Shown: positions 1 to 64,000 of the stretch, piece by piece | Layout: each line of letters opens with the position of its first letter | How positions within the stretch are numbered: the stretch's first letter is position 1 | Source of the DNA: Acidobacteriota bacterium | GTDB taxonomy: Bacteria; Acidobacteriota; Terriglobia; Terriglobales; Acidobacteriaceae | DNA length: 64,000 bases | Assembly (NCBI GenBank): GCA_003225175.1 | Contig: QIBA01000041.1 | Span: forward strand, 1 to 64,000 | Direction: 5' to 3' | Made by a program: the position numbers and the translations under genes | The notes under the pieces: generated by a model | Database searches by the model: none | The model's input: the letters and a program-made list of their open reading frames with translations, nothing else | Told to the model about the DNA's origin: nothing

Positions 1-364
1 AGAAGCTCGAAGTATAGGAAAAACAAAATCGATTTCGTGCAATGAGCAGTTATGCAGCAGCAGTGTGCGTTTGAAAGAAGAACTACCGTAAGGCCTGAGG
101 GGCAATTCTGCCCGCCCACTTCATTCTCGCTCCTGTGGCGTCGAGAAGCGGATCTACTTTGAAATCACGCAGAATCGACTCCCGACCAACGATGCGGACG
201 CGGTCCAGGTCGTCGTCTCTGAGCCAGCAACATGAATATCCTTTCCGAGTCTTCTGCGCCGGAGCAGGTACTAAATATCGATGCGATCGCGTACGAATAA
301 GTCATACTAGTCATCGCCTTTTGAATTTCGATACGCTTTAGGTCGTTCTGAGTGAGGAAATCCT
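1..364. other. Left edge without a convincing gene
   Basis: No gene can be supported here. A short open frame on the + strand (stop at 89-91, next stop 230-232) reads like the tail of a protein (ending ...VQVVVSEPAT) but has no start and no family I recognise, so it may be a decayed gene end. The last 20 bases contain a Shine-Dalgarno-like gaggaa just before the ATG at 365. Confidence 0.4.
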
Positions 365-1240
365 ATGCAGTTGCTTTCCCTCGTTCTGCTTTTCATCACC
401 ATCACTGGATTTCAGAGGTTATCAGCCTCAGGTACTCAAGGCTTTCTTTCTGGAAAGTCTTATACGAACGAGCAGTTGATGTTCACTTATCAATTCCCAG
501 CAGATTGGGTTGTTGAGCAAGTCGACTCACAGAGTAGTGAGCTGGTGAGCTTGCTCAATGCGCAGACGGGTCCTCTACAGTCGCCTACGGCGACTATGAC
601 TTTGAGTGCTGAGAAGATCGCAGTCCAAACGGGGAGCTTGGATCTCTCTGAGTATGTTGACGCTATCGAACAATCTAGGCCGCTCAAAGGGTGGGTCAGA
701 GTTGGCGAGCAAACTACAGCGGAGACCCCAGGCAGGACCTGGTTGCAGGCCAACTTTAGAACAAACGACAACACTAGCATGAGGGAATTAGCAGTGCTCG
801 TTTGCGCGTCTCATGGCTACGTCCTTCGTCTCTTCTATTTCGGGACATCTGAAGATTGGCTTCATAATGCCATCAAGACCTCTCGCGGCATCAGGTTCAT
901 CCCAGATTGGTCGGAATCTTCCGCTAACGACGTGGGGTCTGAAGCCAACTCTGTTTCAAGAAGGGTCCGAATATCATCCGGCGTTCTGTATTCAAATCAG
1001 ACAAAATGGCTCGAGCCGAATTATCCAGACAGCGCTCGCCGCGAGCGCGTGCGAGGCGGTGTCATCGTAAGCCTAGTAGTCGGTACAGACGGGGCGGTCA
1101 AGCGGATCTATGTGCTTGAAGGCAACCCTGCCCTCACGCAATCCGCAATTGAGGCCATGCGCGATTGGCGCTACAAACCGTACGTGCTGAATGGTCGACC
1201 AGTAGAGGTCGACAGCGTTGCCTGGGTTGAATTCAAGTAG
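365..1240 (+). CDS. Secreted protein with C-terminal TonB domain
   Basis: The protein has 291 residues. The first 20 or so are hydrophobic and look like a signal peptide. Residues 30-190 resemble the single-domain PsbP/DcrB-type fold often seen in secreted bacterial proteins (pattern YTNEQLMFTYQFPADW). The last 75 residues form a TonB C-terminal domain: YPDSARRERVRGGVIVSLVVGTDG, then a conserved Ala-Met-x-x-Trp-x-Tyr-Lys-Pro stretch, then VEV. TonB domains contact outer-membrane receptors, but this one has no ExbB/ExbD neighbours and no Pro-rich periplasmic linker, so it is probably one of the many stand-alone TonB-domain proteins of Acidobacteriota. The start is supported by gaggaa ending two to three bases before the ATG, a rather short spacing. 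The substrate is unknown. Confidence 0.75.
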   Translation: MQLLSLVLLFITITGFQRLSASGTQGFLSGKSYTNEQLMFTYQFPADWVVEQVDSQSSELVSLLNAQTGPLQSPTATMTLSAEKIAVQTGSLDLSEYVDAIEQSRPLKGWVRVGEQTTAETPGRTWLQANFRTNDNTSMRELAVLVCASHGYVLRLFYFGTSEDWLHNAIKTSRGIRFIPDWSESSANDVGSEANSVSRRVRISSGVLYSNQTKWLEPNYPDSARRERVRGGVIVSLVVGTDGAVKRIYVLEGNPALTQSAIEAMRDWRYKPYVLNGRPVEVDSVAWVEFK

Positions 1241-1377
1241 CCGTGAAACGGTTAGACTCAAGCCTCAGTTACTGCCGTTAGAACCGCATGAGAGGAGCGG
1301 CTCAACCTCCATGATCGCTCCAAGACAGCAATGAGCGATTCATCATTGACAAGCTGCCGTTCACCCAAACTGAGCGC

Positions 1378-1620
1378 GTGACTATCCTGCTTGTCAATGT
1401 CCCTGGCCGCCTGTTTCATGATCTTCGCCGCTGCGCATCCCGAACCCTACTAGCTGCCGGCGTGCCTCAGGCGGTCGCAATGAAGATCATCGGACACAAA
1501 ACCGATTCGATGTTTCGTCGATACGCGATCGTCACCGCCGAGCAACAGCGTGAAGCCTTGCGCCTCGCCGAAAGCTACCGCCGTGCCCAACAGCAGGGGC
1601 AGGAAAGGTTGCAACCATAG
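1378..1620 (+). pseudogene. 3' remnant of a tyrosine-recombinase integrase
   Basis: Only the C-terminal part of a phage-type integrase remains. From about base 1411 the frame reads GRLFHDLRR, then GHKT, then RRYAIV. These are the second catalytic Arg (HDLRR), the His/Lys box and the nucleophilic Tyr region of tyrosine recombinases. The N-terminal arm-binding and core domains and the first catalytic Arg are absent, and the sequence before 1411 does not match the family. It ends about 115 bases from the 3' end of a tRNA-Asn, the usual place for an integrase of a tRNA-targeted island. It is therefore read as the leftover of an element that was lost or rearranged. The fragment cannot be an active recombinase. 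Confidence 0.75.
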
Positions 1621-1696
1621 CTAGGCGCACTCAGTAGGGTTCTCTATGGAAGGTAAGCGTCCGTGAACACGGACAAAATACGGACAAATCCGAAGC

Positions 1697-1725
1697 GGCC
1701 ACTCATCGCGAGTGGCCGTATCTTT
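1697..1725 (+). terminator. Hairpin followed by T-run
   Basis: An 8-bp perfect stem (1697-1704 with 1710-1717, loop 1705-1709) is followed by gtatcttttt, the shape of a rho-independent terminator for the + strand. It lies between the integrase remnant and the oppositely oriented tRNA gene, so it would stop read-through into the antisense of the tRNA. It could also close the tRNA transcript, though the T-run on that side is poor. Confidence 0.5.
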
Positions 1726-1735
1726 TTGAATCTTA

Positions 1736-1810
<75 letters not shown>

Positions 1811-2371
1811 GTATGGTTTGCGGGTCGCCAGGACGGCGATCCGCTGGTTAAGTTGTCTTTCTTTTATAGCATAGCTGATGGCTAGGGGTCACTTGTGTGT
1901 TTGGCGTCAACCGTTCGCCGGGTGAGTGTGTGGTTCTGTTTTTTGATTTCTATTAGCGTCTCTCATCACCGAACTAGTTCGGTGCTACCAAACTTCCGGA
2001 AAGCGGGTCAATCGAAATTTGTTCGGGCTGATGTGGCCTGAGTGTTCGAGATCGGAATCGGGAAGGTGCGAGCAACGGACGAAATTTTCGAAATTCACTG
2101 CTAATACACTGTTTTTCACTGTTGTTTTTGTGCGAGCTGACGCGTCACTCCATCTAAGTCTATGTCTGCATGGCTCTTGTTCAGAATTGTCCGGCGTTCT
2201 TCTGAGTCACACAAAAAAATTCGCTGATAAATTCGCTGATAAATTCGCTGTTCCTGAAGCAGCAGTGAATTTCGCAGGAAATTGAGCCAGTCCGTTGCTC
2301 GAGGGTCCACCGCGCCGTGGATGGCGATATGGCGCCACTGGCTCAGGCGGCTCGCTTGCTAATCTGAGGAT
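1811..2371. other. 560-base stretch without a supported gene
   Basis: No open frame here shows family similarity or a good ribosome-binding site. The region is more AT-rich than the neighbouring genes around 1860-2260 and contains a 12-base tandem repeat at 2217-2252. It may be the far end of the element whose integrase remnant lies on the other side of the tRNA, but no attachment-site duplicate was found. Confidence 0.5.
2217..2252. repeat. Three tandem copies of a 12-base unit
   Basis: The unit aaattcgctgat is present at 2217-2228 and 2229-2240, with a third copy at 2241-2252 that differs in its last two bases. No function is evident. Confidence 0.8.
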
Positions 2372-4471
2372 ATGCATTCGATATCTCAGGTGATGAAACC
2401 TCCCGCGACCGCGAAACAGGTCGTCGAGGAAACCCTGCATGGGTTCACGATTCGGGATGAGTTCCGGTATTTGGAAGATGCGAACGATCCTGAGACACAG
2501 CGGTTTGTCCAGGAGCAGGACGCGTGGACTCGCAGCCTGCTCGATCCGTTTGCTGGGCGCGACGCGATCCACGCGCGTCTGGAACAACTGCTCAGCATCG
2601 GTGTGCTTGGGGCGCCACAGATTGGGGGGAACTACTACTTCCATACAAAGCGTGTTGGCAGACAGAACCAGGCCGTGTTGTACGTTCGCGAAGGGCTGAA
2701 GGGCGCTGATCGGGCCTTGGTGGACGTGAATACCTTGAGCGCGTCTGGAACAACAGCGTTGGACTGGTGGTATCCGACTCACGATGGGAAGTATGTCTGC
2801 TTCGGAACATCAGAGAATGGATCCGAGATCAGTGATCTGCAGGTAATTGAAACGGCTACCGCAAATCTGATGCCCTTGAAGATCCAGCGCACGCGAGCCG
2901 CGAGCGTTGCCTGGAAGCACGATAACTCTGGATTCTTCTACACGCGTTATCCCAAGGCGGGAGAGGTTCCAGCGGGCGAGGAGGTTTACCACCGCAAGGT
3001 TTTCTATCACTCTTTGAGGGATCCAGGCGACGGCTCGCAAGACAGGCTGGTCTTCTTCTATGACAAGGATCCGCAGGCGTGGCCTAACGTCACCATCTCT
3101 GACGATGATTGCTGGCTGCTTATCTCAGTGAGCCAGGGCTGGACGCGAGTGAACTTGTTTCTACAGGATCTGCGAGCTGATGCTGCTCCGCTTGAGATTA
3201 CAGAAGGCAAGGAGTTTCTTTACGGAGGCGACATCTATCGCGGATCGATTTACCTGACCAGCAATGAAGACGCTCCTCGCTTTCGCTTATTCAAAGCCGA
3301 TGCCAGCAGACCGGCGCGAGAGCATTGGCGCGAGATTATTCCGCAAAGCCCTGGCCCACGCGATGCCGTTCTTCAAGGCGCTCACGTGATTGGCGGGAAA
3401 CTGCTGGTCAATTACGAAATTGACGTGACGGCAGAGATCAAAGTATTTGATCTCGAGGGAAAGCATTTGGCGGACGTGGCGATGCCTGGATTGGGCTCGC
3501 TCGGTGGAGTGGGCGGGAACTACGACAGCGATGAAGCCTTTTTCGATTTTCAGTCGTTTACCGTGCCTACAACTGTGTACCGCGTTGACATGAAATCATC
3601 GTCAGCAGAGGTCTCATTATGGGAATCGTTGCGTGCAGCGATTGATTGTCAGCAATACGTCGTCACCCAGGTTTTCTATTCCTCCAGGGACGGAACCCAG
3701 ATTCCGATGTTCATCGTTCACGGCCCCCATGCGAAACTCGACGGTAAGAACCCGACGTGGCTCAGCGGATACGGAGGTTTCAACGTCAGCAACTCGCCGA
3801 CGTTTCGCGCCTCGGTGTACCTGTGGCTGGAGCACGGAGGCGTCTTCGCCTTGGCCAACATTCGCGGCGGCTCCGAATATGGCGAAGAGTGGCACCGAGC
3901 GGGCATGCGCGAGCGCAAACAGAATGTCTTTGATGACTTCATCGCCGCTGCCGAGTATTTGATCGCGGAAAAATACACGAATTCGCAGCGGCTGGCGATT
4001 CAGGGTGGCAGCAACGGCGGCTTGCTGGTAGGCGCCGCTCTTACGCAGCGTCCAGATCTGTTTCGCGCTGTGATCTGCCAGGTTCCTTTGCTTGACATGC
4101 TGCGGTACCAGAATTTCCAGATCGCGAAACTGTGGATTCCGGAGTATGGATCGGCAGAAGATCCTCAGCAGTTCCGGTGGCTTTACACGTATTCGCCATA
4201 TCACCGCGTGAAGGCCGGAATTCAATATCCGGCCGTATTGTTCATGACGGCCGACACCGATACACGTGTGGATCCGATGCATGCGAAGAAGATGACGGCG
4301 CTGCTGCAGACGCAGGCTTCGAATGGCCAAAGCGCGGAACGTCCAATCTTGCTGCGGCTCGATCTGAAGGCGGGGCATGGAGCGGGGAAACCAGTCTCGA
4401 AACAAATAGATGAGCTGACGGACATGTTTTCTTTTTTGTTTTGGCAGCTAGAGGTGAAGGATATCGGGTGA
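2372..4471 (+). CDS. Prolyl oligopeptidase family serine peptidase (S9A)
   Basis: This is a 699-residue cytosolic-type prolyl oligopeptidase, which cuts short peptides after proline. The N-terminal 420 residues form the seven-bladed propeller preceded by the family opening FRYLED. The C-terminal 270 residues are the alpha/beta hydrolase. The catalytic Ser547 sits in GGSNGG, Asp630 and substrate-binding Arg632 in TADTDTRVDP, and His669 in KAGHGAGKP, so the triad is complete. No signal peptide is seen. The length matches the family (about 700). The ATG at 2372 has gagga only one base away; the ATG at 2393 (MKPPATAK) is an alternative that fits the family N-terminus better. It converges on rarA. 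Confidence 0.95.
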   Translation: MHSISQVMKPPATAKQVVEETLHGFTIRDEFRYLEDANDPETQRFVQEQDAWTRSLLDPFAGRDAIHARLEQLLSIGVLGAPQIGGNYYFHTKRVGRQNQAVLYVREGLKGADRALVDVNTLSASGTTALDWWYPTHDGKYVCFGTSENGSEISDLQVIETATANLMPLKIQRTRAASVAWKHDNSGFFYTRYPKAGEVPAGEEVYHRKVFYHSLRDPGDGSQDRLVFFYDKDPQAWPNVTISDDDCWLLISVSQGWTRVNLFLQDLRADAAPLEITEGKEFLYGGDIYRGSIYLTSNEDAPRFRLFKADASRPAREHWREIIPQSPGPRDAVLQGAHVIGGKLLVNYEIDVTAEIKVFDLEGKHLADVAMPGLGSLGGVGGNYDSDEAFFDFQSFTVPTTVYRVDMKSSSAEVSLWESLRAAIDCQQYVVTQVFYSSRDGTQIPMFIVHGPHAKLDGKNPTWLSGYGGFNVSNSPTFRASVYLWLEHGGVFALANIRGGSEYGEEWHRAGMRERKQNVFDDFIAAAEYLIAEKYTNSQRLAIQGGSNGGLLVGAALTQRPDLFRAVICQVPLLDMLRYQNFQIAKLWIPEYGSAEDPQQFRWLYTYSPYHRVKAGIQYPAVLFMTADTDTRVDPMHAKKMTALLQTQASNGQSAERPILLRLDLKAGHGAGKPVSKQIDELTDMFSFLFWQLEVKDIG

Positions 4472-4600
4472 TCGGGTGAAATGAGGCAAGTTTTCGGCGT
4501 TCGCCTATCAGGGTTCGGCCAGCAACCTGTTCGATTCGCGACCAGAACGGTTACAGGCCGACAGCTGACAGCCGAAAACCTAGCCAAGTTTCGCGAATTT

Positions 4601-5962
4601 TTATTCCCGCTCTGAATCCTGCTTAGTTCGCTGTCTCGCGCGAACAATCTCTTCCATCCGTTTCCGCAATTCGTGCTCGAAGCCTTCATCCGTCGGATGG
4701 AAGTAGCTGCGGTCGCGAAGATTGTCGGGTAGGCATTGCATGTCGGCGACCTTGGATTCGAGGTCATGGGCGTACTGATAGCCTTTGCCATAACCGAAGG
4801 CTTTCATGAGTCCGGTCGGAGCGTTGCGTAAATGCAGGGGTACAGAATCGGCGGCGGTTTTCTCAACATCTTCCTGAACCGCTCCAAACGCGGTGTAGAT
4901 TGCGTTCGATTTTGGCGCCAACGCAAGATAGGCCACGGCTTGCGCCAGCGCGAGTTCGCCTTCGGGAGTGCCGAGAAAGTCATACGCATCGCGAGCCGCA
5001 AGGGTAATGCTGAGAGCCTGGGGCGAAGCGAGGCCGATGTCTTCGACTGCCATGCGGACAACTCGCCGTGCGATGTAGAGCGGATCTTCGCCGGACGCGA
5101 GCATGCGTCCGAGCCAGTATAGCGATGCGTCCACATCGCTGTTGCGGACGCTTTTGTGCAGGGCAGAGATCAGGTTGTAGTGCTCTTCGCCGGACTTGTC
5201 GTAAAGCAAAATGCGCTTCTGCAGAGCGTCGGCAACAAGGTCCGAAGTAATCGTTGCCGGCTCTCCCGTTTTGGCTCGCTCTTGGGCGAGCTTCGCGGCG
5301 ATTTCGAGCACGTTGTAGGCGGAGCGGGCGTCTCCACTGGAGTAGGCAGCGATTCTGGCTAGAGCATCATCGGCGATGGTTACTCCCATTTCCCCGAGCC
5401 CGCGCTCGTTGTCGGTGAGTGCGCGACGCAGCAGCGTGATGATGTGCTCGTCGATGAGCGGCTTCAGAACATAAACGCGCGTGCGCGAGAGCAGTGCCGA
5501 GATGATTTCGAATGAAGGATTCTCTGTGGTTGCGCCGATCAGGCGGATGTTGCCCTTTTCGACGTGGGGAAGAAAGGCGTCTTGTTGGGCTTTGTTGAAG
5601 CGATGAATTTCATCGACAAATACGATCGTTCGAGTGCCAAAGTCGCGGGCTTTGGCGGCGTCGGCCATGACCTGCTTGATCTCTTTGATTCCGCTCAGAA
5701 CGGCGGAGAATTCGATGAAATCAGCTTTCGTGACTCGGGCGATGATTTGCGCAAGAGTTGTCTTTCCCACTCCGGGAGGACCCCAGAAGATGATGGAACC
5801 CGGATCGTCTCGCTCGATCTGCAAACGGAGCGGCTTGCCCGGCGCGAGCAAATGCTCCTGTCCTACGACTTCATCGAGAGCTCGGGGACGCATGCGCTGG
5901 GCGAGCGGAGTGGAAGCAGATCGCGCGGTTTCCCGATCTGGAAGGGAGGAGAAGAGGCTCAT
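4601..5962 (-). CDS. rarA: Replication-associated recombination protein A, AAA+ ATPase
   Basis: The 453-residue protein matches RarA/MgsA, the clamp-loader-like ATPase that acts at stalled replication forks with SSB and RecA. The family opening [20 protein letters not shown] is followed by Walker [10 protein letters not shown] at residues 61-69 and Walker [22 protein letters not shown]. Next come the sensor-1 segment ATTENPSFE and the C-terminal tetramerisation part with [21 protein letters not shown]. The length is normal. It overlaps the upstream rRNA-methyltransferase-like gene by 4 bases, so the two are translationally coupled. Nothing is missing. Confidence 0.96.
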
Positions 5963-6822
5963 CGCACGGCGCTCCGCTGACTTTGAGCTTCGTAGAGAGC
6001 GATTGAGGCGGCAACCCCAGCGTTCAGAGACTCGACTCGTGCTTGAGGAATTGCGACAAATTGGTCCATTTGTGCGAACAGTTCTCTAGGGATCCCAGCC
6101 CCTTCGTTGCCGATAAAGAGAGCGCAGGGGCTCGCGAGATCCGCATCCCGGAGCCGAAGTGGTGAGCGCGGGCTCCTGCCGTCACCGGAGTTGCCGTCAT
6201 TGTGCGGAGCCACTAAAGCTAGAGCCCGTATCTGTCGACTGCGAAGCTCAGCTAGCAATTCCGGAGCGCTTGTCTTGAGTACAGGCAATCGGAACACCGA
6301 TCCGGCGGAGGCTCTTACCGTCTTCGGATTCCAATGGTTCACAGTTTCTGCGATCCCGATGACGCCGCTGGCTCCGAAGGCTTCGGCGGAACGGACAAGG
6401 GTTCCGAAATTGCCGGGATCCTGAATAGCCGCTGCAACGACCAGGAGCGTGGACTGCCCTGCAAATAGAGATTGCAAAGAGTATTCGGATACCTGCACCA
6501 GCGCGGCCAAGCCTTGGGGATGTTCGGTGAGGACCGCGTTGTCGAAGACGCGATCCGGGAGGAGAAGAGCATCGGCATGCTTTGAGAGCTGGTCGAGGAC
6601 TCGCTGCGCTTTCGGCTTCGCGGATTCACGGATGAACAATGTCTGGATCTTGAGCCGGCTGCGGATCGCCTCTTCAATCAACCGAATGCCTTCGACCGCG
6701 CAAAGTCCATTAATGGCCTGGCCTTGGCTGAAGGCCTGGCGCAGCTCTTTCACGAGAGCATTCTGGGCGCTGGTTATGGGGCGCAGCCGGGTTGACGTAA
6801 GTGTACGCATACGCTGAGGCAA
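5959..6822 (-). CDS. TrmH/SpoU-family RNA 2'-O-methyltransferase
   Basis: The 287-residue protein has the two-part layout of the RlmB/TrmH group. An N-terminal L30e-like substrate-binding part covers residues 10-100 (NALVKELRQ...GLCAVEGIRLIEEAI). A C-terminal SPOUT knot domain carries the three family motifs: AIQDPGNFGTLVRSAEAFG (motif 1), LFIGNEGAGIPRE (motif 2) and ARVESLNAGVAASIALYE (motif 3). These enzymes methylate the ribose 2'-O of a guanosine in 23S rRNA or tRNA, using SAM bound in the knot. The exact target cannot be told from sequence. An in-frame ATG at 6810 is an alternative start. It is the first gene of a pair with rarA. Confidence 0.9.
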   Translation of the reverse strand: MPQRMRTLTSTRLRPITSAQNALVKELRQAFSQGQAINGLCAVEGIRLIEEAIRSRLKIQTLFIRESAKPKAQRVLDQLSKHADALLLPDRVFDNAVLTEHPQGLAALVQVSEYSLQSLFAGQSTLLVVAAAIQDPGNFGTLVRSAEAFGASGVIGIAETVNHWNPKTVRASAGSVFRLPVLKTSAPELLAELRSRQIRALALVAPHNDGNSGDGRSPRSPLRLRDADLASPCALFIGNEGAGIPRELFAQMDQFVAIPQARVESLNAGVAASIALYEAQSQRSAVR

Positions 6823-6878
6823 TTGTATTCCGTGACCTTAAACGATCGGTGCGGATGACGCTCTTGCAATGATGATTT

Positions 6879-7568
6879 ATGCTTAGCCTTCGCGTTTCAC
6901 ACTTCGCTCACCAGAGGACGCCTTTGCCGGCAGAACTCCTGAAGATCAACAGCAGCCAGCCGGAACAAAAGCTTGTAAGTTACGCTGCGGAGCGCATTCG
7001 CCAGGGACAAGTATTGGGCATGCCAACCGACACCTTTTATGGCCTCGCCGCCGATCCGGTGAACCTGCGCGCGGTGGAGCGGATTTACGAGATCAAGAGC
7101 CGCTCGCGCCACAAGCCGCTGTCGTTGCTGGTGGAGAGCGTTGATCAGGCAGAGGAACTTTCGCGGAATGTTCCCGAGGTGTTTCATGAACTCGCTGATA
7201 GGTACTGGCCCGGACCTCTAACGATGATCGTGAAGGCGAGCTCGCGTTTGCCGCTGAAAGTTACTGCCAATACGGGAAACGTAGCCCTGCGCGTGCCTTC
7301 GGCTGCGATTCCGGTGGCCATTATCCGGGAGATTGGATTTCCCATTACGGCGACTTCAGCCAATCTGCTCGGGGCATCAGAATGCACGACTGCGGAGTGC
7401 GTCCGTGATCAGATGGGTGACCGCATTTCGATCATCGTGAACGGCGGACCCACGGAGCGCGATACGCCAACGACGATCGTCGATTTGAGCGGCGATCCGA
7501 CGCAATGGCAGATTATCCGTGAAGGCGCGGTTCCTGCAGAAGAGATTTCACAAATCCTCTGGCATTGA
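6879..7568 (+). CDS. tsaC: L-threonylcarbamoyladenylate synthase (Sua5/YciO/YrdC)
   Basis: This 229-residue protein makes threonylcarbamoyl-AMP from threonine, bicarbonate and ATP, the first step of the t6A37 modification of tRNAs that read ANN codons. The YrdC motifs are all present: GMPTDTFYGLAADP (residues 47-60), the KSRSRHKPLSLLV nucleotide site, and the SANLLG loop near residue 166, with the GPTERDTPTTIVDL segment at the end. It lacks the extra C-terminal Sua5 domain, so it is the short TsaC/YwlC type. The first 20 residues are an extension ahead of the usual start. The stop overlaps the next gene's ATG (TGATG). Confidence 0.93.
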   Translation: MLSLRVSHFAHQRTPLPAELLKINSSQPEQKLVSYAAERIRQGQVLGMPTDTFYGLAADPVNLRAVERIYEIKSRSRHKPLSLLVESVDQAEELSRNVPEVFHELADRYWPGPLTMIVKASSRLPLKVTANTGNVALRVPSAAIPVAIIREIGFPITATSANLLGASECTTAECVRDQMGDRISIIVNGGPTERDTPTTIVDLSGDPTQWQIIREGAVPAEEISQILWH

Positions 7569-8167
7569 TGTCGAGCACTCGTAGGCCTCGAATTTGGTTG
7601 GCTATGTTCGCGGCGATTGCAGCTGCGGCTCTGGCTTGGGTCTCAGCGATTTTTTGGCTCGTCAGTCGGCAGGCGAGCCGGGATGAATCGCAGCACGCCG
7701 ATGCCATTGTTGTATTTGGCGCAGCCGAGTACGCGGGGCATCCCTCGCCGATCTATCGCGCTCGGCTGGATCATGCATACACGTTGTTCAAGAGTGGATT
7801 TGCTCCACTGATCATTACCAGCGGAGGCGCGGCTGATGATCCCAATTTCACTGAGGGAGGCGTTGGAAGAGACTACCTTGTCTCCCGAGGCGTACCGGAC
7901 GGAGCGGTGATCGCGGAAACACAAAGTGCTGACACGAGCGAATCGGCGTCGCGCATCGCCAACATCTTCCGAACGAACCGACTGCACACGTGTTTGGCCG
8001 TGAGTGATGGTTATCACATGTTCCGAGTGAAGCGAATGTTAGAAAGTGAAGGCGTGATTGCCTATGCATCGCCGCGGCCGGACTCCCGTCTAACCGGTCA
8101 TTGGCAGCGGACCAAGGTTAAGTTGCGAGAAGTGATGAGTTACACGGCGTGGAAGTTAGGCTTTTAG
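7568..8167 (+). CDS. YdcF-like DUF218 membrane protein
   Basis: The protein of 199 residues has one N-terminal membrane helix (residues 7-30), then a DUF218 domain. The family marks are HADAIVVFGAAEYAG, YRARLDHAYTLFKSG, PLIITSGGAADD and, after ESAS, the CLAVSDGYHMFRVKRM segment. Relatives include SanA, ElyC and YdcF, envelope proteins linked to peptidoglycan or undecaprenyl-lipid homeostasis, but no reaction is established for this branch. The ATG at 7568 is used because TGATG couples it to tsaC. A TTG one codon upstream is less likely. Confidence 0.85.
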   Translation: MSSTRRPRIWLAMFAAIAAAALAWVSAIFWLVSRQASRDESQHADAIVVFGAAEYAGHPSPIYRARLDHAYTLFKSGFAPLIITSGGAADDPNFTEGGVGRDYLVSRGVPDGAVIAETQSADTSESASRIANIFRTNRLHTCLAVSDGYHMFRVKRMLESEGVIAYASPRPDSRLTGHWQRTKVKLREVMSYTAWKLGF

Positions 8168-8188
8168 TCGCGAATAGGGAGTGAAGAG

Positions 8189-8833
8189 CTATCTCACTAG
8201 CGCCATCAGCCGGACAGGTCCTTCGCCAGCGCCGTTGATCTTCTCCGGGGCGGCGATCGCGATAACTCCGGACTGTGGAACCAGCGAGAGATTGGCCACA
8301 TTTTCCAGCTCGTAAATGCCTTTTGTGGCGAGATAAGCATTTTGTGTACTTGGCGCGACCGATGTACCGGCGTTTCCTATGGCGACGATATTCCGCGCTT
8401 CGACGAGAAAGTGCAGCGCATCATTACTGAACTGAGGTGTCTGTTGTTTCTTCGACGTTAGCAGGACGATCGCTCCTTGCGGGACAGCTCCGTGATCGCG
8501 TTCATAATCAGCCACGTCGTTCATGGTGACCAGCGATTCCGAATCGGGAAAACTCTTGTGCTGTGCTTCGATTACTGCGAGTGGGGCGACCAGCCGTGAC
8601 GCCGGAAGAGTATCCACAGTCCATACGCCGCCGATCTTGGCCGGAGCTACAAGAATGGTGTTTCGGGTTGAGCTCAGGTCCACCTTCAGAGTTGTCGAGG
8701 CGGTCAAGTCAACCACTGCCCGAAACTGCGGTCCGGTTCCAATGGTGTGTTTCTGTGCTGCAAACAGCAGTATGGCGATGGAGAGAGTCGCGGCGACTAC
8801 GGAAGCTTGGATCTTTAACAATCTGAAATTCAT
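8189..8833 (-). CDS. Secreted cyclase-fold protein lacking the metal motif
   Basis: The 214-residue protein begins with a hydrophobic signal or anchor segment (residues 8-26). The rest follows the PF04199 cyclase/kynurenine formamidase fold: VDLTASTTL, DTLPASRLVAPLAVI, DYERDHGAVPQGAIVLL, then the long C-terminal YELENVANLSLVPQSG and GPVRLMAL signature. The zinc-binding HxGTHxDxPxH box that active members carry after the first strand is replaced by STRNTILVAPAKIG, so hydrolysis by the known mechanism is unlikely. It may be a binding protein or a protein in decay. It stands alone, with its stop 21 bases from the convergent ydcF-like gene. Confidence 0.7.
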   Translation of the reverse strand: MNFRLLKIQASVVAATLSIAILLFAAQKHTIGTGPQFRAVVDLTASTTLKVDLSSTRNTILVAPAKIGGVWTVDTLPASRLVAPLAVIEAQHKSFPDSESLVTMNDVADYERDHGAVPQGAIVLLTSKKQQTPQFSNDALHFLVEARNIVAIGNAGTSVAPSTQNAYLATKGIYELENVANLSLVPQSGVIAIAAPEKINGAGEGPVRLMALVR

Positions 8834-8977
8834 GAACTACTACTCTGATGATCTATTACGCAAATCCGGTGCACAGAGTTGCAGGCGAGTGACGCTACTC
8901 ATCAGATGCATGCAGCCAACCGGTGTTTGCAGCAGCTCAGGTTAAAAAATCGTGTGATCAGACGAGGAATATTGGTT

Positions 8978-10942
8978 CTAATGGGTGCGCTCCAAGGCAA
9001 ATCCGAACCACAGAGGATTCGATCCGTTGTAGGTCAAACTACGCTTCTGCGCGGCAAATCCGGGGCGAGAAGCCATCAGTGAGCAATTCTCACAGGGCTG
9101 CTGCAGGGGGATCTCGTATTTGCCTTCTCGTCCGGAGATCGTACTTCCGACGTCTGTTCCCGACGCGTCGGTCAGTACAACCTTGGTCCGAGGCAGCGGC
9201 CAGCCCTCGGTGTCGCTCACGAAACCTCGAACGCTTCCACGCGGCGCAAGTCCTTCCGGGGCGATGCCTCTGGCCTGATAGGCAGGTCCGCGAAGCGGAC
9301 GTCCGCCATACTGACCAGTGGCCTTCTCATGCTCAAGTGCGAGGGTCCCATTTACGAACACATACTCGATTCCCACACTGGGGCGATTCGGCGATTCGAA
9401 CGTACCCACGTCAAGGACCTTCGCCGGATCGAAAATGGTGATATCGGCAAAGTAGTCCTCGCGCAAGAGTCCACGATGGTCGAGACGCACGCGTTGCGCG
9501 GGAAGACAAGTGAATTTGCGGATCGCATCTTCCAGTCGAAGGAGATGCTCCTCGCGAACATATTTTCCCAGAATGCGAGTGAAGCTTCCGTACGCGCGCG
9601 GATGCGATTTCGACTCTCCGAGAAGTCCGTCAGGAGCGACGGCGCCATAGTCGGTGCCCACACTTAGCCATGGCTGTTGCATGGCGAGACGAACATCGTT
9701 CTCCTGCATGCTGAAGTAGGCTGCGACGATCCCATCTTTGCTCTGAATCAGAAGATCGCAGACCGTGTCGAACGGCCCTTTGCGCTGCATGCGAGCTACA
9801 TCGGCGACGGTGCGCCCCTCATACTGTTTCAGTTCGGGAACGATCGTGGAAACCAGCATTACACCTTCGGGCCCGCCGACTCCACGCCACATGTTCTCGT
9901 AACCCTTGCCGCTCTCGAGTTCCTGGCGGATAGCTTCTTTCGTCTTTGGATCTTTCAGTCGCGCAACCAGCGCGTTCGATCCGCCTTCGTGATATTTCGG
10001 CGGAATGAGGGCACCCAACGATGTGGCCGAGGCGACATAGGGATACTGATCTGCCGTTACGTCTATCCCATGCGCGCGCGCATCCTCAATTTTGGAGATG
10101 ACTTGTTGCATCTTTCCCCAGTTTTGTTTTCCCGAGACCTTCAAGTGGAAAATTTCAACCGGGATACTTGCCTCACGGGAGATCCGGAATGCTTCATCGA
10201 GGGCCAGCATTTCCTCGTCGCCCTCGTTGCGCATATGCGTCGCGTAGATGCCCCCGTACTTAGAAGCCACTTTCGCGAGCGCAATCAGCTCGTCTGTTTG
10301 CGCATAGCTCGAAGGCGCATAGATCAATGCGGTGGAAATTCCCATGGCTCCATCAAGCATGGCATCGCCGACAAACTCTTCCATGTCCTTCAATTCGTCA
10401 GCTGTGGGTGCGCGATTGACCATGCCCAACACCTTCTTGCGTACTTGACCTGCCCCAACATAGGTCGCCAGATTAATCGCCGCGTGCTGCTTGGCAAGCC
10501 GATTGAAGTATTGATCAAGGCTGTCCCAGTCGACGGTCAAATGAAAATGCTCGAAATAATCTTTTCGCTCGGCCAAGTCAAACTTCACAAATGGAGCAAC
10601 GGACTCACCTTCACCCGTGATCTCCGTCGTAATGCCCTGCGTAAGCTTGCTGATCGCTCGTTTGTCGATCAGCAGATTCTCCTCGGATTGCCCAAGCATG
10701 TCGATGAATCCTGGAGCAACAATCAGGCCACTAGCATCAACCGTGCGCTTGGCTTTTACCTCGGGAGCGGCGTGTCCAACGAAGGCGATGCGATCACCGA
10801 TAATTCCAAGATCTCCGTAAAACCATGGATTGCCGCTGCCATCGACGATTTTGCCGTTGCGAATGAGCATGTCGTACTGTTGAGAGAAGGCTGAAGCGGT
10901 GAAGATTCCGAAGAAGAGAATCAGCAGAAGTTTAGTTTTCAT
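8978..10942 (-). CDS. D-aminoacylase-like amidohydrolase with C-terminal Ig-like domain
   Basis: A secreted 654-residue protein with a clear signal peptide (MKTKLLLILFFGIFTASAFS). Residues 25-550 follow the N-acyl-D-amino-acid deacylase branch of the amidohydrolases: YDMLIRNGKIVDGSGNPWF, LIVAPGFIDML, ATHMRNEGDE (one His ligand), IFHLKVSG (second His ligand), and VGTDYGAVAP (the Asp). The usual HxH pair after GFID is absent (GQSEEN follows). Residues 560-654 look like a carboxypeptidase-regulatory beta-sandwich (GSVRGFVSDTEGWPLPRTKVVLTD). The substrate is unknown; an N-acylated amino acid or related amide is the family guess. It is monocistronic and convergent with the cyclase-fold gene. Confidence 0.85.
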   Translation of the reverse strand: MKTKLLLILFFGIFTASAFSQQYDMLIRNGKIVDGSGNPWFYGDLGIIGDRIAFVGHAAPEVKAKRTVDASGLIVAPGFIDMLGQSEENLLIDKRAISKLTQGITTEITGEGESVAPFVKFDLAERKDYFEHFHLTVDWDSLDQYFNRLAKQHAAINLATYVGAGQVRKKVLGMVNRAPTADELKDMEEFVGDAMLDGAMGISTALIYAPSSYAQTDELIALAKVASKYGGIYATHMRNEGDEEMLALDEAFRISREASIPVEIFHLKVSGKQNWGKMQQVISKIEDARAHGIDVTADQYPYVASATSLGALIPPKYHEGGSNALVARLKDPKTKEAIRQELESGKGYENMWRGVGGPEGVMLVSTIVPELKQYEGRTVADVARMQRKGPFDTVCDLLIQSKDGIVAAYFSMQENDVRLAMQQPWLSVGTDYGAVAPDGLLGESKSHPRAYGSFTRILGKYVREEHLLRLEDAIRKFTCLPAQRVRLDHRGLLREDYFADITIFDPAKVLDVGTFESPNRPSVGIEYVFVNGTLALEHEKATGQYGGRPLRGPAYQARGIAPEGLAPRGSVRGFVSDTEGWPLPRTKVVLTDASGTDVGSTISGREGKYEIPLQQPCENCSLMASRPGFAAQKRSLTYNGSNPLWFGFALERTH

Positions 10943-10991
10943 GAGTTGTTGGACTTGTGGCTCCGGTTGATGGAGAAAGTTTTGTAATGAT

Positions 10992-11834
10992 TTACCACGT
11001 CAGAGTGGTTGCCAGCAAAGCGGCCGCGAGTGTCGATACAAAGTTGACTGCATTGTTGGTGAATCGGCCACGCCGCTCCAAGGTGGCGCCAAGCAGACTG
11101 TCGAGAAACATTCCGAGTGTTCCGGCTGCCGCCACGATGAGGGCGCGTCGAAGATCGATCAAGCCCGCGATCATCGCTTCAAGGGCCACCAGCGCCGCTG
11201 CCCCGACTCCTAGGAGGGTACCCGGAATGCTTATAGCTCCATCGGTTCCAGCGGGAACGAGCCTGCCCGAAGTTACAAGTCGTGCTTGCAACGCCAAGGC
11301 TTTGCCGGTTTCACTCGAAACCGTGTCGCAGGCTGCCTCCGCAAGGGCAGCAAGGCTGCCGACCAGCAGCGGCAAACGACGAGACGTAATTGCAGATAAA
11401 ACTGCGAATATCGCGGATATCCCAACGTTCGCCATTACCTGCGCGCCATCGCGCCCGCCAGAACGCTCCGCGATCCTCAGAGACTGCTTACGCTTTTTCC
11501 CGAATTTTGTGGCTAGCAACGTGAGGACAAATACCAACAGAGCGGCAACGAACATCGCTGGCCCTGAAGTCACTAACAGCATGGAGGTGACAAGAAAGCC
11601 TGCTGCTGCGCCGCTGCCTGTAACACTGGCAAGGACTCTCGCGACCACTGCAAAAGCTAGAGTGATCATGAGAGCTGGTAGCAGTCGCGCGCAAAAGGGA
11701 ATTTTCACCGCAATCGCACTGAATAAGGCGAGTAATCCTAATGCAAACAGGATCCAAAAGCGGGCGCTGCTAGTGCGAGTTGGCGTCGAGGCGTGAGGAA
11801 CTGCGTCCATAGATGGCGGCAGTGAGGACGGCAT
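10992..11834 (-). CDS. DUF92 integral membrane protein
   Basis: A strongly hydrophobic protein with about seven predicted membrane segments. The DUF92/TIGR00297 marks are clear: a GRDGAQVMANVG segment, AEAACDTVSSETGKAL, GTDGAISIPGTLLGVGAAAL and, near the end, GATLERRGRFTNNAVNFVST. Eukaryotic relatives are TMEM19 and the plastid phytyl-phosphate kinase VTE6; bacterial members are mostly uncharacterised, so the role here is open. The start is uncertain: ATG codons at 11834 and 11810 and a TTG at 11861 all lack a good Shine-Dalgarno. It is divergent from ku. Confidence 0.8.
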   Translation of the reverse strand: MPSSLPPSMDAVPHASTPTRTSSARFWILFALGLLALFSAIAVKIPFCARLLPALMITLAFAVVARVLASVTGSGAAAGFLVTSMLLVTSGPAMFVAALLVFVLTLLATKFGKKRKQSLRIAERSGGRDGAQVMANVGISAIFAVLSAITSRRLPLLVGSLAALAEAACDTVSSETGKALALQARLVTSGRLVPAGTDGAISIPGTLLGVGAAALVALEAMIAGLIDLRRALIVAAAGTLGMFLDSLLGATLERRGRFTNNAVNFVSTLAAALLATTLTW

Positions 11835-11952
11835 CTGGTGGGGGTATCTGCATCGTAACAAACTGGACCGTTTGTAATCTTGAATTTACGCGTTCTAAAG
11901 GTAGAATTACGCTCCTACGCTATTGGGCCTGGACGACACTTAAGGAATAACT

Positions 11953-12831
11953 ATGGCTGCTTCGGTTTGGACTGGATATCTGACATTTGGCCTCATTTCG
12001 ATGCCAGTGCGCCTGTTTTCTGGCGCGCGCTCCAATCATGTTTCCTTTCATATGCTTCATCGTGACGATCATGTTCGAGTGAAGCAGCAGCTCGTCTGTC
12101 CAGAGGAGGACAAAGTGATCGGCCGAGACGAGATCGTGAAGGGCTATGAGTTCCGCAAGGGCGAATACGTGATTATCGAGCCGGAAGAGCTGAAGAAGAT
12201 CGAGCCTAAAACGGCAAAAGCCATGGAGATCCTGGAATTTGTGAAGGCCGACGATATCGATCCCATTTACTTTGAGTCTTCCTATTACCTAATGCCTGAA
12301 GAAGCGGGCAAGCGGCCATATGCGCTGCTGCAGAAGGCTCTCGAGGACAGCAAGCATGTGGCGATCGCAAAGCTCGCAATGCACAACCGCGAGTACACAG
12401 TATTTTTGCGTCCGCATAATGGCGGCATGATGCTGCACACCATGTATTATCAGGACGAAATTCGTCACATTGAGGATTTCGGCAAAAGCGACGTCGAGAT
12501 CAAGGACTCAGAGTTAAAGGTCGCGCATCAACTTGTGAATGCGCTCGCCGCAGACTGGGAGCCGAAGAAGTACTACGATACCTTCGAAGCGAATGTGAAA
12601 GAACTGATCAAGGCGCACCTCGAAGGCAAGCACGTGGTGGGAGTGGAGAAGCCGAAGAAGGCAGCGCCGGTAGTCGATCTGATGGACGCGCTCAAACAGA
12701 GCCTCGCACAGATGGAAGGCAAGAAAAAGGGGCCGCAGCGTGCTATCGATTATCAGCGTGAGAATCAGGTTCGTATTAGCGACGAACCGCAGCCTTCAAA
12801 GAAGGCCGTACGGAAGAGAAAGAGCGCGTAG
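11953..12831 (+). CDS. ku: Ku homodimer protein of bacterial non-homologous end joining
   Basis: This 292-residue Ku protein forms a ring on DNA double-strand ends and normally recruits LigD. The family opening SVWTGYLTFGLISMPVRLFSG is followed by the beta-barrel core (VCPEEDKVIGRDEIVKGYEF, DIDPIYFESSYYL). The conserved helix region covers KVAHQLVNALAADWEPKKYYD, and a Lys-rich C-terminal tail (residues 255-292) probably binds DNA or LigD. The length is typical. No ligD is found in this window, so the partner must be encoded elsewhere. The start is secured by aaggaataact before the ATG. Confidence 0.97.
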   Translation: MAASVWTGYLTFGLISMPVRLFSGARSNHVSFHMLHRDDHVRVKQQLVCPEEDKVIGRDEIVKGYEFRKGEYVIIEPEELKKIEPKTAKAMEILEFVKADDIDPIYFESSYYLMPEEAGKRPYALLQKALEDSKHVAIAKLAMHNREYTVFLRPHNGGMMLHTMYYQDEIRHIEDFGKSDVEIKDSELKVAHQLVNALAADWEPKKYYDTFEANVKELIKAHLEGKHVVGVEKPKKAAPVVDLMDALKQSLAQMEGKKKGPQRAIDYQRENQVRISDEPQPSKKAVRKRKSA

Positions 12832-12837
12832 CCACGA

Positions 12838-12863
12838 GTGGAGACGCAGCATGCCTGCATCCC
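12838..12863. repeat. Degenerate copy of the dispersed palindrome
   Basis: Eighteen bases here match one arm and the centre of the 28-base palindrome found intact at 17299 and 48221 (gtggagacgcagcatgc...), after which the second arm has decayed. It begins seven bases after the ku stop. Confidence 0.55.
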
Positions 12864-12884
12864 TTTATACGTATCGCAATCTCA

Positions 12885-12890
12885 TATAAT
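12885..12890 (+). promoter_or_regulatory. Possible -10 box for mnmA
   Basis: A perfect TATAAT lies 60 bases before the mnmA ATG, in the gap after ku. The -35 region 17 bases upstream is poor, so this is a weak assignment based on one hexamer. Confidence 0.3.
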
Positions 12891-12949
12891 AAGCAGACAG
12901 TCCTTCCCTTGAGCCTTCTGGCTTGCCCGTTGTGACTGCATCCAGCTGT

Positions 12950-14056
12950 ATGTCTAAGCCAACCATCGCCGTAGCTATGTCCGGAGGCGTGGATTCGTCC
13001 ACAGTGGCAGCCATGCTGCGCTCTGATGGGCATCCAGTGGTCGGCCTGACGATGCAGCTCTGGAATCAGCGAAGACTCGCTGGACGTGTGGGGATGCCGG
13101 AGGATGTGCAAGGCCGATGCTGCTCAATCGAGGACGTTTACGACGCTCGCCATGTAGCCGAGCATCTTGGTATTCCGTACTATGTAGTGAACCATCAGGA
13201 GCGGTTCGAGCGCGACGTCGTTCGTCCGTTTGTTGACGAATATCTCTCTGGCCGTACTCCGATTCCGTGCAGTCTCTGCAACAATCACTTGAAGTTTGAC
13301 GAGCTCCTTATTACGGCCCAGCAAATTGGTGCCGACTTGCTTGCGACTGGACATTATGCGCGCGTTGAATATTCCGCAGAGCGCGGCCGATGGCTTCTGC
13401 TGCGCGGTCGAGACTTAAGCAAGGATCAGAGTTATTTCCTCTTTGGACTGACGCAAGACCAGCTCAGCCGCACGCTTTTCCCGTTAGGAAACATGTCGAA
13501 GCCGGAAGTTCGCGACCTGGCCCACCAACATGGTCTGGCGCTTGCCGAGAAGCCCGACTCGCAGGAGATTTGCTTTATTCCGGGCGGTGACTACAAGCGA
13601 TTTATCGACGCTTACCTCCACGAGCAAGGCGAGGAGCTGCCGGATACCTCAGGCGAATTGGTGACGATATCCGGCGAAGTGATCGGTACCCACGCTGGCA
13701 TCCACAACTTCACGGTAGGACAGCGCAAGGGCTTGGGCGTCGCAACCGGGTCGCCGCTTTATGTGATCGAGCTGCGCGGGGACAAGCAACAAGTCATTGT
13801 CGGAGGAGACCACGATCTGCGCTCGCGAACTCTGCGCGCTCATCGCTTGAATTGGATTGCCTTCGACACTCTTGAGGGTTGCATCCGCTTGAAGGCCAAA
13901 ATTCGCCATCGTCACGAGCCGGCAGAAGCGGAGGTCAGAATGGACGGAAACCGCGCGGCGGTCACTTTTGACGAACCGCAAAGAGCTATTACTCCGGGAC
14001 AGGCGGTTGTCTTTTACGACGACAATCTTGTGATCGGCGGCGGCTGGATCTGCTGA
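12950..14056 (+). CDS. mnmA: tRNA-specific 2-thiouridylase
   Basis: The 368-residue protein thiolates uridine 34 of tRNA-Lys, -Glu and -Gln. The PP-loop AMSGGVDSSTVAAML (residues 9-23) activates the uridine with ATP. The family cysteine is Cys110 in CSLCNNHLKF, and the partner cysteine is in SQEICFIPGGDYKRF. LATGHYARVEY and SKDQSYFLFGL are also family marks, and the C-terminal beta-barrel includes HNFTVGQRKGLGVATGSPLYV. The ATG at 12950 (MSKPTIAVAMSGG) is chosen because the sequence upstream, starting at a TTG, is not part of the family. It converges on the next gene with only six bases between stops. Confidence 0.97.
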   Translation: MSKPTIAVAMSGGVDSSTVAAMLRSDGHPVVGLTMQLWNQRRLAGRVGMPEDVQGRCCSIEDVYDARHVAEHLGIPYYVVNHQERFERDVVRPFVDEYLSGRTPIPCSLCNNHLKFDELLITAQQIGADLLATGHYARVEYSAERGRWLLLRGRDLSKDQSYFLFGLTQDQLSRTLFPLGNMSKPEVRDLAHQHGLALAEKPDSQEICFIPGGDYKRFIDAYLHEQGEELPDTSGELVTISGEVIGTHAGIHNFTVGQRKGLGVATGSPLYVIELRGDKQQVIVGGDHDLRSRTLRAHRLNWIAFDTLEGCIRLKAKIRHRHEPAEAEVRMDGNRAAVTFDEPQRAITPGQAVVFYDDNLVIGGGWIC

Positions 14057-14062
14057 GCGGAT

Positions 14063-14584
14063 TTAAACGAACATTCCTTCGTCATTCGTACTGCGCTTCC
14101 GCTCTTCACGAACCTCTCGCTTCTGATTCAGGAAAGCTCCAACGCCCACGCTGATAGCCTGAAGAATGCCGTTCACACGACGAACGGGAAACAGTACTGA
14201 GTTCTGCACTGCTCCCGTAGTCTTCTCCACCCGCTCGAGTGTTCGTGTAAGAATCTCATCTGCTGCTACGACCTTGTTCTTAGTCCGAATAGCCATCTCG
14301 ATGGCGGTATCACCCAACGTGACCGCCTGCTTCTTCAGTGTCGCGGAAGCTTCGGAGAGGTTCGAAGTGATCTCCTTCACTTTGGGAGTGGCATCGGCGA
14401 GGAGGTCGCGAGCGTTCTCGATCAATGGTGTAGTGCGCCGCTGAAAATCCATTGCAATGTCATGCACTTGCGACGTAGTTCGGCGCATCGTGAGATAAAT
14501 GCCAAGCAGAATCAGCATCTGCAGCACGATGGCCAGAGACGTGATCGCAATGAAGGCGGTCAGGAGGTTGGAGTTCATGGGCAT
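14063..14584 (-). CDS. Small membrane protein with long coiled-coil-like helix
   Basis: This 173-residue protein has one N-terminal membrane helix (residues 8-32) followed by a long hydrophilic helical stretch (residues 35-140), rich in Thr, Ala, Glu and Lys with heptad-like spacing (PLIENARDLLADATPKVKEI). It resembles the DUF948-type helical envelope proteins in general build, but I cannot place it in a named family with confidence. It follows a YtxH-like gene 44 bases away on the same strand, and such pairs of helical membrane proteins are common in Acidobacteriota. Its role is unknown, perhaps in envelope stress or structure. Confidence 0.65.
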   Translation of the reverse strand: MPMNSNLLTAFIAITSLAIVLQMLILLGIYLTMRRTTSQVHDIAMDFQRRTTPLIENARDLLADATPKVKEITSNLSEASATLKKQAVTLGDTAIEMAIRTKNKVVAADEILTRTLERVEKTTGAVQNSVLFPVRRVNGILQAISVGVGAFLNQKREVREERKRSTNDEGMFV

Positions 14585-14628
14585 GCTCTCGGTCCATCGT
14601 TCGGGGCGATGGACCGGAGTAGCTGTTC

Positions 14629-14922
14629 TTAGGCCTTGGGCTCGACTGCGTCGCGATATGCCTGACGACCGGCTTCCACCGCTGAGGTGATCTGGTCTTT
14701 GGAGCGGCTGATGGTGTCTTTTCCCTTTTGGACGTACTGGTTCACCTGACCTCTAAATTCCTGCGTGCGATTGTTGAGGTATTCGCGGCCTTCATTAGCC
14801 GATTGCAGGATCGTATCGCGAGTCTCTTTTCCGGATTTCGGAGCGTAGAGGACCCCAACGAGTGCGCCAAGACCCAATCCGGCGAGGAACCATCCAATGC
14901 TGCTATTGTCGTTGTCTGCCAT
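14629..14922 (-). CDS. YtxH-like small membrane protein
   Basis: A 97-residue protein with the YtxH pattern: a short Gly-rich membrane helix (WFLAGLGLGALVGVLYAPKSG, residues 10-30) followed by the hallmark APKSGKETRD and an amphipathic helix to the end. YtxH proteins are general-stress-associated in Bacillus; no molecular function is established. It is probably co-transcribed with the helical membrane protein downstream, the ATG being preceded by agg in gggaggcacgcagg. Confidence 0.8.
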   Translation of the reverse strand: MADNDNSSIGWFLAGLGLGALVGVLYAPKSGKETRDTILQSANEGREYLNNRTQEFRGQVNQYVQKGKDTISRSKDQITSAVEAGRQAYRDAVEPKA

Positions 14923-15109
14923 AACCTGCGTGCCTCCCAGCGAAGATTGCTAAGAAGGGGATGTTAGCACAAAGCAGCTTCTAAGCTGCTCAGCTCCTGA
15001 GCGGTTGCGGCGATTTTTGGAGTGCTGGAATCCTAGGGCGTTTGGCGTTCGCGGGAAGCTCTCCCCATCAATGCGAGCGCGAGATCCAAAGAGCAAGAAA
15101 ATAACAAGC

Positions 15110-16483
15110 TTAGGAGCTTAGGAGCTGGAAAAAACGAATTATCGATTCGATCCCGCGATAAAAGTTGGGAATGTGGAATTTCTCATTGGGGGCGTGGAGA
15201 TTGTCGTCCGGCAATCCGAATCCCATCATGACTGATGGAATGCCGAGATGCTTCTCGAAATCCGCCACCACGGGAATCGAGCCGCCACTGCGAATGAAGA
15301 CCGTGTCTTTGCCGAAAACTTCTTTCATGGCATCCTTTGCCGCCTGCACATAATGGTTGTCGGTGCGGATGAGCATCGGATCAGCGCCGCTGATTTGGCG
15401 AATATTGATCTGAATACCGCGAGGGGTAATTGATTTCACGTAGTTGGAGAATCGCTTGAAGATCTCGTCAGGATTCTGATTTGGGACGAGACGCATCGAA
15501 ATTTTCGCAGATGCTTTTGCAGGAATCACAGTTTTGGCTCCGGCACCGATGAAGCCGCCAGGCATGCCGTGAACATCGAGCGTTGGGCGGGCCCAGGTTC
15601 GCTCGGCTACGGAATATCCTGGCTCCCCTGTGAGTTCGGTACTTCCAACTTCCTGTTCCAGATATTCCTTCTCATCAAACGGAAGCGATTTCCAACTGCG
15701 CAGCTCGTCTGCTGAAGGTGTCGTAACGCGATCGTAGAATCCCGGAACGAAAATGCGGCCATTCTCGTCTTTCAATTTTGCAACGATCTGTGCCAGCGCA
15801 ACAAATGGGTTTGGAGCCGCACCGCCGTACATTCCGGAGTGCAGATCGACTTTCGCTCCGCGAGCTTCGACTTCGGTGTAAACCAGGCCACGCAGTCCTA
15901 CACAGAGCGTGGGCAGATTGGGAGCGTACATCTCCGTATCAGAAACCAGGGCAAAATCGGCTTTGAGCTTCTGCGGATTTTCTTGTATATATTTTGCGAT
16001 CGCCTCTCCCCCAACTTCTTCTTCGCCTTCAAGCAGCAGGCGGACATTGATCGGGAGCTTACCGGCCCCGCTCTTCATGAGCGATTCGAGCGCTTTTAGA
16101 TGCATGAACATCTGACCTTTGTCGTCCACTGCGCCACGTGCATAAAGGTTCTGATTGCGCTCGGTCGGCTCAAACGGCGGAGTGGTCCACTCGTTCAGCG
16201 GATCAGGAGGCTGAACGTCGTAATGTCCATAGCAAAGCGCAGTGGGCTTGCCAGTGGCGTGTAGCCAGTCGGCATAGACGAGAGGATGGCCGGCGGTCTT
16301 GATGACTTCGACATGTTCGAGGCCGATGCTGCGCATTTGAGCTGCAAGGAAATCGGCTGCGCGTTCGATATCGCTCTTGTGCTGAGGAAGCGTGCTGACA
16401 CTAGGGATACGAAGGAGATCTTTGAGCTCTGCAAGAAACCGCGGCTGGTTCTGCCGGGCATATTCAAGAGCAGGGGAGGACAT
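15110..16483 (-). CDS. M20-family dipeptidase
   Basis: The 457-residue metallopeptidase belongs to the M20 group, near the CNDP-like dipeptidases. Zinc ligands and catalytic residues are in place: His87 and Asp89 in CYGHYDVQPP, Asp120 in ARGAVDDKG, the Glu cluster 154-156 in LEGEEEVGG, Asp in VSDTEMYAP, and a C-terminal His in DDNLHAPNEKFHI. The dimerisation (lid) domain is inserted at about residues 215-350. No signal peptide is seen, so it should act in the cytosol on di- or small peptides. The length fits the family. It is followed at a distance by the YtxH pair. Confidence 0.92.
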   Translation of the reverse strand: MSSPALEYARQNQPRFLAELKDLLRIPSVSTLPQHKSDIERAADFLAAQMRSIGLEHVEVIKTAGHPLVYADWLHATGKPTALCYGHYDVQPPDPLNEWTTPPFEPTERNQNLYARGAVDDKGQMFMHLKALESLMKSGAGKLPINVRLLLEGEEEVGGEAIAKYIQENPQKLKADFALVSDTEMYAPNLPTLCVGLRGLVYTEVEARGAKVDLHSGMYGGAAPNPFVALAQIVAKLKDENGRIFVPGFYDRVTTPSADELRSWKSLPFDEKEYLEQEVGSTELTGEPGYSVAERTWARPTLDVHGMPGGFIGAGAKTVIPAKASAKISMRLVPNQNPDEIFKRFSNYVKSITPRGIQINIRQISGADPMLIRTDNHYVQAAKDAMKEVFGKDTVFIRSGGSIPVVADFEKHLGIPSVMMGFGLPDDNLHAPNEKFHIPNFYRGIESIIRFFQLLSS

Positions 16484-16581
16484 CTTGACAACCTCTTTTC
16501 ACTGCAGATTGTTCCCGTGAAACGATTCAGTATAGCAGCGGAAAAGCATGACATTCTGGACGGCGCACCCCGGCGCTCCGT

Positions 16582-17268
16582 TCACAGGCGTTTCAGTAGC
16601 TCCTTTGCTTTTTCGAGTTCTGGAAACAGTTTTTCCTCATCCTGGAACGCTTTGGGATGAACACACCTCCGGCTGCCGTTCAGCTTCACAGGATGTTTCA
16701 GGTGAAGCATCTCGTGATACACAAGGTATTCAACCGCATACCGGGGCATATCCGCTCTGTCGAAGACGCGGCTGATGACAATCGTGTTGTGAGCAGGATC
16801 GTAGTGGCCGAGGCTCTGGCGCGATGCATAGCGACTCCATGTCATGAGCGGCCGCGCAAGTAGCCCGTAAAAAAAGCGCCGATTCAAATCCTCGAAGACT
16901 GCTTCGAGGTTATAGTGCTGACCTTGAGGAGATAGCAGGATCTTCCGCCCGCGTTGCTGCCGCAGTAAATGCGCTTTACCAGAGACATCTCTGCGTCCCA
17001 GGTATCGACGATATCGTGTGGCATGCCGCCTCTGAATCTCTTTTCGGTAGAGCTTGGCGAGTAGAATGTGCGCAATGGCATGAAGTACGTCCTTGGGAGC
17101 GCCGGACAGCAAATCGGAGATCCGTACCAGGACTCTTCCTTGCCGCAGCCGAATAGTGTTGTTGATGTTGGAAAAAGGAAAGAATTGCACGCGAAACTCA
17201 GGAAATGGCGCCCGTGGACGTAATTCACGGTACGCCTGGGAAAAAATGTCCTTGAGCTTCGGGGTCAC
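16582..17268 (-). CDS. SprT-like zinc metallopeptidase
   Basis: A 228-residue protein with a SprT-like core in its C-terminal half. YNLEAVFEDLNRRFF is followed by TWSRYASRQSLGHYDP and by the zinc motif HEMLH at residues 185-189, with a further His in CVHPKAF. Relatives include SprT and the Spartan protease that removes DNA-protein crosslinks. Bacterial members of this length have no proven substrate. The N-terminal half (residues 1-110) is basic and lacks a signal peptide. The start is the first ATG in the frame. Confidence 0.8.
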   Translation of the reverse strand: MTPKLKDIFSQAYRELRPRAPFPEFRVQFFPFSNINNTIRLRQGRVLVRISDLLSGAPKDVLHAIAHILLAKLYRKEIQRRHATRYRRYLGRRDVSGKAHLLRQQRGRKILLSPQGQHYNLEAVFEDLNRRFFYGLLARPLMTWSRYASRQSLGHYDPAHNTIVISRVFDRADMPRYAVEYLVYHEMLHLKHPVKLNGSRRCVHPKAFQDEEKLFPELEKAKELLKRL

Positions 17269-17298
17269 CTAAATCGAATTTAGCACGCCGCGCGGCAA

Positions 17299-17326
17299 GT
17301 AGAGACGCAGCATGCTGCGTCTCTAC
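17299..17326. repeat. Intact 28-base dispersed palindrome
   Basis: A perfect 28-base palindrome whose left arm is gtagagacgcagca. The same sequence occurs exactly at 48221-48248 and in decayed form at 37925 and 12838. It lies downstream of the stop of the minus-strand secreted protein at 17342. A hairpin of 14 bp would form in RNA from either strand. Confidence 0.9.
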
Positions 17327-17341
17327 CATCAAGCATAAAGC

Positions 17342-17881
17342 TCACGTTTTTTTCTTCTTCGCAAATTTAGCGTTTTGTTCTTCCAGAAGTTTGCGTGTGC
17401 TGTCAGCGCTGCGATTTACGGAGTCGATGGCGTCCTCAAGGGCAAATTTGTAATCAGCAGCTTCATCCACGTTCTTCGAGTTCTCCGACGCAGCCTTCAA
17501 TTCACGCAGCTTAGTCTGGAAATCGCTGTCCATCTCGACAACCTGTTTCAAAGGTTTCCGCAGATCAGCGTTGCGCTCGTTGTAGTTCTCTACGTTGTCG
17601 TCAACTTCATCCACAAGTGTCGCGATATCCTCGAGGAGATCATGAATCTTCTGGCCTCGGCCTTTGTTCAGTTTGGGATCGGAACGTAACTGCTCAACGG
17701 CGACTATCCGCGCCTTTGTGAAATCGACCATCAACTTGAGGCGTTTTTCCGGTTCAATGGCAGTCTCCCGAAGTTGATCGACTTCCTTTTCAGTAAGCGG
17801 ATCCCGATCGCGAACCTGGGAACACAATGGGAGATTCAGAACTAATGTCACTGCGAAATAGAGGAGAGGACTAGCGCGCAT
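17342..17881 (-). CDS. Secreted helical protein of unknown function
   Basis: The 179-residue protein starts with a signal peptide (LYFAVTLVLNLPLCS) and continues as one long charged helical region (EKRLKLMVDFTKARIVAVEQL), ending in a Lys run (AKFAKKKKT). I recognise no family. It is the last gene of the uvrA-TPR-secreted-secreted run, with a 9-base gap to the gene before it. The two secreted proteins are similar in style (signal peptide, then coiled coil) but not clearly homologous. They may act with the TPR protein in the periplasm. Confidence 0.6.
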   Translation of the reverse strand: MRASPLLYFAVTLVLNLPLCSQVRDRDPLTEKEVDQLRETAIEPEKRLKLMVDFTKARIVAVEQLRSDPKLNKGRGQKIHDLLEDIATLVDEVDDNVENYNERNADLRKPLKQVVEMDSDFQTKLRELKAASENSKNVDEAADYKFALEDAIDSVNRSADSTRKLLEEQNAKFAKKKKT

Positions 17882-17890
17882 AGAGCTACC

Positions 17891-18343
17891 CTAATGCTTA
17901 AAAATCTGATTCAGAATTTCGTCGTCCGCGGCTTCGATGCGCTTCACGACGGCCATGATCGCGGCGCGATTTTCTACGGCCGAAGACTGAGCAATGTCGG
18001 CGAGGCGACGCGAAGCTTTATGAAGTGTCAATTCCGCTTGTTTTAATTTGTGATGAGTATTTTTCGAGCCGTCACGTGCTTTGTCTGCGTAAGTTCCGAT
18101 ATCGGTTAATGCCTGCTGCGCTGGTTCTAGTCTGCCGGCATGCATCTGGACCTCGAATTCCTCGACCAGTTCGCGGACCAGCTCCGCCGCATCAATGCAC
18201 AAGTCTTTTTCTGAATCGCGTGCGACTTTTTGCTTAAGTTCCTCGATCCTTGCTGTGGTTTGCTGTTCGGGAGTCTCCTTCTTATCCGCAGGAAGACTGG
18301 AGCAAACTGAACACAGCAGCGGAATGAGGAGCAGTCGTTTCAC
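17891..18343 (-). CDS. Secreted helical protein of unknown function
   Basis: A 150-residue protein with a short signal peptide (MKRLLLIPLLCSVCSSLPA) and a helical remainder rich in Glu, Lys and Ala, including KNTHHKLKQAELTLHKASRRLADI. No known family is seen. Its start overlaps the stop of the upstream TPR gene by four bases (ATGA), so translation of the two is coupled and a shared function is likely. Confidence 0.65.
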   Translation of the reverse strand: MKRLLLIPLLCSVCSSLPADKKETPEQQTTARIEELKQKVARDSEKDLCIDAAELVRELVEEFEVQMHAGRLEPAQQALTDIGTYADKARDGSKNTHHKLKQAELTLHKASRRLADIAQSSAVENRAAIMAVVKRIEAADDEILNQIFKH

Positions 18344-19668
18344 TTCAGCTTTTCAATCGCAATCAGACGGTGACGCGCCTTCCATTCCTCGTCGGGATAC
18401 TTGCCGTTGGCCGCCGCCAGAAACTGCGTGTAACTCTGCGTTGCTTCCGGAAAGCGACGGAGATGGTCAAGCGCAGTCGCCCGCAGGAAGTATGTTCCCG
18501 GATTGTCGCCTAGTAGCTTAGTGCGGATATCGAGAGCCTTCAAGGCCAAGTCGTAATGCTGGTTCTCAGAGGCGACCACCGCCAGGTCGCCGTACGCGGT
18601 GGCGAGATTGGCATTCAGCTTTATTGCGGCCAGCAGCTGTTCTTCAGCCTCTGGCCAATGGTGCTGATGCATCAGCCCCAAACCGTACTGATAGCGAAGC
18701 TCGGAATCGCTGCCGCTCTGTTCCACAAGTTGTTTATAGATAGGAACTGCCTCGACCTCTCGATTCACCGCCATCAAGAGTCCAGCTTTGTCGCGCAAAA
18801 CTTTTGGATCTTTTTGGTTTCCGGCTGCGCTGAGTTGAGCCAGTGCCTCATCATTTCTTCCTTGCGCCGCTAACAACCTGCCCAGCAGCAAATGAGCCTG
18901 CGAGTCTGCAGGATTTGTCGCCAGATATTGGCGTACATTCATCTCCGCTTGGTCGTACTGTTTTGACTTAATCGCAATGTTCACCAGCCCACGAAGAGCT
19001 CGATCGCGAGCGTCACCCTGAGCACCCTCGGCTGCTTGTCGATACTGAGTTCTCGCTGCTTCCAATTTGCCGGAGCTCTCGTATAACTCGCCCAATGAAA
19101 GACGTGGTTCGGAATCTTCAGGTGTGAGTTTCGCGGCTTCTATAAAAGCGTTTTCCGCTTCACCCGGTTTGCTGCTTTGCTGAAGCCTGCCCAGCGTGAG
19201 CCATGCATGCGCCTTAGCTCTCTCCCGATGAGTGGTGGGTTGAAGTTGTGTTGCTGCTCGAACGTATGTAATCGCTTGATCCCGCTCACCAGAATTCGCC
19301 AGGAGGAGACCAAGATTCAGATTTGTCTCAAAAACGCCGGCATTGATTTCCAGTGACTTCTTGTACGCCGAAAGGGCTTCGCTGTTGTGGTTAAGAGCCT
19401 GCTCGCAATATCCAAGGTCGTACCAAGCTTGATAGCTCTTCGGATCTTTGACTGCCGCCTTCTCAAGTAATGGCTGAGCAGAAGAGTAATCTCCGTTGGC
19501 GAGCAATGCCTCTGCTTGATCGAGCAGCGCAGACGCGGCCGATGGTGTTTGTTGCGCAGCGGCATGGTGCCGCACTGTCTGATGTGTGTCTTGCTGAACA
19601 GCGGCTGCGCTAAGGCTGGCCAGGAGAACAACGCCAGGAAAAAATCTATTCGACAGCGACGCCATCAT
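18340..19668 (-). CDS. Secreted tetratricopeptide-repeat protein
   Basis: After a signal peptide (SLSNRFFPGVVLLASLSAAA) the protein of about 442 residues is a solenoid of TPR units, for example YQAWYDLGYCEQALNHNSEALSAYKKSLEI and ATAYGDLAVVASENQHYDLALKALDI. TPR solenoids are protein-binding scaffolds; nothing here fixes the partner. The start is placed at 19668 (an ATG pair, 19668/19665), giving an overlap of about 20 bases with the end of uvrA. The longer frame upstream reads through uvrA and lacks a signal peptide. It lies in one run with uvrA and two small secreted proteins. Confidence 0.85.
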   Translation of the reverse strand: MMASLSNRFFPGVVLLASLSAAAVQQDTHQTVRHHAAAQQTPSAASALLDQAEALLANGDYSSAQPLLEKAAVKDPKSYQAWYDLGYCEQALNHNSEALSAYKKSLEINAGVFETNLNLGLLLANSGERDQAITYVRAATQLQPTTHRERAKAHAWLTLGRLQQSSKPGEAENAFIEAAKLTPEDSEPRLSLGELYESSGKLEAARTQYRQAAEGAQGDARDRALRGLVNIAIKSKQYDQAEMNVRQYLATNPADSQAHLLLGRLLAAQGRNDEALAQLSAAGNQKDPKVLRDKAGLLMAVNREVEAVPIYKQLVEQSGSDSELRYQYGLGLMHQHHWPEAEEQLLAAIKLNANLATAYGDLAVVASENQHYDLALKALDIRTKLLGDNPGTYFLRATALDHLRRFPEATQSYTQFLAAANGKYPDEEWKARHRLIAIEKLK

Positions 19669-22597
19669 TGGACTGCGAATTCCCATTCTTGGATAGGACG
19701 CGTGACAACCACTGACCCGTATAAGATTTCTTGTTCCGCGCGACTGCTTCTGGAGTGCCAACAGAAACTACCTCTCCGCCGCGAGCTCCGCCCTCTGGGC
19801 CAAGATCAATTAGCCAATCTGCGGCTTTTATCACGTCGAGATTGTGCTCAATCACAACCAGGGAACCGCCGGCTTCAATCAGCCTTCGGAAAGCTGCGAG
19901 CAATTTGCTTACATCGTCGAAGTGCAGACCGGTGGTCGGCTCGTCGAAGATGTATAACGTCCTAAGTGGCGATGACTTGCGCAGAGTTCCGCTCCCGTTC
20001 TCGCTGCCCTGGTTTGACGTACGCTCATCTCGGAACCGTGGAGTCAAATGCGCTGCTAGCTTCATCCGCTGGGCTTCACCGCCACTGAGCGTCGTTGCCG
20101 ACTGGCCGAGCCGGAGATAGCCTAGCCCGACCTCCTCGAGCACTCGCAATTTATCTGTGATTTTCGGTACTCCAGAGAAGAAATGGAGAGCTTCCTTGAC
20201 GGTGAGGTTCAGCACGTCGTGGATGTTCTTGCCTTTATAGCGGACATCGAGGACAGAGCTCTTGTACCGTGTTCCTCGGCACTCCTCGCAAATGAGCTCG
20301 ACATCCGCAAGGAATTGCATTTCGACGGTTACAGTCCCATCGCCTTGACAAGCTTCGCAACGTCCCCCGGGAACGTTGAAGGAGAAGTGTCCAGCGGAGT
20401 ACCCGCGCTTCTGAGGCTCCGGAAGGGAAGCAAATAGCTCGCGGATAGCATCAAAGGCCTTGATATATGTGACGGGATTTGATCGGGGCGTGCGACCGAT
20501 CGGAGACTGATCTACCAAGATCACTTCTTTTATCTGCCCTCCGCCCTCGAGCTTCTGGAACAGACCTGTCGCGCTACCCGCCTCTGTGCTGCCGGTCACC
20601 GCGGCTACAGCCTTGTAAAGAACATCGTGCACGAGCGTAGATTTGCCGGATCCTGAGACGCCAGTAATTACCGCCAATACTCCGAGAGGAATACTGACGT
20701 TCACATTTTTTAAATTGTTTGCGCGGGCGCCAATCAGCCGCAACTCGCCACGAGGCTTTCGTCGAGCAGGAGGAATTGGGATTGCGAGATTATGGCTAAG
20801 ATAACGTCCAGTTAACGAGTGTGCGTTGCGCGAAATCTCATCGTAAGTTCCGGTCGCTACGATCTTGCCTCCCAGTTCGCCGGCACCCGGTCCGAGATCG
20901 ACGATACGATCGGACGCGGCCATTACCTCGGAATCGTGTTCGACCACAAGGATGGTATTTCCCAAATCTCGGAGTTCATGCAAGATCCGAACCAGCCTGT
21001 CCGTATCGCGGCTGTGAAGTCCGATGGAAGGCTCATCCAGGACATAAAGCGCACCCACCAGTCGTGAGCCCAGCGACGTAGCCAACTGAATTCTTTGCGA
21101 CTCACCTCCGGAAAGGGTCGACGCAGTGCGGTCCAATGTCAGGTACTCGAGTCCCACACTGTTTAAGAACCCGAGCCGGTCACGAAGCTCTTCCAGAATC
21201 TTTTCGGCAATCTCCGCCTGCTGCGGAGTGAGCTTCACCTCGCCTACAAAGCGGGCTGCGTGCTCAACTGTCATGGCGGTCAGTTCACAGATGTTTTTAC
21301 CCTCGATCTTCACATTGCGCGCCTCGGCCCGTAGGCGCTGGCCATGACAATCCTGGCAGGTCGCATAGCCTCGGTAGCGACTCAGAAAGACCCTAATGTG
21401 AAGCTTGTACTTCTTCCGCTCCAGTAGTGCAAAAAAGCCGGTTATACCGGGAAACTTGCCGTCACCCTGGAGGATCAATGTCCTCTGATCGTTCTCGAGG
21501 TCGCACCAGGACTGGTTCATGGCAATGTCGTGTACTTTGGCGAAGCGCTTTAGTTCCGCCTGGAAAGTCTTGTACTTGGGCTTGGTCCAGGGCTCTATCG
21601 CTCCTTCATTCAGCGTAAGCAATGGATTGGGAATCACCAGGTTGAGATCGAAGTCGATGGTGTTCCCGAATCCCTGACAGCGCTGGCATGCTCCGTAAGG
21701 ATTATTGAACGAGAACAGCCGCGGCTCTGGCTCTTCATACTTGCGCCCACAGTCTTTGCATTCGAAACGCTGAGTAAACCTAAGTTGACGACGGGGAGAC
21801 TCGTCGCGCGGCACGATCTCGAAGACCGCCTCTCCCGACTCGCGATAGCCGATTTCAAGCCCATCCACGATGCGAGCGCGCTGGTCTGGTGCCAACACTA
21901 TTCGATCCACCAGAACGAACAAGGGCTGAGCGAAGTTAATCTCCAAGAGCGACTCGGGAGTTGAGAATTCATAGATGTTCTGGTTTTGATAGAGCCGATT
22001 GAACCCTCTACGACGGAGTTCGCCGAGCCGTTCTTTAAGCTGGTCGTTTAGCTCGGATTTCTTAGTCCCTGCCGCCTTGACCCTGCCGCGCGATTTCTTT
22101 CCTGTGATACCGGGAGCGGGAGCGGCTGTAACCGGGAACAACACATGGAATCTCGTGTCCTCAGGCAATTGGCTCAATGCCGTGAACACTTCATCGACAG
22201 TGTCTTTCTTCACTTCGATACCACAGTTCACGCAGTAGGTGCGTCCGATCCGGGCAAATAGCAGACGCAGATAGTCGTAGATTTCAGTCGCAGTCGCAAC
22301 GGTTGAGCGGGGGTTTCGAGTAGTGTTTTTCTGCCGAATGGCGATGGCAGGCGAAATGCCATCAATCAGGTCGACATCAGGCTTTTCGATTCTTTCCAAG
22401 AACTGACGGGCATAAGCAGACAGAGACTCCACATAGCGCCGCTGGCCCTCAGCGTAGATTGTGTCGAATGCCAGAGAAGATTTGCCCGATCCGGAGACTC
22501 CGGTAACGACAGTCAGGGTATTGTGCGGGATCTCAAAGTCCACGTTCTTCAGGTTATGAACCCGTGCACCCCGTACAACAATGCTCTCGTTTGACAT
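19646..22597 (-). CDS. uvrA: Excinuclease ABC subunit A
   Basis: At 983 residues this is a full-length UvrA, the damage-sensing ATPase of nucleotide excision repair that loads UvrB. Two ABC modules are present. The first has Walker A TGVSGSGKSSLAFDT and the second ITGVSGSGKSTLVHDVL. Each has its signature (STLSGGESQRIQLA and TTLSGGEAQRMKLA) and Walker B. Zinc-binding CxxC pairs occur (CVNCG, CKDCG, CQDC, CEACQGDG). The hallmark PRSTVATATEIYDYLRLLFARIG is intact. A Ser/Gly-rich insert (TSNQGSENGSGTLRKSSP) lies after the second signature region. It is the first gene of the run with the TPR protein; no LexA-like box is evident upstream. Confidence 0.98.
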   Translation of the reverse strand: MSNESIVVRGARVHNLKNVDFEIPHNTLTVVTGVSGSGKSSLAFDTIYAEGQRRYVESLSAYARQFLERIEKPDVDLIDGISPAIAIRQKNTTRNPRSTVATATEIYDYLRLLFARIGRTYCVNCGIEVKKDTVDEVFTALSQLPEDTRFHVLFPVTAAPAPGITGKKSRGRVKAAGTKKSELNDQLKERLGELRRRGFNRLYQNQNIYEFSTPESLLEINFAQPLFVLVDRIVLAPDQRARIVDGLEIGYRESGEAVFEIVPRDESPRRQLRFTQRFECKDCGRKYEEPEPRLFSFNNPYGACQRCQGFGNTIDFDLNLVIPNPLLTLNEGAIEPWTKPKYKTFQAELKRFAKVHDIAMNQSWCDLENDQRTLILQGDGKFPGITGFFALLERKKYKLHIRVFLSRYRGYATCQDCHGQRLRAEARNVKIEGKNICELTAMTVEHAARFVGEVKLTPQQAEIAEKILEELRDRLGFLNSVGLEYLTLDRTASTLSGGESQRIQLATSLGSRLVGALYVLDEPSIGLHSRDTDRLVRILHELRDLGNTILVVEHDSEVMAASDRIVDLGPGAGELGGKIVATGTYDEISRNAHSLTGRYLSHNLAIPIPPARRKPRGELRLIGARANNLKNVNVSIPLGVLAVITGVSGSGKSTLVHDVLYKAVAAVTGSTEAGSATGLFQKLEGGGQIKEVILVDQSPIGRTPRSNPVTYIKAFDAIRELFASLPEPQKRGYSAGHFSFNVPGGRCEACQGDGTVTVEMQFLADVELICEECRGTRYKSSVLDVRYKGKNIHDVLNLTVKEALHFFSGVPKITDKLRVLEEVGLGYLRLGQSATTLSGGEAQRMKLAAHLTPRFRDERTSNQGSENGSGTLRKSSPLRTLYIFDEPTTGLHFDDVSKLLAAFRRLIEAGGSLVVIEHNLDVIKAADWLIDLGPEGGARGGEVVSVGTPEAVARNKKSYTGQWLSRVLSKNGNSQSNDGVAVE

Positions 22598-23049
22598 CCT
22601 AGGAAGACTTCCCCGCCGCTTCGGAACACTTCAGTGAGATCCAGAAAGGGGTAGGGAATCTTTCATTATAGCTGAATGTTATCGCGTTTCGGAAAGCCCT
22701 GGGAATAGAACAAGGGTAGTGGCAGGAGGATTTCAGCGACACCATTTCGTCCCAGAAAGTGCTCCCTAAATGGGAATATTCTCCAAATTGGGAATCGTAG
22801 AATAATGGCGTATTTCCACCATCAGCTCAGTGACATACAGCCAAGCTTGGTCATAGCTCCTCAGCGGCTTCTCCCAAAGTGACCAAACTCGCTGGAGGAC
22901 GTGACCAAAACGGAACCCGCCCGTTTGTAATCACTTAGCTGTCCAATTGAGGCGTTGGAAACACGTCTGCAATGGGGACTAAGTGCACCGCGCCAGCTTC
23001 CTACTCGTTTCCCGCTCCGATTCATTGAGCATTCCAGGGTGATTTGTCG
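22598..23049. other. Divergent upstream region of uvrA and the sigma-54 activator
   Basis: No gene is seen in these 450 bases. A short inverted repeat (AACGG at 22911-22915 with CCGTT at 22921-22925) and two TTGGGAA-like words near 22782-22793 stand out, but I can assign no known operator. A clean sigma-54 -24/-12 element was looked for and not found. Confidence 0.4.
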
Positions 23050-24489
23050 ATGCCCCCTTCTTCTTCTACAAGCGGTGTGCCACCGGTATCCGAACTGCTG
23101 GTCGCCGACACAGATCTGGAATCACTTGAGTTGTGCCGTGACACAGCTGCGGCTGCCCGCTCGGTGCTGCGTAACACCCACGACTCTGAAGCTACGCTCG
23201 AGGTATTGGAATCAGGGCTAGTCGACGTACTCCTCCTCAGCGAGCAGCTTCCGGGAGGAGCGGAATTGGAGCTGCTGAGGCACATTCATTATTGGTATCC
23301 CGAAACCCAAGTCATTATGATCTCGGACCATCCGAGTTATGCCTCTGCGGTGCAAGCCGCGAAATTGGGCGCATTTGACTATTTGCCTAAACCCTTGGAG
23401 GGAAAACTCCTGGAAGCTACAATCGTGCGCGCCGTGGAGCATTCTCGCACAGCCCGTGTAGCAGTCAGGGAACCCATAGATGCCGAAGCAGCGTACGGCA
23501 TCGTCGGCAAGACGGCAGTGATGTGGAAGCTCTACAAGGTCATCGAGAAAGTGTCCGCGAACATCCATCCTGTACTCATTCTGGGAGAAAGCGGCACGGG
23601 CAAGGAACTCGTCGCCCGGGCCATTCACTTTAGCGGCATACGTCATGAGCGGCCATTTATCCCAGTAGATTGTGGGGCGCTGGTTCCGACACTGTTAGAA
23701 AGCGAACTGTTTGGTCATGAGAAAGGAGCATTCACAGGAGCAGAGAGGGCCAAAGACGGACTGCTTCGAATCGCGGAGGGTGGAACGGTGTTCCTCGACG
23801 AGATTGGCGAACTTCCAGTGGAAGTTCAAGGAAAGCTCTTGCGGGCCCTACAAGAAAAGGAGATTCGTCCCGTCGGTAGTACAAAGCGCATTCGCATTGA
23901 TGTTCGCGTAATCGCAGCCACGAATCGCGAGCTCGAGGCTGCGATAAAAGAAGGCCGCTTTCGCAAAGATCTTTATTTCCGCCTCAACGTTGTCACCATC
24001 AAACTGCCTCCCTTACGAGACCGCATGGACGATATTGAAGAGCTAGTGAATGCCTTTCTTGATCGAATTGCCCAAAATACCGGCCAGCCCAGGAAGAAAA
24101 TCTCACGCGAGGCAGTGCGGATGTTGAAGACATATTCCTGGCCAGGGAACGTTCGCGAACTGGAGAACTTTATCGAGCGCGCGGTGGCGCTGGGCAGTGG
24201 AGGGACGCTGGAGCCTATCGACTTCCCCAGTCAAGTTAGCGGAAACATAACATTACCATCATTCTCGACCAGCGAGCCTATAAGACGTATTGGCCGCGTG
24301 CTTCCGATAGCAGAAGTTGAACGCCACGCAATCCTGAATGCAGTGGCTGAAGCTAAAGGCGATAAATTGCTGGCGGCTCGTATGCTAGGAATAGGTAAGA
24401 CCACTCTCTACAGGAAACTCCGTCAATATAAAAACCGTGCATCACAACTATTATTGCCGTCGAGCTCCCCTGCAACTACAGACTCTTAA
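23050..24489 (+). CDS. NtrC-type sigma-54 activator with degenerate receiver
   Basis: The 479-residue protein has three domains. Residues 13-125 are a response-regulator receiver: acidic pocket Asp20/Asp22 (ADTDLES), switch Ser in IMISDHPS and Lys114 in YLPKPLEG are present, but the phosphoacceptor Asp is Ser64 (LLLSEQLPGG). Residues 145-385 form the AAA+ sigma-54 domain, with Walker A GESGTGKE, the GAFTGA loop that contacts sigma-54, and FLDEIGELP. The end is a Fis-type helix-turn-helix (KLLAARMLGIGKTTLYRKLRQY). The ATG at 23050 follows agggtga by 7 bases; a TTG at 23044 is too close. It may regulate the sugar cluster that starts 198 bases downstream. Confidence 0.93.
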   Translation: MPPSSSTSGVPPVSELLVADTDLESLELCRDTAAAARSVLRNTHDSEATLEVLESGLVDVLLLSEQLPGGAELELLRHIHYWYPETQVIMISDHPSYASAVQAAKLGAFDYLPKPLEGKLLEATIVRAVEHSRTARVAVREPIDAEAAYGIVGKTAVMWKLYKVIEKVSANIHPVLILGESGTGKELVARAIHFSGIRHERPFIPVDCGALVPTLLESELFGHEKGAFTGAERAKDGLLRIAEGGTVFLDEIGELPVEVQGKLLRALQEKEIRPVGSTKRIRIDVRVIAATNRELEAAIKEGRFRKDLYFRLNVVTIKLPPLRDRMDDIEELVNAFLDRIAQNTGQPRKKISREAVRMLKTYSWPGNVRELENFIERAVALGSGGTLEPIDFPSQVSGNITLPSFSTSEPIRRIGRVLPIAEVERHAILNAVAEAKGDKLLAARMLGIGKTTLYRKLRQYKNRASQLLLPSSSPATTDS

Positions 24490-24686
24490 TTCGAATTCAT
24501 CTGACTGATAACACAGAATTTCTGGCGTGTTTTGACGCGATGAGACGGGCATCCAGATCAGGCCCGCTTTGCTCTAACTGCTCACTCGGTTGTGCGGGCT
24601 TAAACCTCCTGTTTGGGCAAGCATCACAACGTTGGTTCCGAACCTCATTGAAAAAACCCGAATGAACCTAGGGAGAAGATCTTACA

Positions 24687-25523
24687 TTGCAGGCTGAAAC
24701 AAACAGCCAATTGACCATCGAGTCACTGAGTTCAAGCCCGTCTGCTCACGATCCCCAGGTCGAGGCGGCGAAGTCGTGCCCAGAGTTGACCCGACGAATC
24801 ATCGCCCTAGGCGATTGGTTTCATAACATCAATCTCAACGGAGTCTGGACAGCCCCAGATCACTTCCTCGGTGATTTTCCCAACGTAAAGTGGAAGGACA
24901 TTTCGAAAGCCGTCCCGGAGGACCTAAAAGGAGCGTCCGTTCTGGATATCGGGTGCAACGCCGGATTTTATTCAATTGCCCTCAAGAAACGCGGAGCAGG
25001 CAGGGTCCTCGGAGTGGACGTCGATGAGCGCTATCTGAATCAGGCTCGCTTTGCTGCCGAGACTCTCGGCTTGAAAATCGAATTTCAGAAATGCTCGGTC
25101 TACGATGTGGATCAAATCCCCGGACAGTTTGACTACGTTTTGTTCCTCGGCGTGTTTTACCACCTTCGATATCCGCTATTTGCTCTCGACAAGATCATTA
25201 AGAAAGTCGCCGGAAGGCTCTTCTTCCAAAGCATGATGCGCGGATCGATGGAACAGCGAACATGGAACGGGGATTACGAGTTTTGGGATGTGAAGCCCTT
25301 TCAGGATCCTGATTTCCCCTGCATGTACTTCATTGAGAACAGCTACGCGAGCGACTACACGAACTGGTGGATCCCAAATCGTGGTGCGGTCGAGGGAATC
25401 TTGCGTAGTTCGGGTCTGCAAATCCTTGACCAGCCAGAGTCGGAAACCTACGTCTGCGAACCACGTCGCGTGCAACGGGATGGTAAGTACCTACTTGATC
25501 TTGAACTTTCGGGAACTTTGTAA
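24687..25523 (+). CDS. SAM-dependent methyltransferase (TIGR04290-like)
   Basis: The 278-residue protein is a Rossmann-type methyltransferase. SAM motif I is SVLDIGCNAGFYSIALKKRGA, and motif II follows in VLGVDVDERYLNQAR. The sequence FDYVLFLGVFYHLRYPLFALD and the NSYASDYTNWWIPNRGAVEGILRSSG stretch match the family NCBIfam calls TIGR04290 as I recall it, found beside the same epimerases and radical SAM genes in other bacteria. The methyl acceptor is unknown; a sugar nucleotide or glycan is suggested by the cluster. The TTG start is supported by agggagaag 10-12 bases upstream. It is the first gene of the sugar operon. Confidence 0.85.
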   Translation: MQAETNSQLTIESLSSSPSAHDPQVEAAKSCPELTRRIIALGDWFHNINLNGVWTAPDHFLGDFPNVKWKDISKAVPEDLKGASVLDIGCNAGFYSIALKKRGAGRVLGVDVDERYLNQARFAAETLGLKIEFQKCSVYDVDQIPGQFDYVLFLGVFYHLRYPLFALDKIIKKVAGRLFFQSMMRGSMEQRTWNGDYEFWDVKPFQDPDFPCMYFIENSYASDYTNWWIPNRGAVEGILRSSGLQILDQPESETYVCEPRRVQRDGKYLLDLELSGTL

Positions 25524-25553
25524 GGTCTCAAAGAACGATAGAGGAATGCACGA

Positions 25554-26498
25554 ATGGTTGAAGCGGTGATGCTCTGGAACGAGCCCAACAACCTCTCCCA
25601 CTGGGATTTCAAAATCGATCCTGACTGGAAGAAGTTCGCGGAAATGGCAATTGCTGCAGGCAAGGCAATCCGCAGCGTGAATCCCGAGCTGCCCATCGTA
25701 CTGGGCGGGATCTCGCCTATCGATCCTAATTTCATTCAGCTGATGGGCTCACATGGCATTCTGAACGCCGTGGACGTCGTTGCAATCCACGGCTTTCCTC
25801 TGGACTGGAATCACTGGAATGTCAACGAGTGGCCCGCGAAGGTGGATGAAATCAGGGCGGTGACAAAGCTCCCGGTCTGGATTTCGGAAGTCGGGGCCTC
25901 ATCTTTCGGAGCCGAAGAGGTTCAGCTGTTCGGATTACAGAGGATGTCTGAGCTGCTGCTCGGGAATGTGGAACGCATTCACTGGTACAGTCTCTTTGAT
26001 CTACCGGCCTCCTGGACTGCAACTACACGCCATAAAGAAGCGGAAGGAAGCGCCTATTACCGCCACTACTACATGGGCTTATTGCGTGAGGATGAAACCC
26101 CTAAGATGGCAGCGGCGGAATTTCCTGAGGGACTTGGAATCTGTCAATGGTTTCACTACGAAGACCATCGACTGGATTCAGCCGTTGAGTGGCTGCATAG
26201 ACTCAAAGTTCGGTATCTCCGGACTGGGGTGAGTTGGGCCGACAGCCATCGTGAAAACGCTGAGCTGTGGTTTGACCGCCAGATGAAGGCTCTTGAGCCG
26301 TTTAATACGACGCTCACATTGTGCTTTACGCCAGAGCATCTAGGCATTGCGCCGCATTATACGAGTCCGCCGAAGGATCCAAACACGTTCGCGGAATTCG
26401 CGCAATGGGCGGTATCACGCTATGCACCTGCGCCTGTTCGAACGAACTCGGCTTACGCAATGCCGGAAGAAATGGCGGCGCCTTCGGTTCTAAGGTGA
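25554..26498 (+). CDS. Clan GH-A glycosidase-like protein, apparently permuted
   Basis: This 314-residue protein carries the two active-site motifs of a (beta/alpha)8 glycosidase: WNEPNN with the acid/base Glu10, and WISEVGASS with the nucleophile Glu112. Relatives are annotated as beta-xylosidase-like. Oddly, Glu10 is nearly at the N-terminus, though it should close strand 4, while residues 195-300 (VRYLRTGVSWADS, LTLCFTPEHLGIAPH, FAQWAVSRYAP) look like strands 1-3 of the same barrel. This suggests circular permutation. A stop codon just upstream rules out a longer N-terminus, and gagga precedes the ATG by 8 bases. No signal peptide is present, so it would act in the cytosol. The substrate is unknown. 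Confidence 0.75.
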   Translation: MVEAVMLWNEPNNLSHWDFKIDPDWKKFAEMAIAAGKAIRSVNPELPIVLGGISPIDPNFIQLMGSHGILNAVDVVAIHGFPLDWNHWNVNEWPAKVDEIRAVTKLPVWISEVGASSFGAEEVQLFGLQRMSELLLGNVERIHWYSLFDLPASWTATTRHKEAEGSAYYRHYYMGLLREDETPKMAAAEFPEGLGICQWFHYEDHRLDSAVEWLHRLKVRYLRTGVSWADSHRENAELWFDRQMKALEPFNTTLTLCFTPEHLGIAPHYTSPPKDPNTFAEFAQWAVSRYAPAPVRTNSAYAMPEEMAAPSVLR

Positions 26499-26527
26499 GA
26501 ACAACACTGGAAAGTGAATTGAGGCAG

Positions 26528-27649
26528 ATGATCACAAAGAAAATCTTGATCACAGGTGGAGCAGGTTTTGTTGGCTCACACTTGGCTGATGCGCTCATCG
26601 CTCTGAGGCACGACGTCCGCATTTTTGACAACTTGTCTCCTCAGGTTCATGGGTGTGGAGTGCCCTCGTATCTTTCCGGCAATGCGGAATTTGTCGCCGG
26701 GGATATGCGGGACGAGAACGCAGTTCGGAAAGCGATTGAAGGCGTGGACGTCATTTTTCACCTTGCCGCCTCCGTCGGAGTCGGCCAATCGATGTACCAG
26801 ATCTCCGACTACATGGGAGTGAATACCCAAGGTACAGCAGTGCTGCTACAGGCGCTGCTCGAACGAAAAGCGCGGGTCGAAAAACTAGTAGTGGCGTCGT
26901 CGATGTCAATCTATGGAGAAGGGCAGTATCTTTGCCCCAACTGCGGCGATTCTGTCCCCTCCCCGAGGAACATCGGGCAGCTTGCTAGAAAACAGTGGGA
27001 GGTAAAGTGCCCGGACTGTGGTGCTGAACTTACTCCTGTGCCCACGGCCGAAAGCAAACCTCTGCAATGCACCTCAGTTTATGCGCTCTCGAAGAAGGAC
27101 CAGGAGGAGATCTGCCTGCTTTATGGCCGGACCTATGGGCTGCCAGTTGTAGCTCTGCGCTACTTCAATATCTATGGGACGCGCCAGGCTCTCTCAAATC
27201 CCTACACCGGAGTTGCTGCGATCTTTGCTTCTCGTCTTCTGCACCTAAAAGCGCCATTAGTTTTCGAAGACGGGCGCCAGATGCGCGACTTTGTCAGCGT
27301 TCATGACATCGTGAACGCAAATCTGCTCGCTATGGAATCGGAAAAAGCTAACGGCCATGCCGTCAACATCGGGTCTGGGCGGCCCATTTCGATTCGTGAG
27401 GTCGCCTCAGTGCTCTCGCGAGCGATGGGCCTCCAGATATTCTGTGAAATCACGGGCAAGTACAGGGCTGGAGATATCCGCCATTGTTTTGGAAAGATTT
27501 CCAAAGCACGCGAACTTCTCGGGTACGAACCAAAAGTCCGATTTGAGGATGGAGTCGCTGAACTGGTTGATTGGCTGCGCGAGCAGACTCCCGAGGACAA
27601 GGCCGAGCGCATGGTTGCGGAATTACAAACCTTCGGTCTCACGGCGTAG
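26528..27649 (+). CDS. NAD-dependent sugar epimerase with zinc-ribbon insert
   Basis: A 373-residue short-chain epimerase/dehydratase of the extended type. The NAD motif is GGAGFVGS at the N-terminus and the catalytic pair is Tyr185-x3-Lys189 (YALSKK). Between them, residues 136-164 hold two CxxC knuckles (CPNC and CPDC), a zinc-ribbon insert typical of one branch of GalE/WcaG-like enzymes. It should act on a nucleotide-linked sugar for the cluster's glycan. The ATG at 26528 is chosen since upstream sequence in the same frame is not family-like. It follows the glycosidase gene by 29 bases. Confidence 0.9.
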   Translation: MITKKILITGGAGFVGSHLADALIALRHDVRIFDNLSPQVHGCGVPSYLSGNAEFVAGDMRDENAVRKAIEGVDVIFHLAASVGVGQSMYQISDYMGVNTQGTAVLLQALLERKARVEKLVVASSMSIYGEGQYLCPNCGDSVPSPRNIGQLARKQWEVKCPDCGAELTPVPTAESKPLQCTSVYALSKKDQEEICLLYGRTYGLPVVALRYFNIYGTRQALSNPYTGVAAIFASRLLHLKAPLVFEDGRQMRDFVSVHDIVNANLLAMESEKANGHAVNIGSGRPISIREVASVLSRAMGLQIFCEITGKYRAGDIRHCFGKISKARELLGYEPKVRFEDGVAELVDWLREQTPEDKAERMVAELQTFGLTA

Positions 27650-27675
27650 CAGGGCCAAGTGTTGAGGAACTAGAG

Positions 27676-28785
27676 ATGGATAGTAATCATTCAGAGAGGC
27701 GATCGGTACTGATCTTCGGCGGCGCAGGTTTTATTGGCGCGAATCTTGCGCAGTATGTGCTCCTCGAAACCGAGGCGAGCGTGCATGTCTTCGATAATCT
27801 CTCCCGTCGGGGCGTTCAGCACAACTTGGAGCTGCTGAGGAAAGCGGCTGGGCGATCTGGACGGCTTCGCGTCACCGTAGCCGATGTGCGCAACGCGTCA
27901 GCAGTCGAGCGCGCCTGCGGGGAGGCTACCGAGATATATCAATTTGCAGCGCAGGTCGCGGTCACAAGCTCGATCACCAACCCAAGGTGCGACTTCGAGA
28001 CCAATATTATAGGGACCTTTAACATCCTCGAAGGTGCTCGCCTTTCTGGCAATCAGCCGTTCATCCTATTCACTTCCACCAACAAGGTGTATGGGGAGAT
28101 GCTTGAGGAACAACTGGAGCTCAGAGGAGGACGATACGCCTATGCACATCGCACCTGTGTCTCTGAAGAGCAACCACTCGATTTCCATTCACCCTATGGC
28201 TGTTCGAAAGGCTCCGCAGATCAGTACGCTCGGGAGTACTCACGAATGTACGGATTACCCACTGTCGTATTTCGCATGTCTTGCATCGCCGGCGAGATGC
28301 AATACGGGAATGAAGATCAGGGCTGGGTAGCGCATTTCCTCTACACAGCATTGCGCGGCGGTCGACTCGTCATTTATGGAGACGGGTATCAAGTGAGAGA
28401 CGTACTTCACGTGAAGGACTTGGTACGCGCATTCGACGCGGTGCGCACGTCATTGCCTCAAACTGCTGGACAGATTTACAACGTGGGGGGCGGGCCAGAA
28501 AACACGATTTCCCTCATGGAGCTCATCGATGAGATCGAGGTTCTCACCGGCGAGCGGCTGGAGTACACAACGGGCCCCCGCAGGGCCGGAGATCAACAGA
28601 TTTACGTGAGCGATTACTCGAAGTTAGCTCGGCACACCGGCTGGAAGCCGCGTTCCTCGGTTCGCCAAACGTTGGCTGCCATCCACCAATTCTGGCAAGA
28701 GCATCGTGAATTCTTCGGCGATATTCCGGTCCGGCAGCGTGCCGAACCCGTTCTGTCACCCACGTTGCTTGAGAGGGCAGCCTGA
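27676..28785 (+). CDS. NAD-dependent sugar epimerase, CDP-paratose 2-epimerase-like
   Basis: The 369-residue protein has the extended-SDR layout: LIFGGAGFIGANLAQYVL with the NAD-binding GGAGFIG, FAAQVAVTSSITNPRCDFETN, the Ser/Thr site FTSTNKVYGE, and the catalytic YGCSKG pattern (Tyr and Lys). FTSTNKVYG and the DQY that follows the Lys resemble CDP-paratose 2-epimerase (TyvE) relatives. The exact sugar is not known. gagga lies eight bases ahead of the ATG. The stop overlaps the next start as TGATG. Confidence 0.88.
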   Translation: MDSNHSERRSVLIFGGAGFIGANLAQYVLLETEASVHVFDNLSRRGVQHNLELLRKAAGRSGRLRVTVADVRNASAVERACGEATEIYQFAAQVAVTSSITNPRCDFETNIIGTFNILEGARLSGNQPFILFTSTNKVYGEMLEEQLELRGGRYAYAHRTCVSEEQPLDFHSPYGCSKGSADQYAREYSRMYGLPTVVFRMSCIAGEMQYGNEDQGWVAHFLYTALRGGRLVIYGDGYQVRDVLHVKDLVRAFDAVRTSLPQTAGQIYNVGGGPENTISLMELIDEIEVLTGERLEYTTGPRRAGDQQIYVSDYSKLARHTGWKPRSSVRQTLAAIHQFWQEHREFFGDIPVRQRAEPVLSPTLLERAA

Positions 28786-30074
28786 TGCGGTACGCTTTCA
28801 TAAACCCAAATTGGAACTTCACAGGTTCAACTTACTTCGGCTGTCAGGAGCCACACTACCCCCTGGAGTTGCTCTTCGCCTTCGACCAGGTGCTTCAGGC
28901 AGGAAGTGAAGCTTTGCTTGTGGACGCTCAGGTCGAGAACCTCACTACCACTGAGGCTTCGCCGCGAATTCGTGATTTTCGACCTGACTTCCTGGTAATC
29001 CCGACTGCTCCGTCGTACCTTTTCTGGCGTTGTCCGCCGCCTGAGCTGCGCGTGCCGGGAGAATGGTTTTCAGCTCTGCGCAGCAGTGGGACGCACGTAG
29101 CAATCGGTCCTCATCCGTCGGCAACACCTGGTGCTACGTTGCGCAAGACGAAATGTGATCTCGCGTTGCGCGGGGAACCTGATCAGACCTTGCCGCAGCT
29201 CGCCTACAAGCCTTGGCAGGAGATCGTCGGTTGCTGCTGGCGCGATGACAAAGGCGAACACATCAGCTCCGCATTGGGAGTCACAGATATGAAGGCGCTC
29301 AGTGCGCTCGACTTCCACAACTATCCAGTCGAACTCCACGGGCATTGTCACCATGTCTTTAGTGGGCAAGCCCGAGGTGCTGAACTCGAGTTCGCACGCG
29401 GCTGTCCATGGTCATGCACCTTCTGCAATAAGACATTATTCCGCAACAAATTCCGTGAGCGCTCGGTGGACGCAGTACTCATCGAAATCGATCACCTAAT
29501 AGCCCGCGGAGTCGGCTACATCTACTTTATCGATGAAATATTTGGCGTCAGTAAGAATGTCTTGCGATTGCTCGAAGGCATCGCCGAACGACCGGTGAAG
29601 ATTGGCTTCCAAACGCGAATCGATCTCTGGACCGAGGAGACACTCGATCTACTTGGTCGCGCCCACTGTATTTCGATGGAATGTGGTGTGGAATCAATTA
29701 CTGAACAGGGCAGGGAAGAGCTGAACAAGAATTGCCGGATCGATACCTGCCGCATTAGTGAGCTATTGATCTATGCGCGCCAGCGAATTCCCTGGGTACA
29801 GGCGAATCTGATCCTTACGGAGCAGGACGACAAGGTCCAGATTCGCAAATGGCAGGACGAGTTGAAGTCACACGGCGTGTGGGTCAGCGAGCCTGTTCCG
29901 ATGTTTCCGTTTCCCGGCAGTCCTCTCTACGTGCAAACGTTCGGTGAGTCGCCCGACGACAGTGCCTGGGAGCGGGCACATCACTTCTACATGTCCCAAT
30001 TTCAGGACAAGGGTTTCAGCGATATCCAGGAGCAGCAGCCGGCCGCGATCGAGGATCTTGAATGCACGTATTGA
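28785..30074 (+). CDS. B12-binding-type radical SAM protein (TIGR04295-like)
   Basis: The 429-residue protein has an N-terminal cobalamin-binding-like Rossmann part (residues 1-160, without a DxHxxG motif), then a radical SAM core with the 4Fe-4S cysteines C207, C211 and C214 in RGCPWSCTFCNK. IYFIDEIFGV, VKIGFQTRIDLWTEETL and CISMECGVESITEQGREEL are class-B-like radical SAM signatures. Such enzymes often methylate unactivated carbon or rearrange carbon skeletons. The substrate is unknown but must fit a sugar pathway. From memory this is the family NCBIfam calls TIGR04295. The start overlaps the preceding stop (TGATG); the end overlaps the next gene by 13 bases. Confidence 0.88.
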   Translation: MRYAFINPNWNFTGSTYFGCQEPHYPLELLFAFDQVLQAGSEALLVDAQVENLTTTEASPRIRDFRPDFLVIPTAPSYLFWRCPPPELRVPGEWFSALRSSGTHVAIGPHPSATPGATLRKTKCDLALRGEPDQTLPQLAYKPWQEIVGCCWRDDKGEHISSALGVTDMKALSALDFHNYPVELHGHCHHVFSGQARGAELEFARGCPWSCTFCNKTLFRNKFRERSVDAVLIEIDHLIARGVGYIYFIDEIFGVSKNVLRLLEGIAERPVKIGFQTRIDLWTEETLDLLGRAHCISMECGVESITEQGREELNKNCRIDTCRISELLIYARQRIPWVQANLILTEQDDKVQIRKWQDELKSHGVWVSEPVPMFPFPGSPLYVQTFGESPDDSAWERAHHFYMSQFQDKGFSDIQEQQPAAIEDLECTY

Positions 30075-31168
30075 TGACTGCGGATACCATCGGCGGCGTC
30101 TGGACCTTTGCCCGCGAACTGGTCACGCAGCTCTCTCGCCAGGGGATCCGCATTACTCTGGTGAGCTTTGGGGAGATTCCATCGGCACAGCAATCCAAGT
30201 GGCTCGATGACCTTCCATTAGTGTCGTACTACCCAACCGCGTTCCGTCTGGAGTGGATGCAGGACGCGCAATCCGACTTAGAGCAATCTGCCGAACTTCT
30301 TCGATCTCTCATCGCGGAAACGAAGCCCGATCTACTTCATTTCAATCAGTTCTATTATGGGAGCCTTGACTGCGGGCAACCCAAAATCGTGGTCGCCCAT
30401 AGCGACGTCGTCAGCTGGTGGGTTGCCGTACATGGTGTCGAGCCACCGGCAAACGATTGGATTCGGCAGTACCGCGAGAACGTAGTTCGCGGTTTCGCTC
30501 GAGCCGATCTGGTAATCGCTCCTACTCACTGGATGTTGGACCAGGCGTGCCATCACTATGGCGAGCCTGGGAAGAAAGCCGTCGTGTACAACGGTCGCGA
30601 CCCACGACTCTTCGTCGCCAATGCGGCGAAGCAACATTACGCAGTTTCGATCGGAAGGCTCTGGGATGCGGGTAAACAGGCGAACTTATTGCTTCGTGAT
30701 GACCTTCCGTTGCAGACAATCCTGGTGGGATCCGAACAGAGTCCCCAAGGAGCCATTGCCTCGGCTCAATCGATGGGTCGCCTCGCCAATCTTCGCGTGA
30801 TTGGACCTCAATCCGAAGAGCAACTGCGCCAATTGCTTGCGGGAGCGTCCATCTACGTCGCCAGCTCGCGCTACGAACCCTTCGGTCTAGCGCCGTTGGA
30901 AGCTGCACTGTCAGGCTGCCCGATCATTGCGAATGACATAGAAACATTCCGCGAGGTCTGGAGCGAAGACGCGATTTACTTCGAGAAAAACAATTCCGGC
31001 AGCCTGGTACTCACAATTCAGCAACTTGCATCTAACCCCCTGCGGCGTTCGGAATATGGAGATCGTGCCCTGCAGCGAGCACGCAGGCAGTTCAGTTCCG
31101 AGAAGATGGCCGAAAGCTATCTAGCCCATTACCGTTCCCTAGTCCATTCGGAGGTTGCGGCCGCTTGA
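30062..31168 (+). CDS. Glycosyltransferase family 4
   Basis: This 368-residue GT-B enzyme begins with MHVLMTADTIGGVWTFARELVTQLSRQG, the Gly-rich acceptor-side loop of GT4. It ends with the donor-side motif YEPFGLAPLEAALSGCPIIANDIETFREVW, in which the Glu of the E-x7-E pair binds the sugar nucleotide. It would add a sugar to a lipid- or glycan-linked acceptor at the cytosolic face. It overlaps the radical SAM gene by 13 bases and the next gene by four, so it sits inside the operon. Confidence 0.9.
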   Translation: MHVLMTADTIGGVWTFARELVTQLSRQGIRITLVSFGEIPSAQQSKWLDDLPLVSYYPTAFRLEWMQDAQSDLEQSAELLRSLIAETKPDLLHFNQFYYGSLDCGQPKIVVAHSDVVSWWVAVHGVEPPANDWIRQYRENVVRGFARADLVIAPTHWMLDQACHHYGEPGKKAVVYNGRDPRLFVANAAKQHYAVSIGRLWDAGKQANLLLRDDLPLQTILVGSEQSPQGAIASAQSMGRLANLRVIGPQSEEQLRQLLAGASIYVASSRYEPFGLAPLEAALSGCPIIANDIETFREVWSEDAIYFEKNNSGSLVLTIQQLASNPLRRSEYGDRALQRARRQFSSEKMAESYLAHYRSLVHSEVAAA

Positions 31169-32280
31169 ACGGCAAGCTGCGAATTCGGGTCTTCGCACAC
31201 TCTCTCGTATCTGACTGGAACCATGGCAACGCGCACTTCCTGCGCGGATTGTCGCGCGCATTGGTTCGTCTTGGCCATCAGGTTCGCTCGTACGAGGAGC
31301 TGGGCGCATGGTCGCTTGCCAATCTCATTCGCCAGGAAGGTGAGACCGCGATTGAAGCCGTCGACGACTTTCGGCGGATCTACTCCGAGCTCGATATCCA
31401 CTTCTACAAGAACGACGCGACCTTGGAAGGCTTCCTGGAGGAAGAGCTCAAGGAAGTAGACCTGGTTCTCATCCACGAATGGAATGACCCTTCGGTCGCC
31501 AACAAGGTGCTCGCATTCAAGGAAAAGTACGGATTCAAGGCCCTGTTCCACGACACACATCACCGCGCTTACACGAGGCCGAGGGAAATCCTGAAATTTC
31601 ACCTGCACAAAGTCGACGGGGTACTAGCGTTCGGCGAGGCCATCCGTCGAATCTATGCGGACGGATTCGGTGTGCCCCGGGTTTGGACTTTTCACGAAGC
31701 TGCCGATGCCGAGGTTTTTGCTCCCCGACGTGAAAAACAGGAGACCGATGTCCTCTGGATCGGCAACTGGGGTGATGATGAGCGTACGCGTGAGTTGATG
31801 GAGTTTCTGCTCCAGCCAGCCAGTGCGTTGCAGGGTCGCCGAATCGTTGCATACGGAGTTCGCTATCCAGAAAACGCGCTCGAGCAATTGCGCCAGTCCG
31901 GAATTGAATACCGCGGCTATCTGCCCAACTTGAAGGCTCCACAGGTGTACAGCAGGAGCGCTCTTACGCTGCATGTTCCACGGCGTCAGTATGCCAATGG
32001 CTTAAGTGGGATCCCAACGATCCGCGTCTTTGAGGCGCTCGCTTGCGGAACGCCACTAGTGTGCTCGCCCTGGACGGATACCGAAAATATGTTCCGACCT
32101 GGGCAAGACTACCTGTGCGTGCCTGATGGCCCAAGCATGCGCGCGGCGATAGAAGCCCTTCTCCGCGACGATGCCGCACGCGCGCAGCTCGGAGTGAGTG
32201 GACGAGAGACGATCGAAAAGCACCACACCTGTGGTCATCGCGCAGAACAGTTGCTGGGCATCTACGAGGAGTGCGCATAG
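31165..32280 (+). CDS. CgeB-like glycosyltransferase
   Basis: The 371-residue protein has the layout of the CgeB/Glyco_trans_1_2 group. The N-terminal half (RIRVFAHSLVSDWNHGNAHFLRGLSRALVRLGHQV) binds the acceptor. The C-terminal half (TDVLWIGNWGDDER, ALTLHVPRRQYANGLSGIPTIRVFEALACGTPLVCSPW) carries the donor motif. Two related genes follow it. The TTG start overlaps the preceding TGA (TTGA), so translation is coupled, and there is no ATG close by. It is probably one of the chain-building steps of the cluster's glycan. Confidence 0.85.
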   Translation: MNGKLRIRVFAHSLVSDWNHGNAHFLRGLSRALVRLGHQVRSYEELGAWSLANLIRQEGETAIEAVDDFRRIYSELDIHFYKNDATLEGFLEEELKEVDLVLIHEWNDPSVANKVLAFKEKYGFKALFHDTHHRAYTRPREILKFHLHKVDGVLAFGEAIRRIYADGFGVPRVWTFHEAADAEVFAPRREKQETDVLWIGNWGDDERTRELMEFLLQPASALQGRRIVAYGVRYPENALEQLRQSGIEYRGYLPNLKAPQVYSRSALTLHVPRRQYANGLSGIPTIRVFEALACGTPLVCSPWTDTENMFRPGQDYLCVPDGPSMRAAIEALLRDDAARAQLGVSGRETIEKHHTCGHRAEQLLGIYEECA

Positions 32281-33365
32281 TGAAGATATTCGTCTTCGGT
32301 TCCAGCATTACCTCCTCATACTGGAACGGAGCCGCAACCTACTATCGGGGCATTTACAGTAACCTCGCCCGATTGGGTCATCAGATCACTTTCGCAGAAC
32401 CCGATGCCTATGGCCGACAGCAGCGGCGCGATCCGGGCGACTACAGCTATGTCGAGAGTCTGGTGTATTCGAGCCCATCAGACCTTTCGAAAATCTTCGA
32501 GCAGGCTGCCCGAGCGGACCTCGTTATCAAGCACAGCGGCGTAGGAGTTGACGACCCCGAACTGGAATTTGCAGTAGCACGTGAAATTGAAAGCGCTGCC
32601 ATTCGCGTCTTTTGGGATGTTGATGCTCCCGCAACCCTCTCCCGTATCGAGCAGGACCGGAGTGACCCATTTCGGTTACTCATTCCTCAGTACGACCTGA
32701 TTCTGACCTATGGGGGCGGACCACCAGTTGTAAATCATTACCGCCGCCTGGGCGCACGCGATTGTTGTGCAATCTACAACGCCCTGGATCCAACCACTCA
32801 CCATCCGGCGCCAAAGGATTCATCGCTGAAGTGCGACCTCGTATTTGTCGCCAACCGCCTTCCCGATAGGGAACGAAGGGTAGAAGATTTCTTTATCGCG
32901 GCAGCGCACCTTGCGCCTGAACTAAGTTTCATCTTGGGAGGCGAGGGCTGGGAAGGGAAGCGTTTGCCAGAAAATATCCGGTGGATTGGACATGTCGGCA
33001 CCTCAGATCACAACCGCGTAAATTGCTCGGCTCGCATGGTATTGAATCTCAATCGAGACTCCATGGCGAGCGTTGGTTTCTCTCCGCCAACCCGTGTCTT
33101 TGAAGCTGCTGGAGAGGGCGCATGTGTTGTGACTGATGCCTGGACCGGAATCGAAACTTTCTTTGAACCGGGCGAAGAGATCCTATTGGTCTCAGATGCG
33201 AACGAAATCGTGGACGTTCTGAGAAATACGAGTGATGAGCGTGCTGCGCAAATCGGAACCGCCATGCGGCGGCGCGCTCTACGGGACCACACCTACGCTC
33301 AGCGCGCGGAACAGTTATCTGAACTCCTGGCGCGCGTCGAAAACCAGCAGAGCGCAGTAGCGTAG
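32280..33365 (+). CDS. CgeB-like glycosyltransferase
   Basis: Second of three related glycosyltransferases, 361 residues. The GTG at 32280 (reading MKIFVFGSSITSSYWNGAATYYRGI) overlaps the preceding TAG by one base and gives the same opening as the next gene (MKIVVFGLSITSAWGNGHATTFRAL), which supports it over a GTG at 32271. The donor half includes CDLVFVANRLPDRE, MVLNLNRDSMASVGFSPPTRVFEAAGEGACVVTDAWTGIETFFEPG. The acceptor and the sugar donor are unknown. Confidence 0.85.
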   Translation: MKIFVFGSSITSSYWNGAATYYRGIYSNLARLGHQITFAEPDAYGRQQRRDPGDYSYVESLVYSSPSDLSKIFEQAARADLVIKHSGVGVDDPELEFAVAREIESAAIRVFWDVDAPATLSRIEQDRSDPFRLLIPQYDLILTYGGGPPVVNHYRRLGARDCCAIYNALDPTTHHPAPKDSSLKCDLVFVANRLPDRERRVEDFFIAAAHLAPELSFILGGEGWEGKRLPENIRWIGHVGTSDHNRVNCSARMVLNLNRDSMASVGFSPPTRVFEAAGEGACVVTDAWTGIETFFEPGEEILLVSDANEIVDVLRNTSDERAAQIGTAMRRRALRDHTYAQRAEQLSELLARVENQQSAVA

Positions 33366-33371
33366 CCGCTT

Positions 33372-34496
33372 ATGAAGATCGTTGTCTTCGGTTTATCGAT
33401 TACTTCTGCCTGGGGCAACGGCCACGCCACCACCTTCCGTGCACTCCTTAAAGCTTTACATGAACGCAAGCACGACATCGTATTTTTCGAAAAGGAAACG
33501 GAGTGGTACGCCCATAATCGCGATCTCCCCGAGCCGCCCTACTGCCGGCTGATCCTTTATGACAACTGGTCAGACGTGTCGAGCAAGGCGCGCAAAGAGC
33601 TGGCCGATGCCGATGTGGGAATGGTCGGTTCATACTTTCCGGATGGAGTAGTCGCCATCGACGAGTTGCTCGACAGCCGAGCTGGCGCGAAAACCTTTTA
33701 CGACATCGATACGCCGATCACGATCGCCAACCTCGGGCAAAAGGGAAGTACAGACTATGTAACCGCAGCGCAGCTGTCTGGATTCGATATTTATTTCAGC
33801 TTCACCGGCGGGCCGATGCTGCGCGAAATCGAGGAGAAGTTCGGGGCAAAATCGGCGTTTCCCCTCTACTGCTCTTTCGATCCATGTGAATATCATCGCT
33901 TTCCCGCAAACAAGCGTTTCGCATGTGACCTGAGTTATATGGGTACGTATGCCCCTGATCGGCAGGCGAAGCTCGAAGAGCTACTTGTACGCGCCGCCAC
34001 CGACTCTCCGGAGTCGAGCTTCACAGTCGCTGGATCGCAATATCCAAAGCGTATCCGCTGGCCAAAAAATGTCCGGCGGATTACACACCTAAATCCAAAA
34101 TGGCACGCTCGCTTTTATTCATCTTCGCGGCTTACACTGAATCTTACTCGGCGCGAGATGGTTATCGCTGGCTACTCGCCTTCAGTGCGTCTTTTTGAGG
34201 CCGCAGCTTGCGGCGCAGTCATCGTTTCAGACAACTGGCCAGGGCTCGATTCCTTCTTTATTCCGGGACGTGAGATCCTGCTTGCGGCCGATGCTCAGGA
34301 CGTCGAGCGATATTTGGCGTTGCCGGATTCGGAGCTGCGCGCCATCGGCGATGCTGCCCAAGCGAGAGCTCTGGCTAAGCACACCAGCGAGATACGGGCT
34401 ATTGAATTTGAAGAGGCCATTGGCGCGCCAATTCAGAAGCGCGAAATCGCTACTCCTGGTTCGCAGCAGGAAGAAGAAGTTGTGCAGGTGAGTTAA
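33372..34496 (+). CDS. CgeB-like glycosyltransferase
   Basis: Third related glycosyltransferase, 374 residues, starting six bases after the previous stop. The CgeB pattern is clear: CDLSYMGTYAPDRQAKLEELL, then RLTLNLTRREMVIAGYSPSVRLFEAAACGAVIVSDNWPGLDSFF. The two halves are arranged as in its neighbours, so the trio probably arose by duplication. The final 25 residues are a charged tail. A 113-base gap follows, the largest inside the operon, so an internal promoter could lie there. Confidence 0.85.
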   Translation: MKIVVFGLSITSAWGNGHATTFRALLKALHERKHDIVFFEKETEWYAHNRDLPEPPYCRLILYDNWSDVSSKARKELADADVGMVGSYFPDGVVAIDELLDSRAGAKTFYDIDTPITIANLGQKGSTDYVTAAQLSGFDIYFSFTGGPMLREIEEKFGAKSAFPLYCSFDPCEYHRFPANKRFACDLSYMGTYAPDRQAKLEELLVRAATDSPESSFTVAGSQYPKRIRWPKNVRRITHLNPKWHARFYSSSRLTLNLTRREMVIAGYSPSVRLFEAAACGAVIVSDNWPGLDSFFIPGREILLAADAQDVERYLALPDSELRAIGDAAQARALAKHTSEIRAIEFEEAIGAPIQKREIATPGSQQEEEVVQVS

Positions 34497-34609
34497 ATCA
34501 TCGGCGCCGAGTTGCGCGCCAACGCTACCATCCTTTTCCGCATCTAAACAGAAGCTCCATCCGGTGAAGCAGCACGTAGTCTGCCCCACAGTCCAACCCA
34601 AGGAGTCCA

Positions 34610-35689
34610 ATGAGAGTTGCTGTAGTCGCTCCTCCGTTCATTCCAGTTCCCCCAAAACGATATGGCGGAACGGAGCTCTTCGTCGGTTATCTCGTGCAGA
34701 GTCTAAAAGCGCACGGAATCGATGTGGTTTTATACGCAACAGGGGATTCAACTGCCAAGGTGGAGGTCCGCTTTCTCTATCCGAAATCAGAATGGCCTCT
34801 CGAAGGCGAGATCTTCTCAAACTTGAAAGACGTGAATCACACCTTCTGGGCAGTCGAAGATGCGATGCACGATTGCGACATCCTTCACCTGAACAACGCG
34901 CCGGGGTTGGCGGCTACCCGTTTTGTGAACGTTCCAGTCGTGTACACGGTGCATCATCCCCGGCAGAATCTTCTGAGTGACTTCTATGCCTCGTATCCGG
35001 ACATCAACTACGTCATGATCAGCGATTCTCAGAAGTCGTTTGAGGCGATGCCGAAGATGACGACGATCCATCATGGAATTTCGATGGACGATTATCAGTT
35101 TCAGAAGCAGAAGCAGCCATACCTGAGCTTCATTGGCCGATTTGCTCCGGTCAAGGGCCCCCACATTGCGATCGAAGTTGCCAAAAAACTCGGCATTCCG
35201 CTCAGGATGGCCGGCGAGGTACAGCCACAGTTCAAGGATTACTTCGAGAATGAAGTCAAGCCGCACATAGACGGCAAATTTGTCGAGTTCATTGGCGAGG
35301 CCGATCAGCAGATCAAGAATGAACTCCTCGGGAATTCTATGGCGTTGCTGTTTCCGATCCAATGGGACGAACCCTTTGGATTAGTGATGATCGAAGCCAT
35401 GGCTTGCGGAACGCCCGTAATCGCGCTGCGTGGCGGATCGGTAGCTGAAGTAGTGTGCGATGGAATATCAGGCTACGTCTGTGAGAACGCGGATCAGATG
35501 GTGGAACGCATTCGCAACCTGTCCATCCCGAGCGCTTCCGTCCGGCATTACGCGGAAATGAATTTTTCTACTGAGAAGATGGCCAAAGACTACGCGCGCT
35601 TGTACGAGTCATTAATTACGAACGCTGATTTGGTACTGCCCGAGACAGACACGATATCCTTCACGATCGAGCCCGGAACGGCGGCATGA
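34610..35689 (+). CDS. Glycosyltransferase family 4
   Basis: The 359-residue protein is a standard GT4: AVVAPPFIPVPPKRYGGTELFVGYLVQSLKAHGIDV at the N-terminus; YLSFIGRFAPVKGPHIAIEVAKKLGIPLRMAGE in the linker; and PIQWDEPFGLVMIEAMACGTPVIALRGGSVAEVV in the donor site, with the two conserved Glu residues. Close relatives sit beside amylo-alpha-1,6-glucosidase genes, as here. The ATG follows aaggag by 5 bases. It overlaps the next gene by four bases (ATGA). Confidence 0.92.
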   Translation: MRVAVVAPPFIPVPPKRYGGTELFVGYLVQSLKAHGIDVVLYATGDSTAKVEVRFLYPKSEWPLEGEIFSNLKDVNHTFWAVEDAMHDCDILHLNNAPGLAATRFVNVPVVYTVHHPRQNLLSDFYASYPDINYVMISDSQKSFEAMPKMTTIHHGISMDDYQFQKQKQPYLSFIGRFAPVKGPHIAIEVAKKLGIPLRMAGEVQPQFKDYFENEVKPHIDGKFVEFIGEADQQIKNELLGNSMALLFPIQWDEPFGLVMIEAMACGTPVIALRGGSVAEVVCDGISGYVCENADQMVERIRNLSIPSASVRHYAEMNFSTEKMAKDYARLYESLITNADLVLPETDTISFTIEPGTAA

Positions 35690-37899
35690 GCACGGCCACC
35701 AGAATTCCCCTCGACGAACTCGAGGAAGTAGCTTCTCCGTATCCCGAACCACAGCTCGGCTTTCTCGTTCATGAGCCGAGAAAAGTCAATAACCTTACTC
35801 TGATTAATGGAAAGACCTTTCTCTCCACCACGGTTGCCGGAGATATCACGCCGCCGGGAGCTCCTGACGTTGGTTTCTTTCACGACGATACGCGCTTCCT
35901 GAGCAGGCTCGAGCTGAAGATAGGAGGACAAAGAACCGTTGTCCTCTCCTCCAGCACAGAGAAGACCTTTGCCTCAAAAATAGAACTTACTACCACCACT
36001 CTTGCACAGATCAATTCGTTCGATTTGCCGGAAAACACAGTTTACATTCGCCGCCAGCAGCTTCTCGTTTCCGATGTGTTTTATGACTCAATTACTTTCT
36101 CCAATTTCAATCAGTCGGAAGCGGAACTGCTGGTTGAGATAGCAGTGGAGGCGGATTTTGTCGATGTTTTCCAGGTGCGTGGATGTGCGCGCAATAAGTC
36201 CGGACACTACTACAAGCCTAAGCTCCAGGGAGATTCATTGGTCTTCTTCTACGTCGGTCTGGACGGGATAGCCCGGGAGACGACGATCCGCTTTCAAACG
36301 CCACCAGATGAGGTAGAGAGTCCTTTCCTTCGGTGGCGGCTCAAAGTTCCGGCAACCGGATTCCGTGAACTGTTGAACACGATTACTTGCCGGGTCGGCG
36401 ATAAGCCTGCTCGCTCGAAGGAAAAGAGCGTTGTGCTGGGCTTCCGGGAGAGGCGGGAAACATATCGCCGCTGGGAAGAGGCATCCACCAGATTCGAAAG
36501 CAGCAACGACATCTTCGATCATGCAATGCAAACCTGCACTGCCGATTTCCATGCATTACAGATTCCTGACGGCGATCAGCACATTCTCGCTGCCGGTATT
36601 CCATGGTTTGCGACGATGTTCGGTCGCGACTCTCTGATCGCCGCGTATCAGTCCTTGCTGCTCAATCCGCGGCTCGCCTGCGAGACGCTGCGTGTGCTGG
36701 CCAGATATCAGGGAAAGCGATCGAATGACTGGCTCGATGAAGAGCCGGGAAAAATTCCCCATGAATATAGGACCGGCGAAATGACCCGCGCCGGGGAAAT
36801 GCCATTCAGTCCTTATTATGGGTCCGTTGATGCCACACCGTTATTTCTCATATTGCTCAGCGAGACTTTCAACTGGACAGGAGACGCTGAGCTAGTGCAG
36901 GAACTCCTGCCCGCAGCTCGTTCCGCTCTCGATTGGATCGAGAACTACGGCGACCTCGACGGCGATGGACTAGTCGAATACAAGCGGCGATCGCCGAAAG
37001 GACTTATTAACCAGGGCTGGAAAGATTCGTGGGACGCAAACATGCATCGCGATGGCAGCATGGCCAACCCGCCAATCGCTCTCGTGGAGGTGCAGGGGTA
37101 CTGCCATGAGGCCCAGTACCGCATGGCGCAACTGCTGCGGCTCGTTGGCGATACGATGCGGGCCGACAAGCTGCGAAAGAGCTCCACGGAATTCGCTAAG
37201 AGAATTGAAAAGGCGTTTTGGCTGCCAGAAGAGAACTTCTACGCGATGGGACTAGACAGTGCCAAGAGACCCATGGAGGTGATCTCTTCGAATGCGGGGC
37301 ATCTCCTCTTCACTCGAACGGTCGCCAAAGATCGTGCGCGGCTGGTGGTGGAGCGCCTGATGAGAGACGACATGCAGTCAGGCTGGGGATGGCGCACGCT
37401 GGCCCGCTCAGAACGTGTGTTCAATCCGCTCAGCTATCACCGCGGCTCAGTCTGGCCTCACGATAACTCGCTTATCGGTCACGGAATGGCTTTGTATGGT
37501 TTTAGAGATGAAGTTAAGCAGATCTTCACGGCGCTCTATCAGGCTGCACTAAATTTTCGTGATTACCGATTGCCCGAACTCTTCTGTGGAGTGCAGCGGC
37601 ATGAAAACGATGAGCCCGTGCATTATCCGGTCTCCTGTTCACCGCAGGCATGGGCGTCCGGAGCCTTCTTCCTCCTGCTCACATCGCTGCTCGGCATACG
37701 CCCATCGGCGCATCGCAAGGAATTAAATATCGTGAATCCGATGCTGCCCGACTGGCTCGACTACCTGCGAATCAGCAATCTGAACATCGGCAAGAGCCGC
37801 GTGTCCCTGGACTTCAGCCGTCACGGCGAACGAACGTTCTGCAATGTTGTGGACGTGAGTGGAGAGAAATTGTTGATTAATGTTGCTTTCAGGAAGTAG
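35686..37899 (+). CDS. Amylo-alpha-1,6-glucosidase (glycogen debranching type)
   Basis: The 737-residue protein has the bacterial debranching layout. Residues 55-250 form the N-terminal beta-sandwich (LINGKTFLSTTVAGDITPPG, FFHDDTRFLSRLEL). Residues 280-700 are an (alpha/alpha)6 barrel with AAGIPWFATMFGRDSLIAAYQSLL, GWKDSWDANMHRDGS and SYHRGSVWPHDNSLIGHGMALYG; Asp and Glu residues in these motifs are the likely catalytic pair. The family hydrolyses alpha-1,6 branches in glycogen, but in this cluster it may trim or recycle a dedicated glucan. No signal peptide is seen. It is the last gene of the sugar operon. Confidence 0.92.
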   Translation: MSTATRIPLDELEEVASPYPEPQLGFLVHEPRKVNNLTLINGKTFLSTTVAGDITPPGAPDVGFFHDDTRFLSRLELKIGGQRTVVLSSSTEKTFASKIELTTTTLAQINSFDLPENTVYIRRQQLLVSDVFYDSITFSNFNQSEAELLVEIAVEADFVDVFQVRGCARNKSGHYYKPKLQGDSLVFFYVGLDGIARETTIRFQTPPDEVESPFLRWRLKVPATGFRELLNTITCRVGDKPARSKEKSVVLGFRERRETYRRWEEASTRFESSNDIFDHAMQTCTADFHALQIPDGDQHILAAGIPWFATMFGRDSLIAAYQSLLLNPRLACETLRVLARYQGKRSNDWLDEEPGKIPHEYRTGEMTRAGEMPFSPYYGSVDATPLFLILLSETFNWTGDAELVQELLPAARSALDWIENYGDLDGDGLVEYKRRSPKGLINQGWKDSWDANMHRDGSMANPPIALVEVQGYCHEAQYRMAQLLRLVGDTMRADKLRKSSTEFAKRIEKAFWLPEENFYAMGLDSAKRPMEVISSNAGHLLFTRTVAKDRARLVVERLMRDDMQSGWGWRTLARSERVFNPLSYHRGSVWPHDNSLIGHGMALYGFRDEVKQIFTALYQAALNFRDYRLPELFCGVQRHENDEPVHYPVSCSPQAWASGAFFLLLTSLLGIRPSAHRKELNIVNPMLPDWLDYLRISNLNIGKSRVSLDFSRHGERTFCNVVDVSGEKLLINVAFRK

Positions 37900-37924
37900 A
37901 GCGCCAATGTCTCTATGCTGCATG

Positions 37925-37952
37925 GTAGAGAACCAGCATGCTGCGTCTCTAC
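37925..37952. repeat. Degenerate copy of the 28-base palindrome
   Basis: This copy matches the intact palindromes at 17299 and 48221 at 26 of 28 positions; two changes in the left arm disrupt the stem. An extra half-copy (gtctctatgctgcat) lies just before it at 37909. It lies downstream of the sugar operon's last stop. Confidence 0.8.
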
Positions 37953-38025
37953 GAGGATGGTTGCGCATCCAAATGTGTGTCCAGTTCTACACTCTCAATT
38001 ACACTGAAGACAGAAAGCGAGGCCA

Positions 38026-38292
38026 ATGATGGCGGAAGTGAAGATCACGGTAAAACCGAATGGACCGTATCGAGTCGAAGGACCGGTGAAGCTGGTCGAC
38101 GCTGAAGGTCGCGAATGGGACCTCACCGGGAAGCCCGCATTCTCACTCTGCCGCTGCGGTGGTTCCGTGAACAAACCTTTCTGCGACGGAACTCATTCCA
38201 AGCTCGGCTTCCAGGCTGCCGAAGCAGCCGTGCGACGGGAAGAGGTTGCCCAGGGACAGGCTCCTCCTCCGAATCCTGTGACAAAAATGTAA
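38026..38292 (+). CDS. CDGSH iron-sulfur domain protein
   Basis: An 88-residue CDGSH protein. The 2Fe-2S ligands are Cys42, Cys44, Cys53 and His57 in LCRCGGSVNKPFCDGTH, with Thr in place of the Ser of CDGSH, as often in bacterial members. The N-terminal part (ITVKPNGPYRVEGPVKLVDAEGREWDL) matches the short MitoNEET-like bacterial group. A redox or cluster-transfer role is expected; no partner is evident in the neighbourhood. It converges on the VWA gene. Confidence 0.92.
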   Translation: MMAEVKITVKPNGPYRVEGPVKLVDAEGREWDLTGKPAFSLCRCGGSVNKPFCDGTHSKLGFQAAEAAVRREEVAQGQAPPPNPVTKM

Positions 38293-38312
38293 GCCGCTCA
38301 TTCCATAGCGGC
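38293..38312. terminator. Small hairpin between convergent genes
   Basis: A 6-bp stem (gccgct 38293-38298 with agcggc 38307-38312) lies between the CDGSH stop and the end of the VWA gene. It has no T-run, so it is at best a weak terminator. Confidence 0.3.
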
Positions 38313-38333
38313 ACCGCCACATACCTGCACGAG

Positions 38334-39587
38334 TCAGTGAATCGTCCGTGTCTTCCGTGACATATAGTCCATCAGCAGATACTGGCCCAAGGTATGCGGA
38401 GTGGTGAAGTACGCCTTTCCCCTGCACATCTCCGTCACCTTCTGCACGAACTGAATCAGTCCGTAATCCGAAGCAAGCATAAAAGTATTGATCATCACCC
38501 CAGCGCGTTTGCACCGAGAGACCTCTTCCAGAGTCCGGCTCACAACCAGCGGATCCAGCCCAAAGGCGTTTTTATAAATCCGGCCATCTTCGAGCGTGAG
38601 CGCCGATGGCTTGCCATCAGTAATCATGATGATCTGCTTCATGTCCTTACGCTGGCGGTCGAGAATGCGCTGTGCCATGCGCAAGCCCTCGCGAGTGTTG
38701 GTGTAATACGGACCAACTTTCACACGCGCGAGCTGTGAAAGCGGCAGCTCTTCGGCCGAATCGTGAAACAGGACGAGAGAAAGGGAATCGCCGGGATACT
38801 GCGTACGAATCAGTTGCGAGAGCGCCATCGCAACTTTCTTCGCCGGAGTGAAGCGGTCTTCGCCGTAGAGGATCATTGAATGCGAGCAGTCAAGCATCAG
38901 CACAGTCGCGCACGAAGACTGATATTCGCACTGATGCACCTGAAGGTCCGAATATTCGAGTTCAAGTGGAACTTTAAGTCCATCGCGCTGAATTGCGTTT
39001 GATAATGTGGCGGTAATGTCGAGGTTGAGAGTGTCGCCGAACTCGTATTGGCGTGATGCGCCGCTCGACTCGATACCGGTAGCCATGTCGCGCGTGTCGT
39101 GACGTCCGAAGTTGGATTTGCCCAGAGAGCCGAGAAGATCCCGCAGAGCGCGATATCCCAGAAAGTCGAGGCCCTTGTCGGTGACCTCAAACTTGACCTG
39201 GCCTTGCTGCATTTCCCCGGTTTGTCCAGGGAGGTTCGATTGCTGGGAGCGATCGAAGGGCTGATCGACCGTAATGTAGTTCTCCTGCTCCATACGGTCG
39301 ATTAACTTCTCGATAAGTTCATCAAGCTGACCATCGGCACGCATTTGCTCGAGCTGCTCGCGCATGTTCTCGTCAAGCATGTCGCCGGATTCAAGCGCTT
39401 GCTGAATCGCCTGCCGGAGTTGCTCGAGTGTCTGCTCGCCTTCATTGAATTCGTAGAAGTACCAGGAATCCTGAAACCCGCTCTGCAGCAGATAGTTGGA
39501 GAGCGCATTGAGCAGATCTTCCATGCTCATCTCCCCAGCAGGATCGGCAACGTACTTGGAGTACTTGATGAATTTCATACAATCCAT
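38334..39587 (-). CDS. VWA-domain protein, partner of MoxR-like ATPase
   Basis: The 417-residue protein has a helical N-terminal half (residues 1-200) and a von Willebrand factor A domain. The metal-ion site is Asp233, Ser235 and Ser237 in LMLDCSHSM, followed by the later MITDGKPSA motif. MoxR-type ATPases and VWA proteins typically work together as a chaperone pair that inserts metal or activates other proteins. The MoxR-like gene lies just upstream on the same strand, separated by 182 bases that hold an inverted repeat. The ATG at 39587 or the one three codons later may be the start. Confidence 0.85.
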
Positions 39588-39619
39588 GGCGCCGTACCGG
39601 CGCGGTATCCGCTGAGTTC

Positions 39620-39768
39620 AAGGACCGTCGTGCGCCCTCGCGCGGATTTTCGGTGATTTCACCAGAAAGCCCAAATAGAGCTAAGCGTTCCTATCTCTAG
39701 TACGCGTCAGTACGCATCCTGCTAGCACTCCGAGACCAACACCCGCGCGAGGGCGCGCGGCGGTCCTT
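39620..39768. repeat. 150-base element with 26-base inverted ends
   Basis: The arms 39620-39645 and 39743-39768 are inverted copies that agree at 24 of 26 positions, and the inner 14 bases (gcgccctcgcgcgg) are identical. The spacer of 97 bases has no coding potential. One end abuts the stop codon of the MoxR-like gene. The shape is that of a small non-autonomous insertion or a REP pair. Confidence 0.75.
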
Positions 39769-39769
39769 T

Positions 39770-41254
39770 TTAGTTGTACGGCCTTCGATTCCGCGCCGGG
39801 ATTTCATCGCGTCCAATCGCCTTCTCCGCATGATGCTGCTTCTCCGGAGCGGTGAAGACGCGCTCCTCGCTTCTTCCAATGCGTTTGTGTGCGTACAAGC
39901 CTTCAAGCAGAAATTCCGCCGCGGAAACTACAAGTTCGGGTTTGTCCTTCGGCTTCACGTCAACCGCGTTCAGCTTCTCCGTGAGACCCTGTATGTGTTT
40001 CAGTCCATCGAGCAATTCGGCGGCGCCGGCGGTATCGGAAAATTTCAGCTGGCCTCCCAGATCGAACCACTGCGTGATTTGCTGCATGTTGCCATCTTTG
40101 AAATACGAGTCAAACGTTTTAGCAACGGCGAGTCGAATCAGATCGCGAACCACCGTGTCTGCTCCTCGCAATTCACCTTCATACTCGAGTTCGAGTTTGC
40201 CGGTGATGGAGGGAATGGCGCTGTAGATGTCGCTAATGCGCGGAACGACGGTACTCTCGGCATTGCGCAATGCGCGACGCTCGGCATTGGAGATCACATT
40301 CTCCATCGTCGAGATCGGAAGGCGCTGGCTTACGCCAGATCGCTTATCGACGCGCTTGTCTTCCCGGGCCGCGAAGGCGATCTGTTCCACGATCTCGCGG
40401 ATGAACTGTGGGACGTGCAGCGGATGGCCATTGCGCTCAGCCCATGCCTCCTGCCTGGTAATGGCGACGCCTTCTTCCAGTGAGTCCGCATAGTGCGTCC
40501 GGACTTCGGAGCCGATGCGGTCTTTGAGAGGCGTAACGATCTTTCCGCGCGCGGTGTAGTCTTCGGGGTTGGCGCTAAAGACCAGAGCCACATCGAGATT
40601 CAGGCGCACCGGGTAGCCCTTAATCTGCACATCGCCTTCCTGCATGATGTTGAAGAGCGCTACTTGGATCTTGCCCGCCAAGTCGGGCAGTTCGTTGATG
40701 GCAAAGATTCCACGATTGGCCCGTGGCAGTAATCCGTAATGCACAGTGAGTTCGCTCGCGAGATCGAGTCCTCCCCGCGCAGCCTTGATGGGATCGATAT
40801 CGCCAATAAGATCCGCTACTGTGACATCCGGAGTTGCCAGCTTCTCAACGTAGCGCTCCTGTGGACTCAAATATGCAATCGGCGTTTCATCACCTTCCTC
40901 GGCGATGAGGTGTTTGCACTGCCGGCACAGAGGCTCATAGGGATTGTCGTGAATCTCGCATCCCTTCACGTACGGAAGATGCGGATCGAGCAGACCGGTA
41001 AGAGCGCGCAACATGCGGCTCTTCGCCTGTCCGCGGAGGCCGAGCAGGATGAAATTGTGCCGCGATAAAACTGCATTAACGACCTGTGGAACAACGGTAT
41101 CTTCGTATCCGACGATGCCTTGAAAGATCGGTTGACCGGTTTTCAGTTTTGCGATCAGGTTGTCGCGCAATTCATCTTTCACACGACGAGCGCGCAGTCT
41201 CTGTTCGCTAAATTCACTTTTCCGGAGTTCACCCAGAGTGGTAGGGAGGTTCAT
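39770..41254 (-). CDS. MoxR/Mg-chelatase-type AAA+ ATPase
   Basis: The ATPase has 494 residues from the ATG at 41254, which has gaggtgat 12 bases upstream. The P-loop is an unusual GLRGQAKS (residues 72-79). An insertion with four cysteines and a His (CEIHDNPYEPLCRQCKHL) follows and may bind metal. The Walker B position reads GIFAINELPDL with Asn before the catalytic Glu. The sensor region SANPEDYTARGKIVTPLKDRIGSEVRTHY is well conserved. It should act with the VWA protein encoded immediately downstream as a metal-insertion or protein-remodelling machine. The client is unknown. Confidence 0.85.
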   Translation of the reverse strand: MNLPTTLGELRKSEFSEQRLRARRVKDELRDNLIAKLKTGQPIFQGIVGYEDTVVPQVVNAVLSRHNFILLGLRGQAKSRMLRALTGLLDPHLPYVKGCEIHDNPYEPLCRQCKHLIAEEGDETPIAYLSPQERYVEKLATPDVTVADLIGDIDPIKAARGGLDLASELTVHYGLLPRANRGIFAINELPDLAGKIQVALFNIMQEGDVQIKGYPVRLNLDVALVFSANPEDYTARGKIVTPLKDRIGSEVRTHYADSLEEGVAITRQEAWAERNGHPLHVPQFIREIVEQIAFAAREDKRVDKRSGVSQRLPISTMENVISNAERRALRNAESTVVPRISDIYSAIPSITGKLELEYEGELRGADTVVRDLIRLAVAKTFDSYFKDGNMQQITQWFDLGGQLKFSDTAGAAELLDGLKHIQGLTEKLNAVDVKPKDKPELVVSAAEFLLEGLYAHKRIGRSEERVFTAPEKQHHAEKAIGRDEIPARNRRPYN

Positions 41255-41316
41255 TACAGATGAGATCACCTCAAGAAAATTATACGCGGGCGCGAAAAAC
41301 GCGTCGGCGCGCGGTA

Positions 41317-41386
41317 GGCAATAGGCGATATGCAATAGGCTAAACAGGCCGCGATCCGCCTTGCCGATTGCCTATCGCTTATTGCC
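41317..41386. repeat. Inverted repeat of a GGCAATA-rich sequence
   Basis: Arms 41317-41336 and 41366-41386 are imperfect inverted copies built from ggcaataggcgata. They would fold into a stem of about 20 bp. The repeat lies right after the LON-domain gene's stop (minus strand) and upstream of the MoxR-like gene. It looks like a REP-type element, possibly acting as a terminator or RNA-stabilising hairpin. Confidence 0.65.
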
Positions 41387-41389
41387 GCT

Positions 41390-42001
41390 TCACATCACAT
41401 GCCCATTCGATCCGCTTTTCTTCTTCGCCTGCACCATTTTCCCCAGCTTTGGCAGGATGGCTTCGTAGTATTCGATGAGCGTCGCCAGCCGCCTCGCTTC
41501 CGAAGGCATCGAGAGAATGGTTTGTTTGAAGTCCAGATCGACTGGGAGTTGCGAGATCAGATAGAACGAGAGGAGATCTTCAGGAGGTTCGATCGTTGGG
41601 ATTGCCTGTCCGCTCGCGGCTATTAGCAGCAGCGAATGATGCAAATCCAACACTTTCTCTTTGGTTTCGGATGGCCCATCCGATTCTTCTACCAGAAATT
41701 TGACGTCGGCCTGAAGGAAGGAACGCTCCTGCAAGATCTCAAGCACCTCGAATCGACGTGCACCTTGGGTGACGATATCCAGCCGGCCGTCTTCATACCT
41801 CTTTACGACGGTTACTACTTCTGCGGAGCAACCGATCTGAGCGATGCCATCCTTGATGGCACGGACTATCCCGAACGGCGAGTCGCGGTCGAGGCACTCG
41901 CCGATCATCTCCTTGTATCGCGGCTCAAAGATGTGCAGAGGCAGAGCCATTCCCGGAAATAGAACTAATTCCAACGGAAACAATGGGAGAAGCTCGCTCA
42001 T
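41390..42001 (-). CDS. LON substrate-binding-domain protein
   Basis: The 203-residue protein consists of a LON N-terminal domain alone, without ATPase or protease parts: LPLFPLELVLFPGMALPLHIFEPRYKEMIGECL is the family signature, and GCSAEVVTVVKRYEDGRLDIVTQGARRFEVLE follows. Such stand-alone proteins are widespread; they may bind unfolded clients, but no activity is known. The ATG at 42001 (MSELLPLFPLEL) is chosen because upstream codons do not belong to the family. It is divergent from the SDR gene. Confidence 0.9.
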   Translation of the reverse strand: MSELLPLFPLELVLFPGMALPLHIFEPRYKEMIGECLDRDSPFGIVRAIKDGIAQIGCSAEVVTVVKRYEDGRLDIVTQGARRFEVLEILQERSFLQADVKFLVEESDGPSETKEKVLDLHHSLLLIAASGQAIPTIEPPEDLLSFYLISQLPVDLDFKQTILSMPSEARRLATLIEYYEAILPKLGKMVQAKKKSGSNGHVM

Positions 42002-42058
42002 TCGTTCGATTCTAGAGCAGGCTTGACCCACTTGCATTGTGCAGATACAACGAGAGCC

Positions 42059-42841
42059 ATGCGTTGCCGCGATCAAGTAGTGGTGATAACCGGCGCTTCC
42101 ATGGGAATCGGCGAGGCCATTGCTCGCACATTTCTCGTTGAAGGAGCCCGCGTGGTGATGAGTTCGCGCGATCTCGCGCGGCAAGAGGAGGCCCGGAGGC
42201 GTGTAGGAGACATCGATCGTACGGCGGCGGTCGCTTGCGACGTGCGCGATCGTAGCCAGATCAAAGCTCTGGTATCTGCGGCTAAGAACCGTTTTGGGAA
42301 GATCGACGCCTGGATCAATAACGCCGGTTACGGATTAATGGATTCAGTGGCCTCGATGTCAATGGACGAGTGCCGCGCTCTGTTCGAAACCAACCTGTTT
42401 GGCGCAATTGAGTGTATGCAACTCGTGGCGCCGATTTTAAAGGCAGAGGGCGGAGGCACGATCATCAACATCTCCAGCATCGTTGGACATCTGCCTGTGC
42501 CGCACATGAGCGCCTACTGCGCCAGCAAACACGCACTGAATGCTGTGAGTGAAGCTGCGCGGCTCGAACTGGAACCAAGCGGCATCCGCGTGATCAGCGT
42601 TTGCCCAGGCCGCATCCGCACGAATTTCGGCGCTAACACAGTGCGGGGGAGTGAAGGCAAACGTCTGGGCGATGCGGTGCAGCAGGGAATCTCGCCCGAA
42701 CGTTGCGCTCGAGCCATTCTGCGTGGATATCTGCGCGGCACGCGTGAGGTCTTCGTTCCCTGGCACGGATGGCTGCTTAGCCATGCTTATGAACTGTGCC
42801 CTCAAATCATCGAGTTTGGCATGAGAAGGATGATGAAATAG
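42059..42841 (+). CDS. Short-chain dehydrogenase/reductase
   Basis: The 260-residue classical SDR binds NAD(P) with TGASMGIGEAIA at the N-terminus and uses Ser in IINISSIVG with the Tyr and Lys of YCASKHALN. The NAG box is seen as NNAGYG. The C-terminal part after FNFGANT is short and may gate a hydrophobic substrate. No neighbour suggests a substrate. The ATG at 42059 is preferred to a TTG at 42023. It converges on the anti-sigma gene with a 24-base gap. Confidence 0.9.
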   Translation: MRCRDQVVVITGASMGIGEAIARTFLVEGARVVMSSRDLARQEEARRRVGDIDRTAAVACDVRDRSQIKALVSAAKNRFGKIDAWINNAGYGLMDSVASMSMDECRALFETNLFGAIECMQLVAPILKAEGGGTIINISSIVGHLPVPHMSAYCASKHALNAVSEAARLELEPSGIRVISVCPGRIRTNFGANTVRGSEGKRLGDAVQQGISPERCARAILRGYLRGTREVFVPWHGWLLSHAYELCPQIIEFGMRRMMK

Positions 42842-42865
42842 CAAACTTGCTCAGCCATTCCTAAA

Positions 42866-43636
42866 CTAGAGACGACTCCCAGCCTCTTTGACGACCTTCT
42901 CAACTTCGGGAACGGAGGAGGCCGAAACCAGCACCAAAGCGATGTCGTGCTTCTGGACGGAGCCCACTGTGAGGCCGTCTACCTTTTGCGCGGCAGGTGA
43001 ATTGTTTTGGAACCAGCTGAGAACGCGAGTGGTAAAGCGTTGATTGTCCTGGTGGCGGAGGAAAAGCGAGACCTGGTTCATGCCGTCGGAATAGTCCAGA
43101 TGCATGTACCGCTTGCCATGAAGCACGCAAACGCGAGCGCCAACAAGGTGATAGCCAGCCGGGGCTACGCGTTGCGGAGCCTGGGGATCACCAACCACTC
43201 TTTGCGCCAGCGCCTGCACGTCCTTGTCGTCGACCTTCCATTTCCTGGGAGCTTTGCCGATCACTTCTTCCTGATGATCGTCGACTGCGTCGCCACAGGT
43301 CGCGCTTAAATCCATTCGTCCTTTGGCATAACCGAAGGTTGCGACCAAAAGCGTCGCGAAAATGACAGTCGCGGCAACGCTGTACCGCACGAGAACCATG
43401 ACCGGAGACTTCCAAGGGGAAGAGTTTCGGATGGCATTGCGGACATGGGCCTCGAGCTGCCTGGTTTGCAGCCGTTCTTCATTCACGGCGTGCTTGATAA
43501 CGAGGTCGAAATCCGATTCTGCCGCTAGTTTCGCGGCGCATTCCGGACACTTGCCCAGATGGGTGCGCCACTCGGGGCCTTCAATTTCCCCCGAAAGGTA
43601 AGCGTCGGTGACTTGGTCGCTGTATGTACAGTTCAT
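42866..43636 (-). CDS. Membrane anti-sigma factor with zinc-finger motif
   Basis: The 256-residue protein has an N-terminal anti-sigma zinc-binding box, His26-x3-Cys30-x2-Cys33 (HLGKCPEC) with Cys3 ahead of it. A single membrane helix at about residues 84-103 (YSVAATVIFATLLVATFGYA) is followed by a periplasmic part ending with VVKEAGSRL. It should bind and silence the ECF sigma factor encoded just upstream, whose last four bases overlap its start (ATGA). The periplasmic domain may sense a stress and release the sigma factor by proteolysis. Confidence 0.9.
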   Translation of the reverse strand: MNCTYSDQVTDAYLSGEIEGPEWRTHLGKCPECAAKLAAESDFDLVIKHAVNEERLQTRQLEAHVRNAIRNSSPWKSPVMVLVRYSVAATVIFATLLVATFGYAKGRMDLSATCGDAVDDHQEEVIGKAPRKWKVDDKDVQALAQRVVGDPQAPQRVAPAGYHLVGARVCVLHGKRYMHLDYSDGMNQVSLFLRHQDNQRFTTRVLSWFQNNSPAAQKVDGLTVGSVQKHDIALVLVSASSVPEVEKVVKEAGSRL

Positions 43637-44091
43637 AGTCTTGCTTTCACTTTCATGTAACGCGCTTCGCGCTTCGACAGATCGCTCTTCACCATCGTGC
43701 GTGCCCGTGAGAGCCGCGACATCACTGTGCCAATCGGGATACCCAAGATCTCTGCAATCTCCTTACAGGAGAACCCTTCAACCGCGAACAGTAGGAGCAC
43801 AGTTCGATACTCCTCGTTCAACAGATCGATCGAGTTCTGAATTTCCTCCGCGGTGAATCGCGTCGGGGGACGTCGTTCACCGTCGGTATTTTCCGCGTAC
43901 TGTTCCGGAAAAAACTGAATCGCCTCTTGCCGGATCTGCTGATGACGCGTGGTCCAGCAGTTCAGCATAATGCGAAACAGCCATGCCTTACAGTTTGTTC
44001 CCGGTTGAAACCGGTCAAAGTGGCGCCACGCGCGAAGCATCGCGTCCTGCACCAGATCTTCTGCGATCGCTACATCGCGTGCCAGACGCAC
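43633..44091 (-). CDS. ECF RNA polymerase sigma factor
   Basis: The protein has sigma-70 region 2 (EDLVQDAMLRAWRHFDRFQPG, with the DAFLRAW-type core) and region 4 (LLNEEYRTVLLLFAVEGFSCKEIAEILGIPIGTVMSRLSRARTM, the -35-binding helix-turn-helix). From the GTG at 44091 it would have 152 residues, but the frame stays open to a stop at 44185-44187. Residues coded upstream (RQKEFEQLALIHLRALLRAA) continue the region-2 helix, so the true start is probably further upstream although no ATG, GTG or TTG is found there. It pairs with the anti-sigma factor. Confidence 0.85.
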   Translation of the reverse strand: MRLARDVAIAEDLVQDAMLRAWRHFDRFQPGTNCKAWLFRIMLNCWTTRHQQIRQEAIQFFPEQYAENTDGERRPPTRFTAEEIQNSIDLLNEEYRTVLLLFAVEGFSCKEIAEILGIPIGTVMSRLSRARTMVKSDLSKREARYMKVKARL

Positions 44092-44215
44092 TGCGGCCCG
44101 CAGCAGCGCGCGCAGATGTATAAGCGCGAGCTGCTCAAATTCCTTCTGCCGCGAATCGCCTATGATTTGTATCGCTTCCTCGCTCTAAACGGGAATGCAA
44201 TCCAACCGGGGAACC

Positions 44216-44791
44216 CTAGGCCTTTGCGTGCTGCAGATCCGCCAACGTGACCAGCACTTCCTGACTGTGCCCGTTGGGCTTTACTCCTTTGAAAATCTTC
44301 CGCACGACTCCGTCAGGATCAATGATGAAAGTGTTGCGGGCCGCGTATTTCTTGCCTTGAAACTCAGTCAGGCTGCCGTACTGATTGACAACCTTCGCCG
44401 ACTGGTCGGAAAGGAGCTTAAAGTTTAACCCTTCCTTGGCGCAAAATTCCTTGTGCGAATCGCTTGAATCAAGACTAACACCCAGAATCACTGCTCCCTT
44501 TGACTGATATTGTGCTTCATCCCGCTGGAAGTTGTGGGCCTCAATCGTGCACCCCTGAGTGAAATCTTTGGGATAGAAGTACAACACCACCCACTTTCCG
44601 CGATATTGATCGAGCGAGATTGAGCTTCCGTCCTGTGACGGCAGGGTGAAGTTGGGAGCCTTCTCTCCCTCTGAGACGATTTTTATTGACTCAGCGTCAC
44701 CGCCAACGAGCAGACTTGAGAGCGGGTGAGCGGCGTTCAGCGAAGACTCCAAAAATAAGATAGATACCAGTGCGACTGCTAAGAGCCTCAT
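44216..44791 (-). CDS. Secreted PrxQ/BCP-type peroxiredoxin
   Basis: The 191-residue thiol peroxidase starts with a signal peptide (LLAVALVSILFLESSLNA). The AhpC/TSA fold follows: APNFTLPSQDGSSISLDQYRGKWVVLYFYPKDFTQGC, with the peroxidatic Cys81 in DFTQGCTIEAHNF and a likely resolving Cys117 in HKEFCAKE. This is the BCP/PrxQ spacing. Reduction of hydroperoxides outside the cytosol is expected. The ATG at 44791 has ggaga twelve bases upstream. It is upstream of the ECF sigma gene on the same strand, so both may belong to one stress response. Confidence 0.9.
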   Translation of the reverse strand: MRLLAVALVSILFLESSLNAAHPLSSLLVGGDAESIKIVSEGEKAPNFTLPSQDGSSISLDQYRGKWVVLYFYPKDFTQGCTIEAHNFQRDEAQYQSKGAVILGVSLDSSDSHKEFCAKEGLNFKLLSDQSAKVVNQYGSLTEFQGKKYAARNTFIIDPDGVVRKIFKGVKPNGHSQEVLVTLADLQHAKA

Positions 44792-45006
44792 TAGGTTATT
44801 CAGTTCTCCAGAATGTGAAGCAAGTTCGCAGGCGAGAAGTGGCAAATTGCTGTTAATAATACGGATAATGGAAGAGGAGCCGCTACTGTCTGCAATAGTC
44901 TAAAACATCGTATTTGGGGTATTTCATCCGACACATCTGGGGATTTCGGGGACGAAAGTCCCGGGATAAGCTGTCCGATAGGCGCTACGATCATTCGCGA
45001 AAGGCA

Positions 45007-45036
45007 GAAAAGCGGGCCATTACTGGCCCGCTTTTC
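45007..45036. terminator. Strong bidirectional terminator hairpin
   Basis: A perfect 13-bp stem (45007-45019 with 45024-45036, loop ttac) is flanked by A- and T-rich sequence, giving T-runs on both strands. It lies downstream of the Gly/Tyr-rich secreted gene (minus strand) and fits a rho-independent terminator for it. Confidence 0.8.
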
Positions 45037-45067
45037 ATTTGCTTCAGTGAAACTGGGAAACGAATAC

Positions 45068-45658
45068 TTACCGGCCCCAACGTCCGTCGGAACCGTATCC
45101 CTGCTGATAGCCCTGCTGGTATCCCTGGCGGTAGATGGATTTGTACTGATCCTTGTTGCCGTAGCCTGAGCTGTATCCGCGCGTAGCGTTGCGGTAGCTG
45201 TCATCTTGGGTGGGGCGATAACTATGTCCAGTTGCGCGGTCGTTCTGCCCATCCCGGATTCCATCCTGATAGCCGATGGAGCGCGCTTGGTTCATCCCGC
45301 CGCCATAGTAGCCGCTGTTTCCGCGCCCGTAATAGCCACCATTGCCCCCGTAATAGCCACCATTGCCGTAGTAGCCACCGTTATTGCCGTAGTATCCGTC
45401 ATTGTTGCGGTACGTCCCGTAGTTGCCGTTGTTCCGGCCGTTGTTGTAGTAGCCATTGTCATGGGCGCGGCGCCATTCTTTCTCGCGTTCCTTCCGCTCA
45501 CGTTCCTGGCGCTTTTGCCAATCTTTATCTTGATATCTCCACCGGTCACGATTGTGATCACGATCGCGATCCTGCGCACTCGCTTGCACCACGCCGGCAG
45601 TGCTCCCTGCAATGGCGAGAGCCATAGTCCAGAGCAAACTTTTACCGAAGAATTTCAT
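45068..45658 (-). CDS. Secreted Gly/Tyr/Asn-rich repeat protein
   Basis: The 196-residue protein has a signal peptide (SLLWTMALAIAGSTAGVVQASA). After a charged stretch (DRDRDHNRDRW) comes a low-complexity region of GGYYGNGGYYGGN repeats (residues 85-125), then glycine-zipper-like repeats such as GYQDGIRDG and RQGYQQGYQQGYG. Such proteins are thought to be envelope or matrix components. The ATG at 45658 is used; the frame upstream reads repeat DNA, not protein. The secreted protein at 58853 has a similar GYxxG spacing. Confidence 0.75.
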   Translation of the reverse strand: MKFFGKSLLWTMALAIAGSTAGVVQASAQDRDRDHNRDRWRYQDKDWQKRQERERKEREKEWRRAHDNGYYNNGRNNGNYGTYRNNDGYYGNNGGYYGNGGYYGGNGGYYGRGNSGYYGGGMNQARSIGYQDGIRDGQNDRATGHSYRPTQDDSYRNATRGYSSGYGNKDQYKSIYRQGYQQGYQQGYGSDGRWGR

Positions 45659-45670
45659 TTGTCTCCCTCC

Positions 45671-45700
45671 CTCCACTTCAGAGCGGCTGCGTTCCGGATG
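45671..45700. repeat. Dispersed HPERSR-type repeat
   Basis: In the minus-strand frame upstream of the Gly/Tyr-rich gene, this DNA reads HPERSRSEVEGG, the peptide pattern of a short repeat found in many soil bacterial genomes. A related piece lies at 48957-48985 in the uvrC tail. Identification is by pattern only. Confidence 0.45.
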
Positions 45701-45951
45701 GCGCTTGCCCAGCACAGTCGGCCTTCGTGGGGTGTCTTTGCTAGCTAGAAACACGGCTGTCGGGACGGAAGTTGCGCCGAAAGAGGGCCAAATTCGGAAT
45801 ACTCAACTATTGCTTGCAAAAGAGTTAGCAGAGCTGTCTTAACGCCCAAGGCCGCTCAATTGGATCCGGCAATCAGCACCCCGCAGCAATCTAACAACTC
45901 TAGTTTGCACCCATAGGAACACGTGTGTTTCCCTAGCTTCGGAGTTTCTTG

Positions 45952-46845
45952 ATGAGAGTTTTCCTTACCGGGGCTAGCGGGTTCGTAGGCTCCCACATTC
46001 TGCGCCGTCTTCTCTGCGAAGGGCACACTGTGCGAGCCCTCGTACGTCGGCGCGGGTCTCTGCACGGTCAAGCAGAGCTTGAGGAAGTAGAAGGCGACAT
46101 CAACTCCGGCAATTTGAGCACCTTTGTGGCCGGCTGCGATGCGGTCATCAATCTCGTCGGCATCATATACGAGCGCGGCATGAAGACGTTTGAAAGCGTA
46201 CATCACCATGGAACCAGGAACCTGGTAGCTGCGGCACGGCAGAACGGCGTGACACGCTTCGTACAGATCTCGGCATTGCGTGCCCGGCCGACGGACGCTA
46301 CTGAATATCACACGACTAAGTTTGCGGCCGAAGAGGAGGTTCGCAATAGTGGCATTCCGTTTGTAGTGTTGCGGCCCTCACTCATCTTTGGACCGGGAAG
46401 CGCCTTTACGCGGCAGATGGTGGAGGTAATGCGTGCAGTGCCTTTCCTTCGTCCGATTCCAGGAACGGGAAAATACCGCTTTCGTCCAATTCACGTGGAT
46501 GACGTGACAGAATGCTTTTCGCAGTCCCTCAGCAATCCTGCAGCGGCAAAGCAGACCATCGATTTAGTGGGTAGCGAAGAACTTAATCTGGATGAAATTG
46601 GGAATGTAATCGCGGAGAGTCTTGGTATCCAGAAAAAAGTCCTGCACATTCCCATGCCCTTCATGAAAGCCGCGGCAACTTTTTTTTCTCTACTTCCGGT
46701 GACACCGCCAGTCACAGCTTTGCAATTGCGAATGATGAAAGAAGGCTCAACAGCAGACCCGACGACAATGAAGCGCATCTTCGGCATTGAGCCTATCGGT
46801 TTTCGTGCGGGAGCGCGGCGTTACCTCACAGCGGAATTTCGCTGA
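45952..46845 (+). CDS. NDUFA9-like NAD(P)-binding protein
   Basis: The 297-residue protein is an atypical short-chain dehydrogenase of the NDUFA9/complex-I-associated group. It opens with VFLTGASGFVGSHILRRLLCEGHTVRALVRR (NAD motif TGASGFVGS) and includes DAVINLVGIIYERG, FVQISALRARPTDATEYHTTKFAAEEEV and LRPSLIFGPGSAFTRQM. Members of the group usually lack the catalytic Tyr-Lys pair and act as cofactor binders; the matching stretch here is YHTTKF. It may act on a quinone-linked or sugar substrate. A TTG just before the ATG is less likely. Confidence 0.85.
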   Translation: MRVFLTGASGFVGSHILRRLLCEGHTVRALVRRRGSLHGQAELEEVEGDINSGNLSTFVAGCDAVINLVGIIYERGMKTFESVHHHGTRNLVAAARQNGVTRFVQISALRARPTDATEYHTTKFAAEEEVRNSGIPFVVLRPSLIFGPGSAFTRQMVEVMRAVPFLRPIPGTGKYRFRPIHVDDVTECFSQSLSNPAAAKQTIDLVGSEELNLDEIGNVIAESLGIQKKVLHIPMPFMKAAATFFSLLPVTPPVTALQLRMMKEGSTADPTTMKRIFGIEPIGFRAGARRYLTAEFR

Positions 46846-47062
46846 TAACGTGCACGTTAGCCGCATTTTGCACAATCTAAGGCGTTTTCAAATCGTAAAT
46901 ACTTCCGGTACGTCAATTCTCTAAGGCGGTGAGCAACAAACGGCTACTCTCAGGGTTATAAAATAGTCGGGTATCTCCTCACGATTCAGCGCACTTGGTT
47001 CACGTTCGCAAGAGCCCGAGAGATTGCCGTTCGTACAGGAGACAACGCTGAAGGAGAGTGTT

Positions 47063-48169
47063 ATGAAATTTAAGTCCGCAGGAGCAGTTTTCACATTGGC
47101 ATTGCTGCTTATGGTTGCAGCGATCAGTGGCTGCTCAAAGTCGGCCAATGTAGCCAGTGGCGACCTGACAGACGCCCAGGTCGCAGGCAATGTACAAACC
47201 AAGATCAGTTCTGACCCTTCGTTGAGTGGGCGCCAGATCAGCATCAACGCCGATAAGGGCGTCGTAACCCTGGCCGGTACTGTGAACAGCGATGCCGAGA
47301 TTACATCCGCGTTAAACGATGCGCAGCAGGTACAGGGCGTAAAGCAGGTGATTAGCCGCCTGGCAGTCCAGACCGCGCAAGCTGCGCCGGAGCCTGAGAC
47401 ACCTCAACCGGCGCAGCAGCGCAGTTCGCCAAGCCGCGCAACCAGCCCGCGCGTACGTCCACGTCATTCGCTGCCATCGGCATCGAGCTCGTATACGAAC
47501 TCTCAGGGCACAAGCACGACTTCGAGCAGTTCCGATTTGGGTTCGAGCAACTCGACGGCAAGTACGTATACGCCACCTTCACCGCCGCCTCCTCCGCAGA
47601 AAGTTACAGTTCCAGCGGGAACAGTTCTGCAGGTGCGGACTGTGGAAGGGCTGAGCTCCGAGACCAATCACGAAACCGATACGTGGCACGGAACACTCAA
47701 TAACGACGTTATGGTCGACGATCAGACCGTGATCCCGGCGGGCGCCGAGGTTCAAGGACGAGTCATGGAAGCGCATGCCGCCACTCACTACAGCGGCGGA
47801 TCCACCCTGGTGCTCGGTCTTGAGCGCGTTAGCTTTAACGGCAAGACCTACCAGATCGCAACCGACACATGGCAGCGCAAAGGTGACACGCGTGGCAAGA
47901 ACACCGCAGAGAAAGTCGGCGGTGGTGCTGCTGTAGGCGCGATCCTGGGTGGAATCTTTGGTGGCGGCAAAGGGGCTGCCATCGGAGCGACGGCGGGAGC
48001 CGGCGCGGGTGCTGGCGCAAACACCATTACCAAGGGGCAGAAAGTGGAACTGCGTCCAGAAACTCTAGTCAGCTTCCGCCTGCAGAATCCCATTTCGGTA
48101 ATGCCATCCGCAACTAACGAACGTCACGGAACAGTGATTCGCCCCGACAGCAGCGGCGAGCCACAGTAA
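47063..48169 (+). CDS. BON-domain lipoprotein with glycine-zipper tail
   Basis: The 368-residue protein has a lipoprotein signal with lipobox ISGC (Cys24). Next is a BON domain (residues 33-105: LTDAQVAGNVQTKISSDPSLSGRQISINADKGVVTLAGTV), which binds phospholipid membranes. A Ser/Pro-rich linker with a PPSPPPPPQ run follows, then a beta-rich domain of the TVPAGTVLQVRT type. A Gly-zipper stretch (GGGAAVGAILGGIFGGGKGAAIGATAGAGAGAGA) lies near the end. The ATG has aaggag 7 bases upstream. It should sit in the outer-membrane inner leaflet or in the periplasm. The function is unknown; osmotic-stress BON proteins are relatives. Confidence 0.85.
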   Translation: MKFKSAGAVFTLALLLMVAAISGCSKSANVASGDLTDAQVAGNVQTKISSDPSLSGRQISINADKGVVTLAGTVNSDAEITSALNDAQQVQGVKQVISRLAVQTAQAAPEPETPQPAQQRSSPSRATSPRVRPRHSLPSASSSYTNSQGTSTTSSSSDLGSSNSTASTYTPPSPPPPPQKVTVPAGTVLQVRTVEGLSSETNHETDTWHGTLNNDVMVDDQTVIPAGAEVQGRVMEAHAATHYSGGSTLVLGLERVSFNGKTYQIATDTWQRKGDTRGKNTAEKVGGGAAVGAILGGIFGGGKGAAIGATAGAGAGAGANTITKGQKVELRPETLVSFRLQNPISVMPSATNERHGTVIRPDSSGEPQ

Positions 48170-48186
48170 CTGTGTCTTCAGTAATA

Positions 48187-48212
48187 AAGGCCGGACGGGA
48201 ATGTCCGGCCTT
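48187..48212. terminator. Terminator hairpin downstream of the BON lipoprotein
   Basis: A perfect 10-bp stem (48187-48196 with 48203-48212, loop gggaat) is followed by ttctt. It lies between the convergent BON and lolA genes, the right place for the end of the BON transcript. Confidence 0.7.
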
Positions 48213-48220
48213 CTTGCGTG

Positions 48221-48248
48221 GTAGAGACGCAGCATGCTGCGTCTCTAC
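48221..48248. repeat. Intact 28-base dispersed palindrome, overlapping lolA stop
   Basis: Identical to the copy at 17299-17326. It overlaps the end of lolA, and its tag (48245-48247 read on the minus strand) is the lolA stop codon. Confidence 0.9.
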
Positions 48249-48931
48249 GGTTCGAGGTTTTGACTGTCTACGACTTCAACTCCGGGAGGCGGAGAGAACC
48301 GGAAAAGGTCCGGCTTCACTACTACATCCTCCTGCAGATCGCGGAAGATGAATTCCGTCGTTGAGCCATCCAGTTGTTCGATGAGAATTCGTCCGATCTG
48401 ATTCGAAGGGGTGATCTCAAGCAGCGCACGCTGGATGCGATCCTCCATTCCCTTAGGGACACCTTCGAGTACTACATTATCGTGCTGTTTCGGCGACTCG
48501 GCTGAAATCCTGAGCTTGGAGAATTCCTGTTGCAGCTTCGTGTGGCCCAAGAGATACCGGATCGGAGAGCGAAAATCGTCGAGCTTTTTTGCCGGCATTC
48601 GCCGCGCTTGCCGCTCCGAGGGAACGTAGAAGAACGCACTCTTCCCATCAACTATGAACAACTTCGGCGTTGGCTGCTCATATTGCCATCTCATCCTGCC
48701 GGGTTTCTGCAGCCACAATTGTCCTGATTCATTTCGCACAAGGCCCGCGCCGTTGTAATTCTCCTGGAATTGGGCTTTGAGCGTAGTGAGGTGGTTGTAA
48801 CGGCGATCAATCCGCGAGGCAATTTGCGAGACGGACAGCTCATCTGCAGTGCTGACGCCGGCGATGAATAGCAACAGCAAAAGCGCGGTCGAGGGCGGCC
48901 GCATCCAGGCTCGCTCTCTTCGTGACCTCAT
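48245..48931 (-). CDS. lolA: Outer-membrane lipoprotein carrier protein LolA
   Basis: The 228-residue periplasmic chaperone carries lipoproteins from LolCDE to the outer membrane. A signal peptide (LLLLLFIAGVSTADE) is followed by the LolA fold: LTTLKAQFQENYNGAGLVRNESGQLWLQKPGRMRWQYEQPTPKLFIVDGKSAFFYVPSERQ. This has the Gln-Phe motif of the family and the opening LxxxxxxxA(Q)F. A C-terminal strand region follows. The length is slightly above average (about 200). The stop codon is supplied by a dispersed palindrome. It overlaps uvrC upstream by four bases. Confidence 0.92.
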   Translation of the reverse strand: MRSRRERAWMRPPSTALLLLLFIAGVSTADELSVSQIASRIDRRYNHLTTLKAQFQENYNGAGLVRNESGQLWLQKPGRMRWQYEQPTPKLFIVDGKSAFFYVPSERQARRMPAKKLDDFRSPIRYLLGHTKLQQEFSKLRISAESPKQHDNVVLEGVPKGMEDRIQRALLEITPSNQIGRILIEQLDGSTTEFIFRDLQEDVVVKPDLFRFSPPPGVEVVDSQNLEP

Positions 48932-50853
48932 ACTTCTGCCTTCGTGACCGGAGCCCGTCCTGAGCGGAGCCGAAGGGTGTTTGCCTCTCCCTTCCGAAAA
49001 TGTTGCAGAATCGCCGCGGCCTGTGCGGGCGTCACAACAGCCGAGAGCGCAGCTGGCTCAGCTTCTTTTACGGCACGAACGCTACCAAAGTGCTCAATGA
49101 GCCTGCGAGTAGTGAGTGCACCAATGCCCGGGATTTCCAGCAGCTCAGAAGCGCGATCGCGTATCTCCCGACGTTTGCGATGAAAGGTGACGGCAAATCG
49201 ATGCGATTCGTCACGAATCATTTGTACGAGATGCAGCACCGGTGAGTGGCGATCAAGAACAACAGGATCCTCTTCCTGACCGTGCACGTAGATGATTTCT
49301 TCCCGCTTAGCAATCGAGGCAAGCGGCTGGTTAGTGATTTCGAGCGACTCCAGCGCCTCGGCAGCCGCATGGAGCTGCCCAATGCCGCCGTCAATTAGCA
49401 CCAAGCTCGGCATGTTCCGTTTCTCGCTGGTTACGCGCTTGTAGCGGCGGGCGATTACCTCGCGCATCGAAGCGAAATCGTCTACACCTTCCACGGTGCG
49501 GATGATGAATTTTCTATAATCCGACTTCTTCATCTGCCCGTCTTCCCAGACCACCATCGATGCGACTGTCTCGGCGCCTTGAATGTGTGAAATATCGAAG
49601 CACTCGATGCGAGTTGGCAGTGTGGGCAAGGTAAGTGCGTCCTGGAGAGCTTCCTGAATGGCCTTCACTGACGGCTTCATTACGCGGAAGCGCTGATCGT
49701 AAATCTGGTGAGCATTCTTGGCCGCAAGATCGATGAGCGACCGCTTTTCTCCGCGCACCGGAATGAGGATCTCCACTTTGGAACCGCGCTTCTCCGAAAG
49801 CAGCTCTTCGAGAGCTGCACGTTCATTGAAATCCACCGGCACAAGGATCGCGCGGGGCACATATTGCTTATCGATGTAGCACTGCTTTAACAAGGCCGCG
49901 AAAAAGAGTCCCGGATCAAACTCTGCTTTCGGTACTCGTTGCACGTTCCCGCCGGGTTCCTCCTCCTCGCTAGGCCACATGAGTTCAAATTCGGGCAGGT
50001 CCTCCCAAAACAGCTCACGGCGGTCGAGGATGCGTCCACCTCGCATATGAAAGACGTTCAGGGCAAGCATCTGGTTCTCATAATGAAACCCGAAGACATC
50101 CATATCATCACCCTGAACCACCGCCATGCGCTGACGTTCCATCAAATCTTCAACTGTGCTGATCAGGTCGCGGTATTTAGCAGCAGACTCATACTCTTGC
50201 TCTTGGGCAGCTCTTTCCATTCGGGCACGCAGCGAACGAGCAAGATCAGCCTGTCGACCTTCAAGGAAAAGTTGAACGTCGCGTACTGCCTCGGCGTAAC
50301 GGTCAGCTGTGGTCAAGTCCTTCACACAAGGACCAAGACAGCGCTTGATGTAGTACTGCAAGCAGGGACGCGGATGATACCGCGACAGATCGATGTTGCA
50401 TGATGGAATCAGGAAACTGCGGTGAATTAAATCGACCGTCCGGTGAGCCAGATTCGCGGGAAAGTATGGACCGTAATAAGCGCTGCCATCCTTCTTTAAC
50501 CTTCGTGTCACGAAAACCTTTGGGAAACGGTCTCCCAACGTAAGCTTGATGTATGGATATGTTTTGTCATCCCGCAGGAGAATGTTGAAACGCGGCTTCT
50601 TCTGCTTAATGAGATTGTTCTCAAGAGCCAGCGCCTCGCGCTCGTTCTCGACGACGATGTACTCGACGTCGACGGCTTCGCGCATTAGCGAGCCGGTTTT
50701 TGCATCCTGGGTAGCAGCTTCCAGCAGGTATGAACGTACCCTCGCCCGCAGGCTTTTGGCCTTGCCGACGTAGATCACCTCCCCTTCGGCGTTCTTGTAC
50801 ATGTACACGCCGGGGCTGATGGGAAGAGTCCGAATTTTCTGCTGTAGTTCCAT
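48928..50853 (-). CDS. uvrC: Excinuclease ABC subunit C
   Basis: The 641-residue nuclease makes both cuts in nucleotide excision repair. The GIY-YIG 3'-nuclease is at the N-terminus (GVYMYKNAEGEVIYVGKAKSLRARVRSYL). A UVR motif lies at about residue 210 (EYESAAKYRDLISTVEDL). The RNase H-like 5'-nuclease follows (IECFDISHIQGAETVASMVVWEDGQMKKSDYRKFII). The C-terminal helix-hairpin-helix domain includes LLEIPGIGALTTRRLIEHFGSVRAVKEA. After it, a short extra tail (RKGEANTLRLRSGRAPVTKAEV) is derived from a dispersed repeat. It is co-transcribed with lolA. Confidence 0.97.
   Translation of the reverse strand: MELQQKIRTLPISPGVYMYKNAEGEVIYVGKAKSLRARVRSYLLEAATQDAKTGSLMREAVDVEYIVVENEREALALENNLIKQKKPRFNILLRDDKTYPYIKLTLGDRFPKVFVTRRLKKDGSAYYGPYFPANLAHRTVDLIHRSFLIPSCNIDLSRYHPRPCLQYYIKRCLGPCVKDLTTADRYAEAVRDVQLFLEGRQADLARSLRARMERAAQEQEYESAAKYRDLISTVEDLMERQRMAVVQGDDMDVFGFHYENQMLALNVFHMRGGRILDRRELFWEDLPEFELMWPSEEEEPGGNVQRVPKAEFDPGLFFAALLKQCYIDKQYVPRAILVPVDFNERAALEELLSEKRGSKVEILIPVRGEKRSLIDLAAKNAHQIYDQRFRVMKPSVKAIQEALQDALTLPTLPTRIECFDISHIQGAETVASMVVWEDGQMKKSDYRKFIIRTVEGVDDFASMREVIARRYKRVTSEKRNMPSLVLIDGGIGQLHAAAEALESLEITNQPLASIAKREEIIYVHGQEEDPVVLDRHSPVLHLVQMIRDESHRFAVTFHRKRREIRDRASELLEIPGIGALTTRRLIEHFGSVRAVKEAEPAALSAVVTPAQAAAILQHFRKGEANTLRLRSGRAPVTKAEV
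48957..48985. repeat. Short dispersed repeat inside the uvrC tail
   Basis: The stretch gtcctgagcggagccgaagg is the core of a repeat seen in many bacterial genomes; here it codes for the extra tail ANTLRLRSGRA of UvrC. Identification is by recalled pattern, not by search. Confidence 0.5.
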
Positions 50854-50887
50854 TTCTATTTGCTAAGCACGAGTAAGGAGGATTCCT

Positions 50888-51029
50888 TTAAGATTCGTTC
50901 GCATATTGCCAGACTTCCTCGTCCGTTGCGCGTGACAATCCCACCTCGGGCAGCTACTGAGCCGGGATACTCAGTCTTGAGAAGAGTCGCGATTTTGTAC
51001 GAGAGATTCTGGTCGAGCAGCAGCTTCAC
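50888..51029 (-). pseudogene. Broken DUF5615 (PIN-like) toxin gene
   Basis: Beginning at a GTG at 51029, the minus strand reads VKLLLDQNLSYKIATLLKTEYPGS, the DUF5615 opening. It then shifts frame into VGLSRATDEEVWQYANES before a stop, with a further fragment (LKGILLTRA) in the third frame. An intact gene has about 110 codons. DUF5615 proteins are PIN-like toxins paired with DUF433 antitoxins. Two frameshifts make this copy dead. Confidence 0.8.
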
Positions 51030-51236
51030 TTGATGCTCGCCAAGAACCTGCCGCGAACGCAAGACACGCCCGCAGATCATCTCAGCCAGGTCTGGAAAGT
51101 TGCGCAAGATCTCTTCGTGTCATATCCCAGAAGCCATTTAGTCCAGTACGTCGGAGACCGTAATTCGCAGACCGCGGATGTAGGGTTTCTCGCCCATTTT
51201 GCCCTCGTCCATCGTGATGATCTTGCGACAATCCAT
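51030..51236 (-). pseudogene. Broken DUF433 antitoxin gene
   Basis: From the ATG at 51236 the minus strand reads MDCRKIITMDEGKMGEKPYIRG, then LRITVSDVLD, a stop (51138-51140), MASGI, another stop (51120-51122), then HEEILRNFPDL, and after a frameshift DLRACLAFAA. These blocks are the DUF433 family in order. The gene lies directly before the broken DUF5615 toxin, so the pair was a toxin-antitoxin module that has decayed. Confidence 0.8.
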
Positions 51237-51363
51237 ATGCAAAGACTAAGTTGTCGATGCTGGGATGGTCAATCGCGATTCAGCCGAACACTCTAGGCAA
51301 CGAGAGTTGAGATAATCTCGTTCTAAGTATTCGGTCCGGCGAAGTAGCTCAGGAGGAGACAAA

Positions 51364-51666
51364 GTGGAAAAGCATGATTGGAAGACGATTTTGATGTTCG
51401 GCGCATTCGGCGCAGCGGCATACTTTTTGTTGAGTGGCAGGCGAGCGGCTGGCATGGCTAGTGCGGGAGTAGGACTGGCCGCGTTGGCCTCTGACCATCC
51501 GGAGAAGTTCGAGCAGATTTGGAATCAGGCCCCCGAGTACCTCGACCGCGGCCATCGTATCGTGAACGGAATTCAAAGCCTGGTGGAACGCATCACGGAA
51601 CACGCGCAGAACTGGCAACAGATGCGTGGGCGCTCAGGTGGAGAGTTCCAGAATAAGCCGTACTAG
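51364..51666 (+). CDS. Small membrane-anchored protein of unknown function
   Basis: The 100-residue protein starts with GTG, for which aggaggagac is a strong ribosome-binding site 4-5 bases upstream. A short hydrophobic region (residues 8-48, ILMFGAFGAAAYFLL and AGMASAGVGLAALAS) is followed by a soluble helical part (EKFEQIWNQAPEYLDRGHRIVNGIQSLVERI). I know no family for it; its build resembles small YtxH-like or DUF3618-like envelope proteins. It stands alone between the dead toxin pair and a convergent DUF59 gene. Confidence 0.7.
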   Translation: MEKHDWKTILMFGAFGAAAYFLLSGRRAAGMASAGVGLAALASDHPEKFEQIWNQAPEYLDRGHRIVNGIQSLVERITEHAQNWQQMRGRSGGEFQNKPY

Positions 51667-51721
51667 GGGACGCGCGATAAGGAAAAGGGGAAAGGGAACA
51701 GCAACTCTGTTTTCCTTGGCT

Positions 51722-52057
51722 CTACTCGATTCCTAACTTCTGCCGGGCTGCCTGACTGAGTCGCTCCGGAGTCCACGGCGGAGACCACACAACGTTCACG
51801 GTCGCCGAGTTCACGCCTGGAAGTTGTTCGATCCGATCTTTGACCTGCTGGCTGATCTGCGTGTGTGCCGGGCATCCTGGTGCCGTGAGTGTCATTTCAA
51901 CTTCGACATCACGCCGCGTTTCCGGGGGAACTTCTGGCTTGGATTCGGGCGTAATCCGAACACCATAAATAAGGCCAAGATCGACGATATTGACAGGGAT
52001 CTCCGGATCGTAGCAGTCCTTCAGTGCAGTCATTACATCTTCTTCGGTTACCGGCAT
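51722..52057 (-). CDS. DUF59/MIP18 iron-sulfur assembly factor
   Basis: The 111-residue protein belongs to the SufT/PaaD/MIP18 family: VMTALKDCYDPEIPVNIVDLGLIYGVRI holds the DPE/DPExxxNIVDLGLI signature, and VEMTLTAPGCPAHTQISQQVKDRI holds the conserved Cys of TxxGCP. These proteins help in Fe-S cluster maturation. No suf genes lie nearby. It starts just 10 bases from the end of the large DUF3857 gene but is not translationally linked to it. Confidence 0.92.
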   Translation of the reverse strand: MPVTEEDVMTALKDCYDPEIPVNIVDLGLIYGVRITPESKPEVPPETRRDVEVEMTLTAPGCPAHTQISQQVKDRIEQLPGVNSATVNVVWSPPWTPERLSQAARQKLGIE

Positions 52058-52067
52058 ACCAAATAGT

Positions 52068-55000
52068 TTAATGCAGTGGCTGCGGACTGTGCGCGCCCTG
52101 CGCGGGGTCGGGAAGCATTTGCACTAAGACCGTCCGGCGCAGCTGAATAGGCTGCTTTTCCGCGGTGTCAACTTGAAGGGCAAAATCAGAAAATTCGCGA
52201 TACTTTGCTGGCGCAATTACCTGGGATGGAATTCGGAAGCGGCGGCTCAGTTTGAGCACCCTGCCTTCAGTAATGAACTCGCTGTGATAGTCGCCAAACT
52301 CGGATTTCACGTCGATTGCACCGGGCACGCGAACGGCTGCAAGTCCGGCCGGCAAATCGATCGCAAACTCGGAGCTTTCAATTAGCGGTGTGTCAAGAAA
52401 TACGGGCTGCTGTCGTTGGGGCAGAGTGGCATATATTTTCCCAAGTCGGAGTGGGGGAACGATCTCTTCAAGCTGCACTTCGGAACCATTCCATTGCCCG
52501 AATTTCGAAGCCCGAATGTTTAGTTCCAATTCCAGAGCCTGCTCGGGATCTTCTTCGTGATTAACTGTGGCTGCCACAGAGCTTGCGCTTGGCAAGATCC
52601 GGTTAGCCATCTGCTCAAAGAAGGTCTCGCGATCCCTTGAAGGAAGAGAGCGCAGCATTTTACGCATTTGGGCGCTGCGGAAGCTGCCAAAACGAATGCG
52701 CATCTTTCCGGCAAGACCGCCTGCCTCGTCTAGTCGCAATGCCGCAGTTGCCACACTGAGCTGATTCGTGGATTCGGCAACCACGAACGACTGCTTCGAA
52801 GGAGCTTGCGAGCGGGGAATGATCAGCGCTGTTTCGCCTTCCACCTCGGGCGAGAGAGCTCCAGCAGCGACGCCGTCAACCTGCGGGTCAACCAGAATTG
52901 TCCCGGAATCAGGCAGTGCCACTCTGACGAGAGGATGTGTGTAGCACCGGGCATTTGTGCATTTATCGTCTGCATCGTGCTTGCCCCGTTCACTGGCCAG
53001 CACAAGGTCTGCCTCATATCCCAAGGCGGAGAGAAGAGCGACAAGCGTGGCCGCCCGATTGCCCTCGCCGTGCTCCAGGCTTTCATCGGCAGAAGTGATG
53101 TTTCCATCGTGCCAGTTCTCCGGCTCTTCTTCGATGTTTTGCATCACGTACTGGTACGCCGCGTTTATCTTGCTTCCTGATGATCCTTCGAGTTCAGAAG
53201 CAAGATCCCGAATCCGGAAGCTGACTTTCGTCGCAGAAATGAGTGCGTTTCGTATCTGTGCCCGCGGGTCTTCGAGCTGCGTGCGGTCCATTGACAGCCA
53301 CAGCAGACGCGCGCGACGATCGTATTTAGGAGCGGCCGGCTCGTCTTGAACGGCTGGCCTATTCGCGATTTCCCAGATCGTGACGCTGACATCATCTCCC
53401 GGTTCGCTATGAATGCATGGTACTTCGGGTGAGCGCCACAACAGTGGCTCCGGGACGTGATCACGAATCAATGTTAAACGTGCGGAGCGAGTTGGTGATT
53501 GCGACGAGGCGAATGCGAAATCCAGAACCTCTGGTGATGTAATCAGCGTTTCGGAGCTGACATGCTGCAAGTATGCGATCTCAATCGCATCTCCCTCTGC
53601 GAGCGACGGCATTGACACTATATTCTTGTTTTCGCCTTCCTCCGCTTCCACGAACGTCCCGTTTGCCTTGAGAGTGCGGAGTTCAAGCAGGTCAACCGCT
53701 CGCGGGATGTCCACCTCTCCTAGTTGAGCGATTCCTCTCTTATTGAGAGCCTGCGTAACTGAATGCTGGTAAATCCACGCCCCACGGGAGTCGAGCTTCA
53801 CAACACGATCGTTGATGAGCACACGATTGTCAGAGAGTTGCGTGTCGCTCTCGCGCATCCATGGGAATGGATCACGCACAAAGGGCTTGTAGAAGTCGTT
53901 TGCAGCCGAATAGCCGGAGCGAGAGTCGAGTATCAATTCGGGGTGATCGGCGAGTGCGGCTGCCCAACGCCAGTTTGGAGCCAGCGTGTGCAGAGCTTTC
54001 CCGTAAAGGCCGGCAGCTGGCACATCATTCGCAAGAACTGCCTCTCGGATAGCCATGATTAGAGCCTGACGGTCATCCGGGCGTTCGCCGAGGTACTTGC
54101 GAATGCTGTTCCCGGCCAACTTATGCTTACCGCGCAGACTCAGATGCTCCCAGAATTCATATGGCCTTGGCGAGCACGTGGCGAGCATGGCCTCGTAACG
54201 CTGTGCTCGATCGCTTTGGGAATGGGCCTCATAGAACCTGATTGCATCTATGAGTGCGCTACAGCTCGGATGCAGTCGCAATCGTTGGCTGAGAGAGGTA
54301 TCCTGCTCAGTTTGCCAGTTGAAGTGCTCTGCCAATTGGAACTTCAATTCTTGTGTCTGGGGATAGGCCGGAGCTCCCTTGAGAACTCTTCCGAGTTCCG
54401 CGGTTGCTTCTTCGTATTGCTCACTGCCCAGTGCCGTTTCGGCAACCTTGAAAGCAGAAAGCAGATTTCGTGAATCTGAATTGCTGAGACTTCGAAAGAG
54501 CTCGATTGCTCGCCGCTCGTCTCCTGTTTGTGAAACCGCCTCAGCTTTGAGGGCTGCGATTACTGAAGAGTCTTGATCGTTGAACTTGAGTGCCGGCCGC
54601 GGATCGCCGCCCATGAGTGCGGTCGCCGCATTCACATAGAGCTCCTCCCAGGCAAGGAGTTTCAAAGGCACGGAATGCACTTTCCGAACCGGCTCGATCC
54701 AGATCCGCAAGGGAAGCGCTGAGGCTTGCAGCTTTAGAAATACCAGATGCTTTCCCGGTGAAAACTCGGCTTCCACCACGGAGGCCGCGTTCTGCTGCGA
54801 AAATCGAGCGTCATGAACTAATAGTGGGATTCCATCCACATTAAGCTGATAAGTGCCGTCGCTCTCTACTGTGAGCCGGTATTGGTCACTGTGCGGAATA
54901 GAAATCTGCCCGGCCGCGTAATAAACGCCGGAATGAGTCAAGTATTCCGGCAGCTGCAGCTCGCCGGATTGAACTTCAATATCCTCACGAATTTGTTTAC

Positions 55001-55556
55001 CGTAGCGGGCACTGCGAAGCTCGTTCTCTTCCGGAGGCCAGACGCGATCGAAATCGACTTCCGAAAATTGACCGAACGGACCGGCGATCTGCCACTTAGT
55101 GACTCTGCGCGCCAGACGAAGCCTCCCTGGCAGCACCGTGCCATCTGCGGCAGCGCTTAACACTGCACCGCTGAGCGTGATCGCCTGTGGAGTGTTCTTC
55201 GCCAACAACTCTGCGATTTCTGGCAGCACAGCACGAAACTGTGGAGTGTTGGCGGCCAATTCGCGAATCCGCGCAGCCGCAATTCTCGCTCGAGGATCAT
55301 TGCCGCGCGTCTCTTTTAAGACCGCAATCGCGGAATGGAGTACGTCTCGATTGCGAAGTTCCAAACGCGCAGCTTCCATGCGGACAAATTGCGCATTCAC
55401 ATCATGCGGACTGTGCTTAAGTTCAGCTGCACTGGTGCGAAGCGCACCTGCCAGATCGGATTTTGCGAATAAGAGTTCCGTCGATTTTTCTGCATTTTGT
55501 GCCAGAGCATATGCGGAGGCTGCCGCAATGCAGATCCCTAACCGCCACGGTTTCAC
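52068..55556 (-). CDS. Large secreted DUF3857/transglutaminase-fold protein, Cys lost
   Basis: The 1162-residue protein has a signal peptide (ICIAAASAYALA), a TPR-like first half and a DUF3857 segment near residues 600-760 (NDRVVKLDSRGAWIYQHSVTQALNKRGIAQLGEVDIP). A transglutaminase-like domain near 800-930 follows. In it, GEGNRAATLVALLSALGYEADLVLASE occupies the place of the catalytic-Cys segment but has no Cys, while the His (YTHPLVRVAL) and Asp (VDPQ) are still there, so it is probably inactive. It is the second gene of a pair with the 964-residue paralogue and overlaps it by four bases. Periplasmic location is likely. The role is unknown. Confidence 0.8.
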   Translation of the reverse strand: MKPWRLGICIAAASAYALAQNAEKSTELLFAKSDLAGALRTSAAELKHSPHDVNAQFVRMEAARLELRNRDVLHSAIAVLKETRGNDPRARIAAARIRELAANTPQFRAVLPEIAELLAKNTPQAITLSGAVLSAAADGTVLPGRLRLARRVTKWQIAGPFGQFSEVDFDRVWPPEENELRSARYGKQIREDIEVQSGELQLPEYLTHSGVYYAAGQISIPHSDQYRLTVESDGTYQLNVDGIPLLVHDARFSQQNAASVVEAEFSPGKHLVFLKLQASALPLRIWIEPVRKVHSVPLKLLAWEELYVNAATALMGGDPRPALKFNDQDSSVIAALKAEAVSQTGDERRAIELFRSLSNSDSRNLLSAFKVAETALGSEQYEEATAELGRVLKGAPAYPQTQELKFQLAEHFNWQTEQDTSLSQRLRLHPSCSALIDAIRFYEAHSQSDRAQRYEAMLATCSPRPYEFWEHLSLRGKHKLAGNSIRKYLGERPDDRQALIMAIREAVLANDVPAAGLYGKALHTLAPNWRWAAALADHPELILDSRSGYSAANDFYKPFVRDPFPWMRESDTQLSDNRVLINDRVVKLDSRGAWIYQHSVTQALNKRGIAQLGEVDIPRAVDLLELRTLKANGTFVEAEEGENKNIVSMPSLAEGDAIEIAYLQHVSSETLITSPEVLDFAFASSQSPTRSARLTLIRDHVPEPLLWRSPEVPCIHSEPGDDVSVTIWEIANRPAVQDEPAAPKYDRRARLLWLSMDRTQLEDPRAQIRNALISATKVSFRIRDLASELEGSSGSKINAAYQYVMQNIEEEPENWHDGNITSADESLEHGEGNRAATLVALLSALGYEADLVLASERGKHDADDKCTNARCYTHPLVRVALPDSGTILVDPQVDGVAAGALSPEVEGETALIIPRSQAPSKQSFVVAESTNQLSVATAALRLDEAGGLAGKMRIRFGSFRSAQMRKMLRSLPSRDRETFFEQMANRILPSASSVAATVNHEEDPEQALELELNIRASKFGQWNGSEVQLEEIVPPLRLGKIYATLPQRQQPVFLDTPLIESSEFAIDLPAGLAAVRVPGAIDVKSEFGDYHSEFITEGRVLKLSRRFRIPSQVIAPAKYREFSDFALQVDTAEKQPIQLRRTVLVQMLPDPAQGAHSPQPLH

Positions 55557-58447
55557 GGCAGCTCGACCTCGAGATCACAATGGAAAGCTGCTTCCACCTC
55601 AGATGCGAATTTTCGAAAATCACGGTATTGTGCCGCCGGTATTCGCGTCGCGCTGAACTGGACCGTGCTGAGGATCGTGATCTGCTCTCCGGCTACGTGG
55701 TAACGAATCGTCGCATTCCCAAATTCGGTCGAGACGCTTTGATTATCGGGAATCCCAGAAAGACGCGCGCCAGGAGGAAGTTCAATGTGAATTTCTTCAG
55801 TTGTGATCCAGGGAGCTTCGAGCAGCAAATCCTGGCTGCGCATGTTCTTGGCCGCTAGAGTTTCAAGGTAGTTGCGTTCCATCCACGAAGACGGCAGCGT
55901 TGCCAAGTGGCGCCCGTGGAATACAGTCAATTCGCCATCGAAACTCAGAGAAACAGCGTCGGAAAGACTTACGGGCAACTGTACATCGTGCACTTCGACT
56001 GCCGGCAGCACTTGCGCGAGACGATCCTGCACGTATCCCAGCTTGCTCTCACCTGGCTCCAATTGGCGGCGGAGCTCGGGAGCATCTTCACCACGAACGT
56101 AGGTAGCGCCAGAGAATCTGATGGTGCCGTCGGTGTCCACGTGTGCGTTAATCGTGCGCCTTGAATAGTTGTCCTCCGCGGACGACACCGGCGTACGCCG
56201 AAGCACGGCGTCGCCATTGGCTGTTACGGTGAGAGCCATCACCCCCTGGTCATCCACTGGGAGCTCCCGCAAGCGCGAGAACTCGGCGGTGCCGTCCAGC
56301 CACAGGTCGAATTCGGGAACGTAGACAATTGCGTGATCAAAGATGGAGACCGAGGCTGGTTGGGCGGCGATGTCTCCGAGCCGTTTTGTGCGAACCAGCG
56401 CTATTTGTGCATCGATGTCTGCGGCGCGCAGCAACGCGACCATCAGGCTTGCCTTGTCTTTACAGTCTCCGAAGCGTCGGGCGAACGTCTGCGTGACTGG
56501 GTATGGCTTGAACCCATACACGCCGAGCTCGAGAGCGACGTAGCGCGTATTCGTTAGGACCAGTTCATCGATGGCAGCTACGCGATCGAGACGGTTGGGA
56601 TGGTTCCGCACGATTTCCGCCGCCTGTCTTTCCAGTTGTTCGTTCAGTTTGAACTGCGGGCGAATCAGATTCGCATACCACTTGCCCAATTCCTGCCAGG
56701 TCTCGAAGTTCGAAACATGGACGTAAGCCCCTTGCTCGCTCCAGGAGGGTGAGTTTGGTTCACGGACAAGCGCAGCTATATCTTTTCTTTCCCAAATGCG
56801 AATATCTTCAGCGGGCCGCTGTTGGATCGTTGCTGCGGGTAACGAACGCTCAGAACTGCTCAGATGAATTTCATGCGGGCTGCGCAGAACATATCGCTGA
56901 AAGTCACAGGGGATCGAAGAGCCGAAAGCGATTAGCTGCGCAAAGTACTGGCCATAAGGATTCTCGGTGGTCAGCGGTGTGATTGTGTATTCCAGCTCGA
57001 TTACGTCCCCCGCTCGGAGGTCCTTCAGGCGATATTGTCGCGTTCGTAAATCGTCGTAAGTCGCCGCACTGGAGTCTGCGACCGAACTCTCACCAAGATC
57101 TTCAGCTTCAGATATTCGTCCATCGCCATGATGCGCGCGGGCATGCAATACGTTGAGTTGCTGCGATTGAGCCGAATATTGGATACCGCGTTGCTTGTAA
57201 GTGACTACGTCGCCCGCTGCACCAATCGCAATCACTTGTTGCACGTGTTGCGCGTCCTGGTAGTCAGGCCGGAGTTGATCGACGCGAACATCGGCCAGGA
57301 TGCGCGACTCGCTTCGTTCCGCTAGCGGCCGTGCTTGCCACTTCTGTGCCAGCTTGGAAGCATCAGCGAAGAATTCTCGAGAATCATGCGCTGACGCGGC
57401 ATGACCATTCAGCAGACGTCGCAGGGCTGTCTCATCCTGCGCCTCAGAAGATTCGCTTCTTGCCTCTTCGGGTGATCGAACGCCAGTCTGCTTTGAATTC
57501 AAGGTGGCGTCACCCGCCTGTAGATCCAAGCGCAATGCCAACTCGCGTTCTTCAATTCCACTCGGATGAAGTTGAAGGGCAGTATGAGCAAGTTCCTGCG
57601 CCTCGTGTACGAACCTGAGCTGTGCATAGTCGTCGGCGAGCTGTCGCGTAACGGCAACCGGCAGAATCCTGGAGCGCAACTGGCTCATGATCTCTAGCGC
57701 TGCCGACGCATGGCCTTGGTTGATATCCAGCTCTGCAAGCAAAACCCGCAGCGAAGGCTCAGCAGGGTAGCGCTCCAGAGTCGCAGATAGCATGTTTCGC
57801 GCGCGGGTGATTTGTCCCTGCGCCGAGTAGCGTTTTGCCATGTCAATGACGGCAGGGAGGTAGTCTCGATTCAACTGAAGCGTCTTGCGAAGCGTTTGCA
57901 AGCGCCGGTACTCGTCTGTCGCATTCTTCGACTCGCGATACCAGGCTTCGGGGCTGTTGTTGCCTTCGGCGGTGTGCTCAGCTACGGCATGCATTTCCAG
58001 TCCGTGTACGGACGTGATTACGGAAATCGCATCCTGAAGCTCCAGCTCACTTGGTTTTTCGCTGGCCGTGCGAACGATCAGTGCATTCACAGACTGTGGA
58101 GTTTCAACTGGAGCTCCCCTAACGCGAGCTCCAAGATACGTCGCCTCCTCGCGCACGGCTGCCGGGGCGGCGGGATCGTTAGCGATACGAGCAAGAGTTG
58201 AATCGATCGCGTACGGGTCGGAAACTTTGTCTCGCAAGTCACAGACTTCATCGAGAAGAGCAACGCTGATCAGCGCATCTGGCTCATTCGAACTTCGAAT
58301 GTGCTCATAGAGAGCTTGAGTTTTCTTCGCGAGATGTTGGTCGAACCAAGACTTCGATGCGGCAGGATTCGTTGGGAAAGAAAGTTGGTCACACAGCAGA
58401 AAGCTGGCGCAAAGCAAAAGCAGCCGTCGCTTGCGTGGAAGGGCCAT
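55553..58447 (-). CDS. Large secreted DUF3857/transglutaminase-fold protein
   Basis: The 964-residue protein has a signal peptide (LLLLCASFLLCDQLSF), a TPR-like helical half (residues 30-330), a DUF3857 domain (about residues 395-560: ADVRVDQLRPDYQDAQHVQQVIAIGAAGD and EYTITPLTTENPYGQ) and a transglutaminase-like domain. The catalytic Cys is in TFARRFGDCKDKASLMVALLRAADIDAQ, the His in SIFDHAIVYVPEFD and the Asp in WLDGTAEF, so the triad is complete. The family is typical of Acidobacteriota and Bacteroidetes, but the natural substrate (perhaps protein crosslinks in the envelope) is unknown. It is the first gene of the pair. Confidence 0.88.
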   Translation of the reverse strand: MALPRKRRLLLLCASFLLCDQLSFPTNPAASKSWFDQHLAKKTQALYEHIRSSNEPDALISVALLDEVCDLRDKVSDPYAIDSTLARIANDPAAPAAVREEATYLGARVRGAPVETPQSVNALIVRTASEKPSELELQDAISVITSVHGLEMHAVAEHTAEGNNSPEAWYRESKNATDEYRRLQTLRKTLQLNRDYLPAVIDMAKRYSAQGQITRARNMLSATLERYPAEPSLRVLLAELDINQGHASAALEIMSQLRSRILPVAVTRQLADDYAQLRFVHEAQELAHTALQLHPSGIEERELALRLDLQAGDATLNSKQTGVRSPEEARSESSEAQDETALRRLLNGHAASAHDSREFFADASKLAQKWQARPLAERSESRILADVRVDQLRPDYQDAQHVQQVIAIGAAGDVVTYKQRGIQYSAQSQQLNVLHARAHHGDGRISEAEDLGESSVADSSAATYDDLRTRQYRLKDLRAGDVIELEYTITPLTTENPYGQYFAQLIAFGSSIPCDFQRYVLRSPHEIHLSSSERSLPAATIQQRPAEDIRIWERKDIAALVREPNSPSWSEQGAYVHVSNFETWQELGKWYANLIRPQFKLNEQLERQAAEIVRNHPNRLDRVAAIDELVLTNTRYVALELGVYGFKPYPVTQTFARRFGDCKDKASLMVALLRAADIDAQIALVRTKRLGDIAAQPASVSIFDHAIVYVPEFDLWLDGTAEFSRLRELPVDDQGVMALTVTANGDAVLRRTPVSSAEDNYSRRTINAHVDTDGTIRFSGATYVRGEDAPELRRQLEPGESKLGYVQDRLAQVLPAVEVHDVQLPVSLSDAVSLSFDGELTVFHGRHLATLPSSWMERNYLETLAAKNMRSQDLLLEAPWITTEEIHIELPPGARLSGIPDNQSVSTEFGNATIRYHVAGEQITILSTVQFSATRIPAAQYRDFRKFASEVEAAFHCDLEVELP

Positions 58448-58852
58448 TTATCCCCATTACGGCTTAACTCCGACGCTCGCGCTATTGCCTTAAACGGAAC
58501 TCCCCGGAAGTCGTTTAACTTTCCGGGGAGATCGTTACCACTTGAGTTCGCGTCCGGCCCGGTTTCGTTTCCCCCAGGAAATTTTCGTTGCCGAACCCGC
58601 CCGCGAACTCAATTGATCGGGGTTAAGATGAAGCGAGTATCGCTTTCAACCTTGAATTAACAAATGGAAAGAAACACCTAAGTAGCTGCCTAATATGACC
58701 TTACGAGCCGCAACAGGTCCAGCACTTTGGTGTCACACTGGCTGGTGCGTTAGAGGAAATGCGCGCGTTGGCGGAACGTGGCACAGCACATTGCAGTACT
58801 CGCTTACATCCAACCCGCAGCTCGGCCACATCTACCTTCTCTTGTGAGCGGG
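58448..58852. other. Divergent intergenic region with two inverted repeats
   Basis: No gene is seen in these 405 bases. There is a perfect 10-bp inverted repeat (58500-58509 with 58521-58530), then an 11-bp perfect one (58542-58552 with 58612-58622, 59-base spacer). They lie between the divergent DUF3857 and repeat-protein genes and may be regulatory or structural; no T-runs make them terminators. Confidence 0.5.
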
Positions 58853-59542
58853 ATGATACTGCGCGCGAGTTGTGTACTGCTGGTTGCACTGGTCTCTGCA
58901 GCCGCTTCGTCCGCGCAGACCTCAACCCAATTCACTTCGCTCCCGACTTCTTCATCGCAATCAGCTCGGCCGTTCCTGGCCAACGAAAGCCATATTCAGA
59001 GCGAGATGTTTGGAACTCTCTACGCGAACTCTGCATTCGCGCATGGATATCGGCATGGCTACGAAGAAGGCTTCCATGTAGGCGATCTCGATGTCCATAT
59101 GGGGCGCGAGCCCCGCCTCACGATGAAGGGGAAGGACTACCTTCAGGCTATCCGGCAGTATCGTCCCGCTTTTGGAAGCAAGGCGCTCTTCGAAGATGGC
59201 TTTCACGCTGGTTTGCGCAGCGGCTATGCAGATGCAATCTCTGGCTCTGAATTCCGCGCCAGTCAGTGGGCCATGACGGCTGTCACAGGCCTGACCGAAA
59301 TTCTGCCAAATACCCGTCGGATTCACTTCGATGAGGGTTTCGCCGCCGGATACAAGAGCGCCCAATCCCAGAACGCTCCTGCTGCACACATCACTGCTGA
59401 GTATGTCGAGCAATATTGTCGAAGAGCCATAAACGATCTTTACTCAATCGAATTTTGCTCGGGATATAGTCGCGGCTATGTGGCGGGCATCACACCTATA
59501 CTCCCCAGCAAGATCGCACGCGCTCAAGCCGCCGGCCGCTGA
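58853..59542 (+). CDS. Secreted protein with GYxxG-type repeats
   Basis: The 229-residue protein has a signal peptide (ILRASCVLLVALVSAAASSA). Its body holds repeated glycine-spaced helices: GYRHGYEEGFHVGD, FEDGFHAGLRSGYADA, FDEGFAAGYKSA and FCSGYSRGYVAGI. The spacing (Gly/Ala and aromatic every four residues) suggests a packed helical bundle. I do not recognise a named family. The ATG at 58853 (MILRASC) is used since upstream codons have no signal-peptide character. It stands alone. Confidence 0.7.
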   Translation: MILRASCVLLVALVSAAASSAQTSTQFTSLPTSSSQSARPFLANESHIQSEMFGTLYANSAFAHGYRHGYEEGFHVGDLDVHMGREPRLTMKGKDYLQAIRQYRPAFGSKALFEDGFHAGLRSGYADAISGSEFRASQWAMTAVTGLTEILPNTRRIHFDEGFAAGYKSAQSQNAPAAHITAEYVEQYCRRAINDLYSIEFCSGYSRGYVAGITPILPSKIARAQAAGR

Positions 59543-59666
59543 CCACTCGCCCGTCCCGAGAGCATGGACCCTTCCTAGGGGTTGACCACTTCAGTACATG
59601 TCCACTAGGTCATTGCACTAATAGTTCACAGGCACAGATTCAAGGTATGCTAGGCGACAGCTAGCC

Positions 59667-60353
59667 GTGACCACCACTATGAAAGCTGCAACTGCCAGGA
59701 AGCCAATGATTCATATTGCTGTCGTTGACAGTGATCCCCTGCGCTTCATCGGGCTCCGTTCCCTTTTTGATAGCGAGCCCGATTTGGAACTCTCTGCCGC
59801 GAGCCTCGAAGAACTGCCGCGCCTACAGAATGTCGATCTGGTGCTCCTTGGCAACCGTTCCAGCGGGGGCGGCAGCGTTTTCGATGTAATGGCCAGCATG
59901 AAGGCTGCGCGTCCCGACCTGCGTATCATCGTTACTGGAACCGGTGCGGACGATGAGGCCATTCTCAAAGCATTGGCAGCAGGAGCAAAAGGATATGTTG
60001 ATGAAGCCGCCAGCCCATCGGAGTTCGTACAGGCAATTCGCGTAGTTCATCAAGGATCGGTCTGGGCTCCGCGTCGCGTAATGTCCATTTTCATCGATCG
60101 CGTTACGTCATCTCCAGGCAAGATTTTTCCCGCAGGCCGCGTGACGTTCACTGATCGGGAAAAGGAAGTGCTCGAACTCCTTGTAGCCGGCCGTTCCAAT
60201 CGCGAAATCGGACAGGCGCTACAGATCGAAGAGCGCACGGTAAAGGCGCACGTCGCCAAATTGATGCGCAAAGTCGGCGTTCAAAATCGCATTGCGCTTT
60301 CTGTCCATGCAATCACCCATTCACTGGTCGGAAGCACCGACGAGCCGGGCTAG
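59667..60353 (+). CDS. LuxR-type regulator with degenerate receiver
   Basis: The 228-residue protein has a receiver-like domain (residues 15-125) and a LuxR/FixJ helix-turn-helix (residues 155-220: FTDREKEVLELLVAGRSNREIGQALQIEERTVKAHVAKLMRKVGV). The receiver keeps the acidic pocket (Asp21, Asp23) and the Thr of IVTGTG, but the phosphoacceptor position is Gly62 (LVLLGNRSSGG) and the conserved Lys is Glu113 (KGYVDEAAS). It is therefore not expected to be phosphorylated. The GTG at 59667 or an ATG at 59679 or 59706 could be the start. It has no kinase neighbour. Confidence 0.88.
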   Translation: MTTTMKAATARKPMIHIAVVDSDPLRFIGLRSLFDSEPDLELSAASLEELPRLQNVDLVLLGNRSSGGGSVFDVMASMKAARPDLRIIVTGTGADDEAILKALAAGAKGYVDEAASPSEFVQAIRVVHQGSVWAPRRVMSIFIDRVTSSPGKIFPAGRVTFTDREKEVLELLVAGRSNREIGQALQIEERTVKAHVAKLMRKVGVQNRIALSVHAITHSLVGSTDEPG

Positions 60354-60458
60354 TAGCCTCGCAAAAACCGCCGGATTTATCAAAGAGCAGGGAGATTAAC
60401 CGGGGAGCTCGCAAATTCGAGCTCCAAATGCTCGAATTCTGGCGCTTAGCTTTCGTGG

Positions 60459-60487
60459 TTGCTGAATGAATGTTCATTCATTATAAT
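60459..60487 (+). promoter_or_regulatory. Sigma-70-like promoter with FadR-type operator
   Basis: A -35 box TTGCTG (60459-60464) and a perfect -10 TATAAT (60482-60487) are 17 bases apart. Inside the spacer and overlapping the -35 lies the perfect palindrome TGAATGAATGTTCATTCA (60463-60480), whose arms are 8 bases. It agrees at 17 of 18 positions with the Bacillus FadR (TetR-family) consensus as I recall it, TGAATGAMTANTCATTCA. A repressor bound here would block the promoter of the following beta-oxidation operon until acyl-CoA appears. The regulator gene is not in this window. Confidence 0.75.
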
Positions 60488-60598
60488 GAGCCGAGCCTCA
60501 TGAGCAAAACCGGCTTCATCGAACTCGCGCCGCTGGTCACGCTGGAGTTCGCCTCCGATAAGATGAGAACGTCGCCTAGCGCGAGTTTCTCTTCCTTC

Positions 60599-63031
60599 AT
60601 GGCCATCCAAATCAGCAAAGTTGCCGTTTTAGGCGCGGGAACCATGGGCTCCCGCATCGCTGCACATTTCGCCAACGCCGGAGTCCCCAGCTACCTGCTC
60701 GACATCGTTCCTCCCGGCGCTTCACCAGCAAAGCCGGGAGAGGGCAGTCCTGAGCGCGACAAGATTGTGGCTGCGGGACTCGAAGGCGCCAAGAAATCGA
60801 AGCCTGCCGCCTTCTTCGATCCTTCGCTGGCAAGGCTGATCAAGACCGGCAATTTCGAAGACGATCTCAAACTGCTCGCCGACGCCGATTGGATCATCGA
60901 AGCCGTCGCCGAAAACCTCGAGATCAAGCGCACGCTACTCAAGAAAGTCGAAGCTGTACGCAAGCCATCGGCGATCGTGACGACGAACACCAGCGGCCTG
61001 CCCGTCGGCAGCATCGTCGACGGTTTCAGCGAGGCATTTCGCCGCAATTGGTTCGGTACGCATTTTTTCAATCCCCCGCGATACATGCGCCTATTGGAGA
61101 TCATTCCAACTCCCGATTCCGATCCCGCGGCCATGCAAGCAATCGCGCAGTTTTGCGATCAGCGTTTGGGCAAGGCGATCGTTCAGGCCAAGGATACGCC
61201 GAACTTCATTGCCAACCGTATTGGCACATTTTCAGTGCTGAACGTGATGCGCATCATGCAGGAGATGGGACTGTCAATTGAAGAGGTTGACGCGCTCACC
61301 GGCTCTGCGGTCGGGTGGCCGAAGTCCGCGACCTTCCGCACCATCGACCTGGTTGGTCTCGACATCCTAGGACATGTCGTCAGCAACATGACGAAGAGCG
61401 TGAAGGATGAACGCTCCGAGTTGAAACTGCCAACGTTCTACGGGCAGATGCTGGAACGCAAGTGGCTCGGCGACAAAACCAAACAAGGCTTCTACAAGAA
61501 GAGCAAATCGGCAACAGGCGAAGAAGAACGCCTCGCACTTGACTGGAGAGACCTCGAATATCACCCACGCGGAAAGGCCAGGTTCCAACTGCTCGAAATG
61601 GCCAAGAATGTGGATTCGCCGGCCGAGCGGCTAAAGATGCTTGTGAACGCCGATCCGCGGGATAAAGCCGCGCAGTTCTATTGGACGTCACTCTCGGAGT
61701 TGTGGACCTACGCTGCCAATCGCATTCCCGAGATCTCCGACACAATCGTCGAAATTGATCGAGCCATGCGCACTGGCTTCAACTGGGAAATGGGGCCGTT
61801 TGAGATGTGGGATGCTGCAGGAGTTGCCTCGACTGTAGAACGGATGAAGAACGAAGGGCGGCTGGTCGCAGCAAATCCGGAAAAGCTTCTGGCAAGCGGC
61901 AAGGCCTCCTGGTATGCCGATGACAAGGCTTCATCCTCGGGACGCAGCTACTTCGATCTGAAGACTTCAAGCTATCGCCCGCTGGAAGTGCCCGAAGGCG
62001 TCTGGTCAGTGATGGTCGCGAAGAAGTGCAACGGAGTGGTGAAGAAGAACGCTTCCACCTCGCTGGTTGATCTGGGAGACGGAGTCGCTGCCATCGAGTT
62101 CCACTCCAAGATGAATTCATTGGGTGCTGACATCGTTCAGTTCGTAACGCAAAACCTGAAGCCGGGCAGCGCGGCATTGAATCAGTTCGACGCCTTCGTC
62201 ATCACCAACGACGCGCAGCATTTCTCCGTCGGCGCCAATATCATGCTTCTCCTTATGGCGATTCAGGAAAGCGAATGGGATGAGGTTGACCTCGCCATTC
62301 GTGGCTTCCAAGGCATGACGCAAGCCATCAAGTTCTGTCCTAAGCCGGTTGTATCTGGTCCATTTGGAATGTGCCTCGGCGGTGGCACAGAGGTCAGCCT
62401 GCATGCTGCCTCCCGTCAACCTCATGCCGAACTCTACATGGGCTTGGTCGAGGTCGGAGTCGGACTCCTGCCAGGCGGGGGCGGATGCAAGGAGATGTTG
62501 CTGCGCGCGATTGACGCTTCGACCAGCATTCGGCCTGCAGGACGCGGCGAATCCGTGGAACTGATGGAGGCGATGAAGAAGAACTTCGAGACCATTGCCA
62601 TGGCCAAGGTCTCAACCTCCGCGGCCGAGGCGCGCAACCTAGGCTTCCTCTCTCAAGCCGATGTGGTGACGATGAATCGCGAGAGGCTAGTTACCGATGC
62701 GAAGCGTCGTGCACTCGAGCTGGTGAAAGAGGGTTATAGTGCACCCGTGATGCGGACCGATGTGCCGGCTCCCGGAGAAAGCATCCTGGCGACGCTGAAG
62801 CTCGGCGTTCATCTAATGAGGCAGGGCGAGTACATCAGCGACCACGAAGTGAAGATCGGGAACAAGGTCGCAGAGGTAATCTGCGGCGGAAATATTACGC
62901 CGGGAATGCCGGTCAGTGAGCAGTATTTGTTGGACTTGGAACGGGAAGCGTTTAAATCGCTGTGCGGTGAGAAAAAGACTCAGGAACGTATCCAGTACAC
63001 GTTGAAAACAGGGAAGACTCTGAGGAATTGA
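60599..63031 (+). CDS. 3-hydroxyacyl-CoA dehydrogenase/enoyl-CoA hydratase fusion (FadB/FadJ-like)
   Basis: The protein of about 810 residues (from 60599) catalyses the hydratase and dehydrogenase steps of beta-oxidation. It has the dehydrogenase first: ISKVAVLGAGTMGSRIAAHFANAGVP (NAD site), WIIEAVAENLEIKR, NTSGLPVGSI and GTHFFNPPRYMRLLEIIP (dehydrogenase core). The C-terminal half is crotonase-like: GVAAIEFHSKMNSLGADIV and MCLGGGTEVSLHAASRQPHAELYMGLVEVGVGLLPGGGGCKEM. This domain order is the reverse of E. coli FadB and matches the Acidobacteriota/Bacillus FadN-like type. The start is uncertain: ATG codons at 60599, 60566 and 60500 are all in frame. It is followed by the thiolase gene 87 bases away. 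Confidence 0.9.
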   Translation: MAIQISKVAVLGAGTMGSRIAAHFANAGVPSYLLDIVPPGASPAKPGEGSPERDKIVAAGLEGAKKSKPAAFFDPSLARLIKTGNFEDDLKLLADADWIIEAVAENLEIKRTLLKKVEAVRKPSAIVTTNTSGLPVGSIVDGFSEAFRRNWFGTHFFNPPRYMRLLEIIPTPDSDPAAMQAIAQFCDQRLGKAIVQAKDTPNFIANRIGTFSVLNVMRIMQEMGLSIEEVDALTGSAVGWPKSATFRTIDLVGLDILGHVVSNMTKSVKDERSELKLPTFYGQMLERKWLGDKTKQGFYKKSKSATGEEERLALDWRDLEYHPRGKARFQLLEMAKNVDSPAERLKMLVNADPRDKAAQFYWTSLSELWTYAANRIPEISDTIVEIDRAMRTGFNWEMGPFEMWDAAGVASTVERMKNEGRLVAANPEKLLASGKASWYADDKASSSGRSYFDLKTSSYRPLEVPEGVWSVMVAKKCNGVVKKNASTSLVDLGDGVAAIEFHSKMNSLGADIVQFVTQNLKPGSAALNQFDAFVITNDAQHFSVGANIMLLLMAIQESEWDEVDLAIRGFQGMTQAIKFCPKPVVSGPFGMCLGGGTEVSLHAASRQPHAELYMGLVEVGVGLLPGGGGCKEMLLRAIDASTSIRPAGRGESVELMEAMKKNFETIAMAKVSTSAAEARNLGFLSQADVVTMNRERLVTDAKRRALELVKEGYSAPVMRTDVPAPGESILATLKLGVHLMRQGEYISDHEVKIGNKVAEVICGGNITPGMPVSEQYLLDLEREAFKSLCGEKKTQERIQYTLKTGKTLRN

Positions 63032-63032
63032 A

Positions 63033-63102
63033 CGCGGAGGACGCAGAAGACACAGAGTGAATGGATTAGTCCATGCTCTTCTGTGTTCCCTGTCCTCTGT
63101 GG
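63033..63102. repeat. Inverted repeat between fadB-like and thiolase genes
   Basis: Imperfect inverted arms 63033-63057 and 63076-63102 (gcggaggacgcagaagacac and its complement-like partner) flank an 18-base loop. It may be a REP-type element, and it fills most of the gap between the two genes. Confidence 0.55.
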
Positions 63103-63118
63103 TAAAGAGGTTTGATTT

Positions 63119-64000
63119 ATGCGTGAAGTAGTCATAGCTAGTGCGGTGCGAACGCCAGTTGGCCGAGCCTACAAGGGCGGTCTGCGCGCGACGCGTCCGG
63201 ACGATATGGCCGCGGTTGCAATCAAGGGCGCTCTCGCTCGAGTGCCGCAACTTGATGCAAAAGAGATCGAAGACGTGATCCTCGGCTGCGCAATGCCTGA
63301 GGCAGAGCAGGGAATGAATGTCGCGCGGATTGCAGCGCTGCGAGCAGGGCTTCCGGTTGAATCCTCGGCGATGACAATTAATCGCTTCTGCTCTTCTGGA
63401 TTGCAGTCCATCGCAATGGCCGCTGAACGCATCATGTCCGGCGGAGCTGATGTGATCCTCGCTGGTGGTGTGGAATCGATGACCATGATTCCCATGGGAG
63501 GAAACAAGGTCAGCGCGAATCCCTGGCTCATAGAGAACTATCCCGACGCATACCTTTCCATGGGACTCACGGCCGAACGACTGGCACAGCGCTTCGGAAT
63601 TACCCGCGAGCAGGCTGATGAATTCTCGTTGGCAAGTCACCAAAAAGCGATGGCGGCGATCGCTGCCGGCAAATTCAACGATGAACTCGTTCCTGTGACG
63701 GTGAGTTTCACTACTCCAAACGGCAGCAAACCAAAGCGCATCGACATCGAGTTCAAGATGGACGACGGTCCACGTGCCGATACATCAATCGAAGCGCTCT
63801 CGGCGTTGAAGCCAGCCTTCCACGCGAAGGGAACCGTGACCGCCGGTAATTCTTCACAAATGTCAGATGGCGCAGCGGCTGCCGTCGTCATGTCGGTAGA
63901 ACGTGCGCAGGCACTTGGCATCAAGCCTTTGGCGCGCTACGTTGCATTTGCGACTGCCGGATACAAGCCGGAAGAGATGGGTATTGGTCCGGTGTATGCA
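63119..64000 (+). CDS. Acetyl-CoA acyltransferase (thiolase), 3' end beyond the window
   Basis: The first 294 codons of a thiolase, cut by the window edge. The N-terminus is MREVVIASAVRTPVGRAYKGG. The nucleophilic Cys91 sits in NRFCSSGLQS, followed by the GGVESMTMIPMGG and NSSQMSDGAAA motifs. It should catalyse the thiolytic cleavage that completes beta-oxidation of acyl-CoA with the fadB-like enzyme upstream. The ATG at 63119 fits the family start. The second half, with the remaining Cys and His catalytic residues, lies outside. Confidence 0.95.
   Translation, partial: MREVVIASAVRTPVGRAYKGGLRATRPDDMAAVAIKGALARVPQLDAKEIEDVILGCAMPEAEQGMNVARIAALRAGLPVESSAMTINRFCSSGLQSIAMAAERIMSGGADVILAGGVESMTMIPMGGNKVSANPWLIENYPDAYLSMGLTAERLAQRFGITREQADEFSLASHQKAMAAIAAGKFNDELVPVTVSFTTPNGSKPKRIDIEFKMDDGPRADTSIEALSALKPAFHAKGTVTAGNSSQMSDGAAAAVVMSVERAQALGIKPLARYVAFATAGYKPEEMGIGPVYA

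Follow-up and report, generated by a model that had tools for sequence, protein, structure and literature searches.

A conserved radical SAM and glycosyltransferase cassette with a circularly permuted GH-A-like barrel and a possible link to general stress control

The operon and its gene order across genomes

The window, a 64,000-nucleotide stretch of an Acidobacteriota genome, carries on its plus strand an operon of eleven co-directional genes (24687-37899). An earlier note, made from the sequence alone, had given their number as ten, although the functions that it listed add up to eleven; their shared direction and all the listed functions were recovered on the plus strand. The first gene (24687-25523), with an uncertain TTG start codon, encodes a SAM-dependent methyltransferase of family TIGR04290 (347.5 bits against a cut-off of 300). 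It is followed by a circularly permuted GH-A-like (beta/alpha)8 barrel protein (25554-26498), by SDR-A, a UDP-glucose 4-epimerase-like Pfam SDR protein with a CPNC/CPDC insert (26528-27649), by the CDP-tyvelose 2-epimerase-like SDR-B (27676-28785), and by a radical SAM enzyme of TIGR04295 with an N-terminal B12-type domain (28785-30074; 618.1 bits against a cut-off of 400), both family cut-offs being passed by the whole-protein score. Next come a GT4-type glycosyltransferase (30062-31168; PF13439 and PF00534) and three PF13524 (Glyco_trans_1_2) glycosyltransferases (31165-32280, 32271-33365 and 33372-34496), for which we assume the name CgeB. The last two genes encode a second GT4-type glycosyltransferase, GT4b (34610-35689; Pfam GT4), and a GDE_N_bis/MGH1-like glycosidase of the amylo-1,6-glucosidase type, GDE (35686-37899; PF14742, PF22422 and GDE_C PF06202), both of them clade-specific accessories that stand beside the cassette in few loci. 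SDR-A and SDR-B were assigned ATG starts inside the listed open reading frames; with each of these starts 3 nt off in the computation, neighbouring genes overlap or are separated by at most 32 nt throughout, except for 113 nt before GT4b.

TIGR04290 and TIGR04295 are NCBI families without an assigned function, belonging to a gene set that NCBI presumably calls the 'rhizo-twelve system'. No paper in the open-access literature searched names this system or either family, and the earlier remark that no biochemical description was known agrees with that search. The observation that the operon lacks a polymerase, flippase or exporter also held, none of its eleven genes matching such a family in the profile searches.

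The comparison set comprised 125 related loci, and before counting we dropped L111, which represents the same plasmid as L006, and the own-genome matches L001-L005. The order radical SAM-GT4-CgeB1-CgeB2-CgeB3, scored by ignoring genes outside the reference set, is retained in 94 of the 108 loci whose sequence extends 5 kb or more downstream, far beyond the strain of the window, and the next upstream cassette gene is an SDR in 115 of the 116 loci with at least 2.5 kb upstream; the genomes compared are related, and these counts are not independent. This core order is common to several phyla, and the arrangement is more than chance. SDR-B is paired with the radical SAM gene in most loci. It is missing between SDR-A and the radical SAM gene in 8 loci, and in 13 loci the radical SAM gene is separated from the glycosyltransferase cluster, with SDR-B still adjoining it in 12; in 12 of these 13 split-cassette genomes, the GH-A gene, the GT4 and the three CgeBs were found elsewhere. 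Apparent 'minimal' cassettes of SDR-B plus the radical SAM gene proved to be such split cassettes, and radical SAM fusions suggested by long open reading frames in L056, L058, L061 and L062 are shadow extensions of the frame. The distribution of the cassette is patchy (prevalence was taken from a capped number of first-look candidates scored per genome), and some copies lie on plasmids; a search of viral contigs for relatives of the radical SAM protein found none.

From a radical SAM step beside a glucosidase, the earlier note had proposed an internally stored or capped glucan, or alternatively a rare C-methylated or rearranged sugar. For an alpha-glucan whose synthesis or processing centres on the debranching enzyme, one may point to the overlap of GDE with GT4b in the window and to the GT4b-GDE pair behind the glycosyltransferase cluster in ten loci in all (the window, L016, L019, L030, L034, L163 and L165-L168). 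Besides the window, however, of the 53 unsplit loci whose downstream sequence reaches 8 kb or more, just 4 (L016, L019, L030 and L034) have a same-strand GDE there, a count that leaves out 39 alphaproteobacterial regions whose sequence ends sooner, and in the window both genes sit past the 113-nt spacing, the only wide one in the operon. Three more of the 53 loci have a GDE on the opposite strand. Among the 13 regions from split-cassette genomes, five have one on the same strand (L163 and L165-L168). The debranching enzyme is not conserved with the other genes, as it would be in a glycogen metabolism cluster. Since GDE follows in so few unsplit loci, the glucan is not supported and seems very improbable, while the idea that the genes form one coherent sugar pathway including a radical SAM step stands, and a rare modified sugar is still the best reading. 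MIPS occurs in 14 of the 125 loci, so an inositol link is not general, and bradyrhizose was dropped as a candidate product. The cassette inositol-3-phosphate synthase matches 1gr0 (8.7e-143) and the cassette UDP-xylose synthase matches 4gll (6.2e-112); the PF01658 protein of the window genome is distant from the cassette one (1.1e-7). A UDP-apiose link via Geminicoccus was also rejected, apiose synthase lying in no conserved operon according to PMC5607165.

The permuted GH-A-like barrel and its fused canonical homologue

Compared by blastp with a canonical-order homologue, the GH-A-like protein of the window gave two matches in swapped order, its residues 2-193 corresponding to 117-306 of the homologue (1.5e-33) and its residues 191-291 to 12-114 (8.9e-12). 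The AF2 model (pLDDT 88.3, pTM 0.86) is an eight-stranded barrel in which strands 4-8 precede strands 1-3, and the protein is a natural circular permutant. Its putative catalytic glutamates are E10 (WNEPN) and E112 (WISE), positions at which Glu occurs in 63/65 and 65/65 permuted rows, respectively. The modelled barrel and these two conserved catalytic-type residues relate it to clan GH-A, with catalysis putative; it does not have the canonical strand order of that clan, with the acid/base after strand 4 and the nucleophile after strand 7, and we class it as a permuted relative rather than a standard member. No earlier report of a permuted GH-A barrel was found in the open-access literature searched.

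Its closest solved relative by sequence is PslG (profile match 6.6e-7), aligned in swapped order with a weak second stretch. Over 182 aligned residues the two are 25% identical (Z 11.9), but they differ in strand order, which is the usual one in PslG, a protein that we take to belong to GH39 and clan GH-A and to form part of an exopolysaccharide system. Foldseek and VIA-align returned PslG, mixed TIM barrels and partial matches to GH10 and beta-glucuronidase. The relationship to PslG favours a cell-surface glycan or glycolipid over a soluble compound, for instance the head group of an outer-membrane glycolipid or a sugar resembling those of cyst or spore coats, with export genes elsewhere in the genome, as does the background of CgeB-type glycosyltransferases in spore-coat work. 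Yet a polymerase, flippase or exporter is absent from the window cassette and from the cassette genes annotated at six loci on plasmids (an incomplete gene table), and WNEPN lies within ten residues of the start of the GH-A protein, which would leave no room for a leader. We consider a surface product somewhat unlikely.

In other genomes, a canonical-order GH-A homologue is fused to a 2-epimerase-like SDR. SDR-B of the window matches CDP-tyvelose 2-epimerase over nearly its full length (9rl0, 1.9e-71; 1orr, 3.8e-66), from which C2 epimerisation is predicted, and differs from that enzyme in the fusion to a GH-A barrel seen elsewhere. Where the canonical domain is intact and retains both catalytic glutamates (10 genomes), a permuted copy is always absent, whereas such a copy is always present where that domain is degenerate (11 genomes or loci); the association has a Fisher p of 2.8e-6 with kinship ignored, and the intact state is clustered on the tree. 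In this count, the state of L064, L066, L074 and L086 comes from the locus alone, degeneracy in L079, L083, L091, L119, L120 and L122 was judged by eye, and the permuted copy of G1266 (L075) was scored from its match (9.2e-147) rather than from residues. Left out were L007, known from a plasmid only, and L067, which fits neither state, the first half of its canonical domain being missing or disrupted and a permuted copy being absent. Because the intact canonical and permuted copies are mutually exclusive, one form appears to replace the other. This would be a natural experiment in protein evolution, in which a permuted catalytic barrel seemingly supplants its canonical relative within one pathway and the older domain is seemingly left as a dead fusion partner.

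Radical SAM enzyme, promoter motifs and possible product

The CxxxCxxC motif of the radical SAM enzyme (C207, C211 and C214) is invariant in 55 rows, and its AF2 model (pLDDT 91.0) is equally close to TsrM, AprD4, OxsB and MgmA (VIA Z about 27, tied), with which it shares the two-domain fold at a low identity of 15-20%. Motif and modelled B12-type N-terminal fold are those of cobalamin-dependent radical SAM methylases, with cobalamin binding putative and methyl transfer a candidate reaction. The best solved sequence relative is AprD4 (5.1e-12), the 1,2-diol dehydratase whose substrate is paromamine, and since it has the same fold, the fold does not decide the reaction. An Rfam search of the window found no cobalamin riboswitch, a tRNA being the sole match.

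In Alphaproteobacteria, the EcfG motif, with a spacing of GGAAC-N17/18-GTT (spacers counted on 18 of the 32 matches, picked among those 56-84 nt upstream), lies upstream in 31/48 loci and 32/75 units, against a shuffle mean of 1.41, 2.4 expected from random windows, and 3, 2, 0 and 1 occurrences of control motifs; some matches are far upstream, up to 337 nt. Separate MIPS-containing units have it in 3/3 alphaproteobacterial genomes looked at. The exact motif is missing in 17/48 loci, including all seven with a divergent MIPS unit (L008, L009, L112, L113, L125, L129 and L131). Sites with one mismatch were not counted, being too common by chance (0.44 per region on both strands); L094 and L103 each have one at about -70. 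Outside Alphaproteobacteria, the motif is at chance level (2/124 versus 2.88 in shuffles), nor do the 201 nt preceding the window copy contain it. The cassette seems to be under general stress response control in many soil bacteria, a link between cassette and regulon for which the open-access literature searched yielded no earlier report. As EcfG is an alphaproteobacterial regulator (PMC6599016) and the motif elsewhere is at chance, one cannot simply extend a stress role to the acidobacterial copy, which may share it.

The radical SAM relatives AprD4, OxsB and TokK act in antibiotic pathways, and together with the patchy distribution and plasmid location this is compatible with a specialised metabolite cluster making an antibiotic-like glycoside that bears a rare sugar, C-methylated or deoxygenated. 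The conserved set is, however, devoid of aglycone, resistance and transport genes, its core order is identical across phyla, and the alphaproteobacterial promoters point to general stress rather than pathway-specific control, all of which makes such a cluster improbable.

Our preferred reading, held with about even confidence, is that the core genes act in the cytoplasm to build a single hetero-oligosaccharide or glycoside, small and modified, which is probably a stress protectant; in some Alphaproteobacteria the pathway would be EcfG-driven and its product inositol-linked. SDR-A and SDR-B would epimerise NDP-sugars (C4 and C2 types), and the radical SAM enzyme would modify the sugar of SDR-B by C-methylation, dehydration or epimerisation. 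A short chain, which in some Alphaproteobacteria probably starts from myo-inositol and has UDP-xylose among its donors, would be assembled by the GT4 and three to four CgeB-type enzymes, capped by the methyltransferase, and trimmed or transglycosylated by the GH-A enzyme. Since the general stress sigma factor EcfG would switch the cassette on in some Alphaproteobacteria, a protective role under stress is likely for the product, by analogy with trehalose, an intracellular stress protectant under EcfG control in B. diazoefficiens (PMC8092242). More tentatively, and with a chance that we put short of even, the cassette's product may represent a novel class of stress glycosides in bacteria, namely a small hetero-oligosaccharide with a radical-SAM-altered sugar, synthesised in the cytoplasm under general stress control. 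Its pathway would need a GH-A enzyme that comes either as a canonical barrel joined to the 2-epimerase-like SDR or as a separate permuted barrel, the two being interchangeable and one having repeatedly displaced the other. The permutation, the fused homologue with its exclusion pattern and the EcfG motif link are new here, none of them being in the earlier note, and an uncharacterised cross-phylum sugar cassette now has a probable regulon and a role that can be put to the test in bacteria amenable to culture.

Comparison with known systems

The motif upstream of most alphaproteobacterial cassette copies agrees with the published EcfG motif GGAAC-N17-20-GTT of PhyR-NepR-EcfG regulons, such as the Sphingomonas regulon that includes Ku and topoisomerase IB (PMC6599016); the words 'CgeB' and 'inositol' are absent from the main text of PMC6599016 and PMC8092242, where no description of the cassette was found. 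Natural circular permutation of a TIM-barrel glycosidase also has a precedent in clan GH-H, in the GH70 glucansucrases and MalS (PMC10223318). The window protein belongs to a different clan, and its canonical and permuted forms occur in the same cassette in a mutually exclusive manner. As for the TIGR04295/TIGR04290 set, the neighbourhood of the window is shared with Bradyrhizobium and Azospirillum plasmids, but the window operon is without MIPS, HisP, UXS and a phosphopentomutase-type gene, the GTx-NTase pair of this genome lies on another contig, and GT4b-GDE is an addition of the window operon.

Gene order and distribution of the cassette

The window operon (24687-37899, + strand) comprises eleven genes in one direction, one more than the earlier note had counted. 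In order, they encode a methyltransferase, a GH-A-like protein, two short-chain dehydrogenase-type proteins (SDR-A and SDR-B), a radical SAM protein, a GT4-type glycosyltransferase, three CgeB proteins (CgeB1-3), a second GT4-type glycosyltransferase (GT4b) and a debranching-type hydrolase (GDE, 35686-37899). Neighbouring genes overlap or are separated by no more than 32 nt; a single larger gap, of 113 nt, precedes GT4b. SDR-A (26528-27649) carries a zinc-ribbon-like CPNC...CPDC insert between two conserved halves. In profile searches, the methyltransferase scored above the curated cut-off of TIGR04290 and the radical SAM protein above that of TIGR04295; both models are of type 'hypoth_equivalog', and the families had therefore already been recognised, without explanation. 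Their gene set is what we take to be the 'rhizo-twelve system', and neither this name nor either accession was mentioned in the open-access literature searched. Downstream, a VWA-domain protein and a chelatase-type ATPase form a pair on the - strand (38334-41335), with homologues of both near the cassette in locus L016 and of the VWA protein in L030.

The 125 loci compared comprise 80 from genome contigs (L012-L091, the best 80 of at least 385 radical SAM relatives, picked by similarity and hence no random sample), six from plasmids and 39 from alphaproteobacterial searches (40 fetched, one duplicate removed). Record titles of the contig loci name Acidobacteria, cyanobacteria, Deltaproteobacteria, Minicystis and Alphaproteobacteria. 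Gene order, which the earlier note proposed to compare across genomes, is conserved beyond the window strain: ignoring genes outside the reference set, radical SAM-GT4-CgeB1-CgeB2-CgeB3 is kept in 94 of the 108 loci with at least 5 kb downstream, the exceptions being 12 split cassettes, L070 (CgeB3 on the opposite strand) and L115 (rearranged). Counted likewise, an SDR gene is the next upstream cassette gene in 115 of 116 loci with at least 2.5 kb upstream.

The debranching enzyme, part of the glucan idea of the earlier note, does not belong to this conserved set. Of the unsplit loci other than the window, 53 extend at least 8 kb downstream; GDE follows on the same strand in 4 of these, and in three more it is on the opposite strand; 59 loci, including all 39 from the alphaproteobacterial searches, were too short for this count. 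The GDE is a clade-specific accessory.

The distribution of the radical SAM family is patchy. The family occurs in 1/149 genomes of the window's phylum and 1/244 of the phylum of L067 (Kastovskya), in each case the centre genome itself, and, centre genomes counted, in 14/385 of the class and 35/82 of the order of Skermanella (L091) and in 17/397 of the order of Mangrovicella (L083). At E 1e-40, it is also present on nine plasmid records. Bradyrhizobium sp. 195 has two complete cassettes (L010, L011) on two different plasmids, both typed conjugative. Cassettes on contigs labelled Rhodanobacteraceae (L044) and Verrucomicrobia (L046) group among Acidobacteriaceae on the tree, reflecting either a binning error or transfer.

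A circularly permuted GH-A barrel and its canonical counterpart

In clan GH-A, the WNEPN motif belongs to strand 4. The window GH-A-like protein starts at this motif, and its C-terminal part resembles strands 1-3. In Tistrella and on a Geminicoccaceae plasmid, SDR-B has an extra N-terminal domain of about 330 residues, to which the window protein aligns by blastp in swapped order: residues 2-193 match Geminicoccaceae domain positions 117-306 (35%, 1.5e-33) and residues 191-291 match 12-114 (28%, 8.9e-12), with the same swap against Tistrella and Bradyrhizobium sequences. In a profile search, PslG was also matched in swapped order (2-152 on PslG chain positions 131-300; 199-294 on 25-130, weakly). 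In the AlphaFold2 model (pLDDT 88.3, pTM 0.86; low confidence at 159-167), which has eight strands, strands 4-8 precede strands 1-3. Among the ORFs scored, 65 including the window's are permuted, 16 are canonical (usual strand order) and 8 are partial or unclear, one of which (L068) looks permuted. In an alignment of both forms, with the permuted sequences rotated, the 16 canonical rows formed one side of a long branch (FastTree without outgroup, support 1.0), a split that fits a single permutation event.

The putative acid/base Glu is present in 63/65 permuted rows (L015 is cut by a contig end; L057 has Ser) and the putative nucleophile Glu in 65/65. Both are kept in 11/16 canonical rows and both lost in five (L064, L066, L074, L075, L086); six further canonical domains (L079, L083, L091, L119, L120, L122) were judged degenerate by eye. 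A permuted query found no permuted copy in the ten intact-canonical genomes (G664, G437, G566, G499, G419, G927, G861, G1265, G155, G563) and found one in 11/11 genomes or loci with a degenerate domain, either at the same locus (L064, L066, L074, L079, L086) or elsewhere in the genome (G1266, G152, G151, G865, G752, G864). Fisher's test on this contrast gives p = 2.8e-6, kinship ignored. Motifs were judged intact in the permuted copies of G152, G865, G864, G752 and G151 (L136, L138, L139, L141, L145). In a FastTree phylogeny of the radical SAM proteins (124 sequences, 37 of 121 inner branches weak), separating intact-canonical from all other rows needs 7 changes. The 22 canonical-bearing rows alone need 3, versus 7.6 with shuffled labels (0/500 as low), and the intact-canonical state is therefore clustered on the tree. 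L083, which has a degenerate canonical domain and a permuted copy, is placed next to L007 (intact; plasmid alone seen) with support 93. From these sequence patterns, we read one working GH-A enzyme per pathway, which would have been exchanged at least a few times. L067 falls outside both groups: at 7000-9700, an assembly fault or a real deletion has removed or disrupted the end of SDR-A and the initial half of the canonical domain.

Split cassettes and predicted chemistry

The radical SAM gene stands without glycosyltransferases in 13 loci, and SDR-B still adjoins it in 12; in L061, the methyltransferase alone does. When the surroundings of the GH-A match were retrieved from these genomes, 12 of 13 regions contained GH-A, GT4 and a trio of CgeBs, and 5 contained GT4b-GDE; the thirteenth is a 5.4-kb contig with no recognised cassette gene. 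SDR-B therefore tends to stay with the radical SAM gene, suggesting that the two enzymes act in succession on a single sugar. Counting against this are 8 loci in which SDR-A abuts the radical SAM gene and SDR-B is absent. A UDP-glucose dehydrogenase-type gene adjoins the separated pair in L023 (called by Pfam) and in L028, L029 and L037 (by clustering).

In sequence comparisons, SDR-B resembles CDP-tyvelose 2-epimerase and SDR-A a 4-epimerase. For the radical SAM protein, methylases and the diol dehydratase AprD4 tie in fold comparison; AprD4 is the best sequence match, over the radical SAM core only. Bradyrhizobium cassettes add inositol-3-phosphate synthase (MIPS) and UDP-xylose synthase, both close matches to solved enzymes and found in 14/125 and 27/125 loci, respectively. 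Another contig of the window genome pairs a fourth CgeB-type glycosyltransferase with a nucleotidyltransferase.

Upstream regulator genes and stress-type promoter motifs

The gene directly upstream of the window operon (23044-24489) encodes a response regulator that includes a sigma54-interaction domain and has homologues in L012, L014, L016 and L030. On the Tistrella plasmid (L006, 9866-28862), the sigma factor gene upstream of the cassette matches PhyR_sigma2 and is EcfG-like (EcfG being the alphaproteobacterial general stress sigma factor), topoisomerase IB lies between cassette genes, and Ku and LigD lie downstream; the region looks like a stress-resistance island.

The motif GGAAC-N15..18-GTT was sought between -350 and +60 relative to the start of every cassette unit. 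It occurred in 32 of 75 alphaproteobacterial units (31/48 loci), versus 1.41 in dinucleotide-block shuffles and 2.4 expected from random windows of the same loci; control motifs gave 3 and 2 (wrong spacings) and 0 and 1 (other sequences). The exact motif is absent from 17/48 alphaproteobacterial loci and from the 201 nt upstream of the window copy, and non-alphaproteobacterial loci had no excess (2/124 versus 2.88 in shuffles). A separate MIPS-HisP-methyltransferase-GH-A unit also carries it in 3/3 alphaproteobacterial genomes fetched (L177, L179, L180), and it is absent from L176, the sole non-alphaproteobacterial separate region scanned. The spacer in 18 picked hits was 17 (11 hits) or 18 (7 hits), inside the N17-20 given for the published EcfG motif (PMC6599016). 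For the cassette, whose product we infer, a stress-sugar precedent is trehalose, described as being under EcfG control in B. diazoefficiens (PMC8092242).
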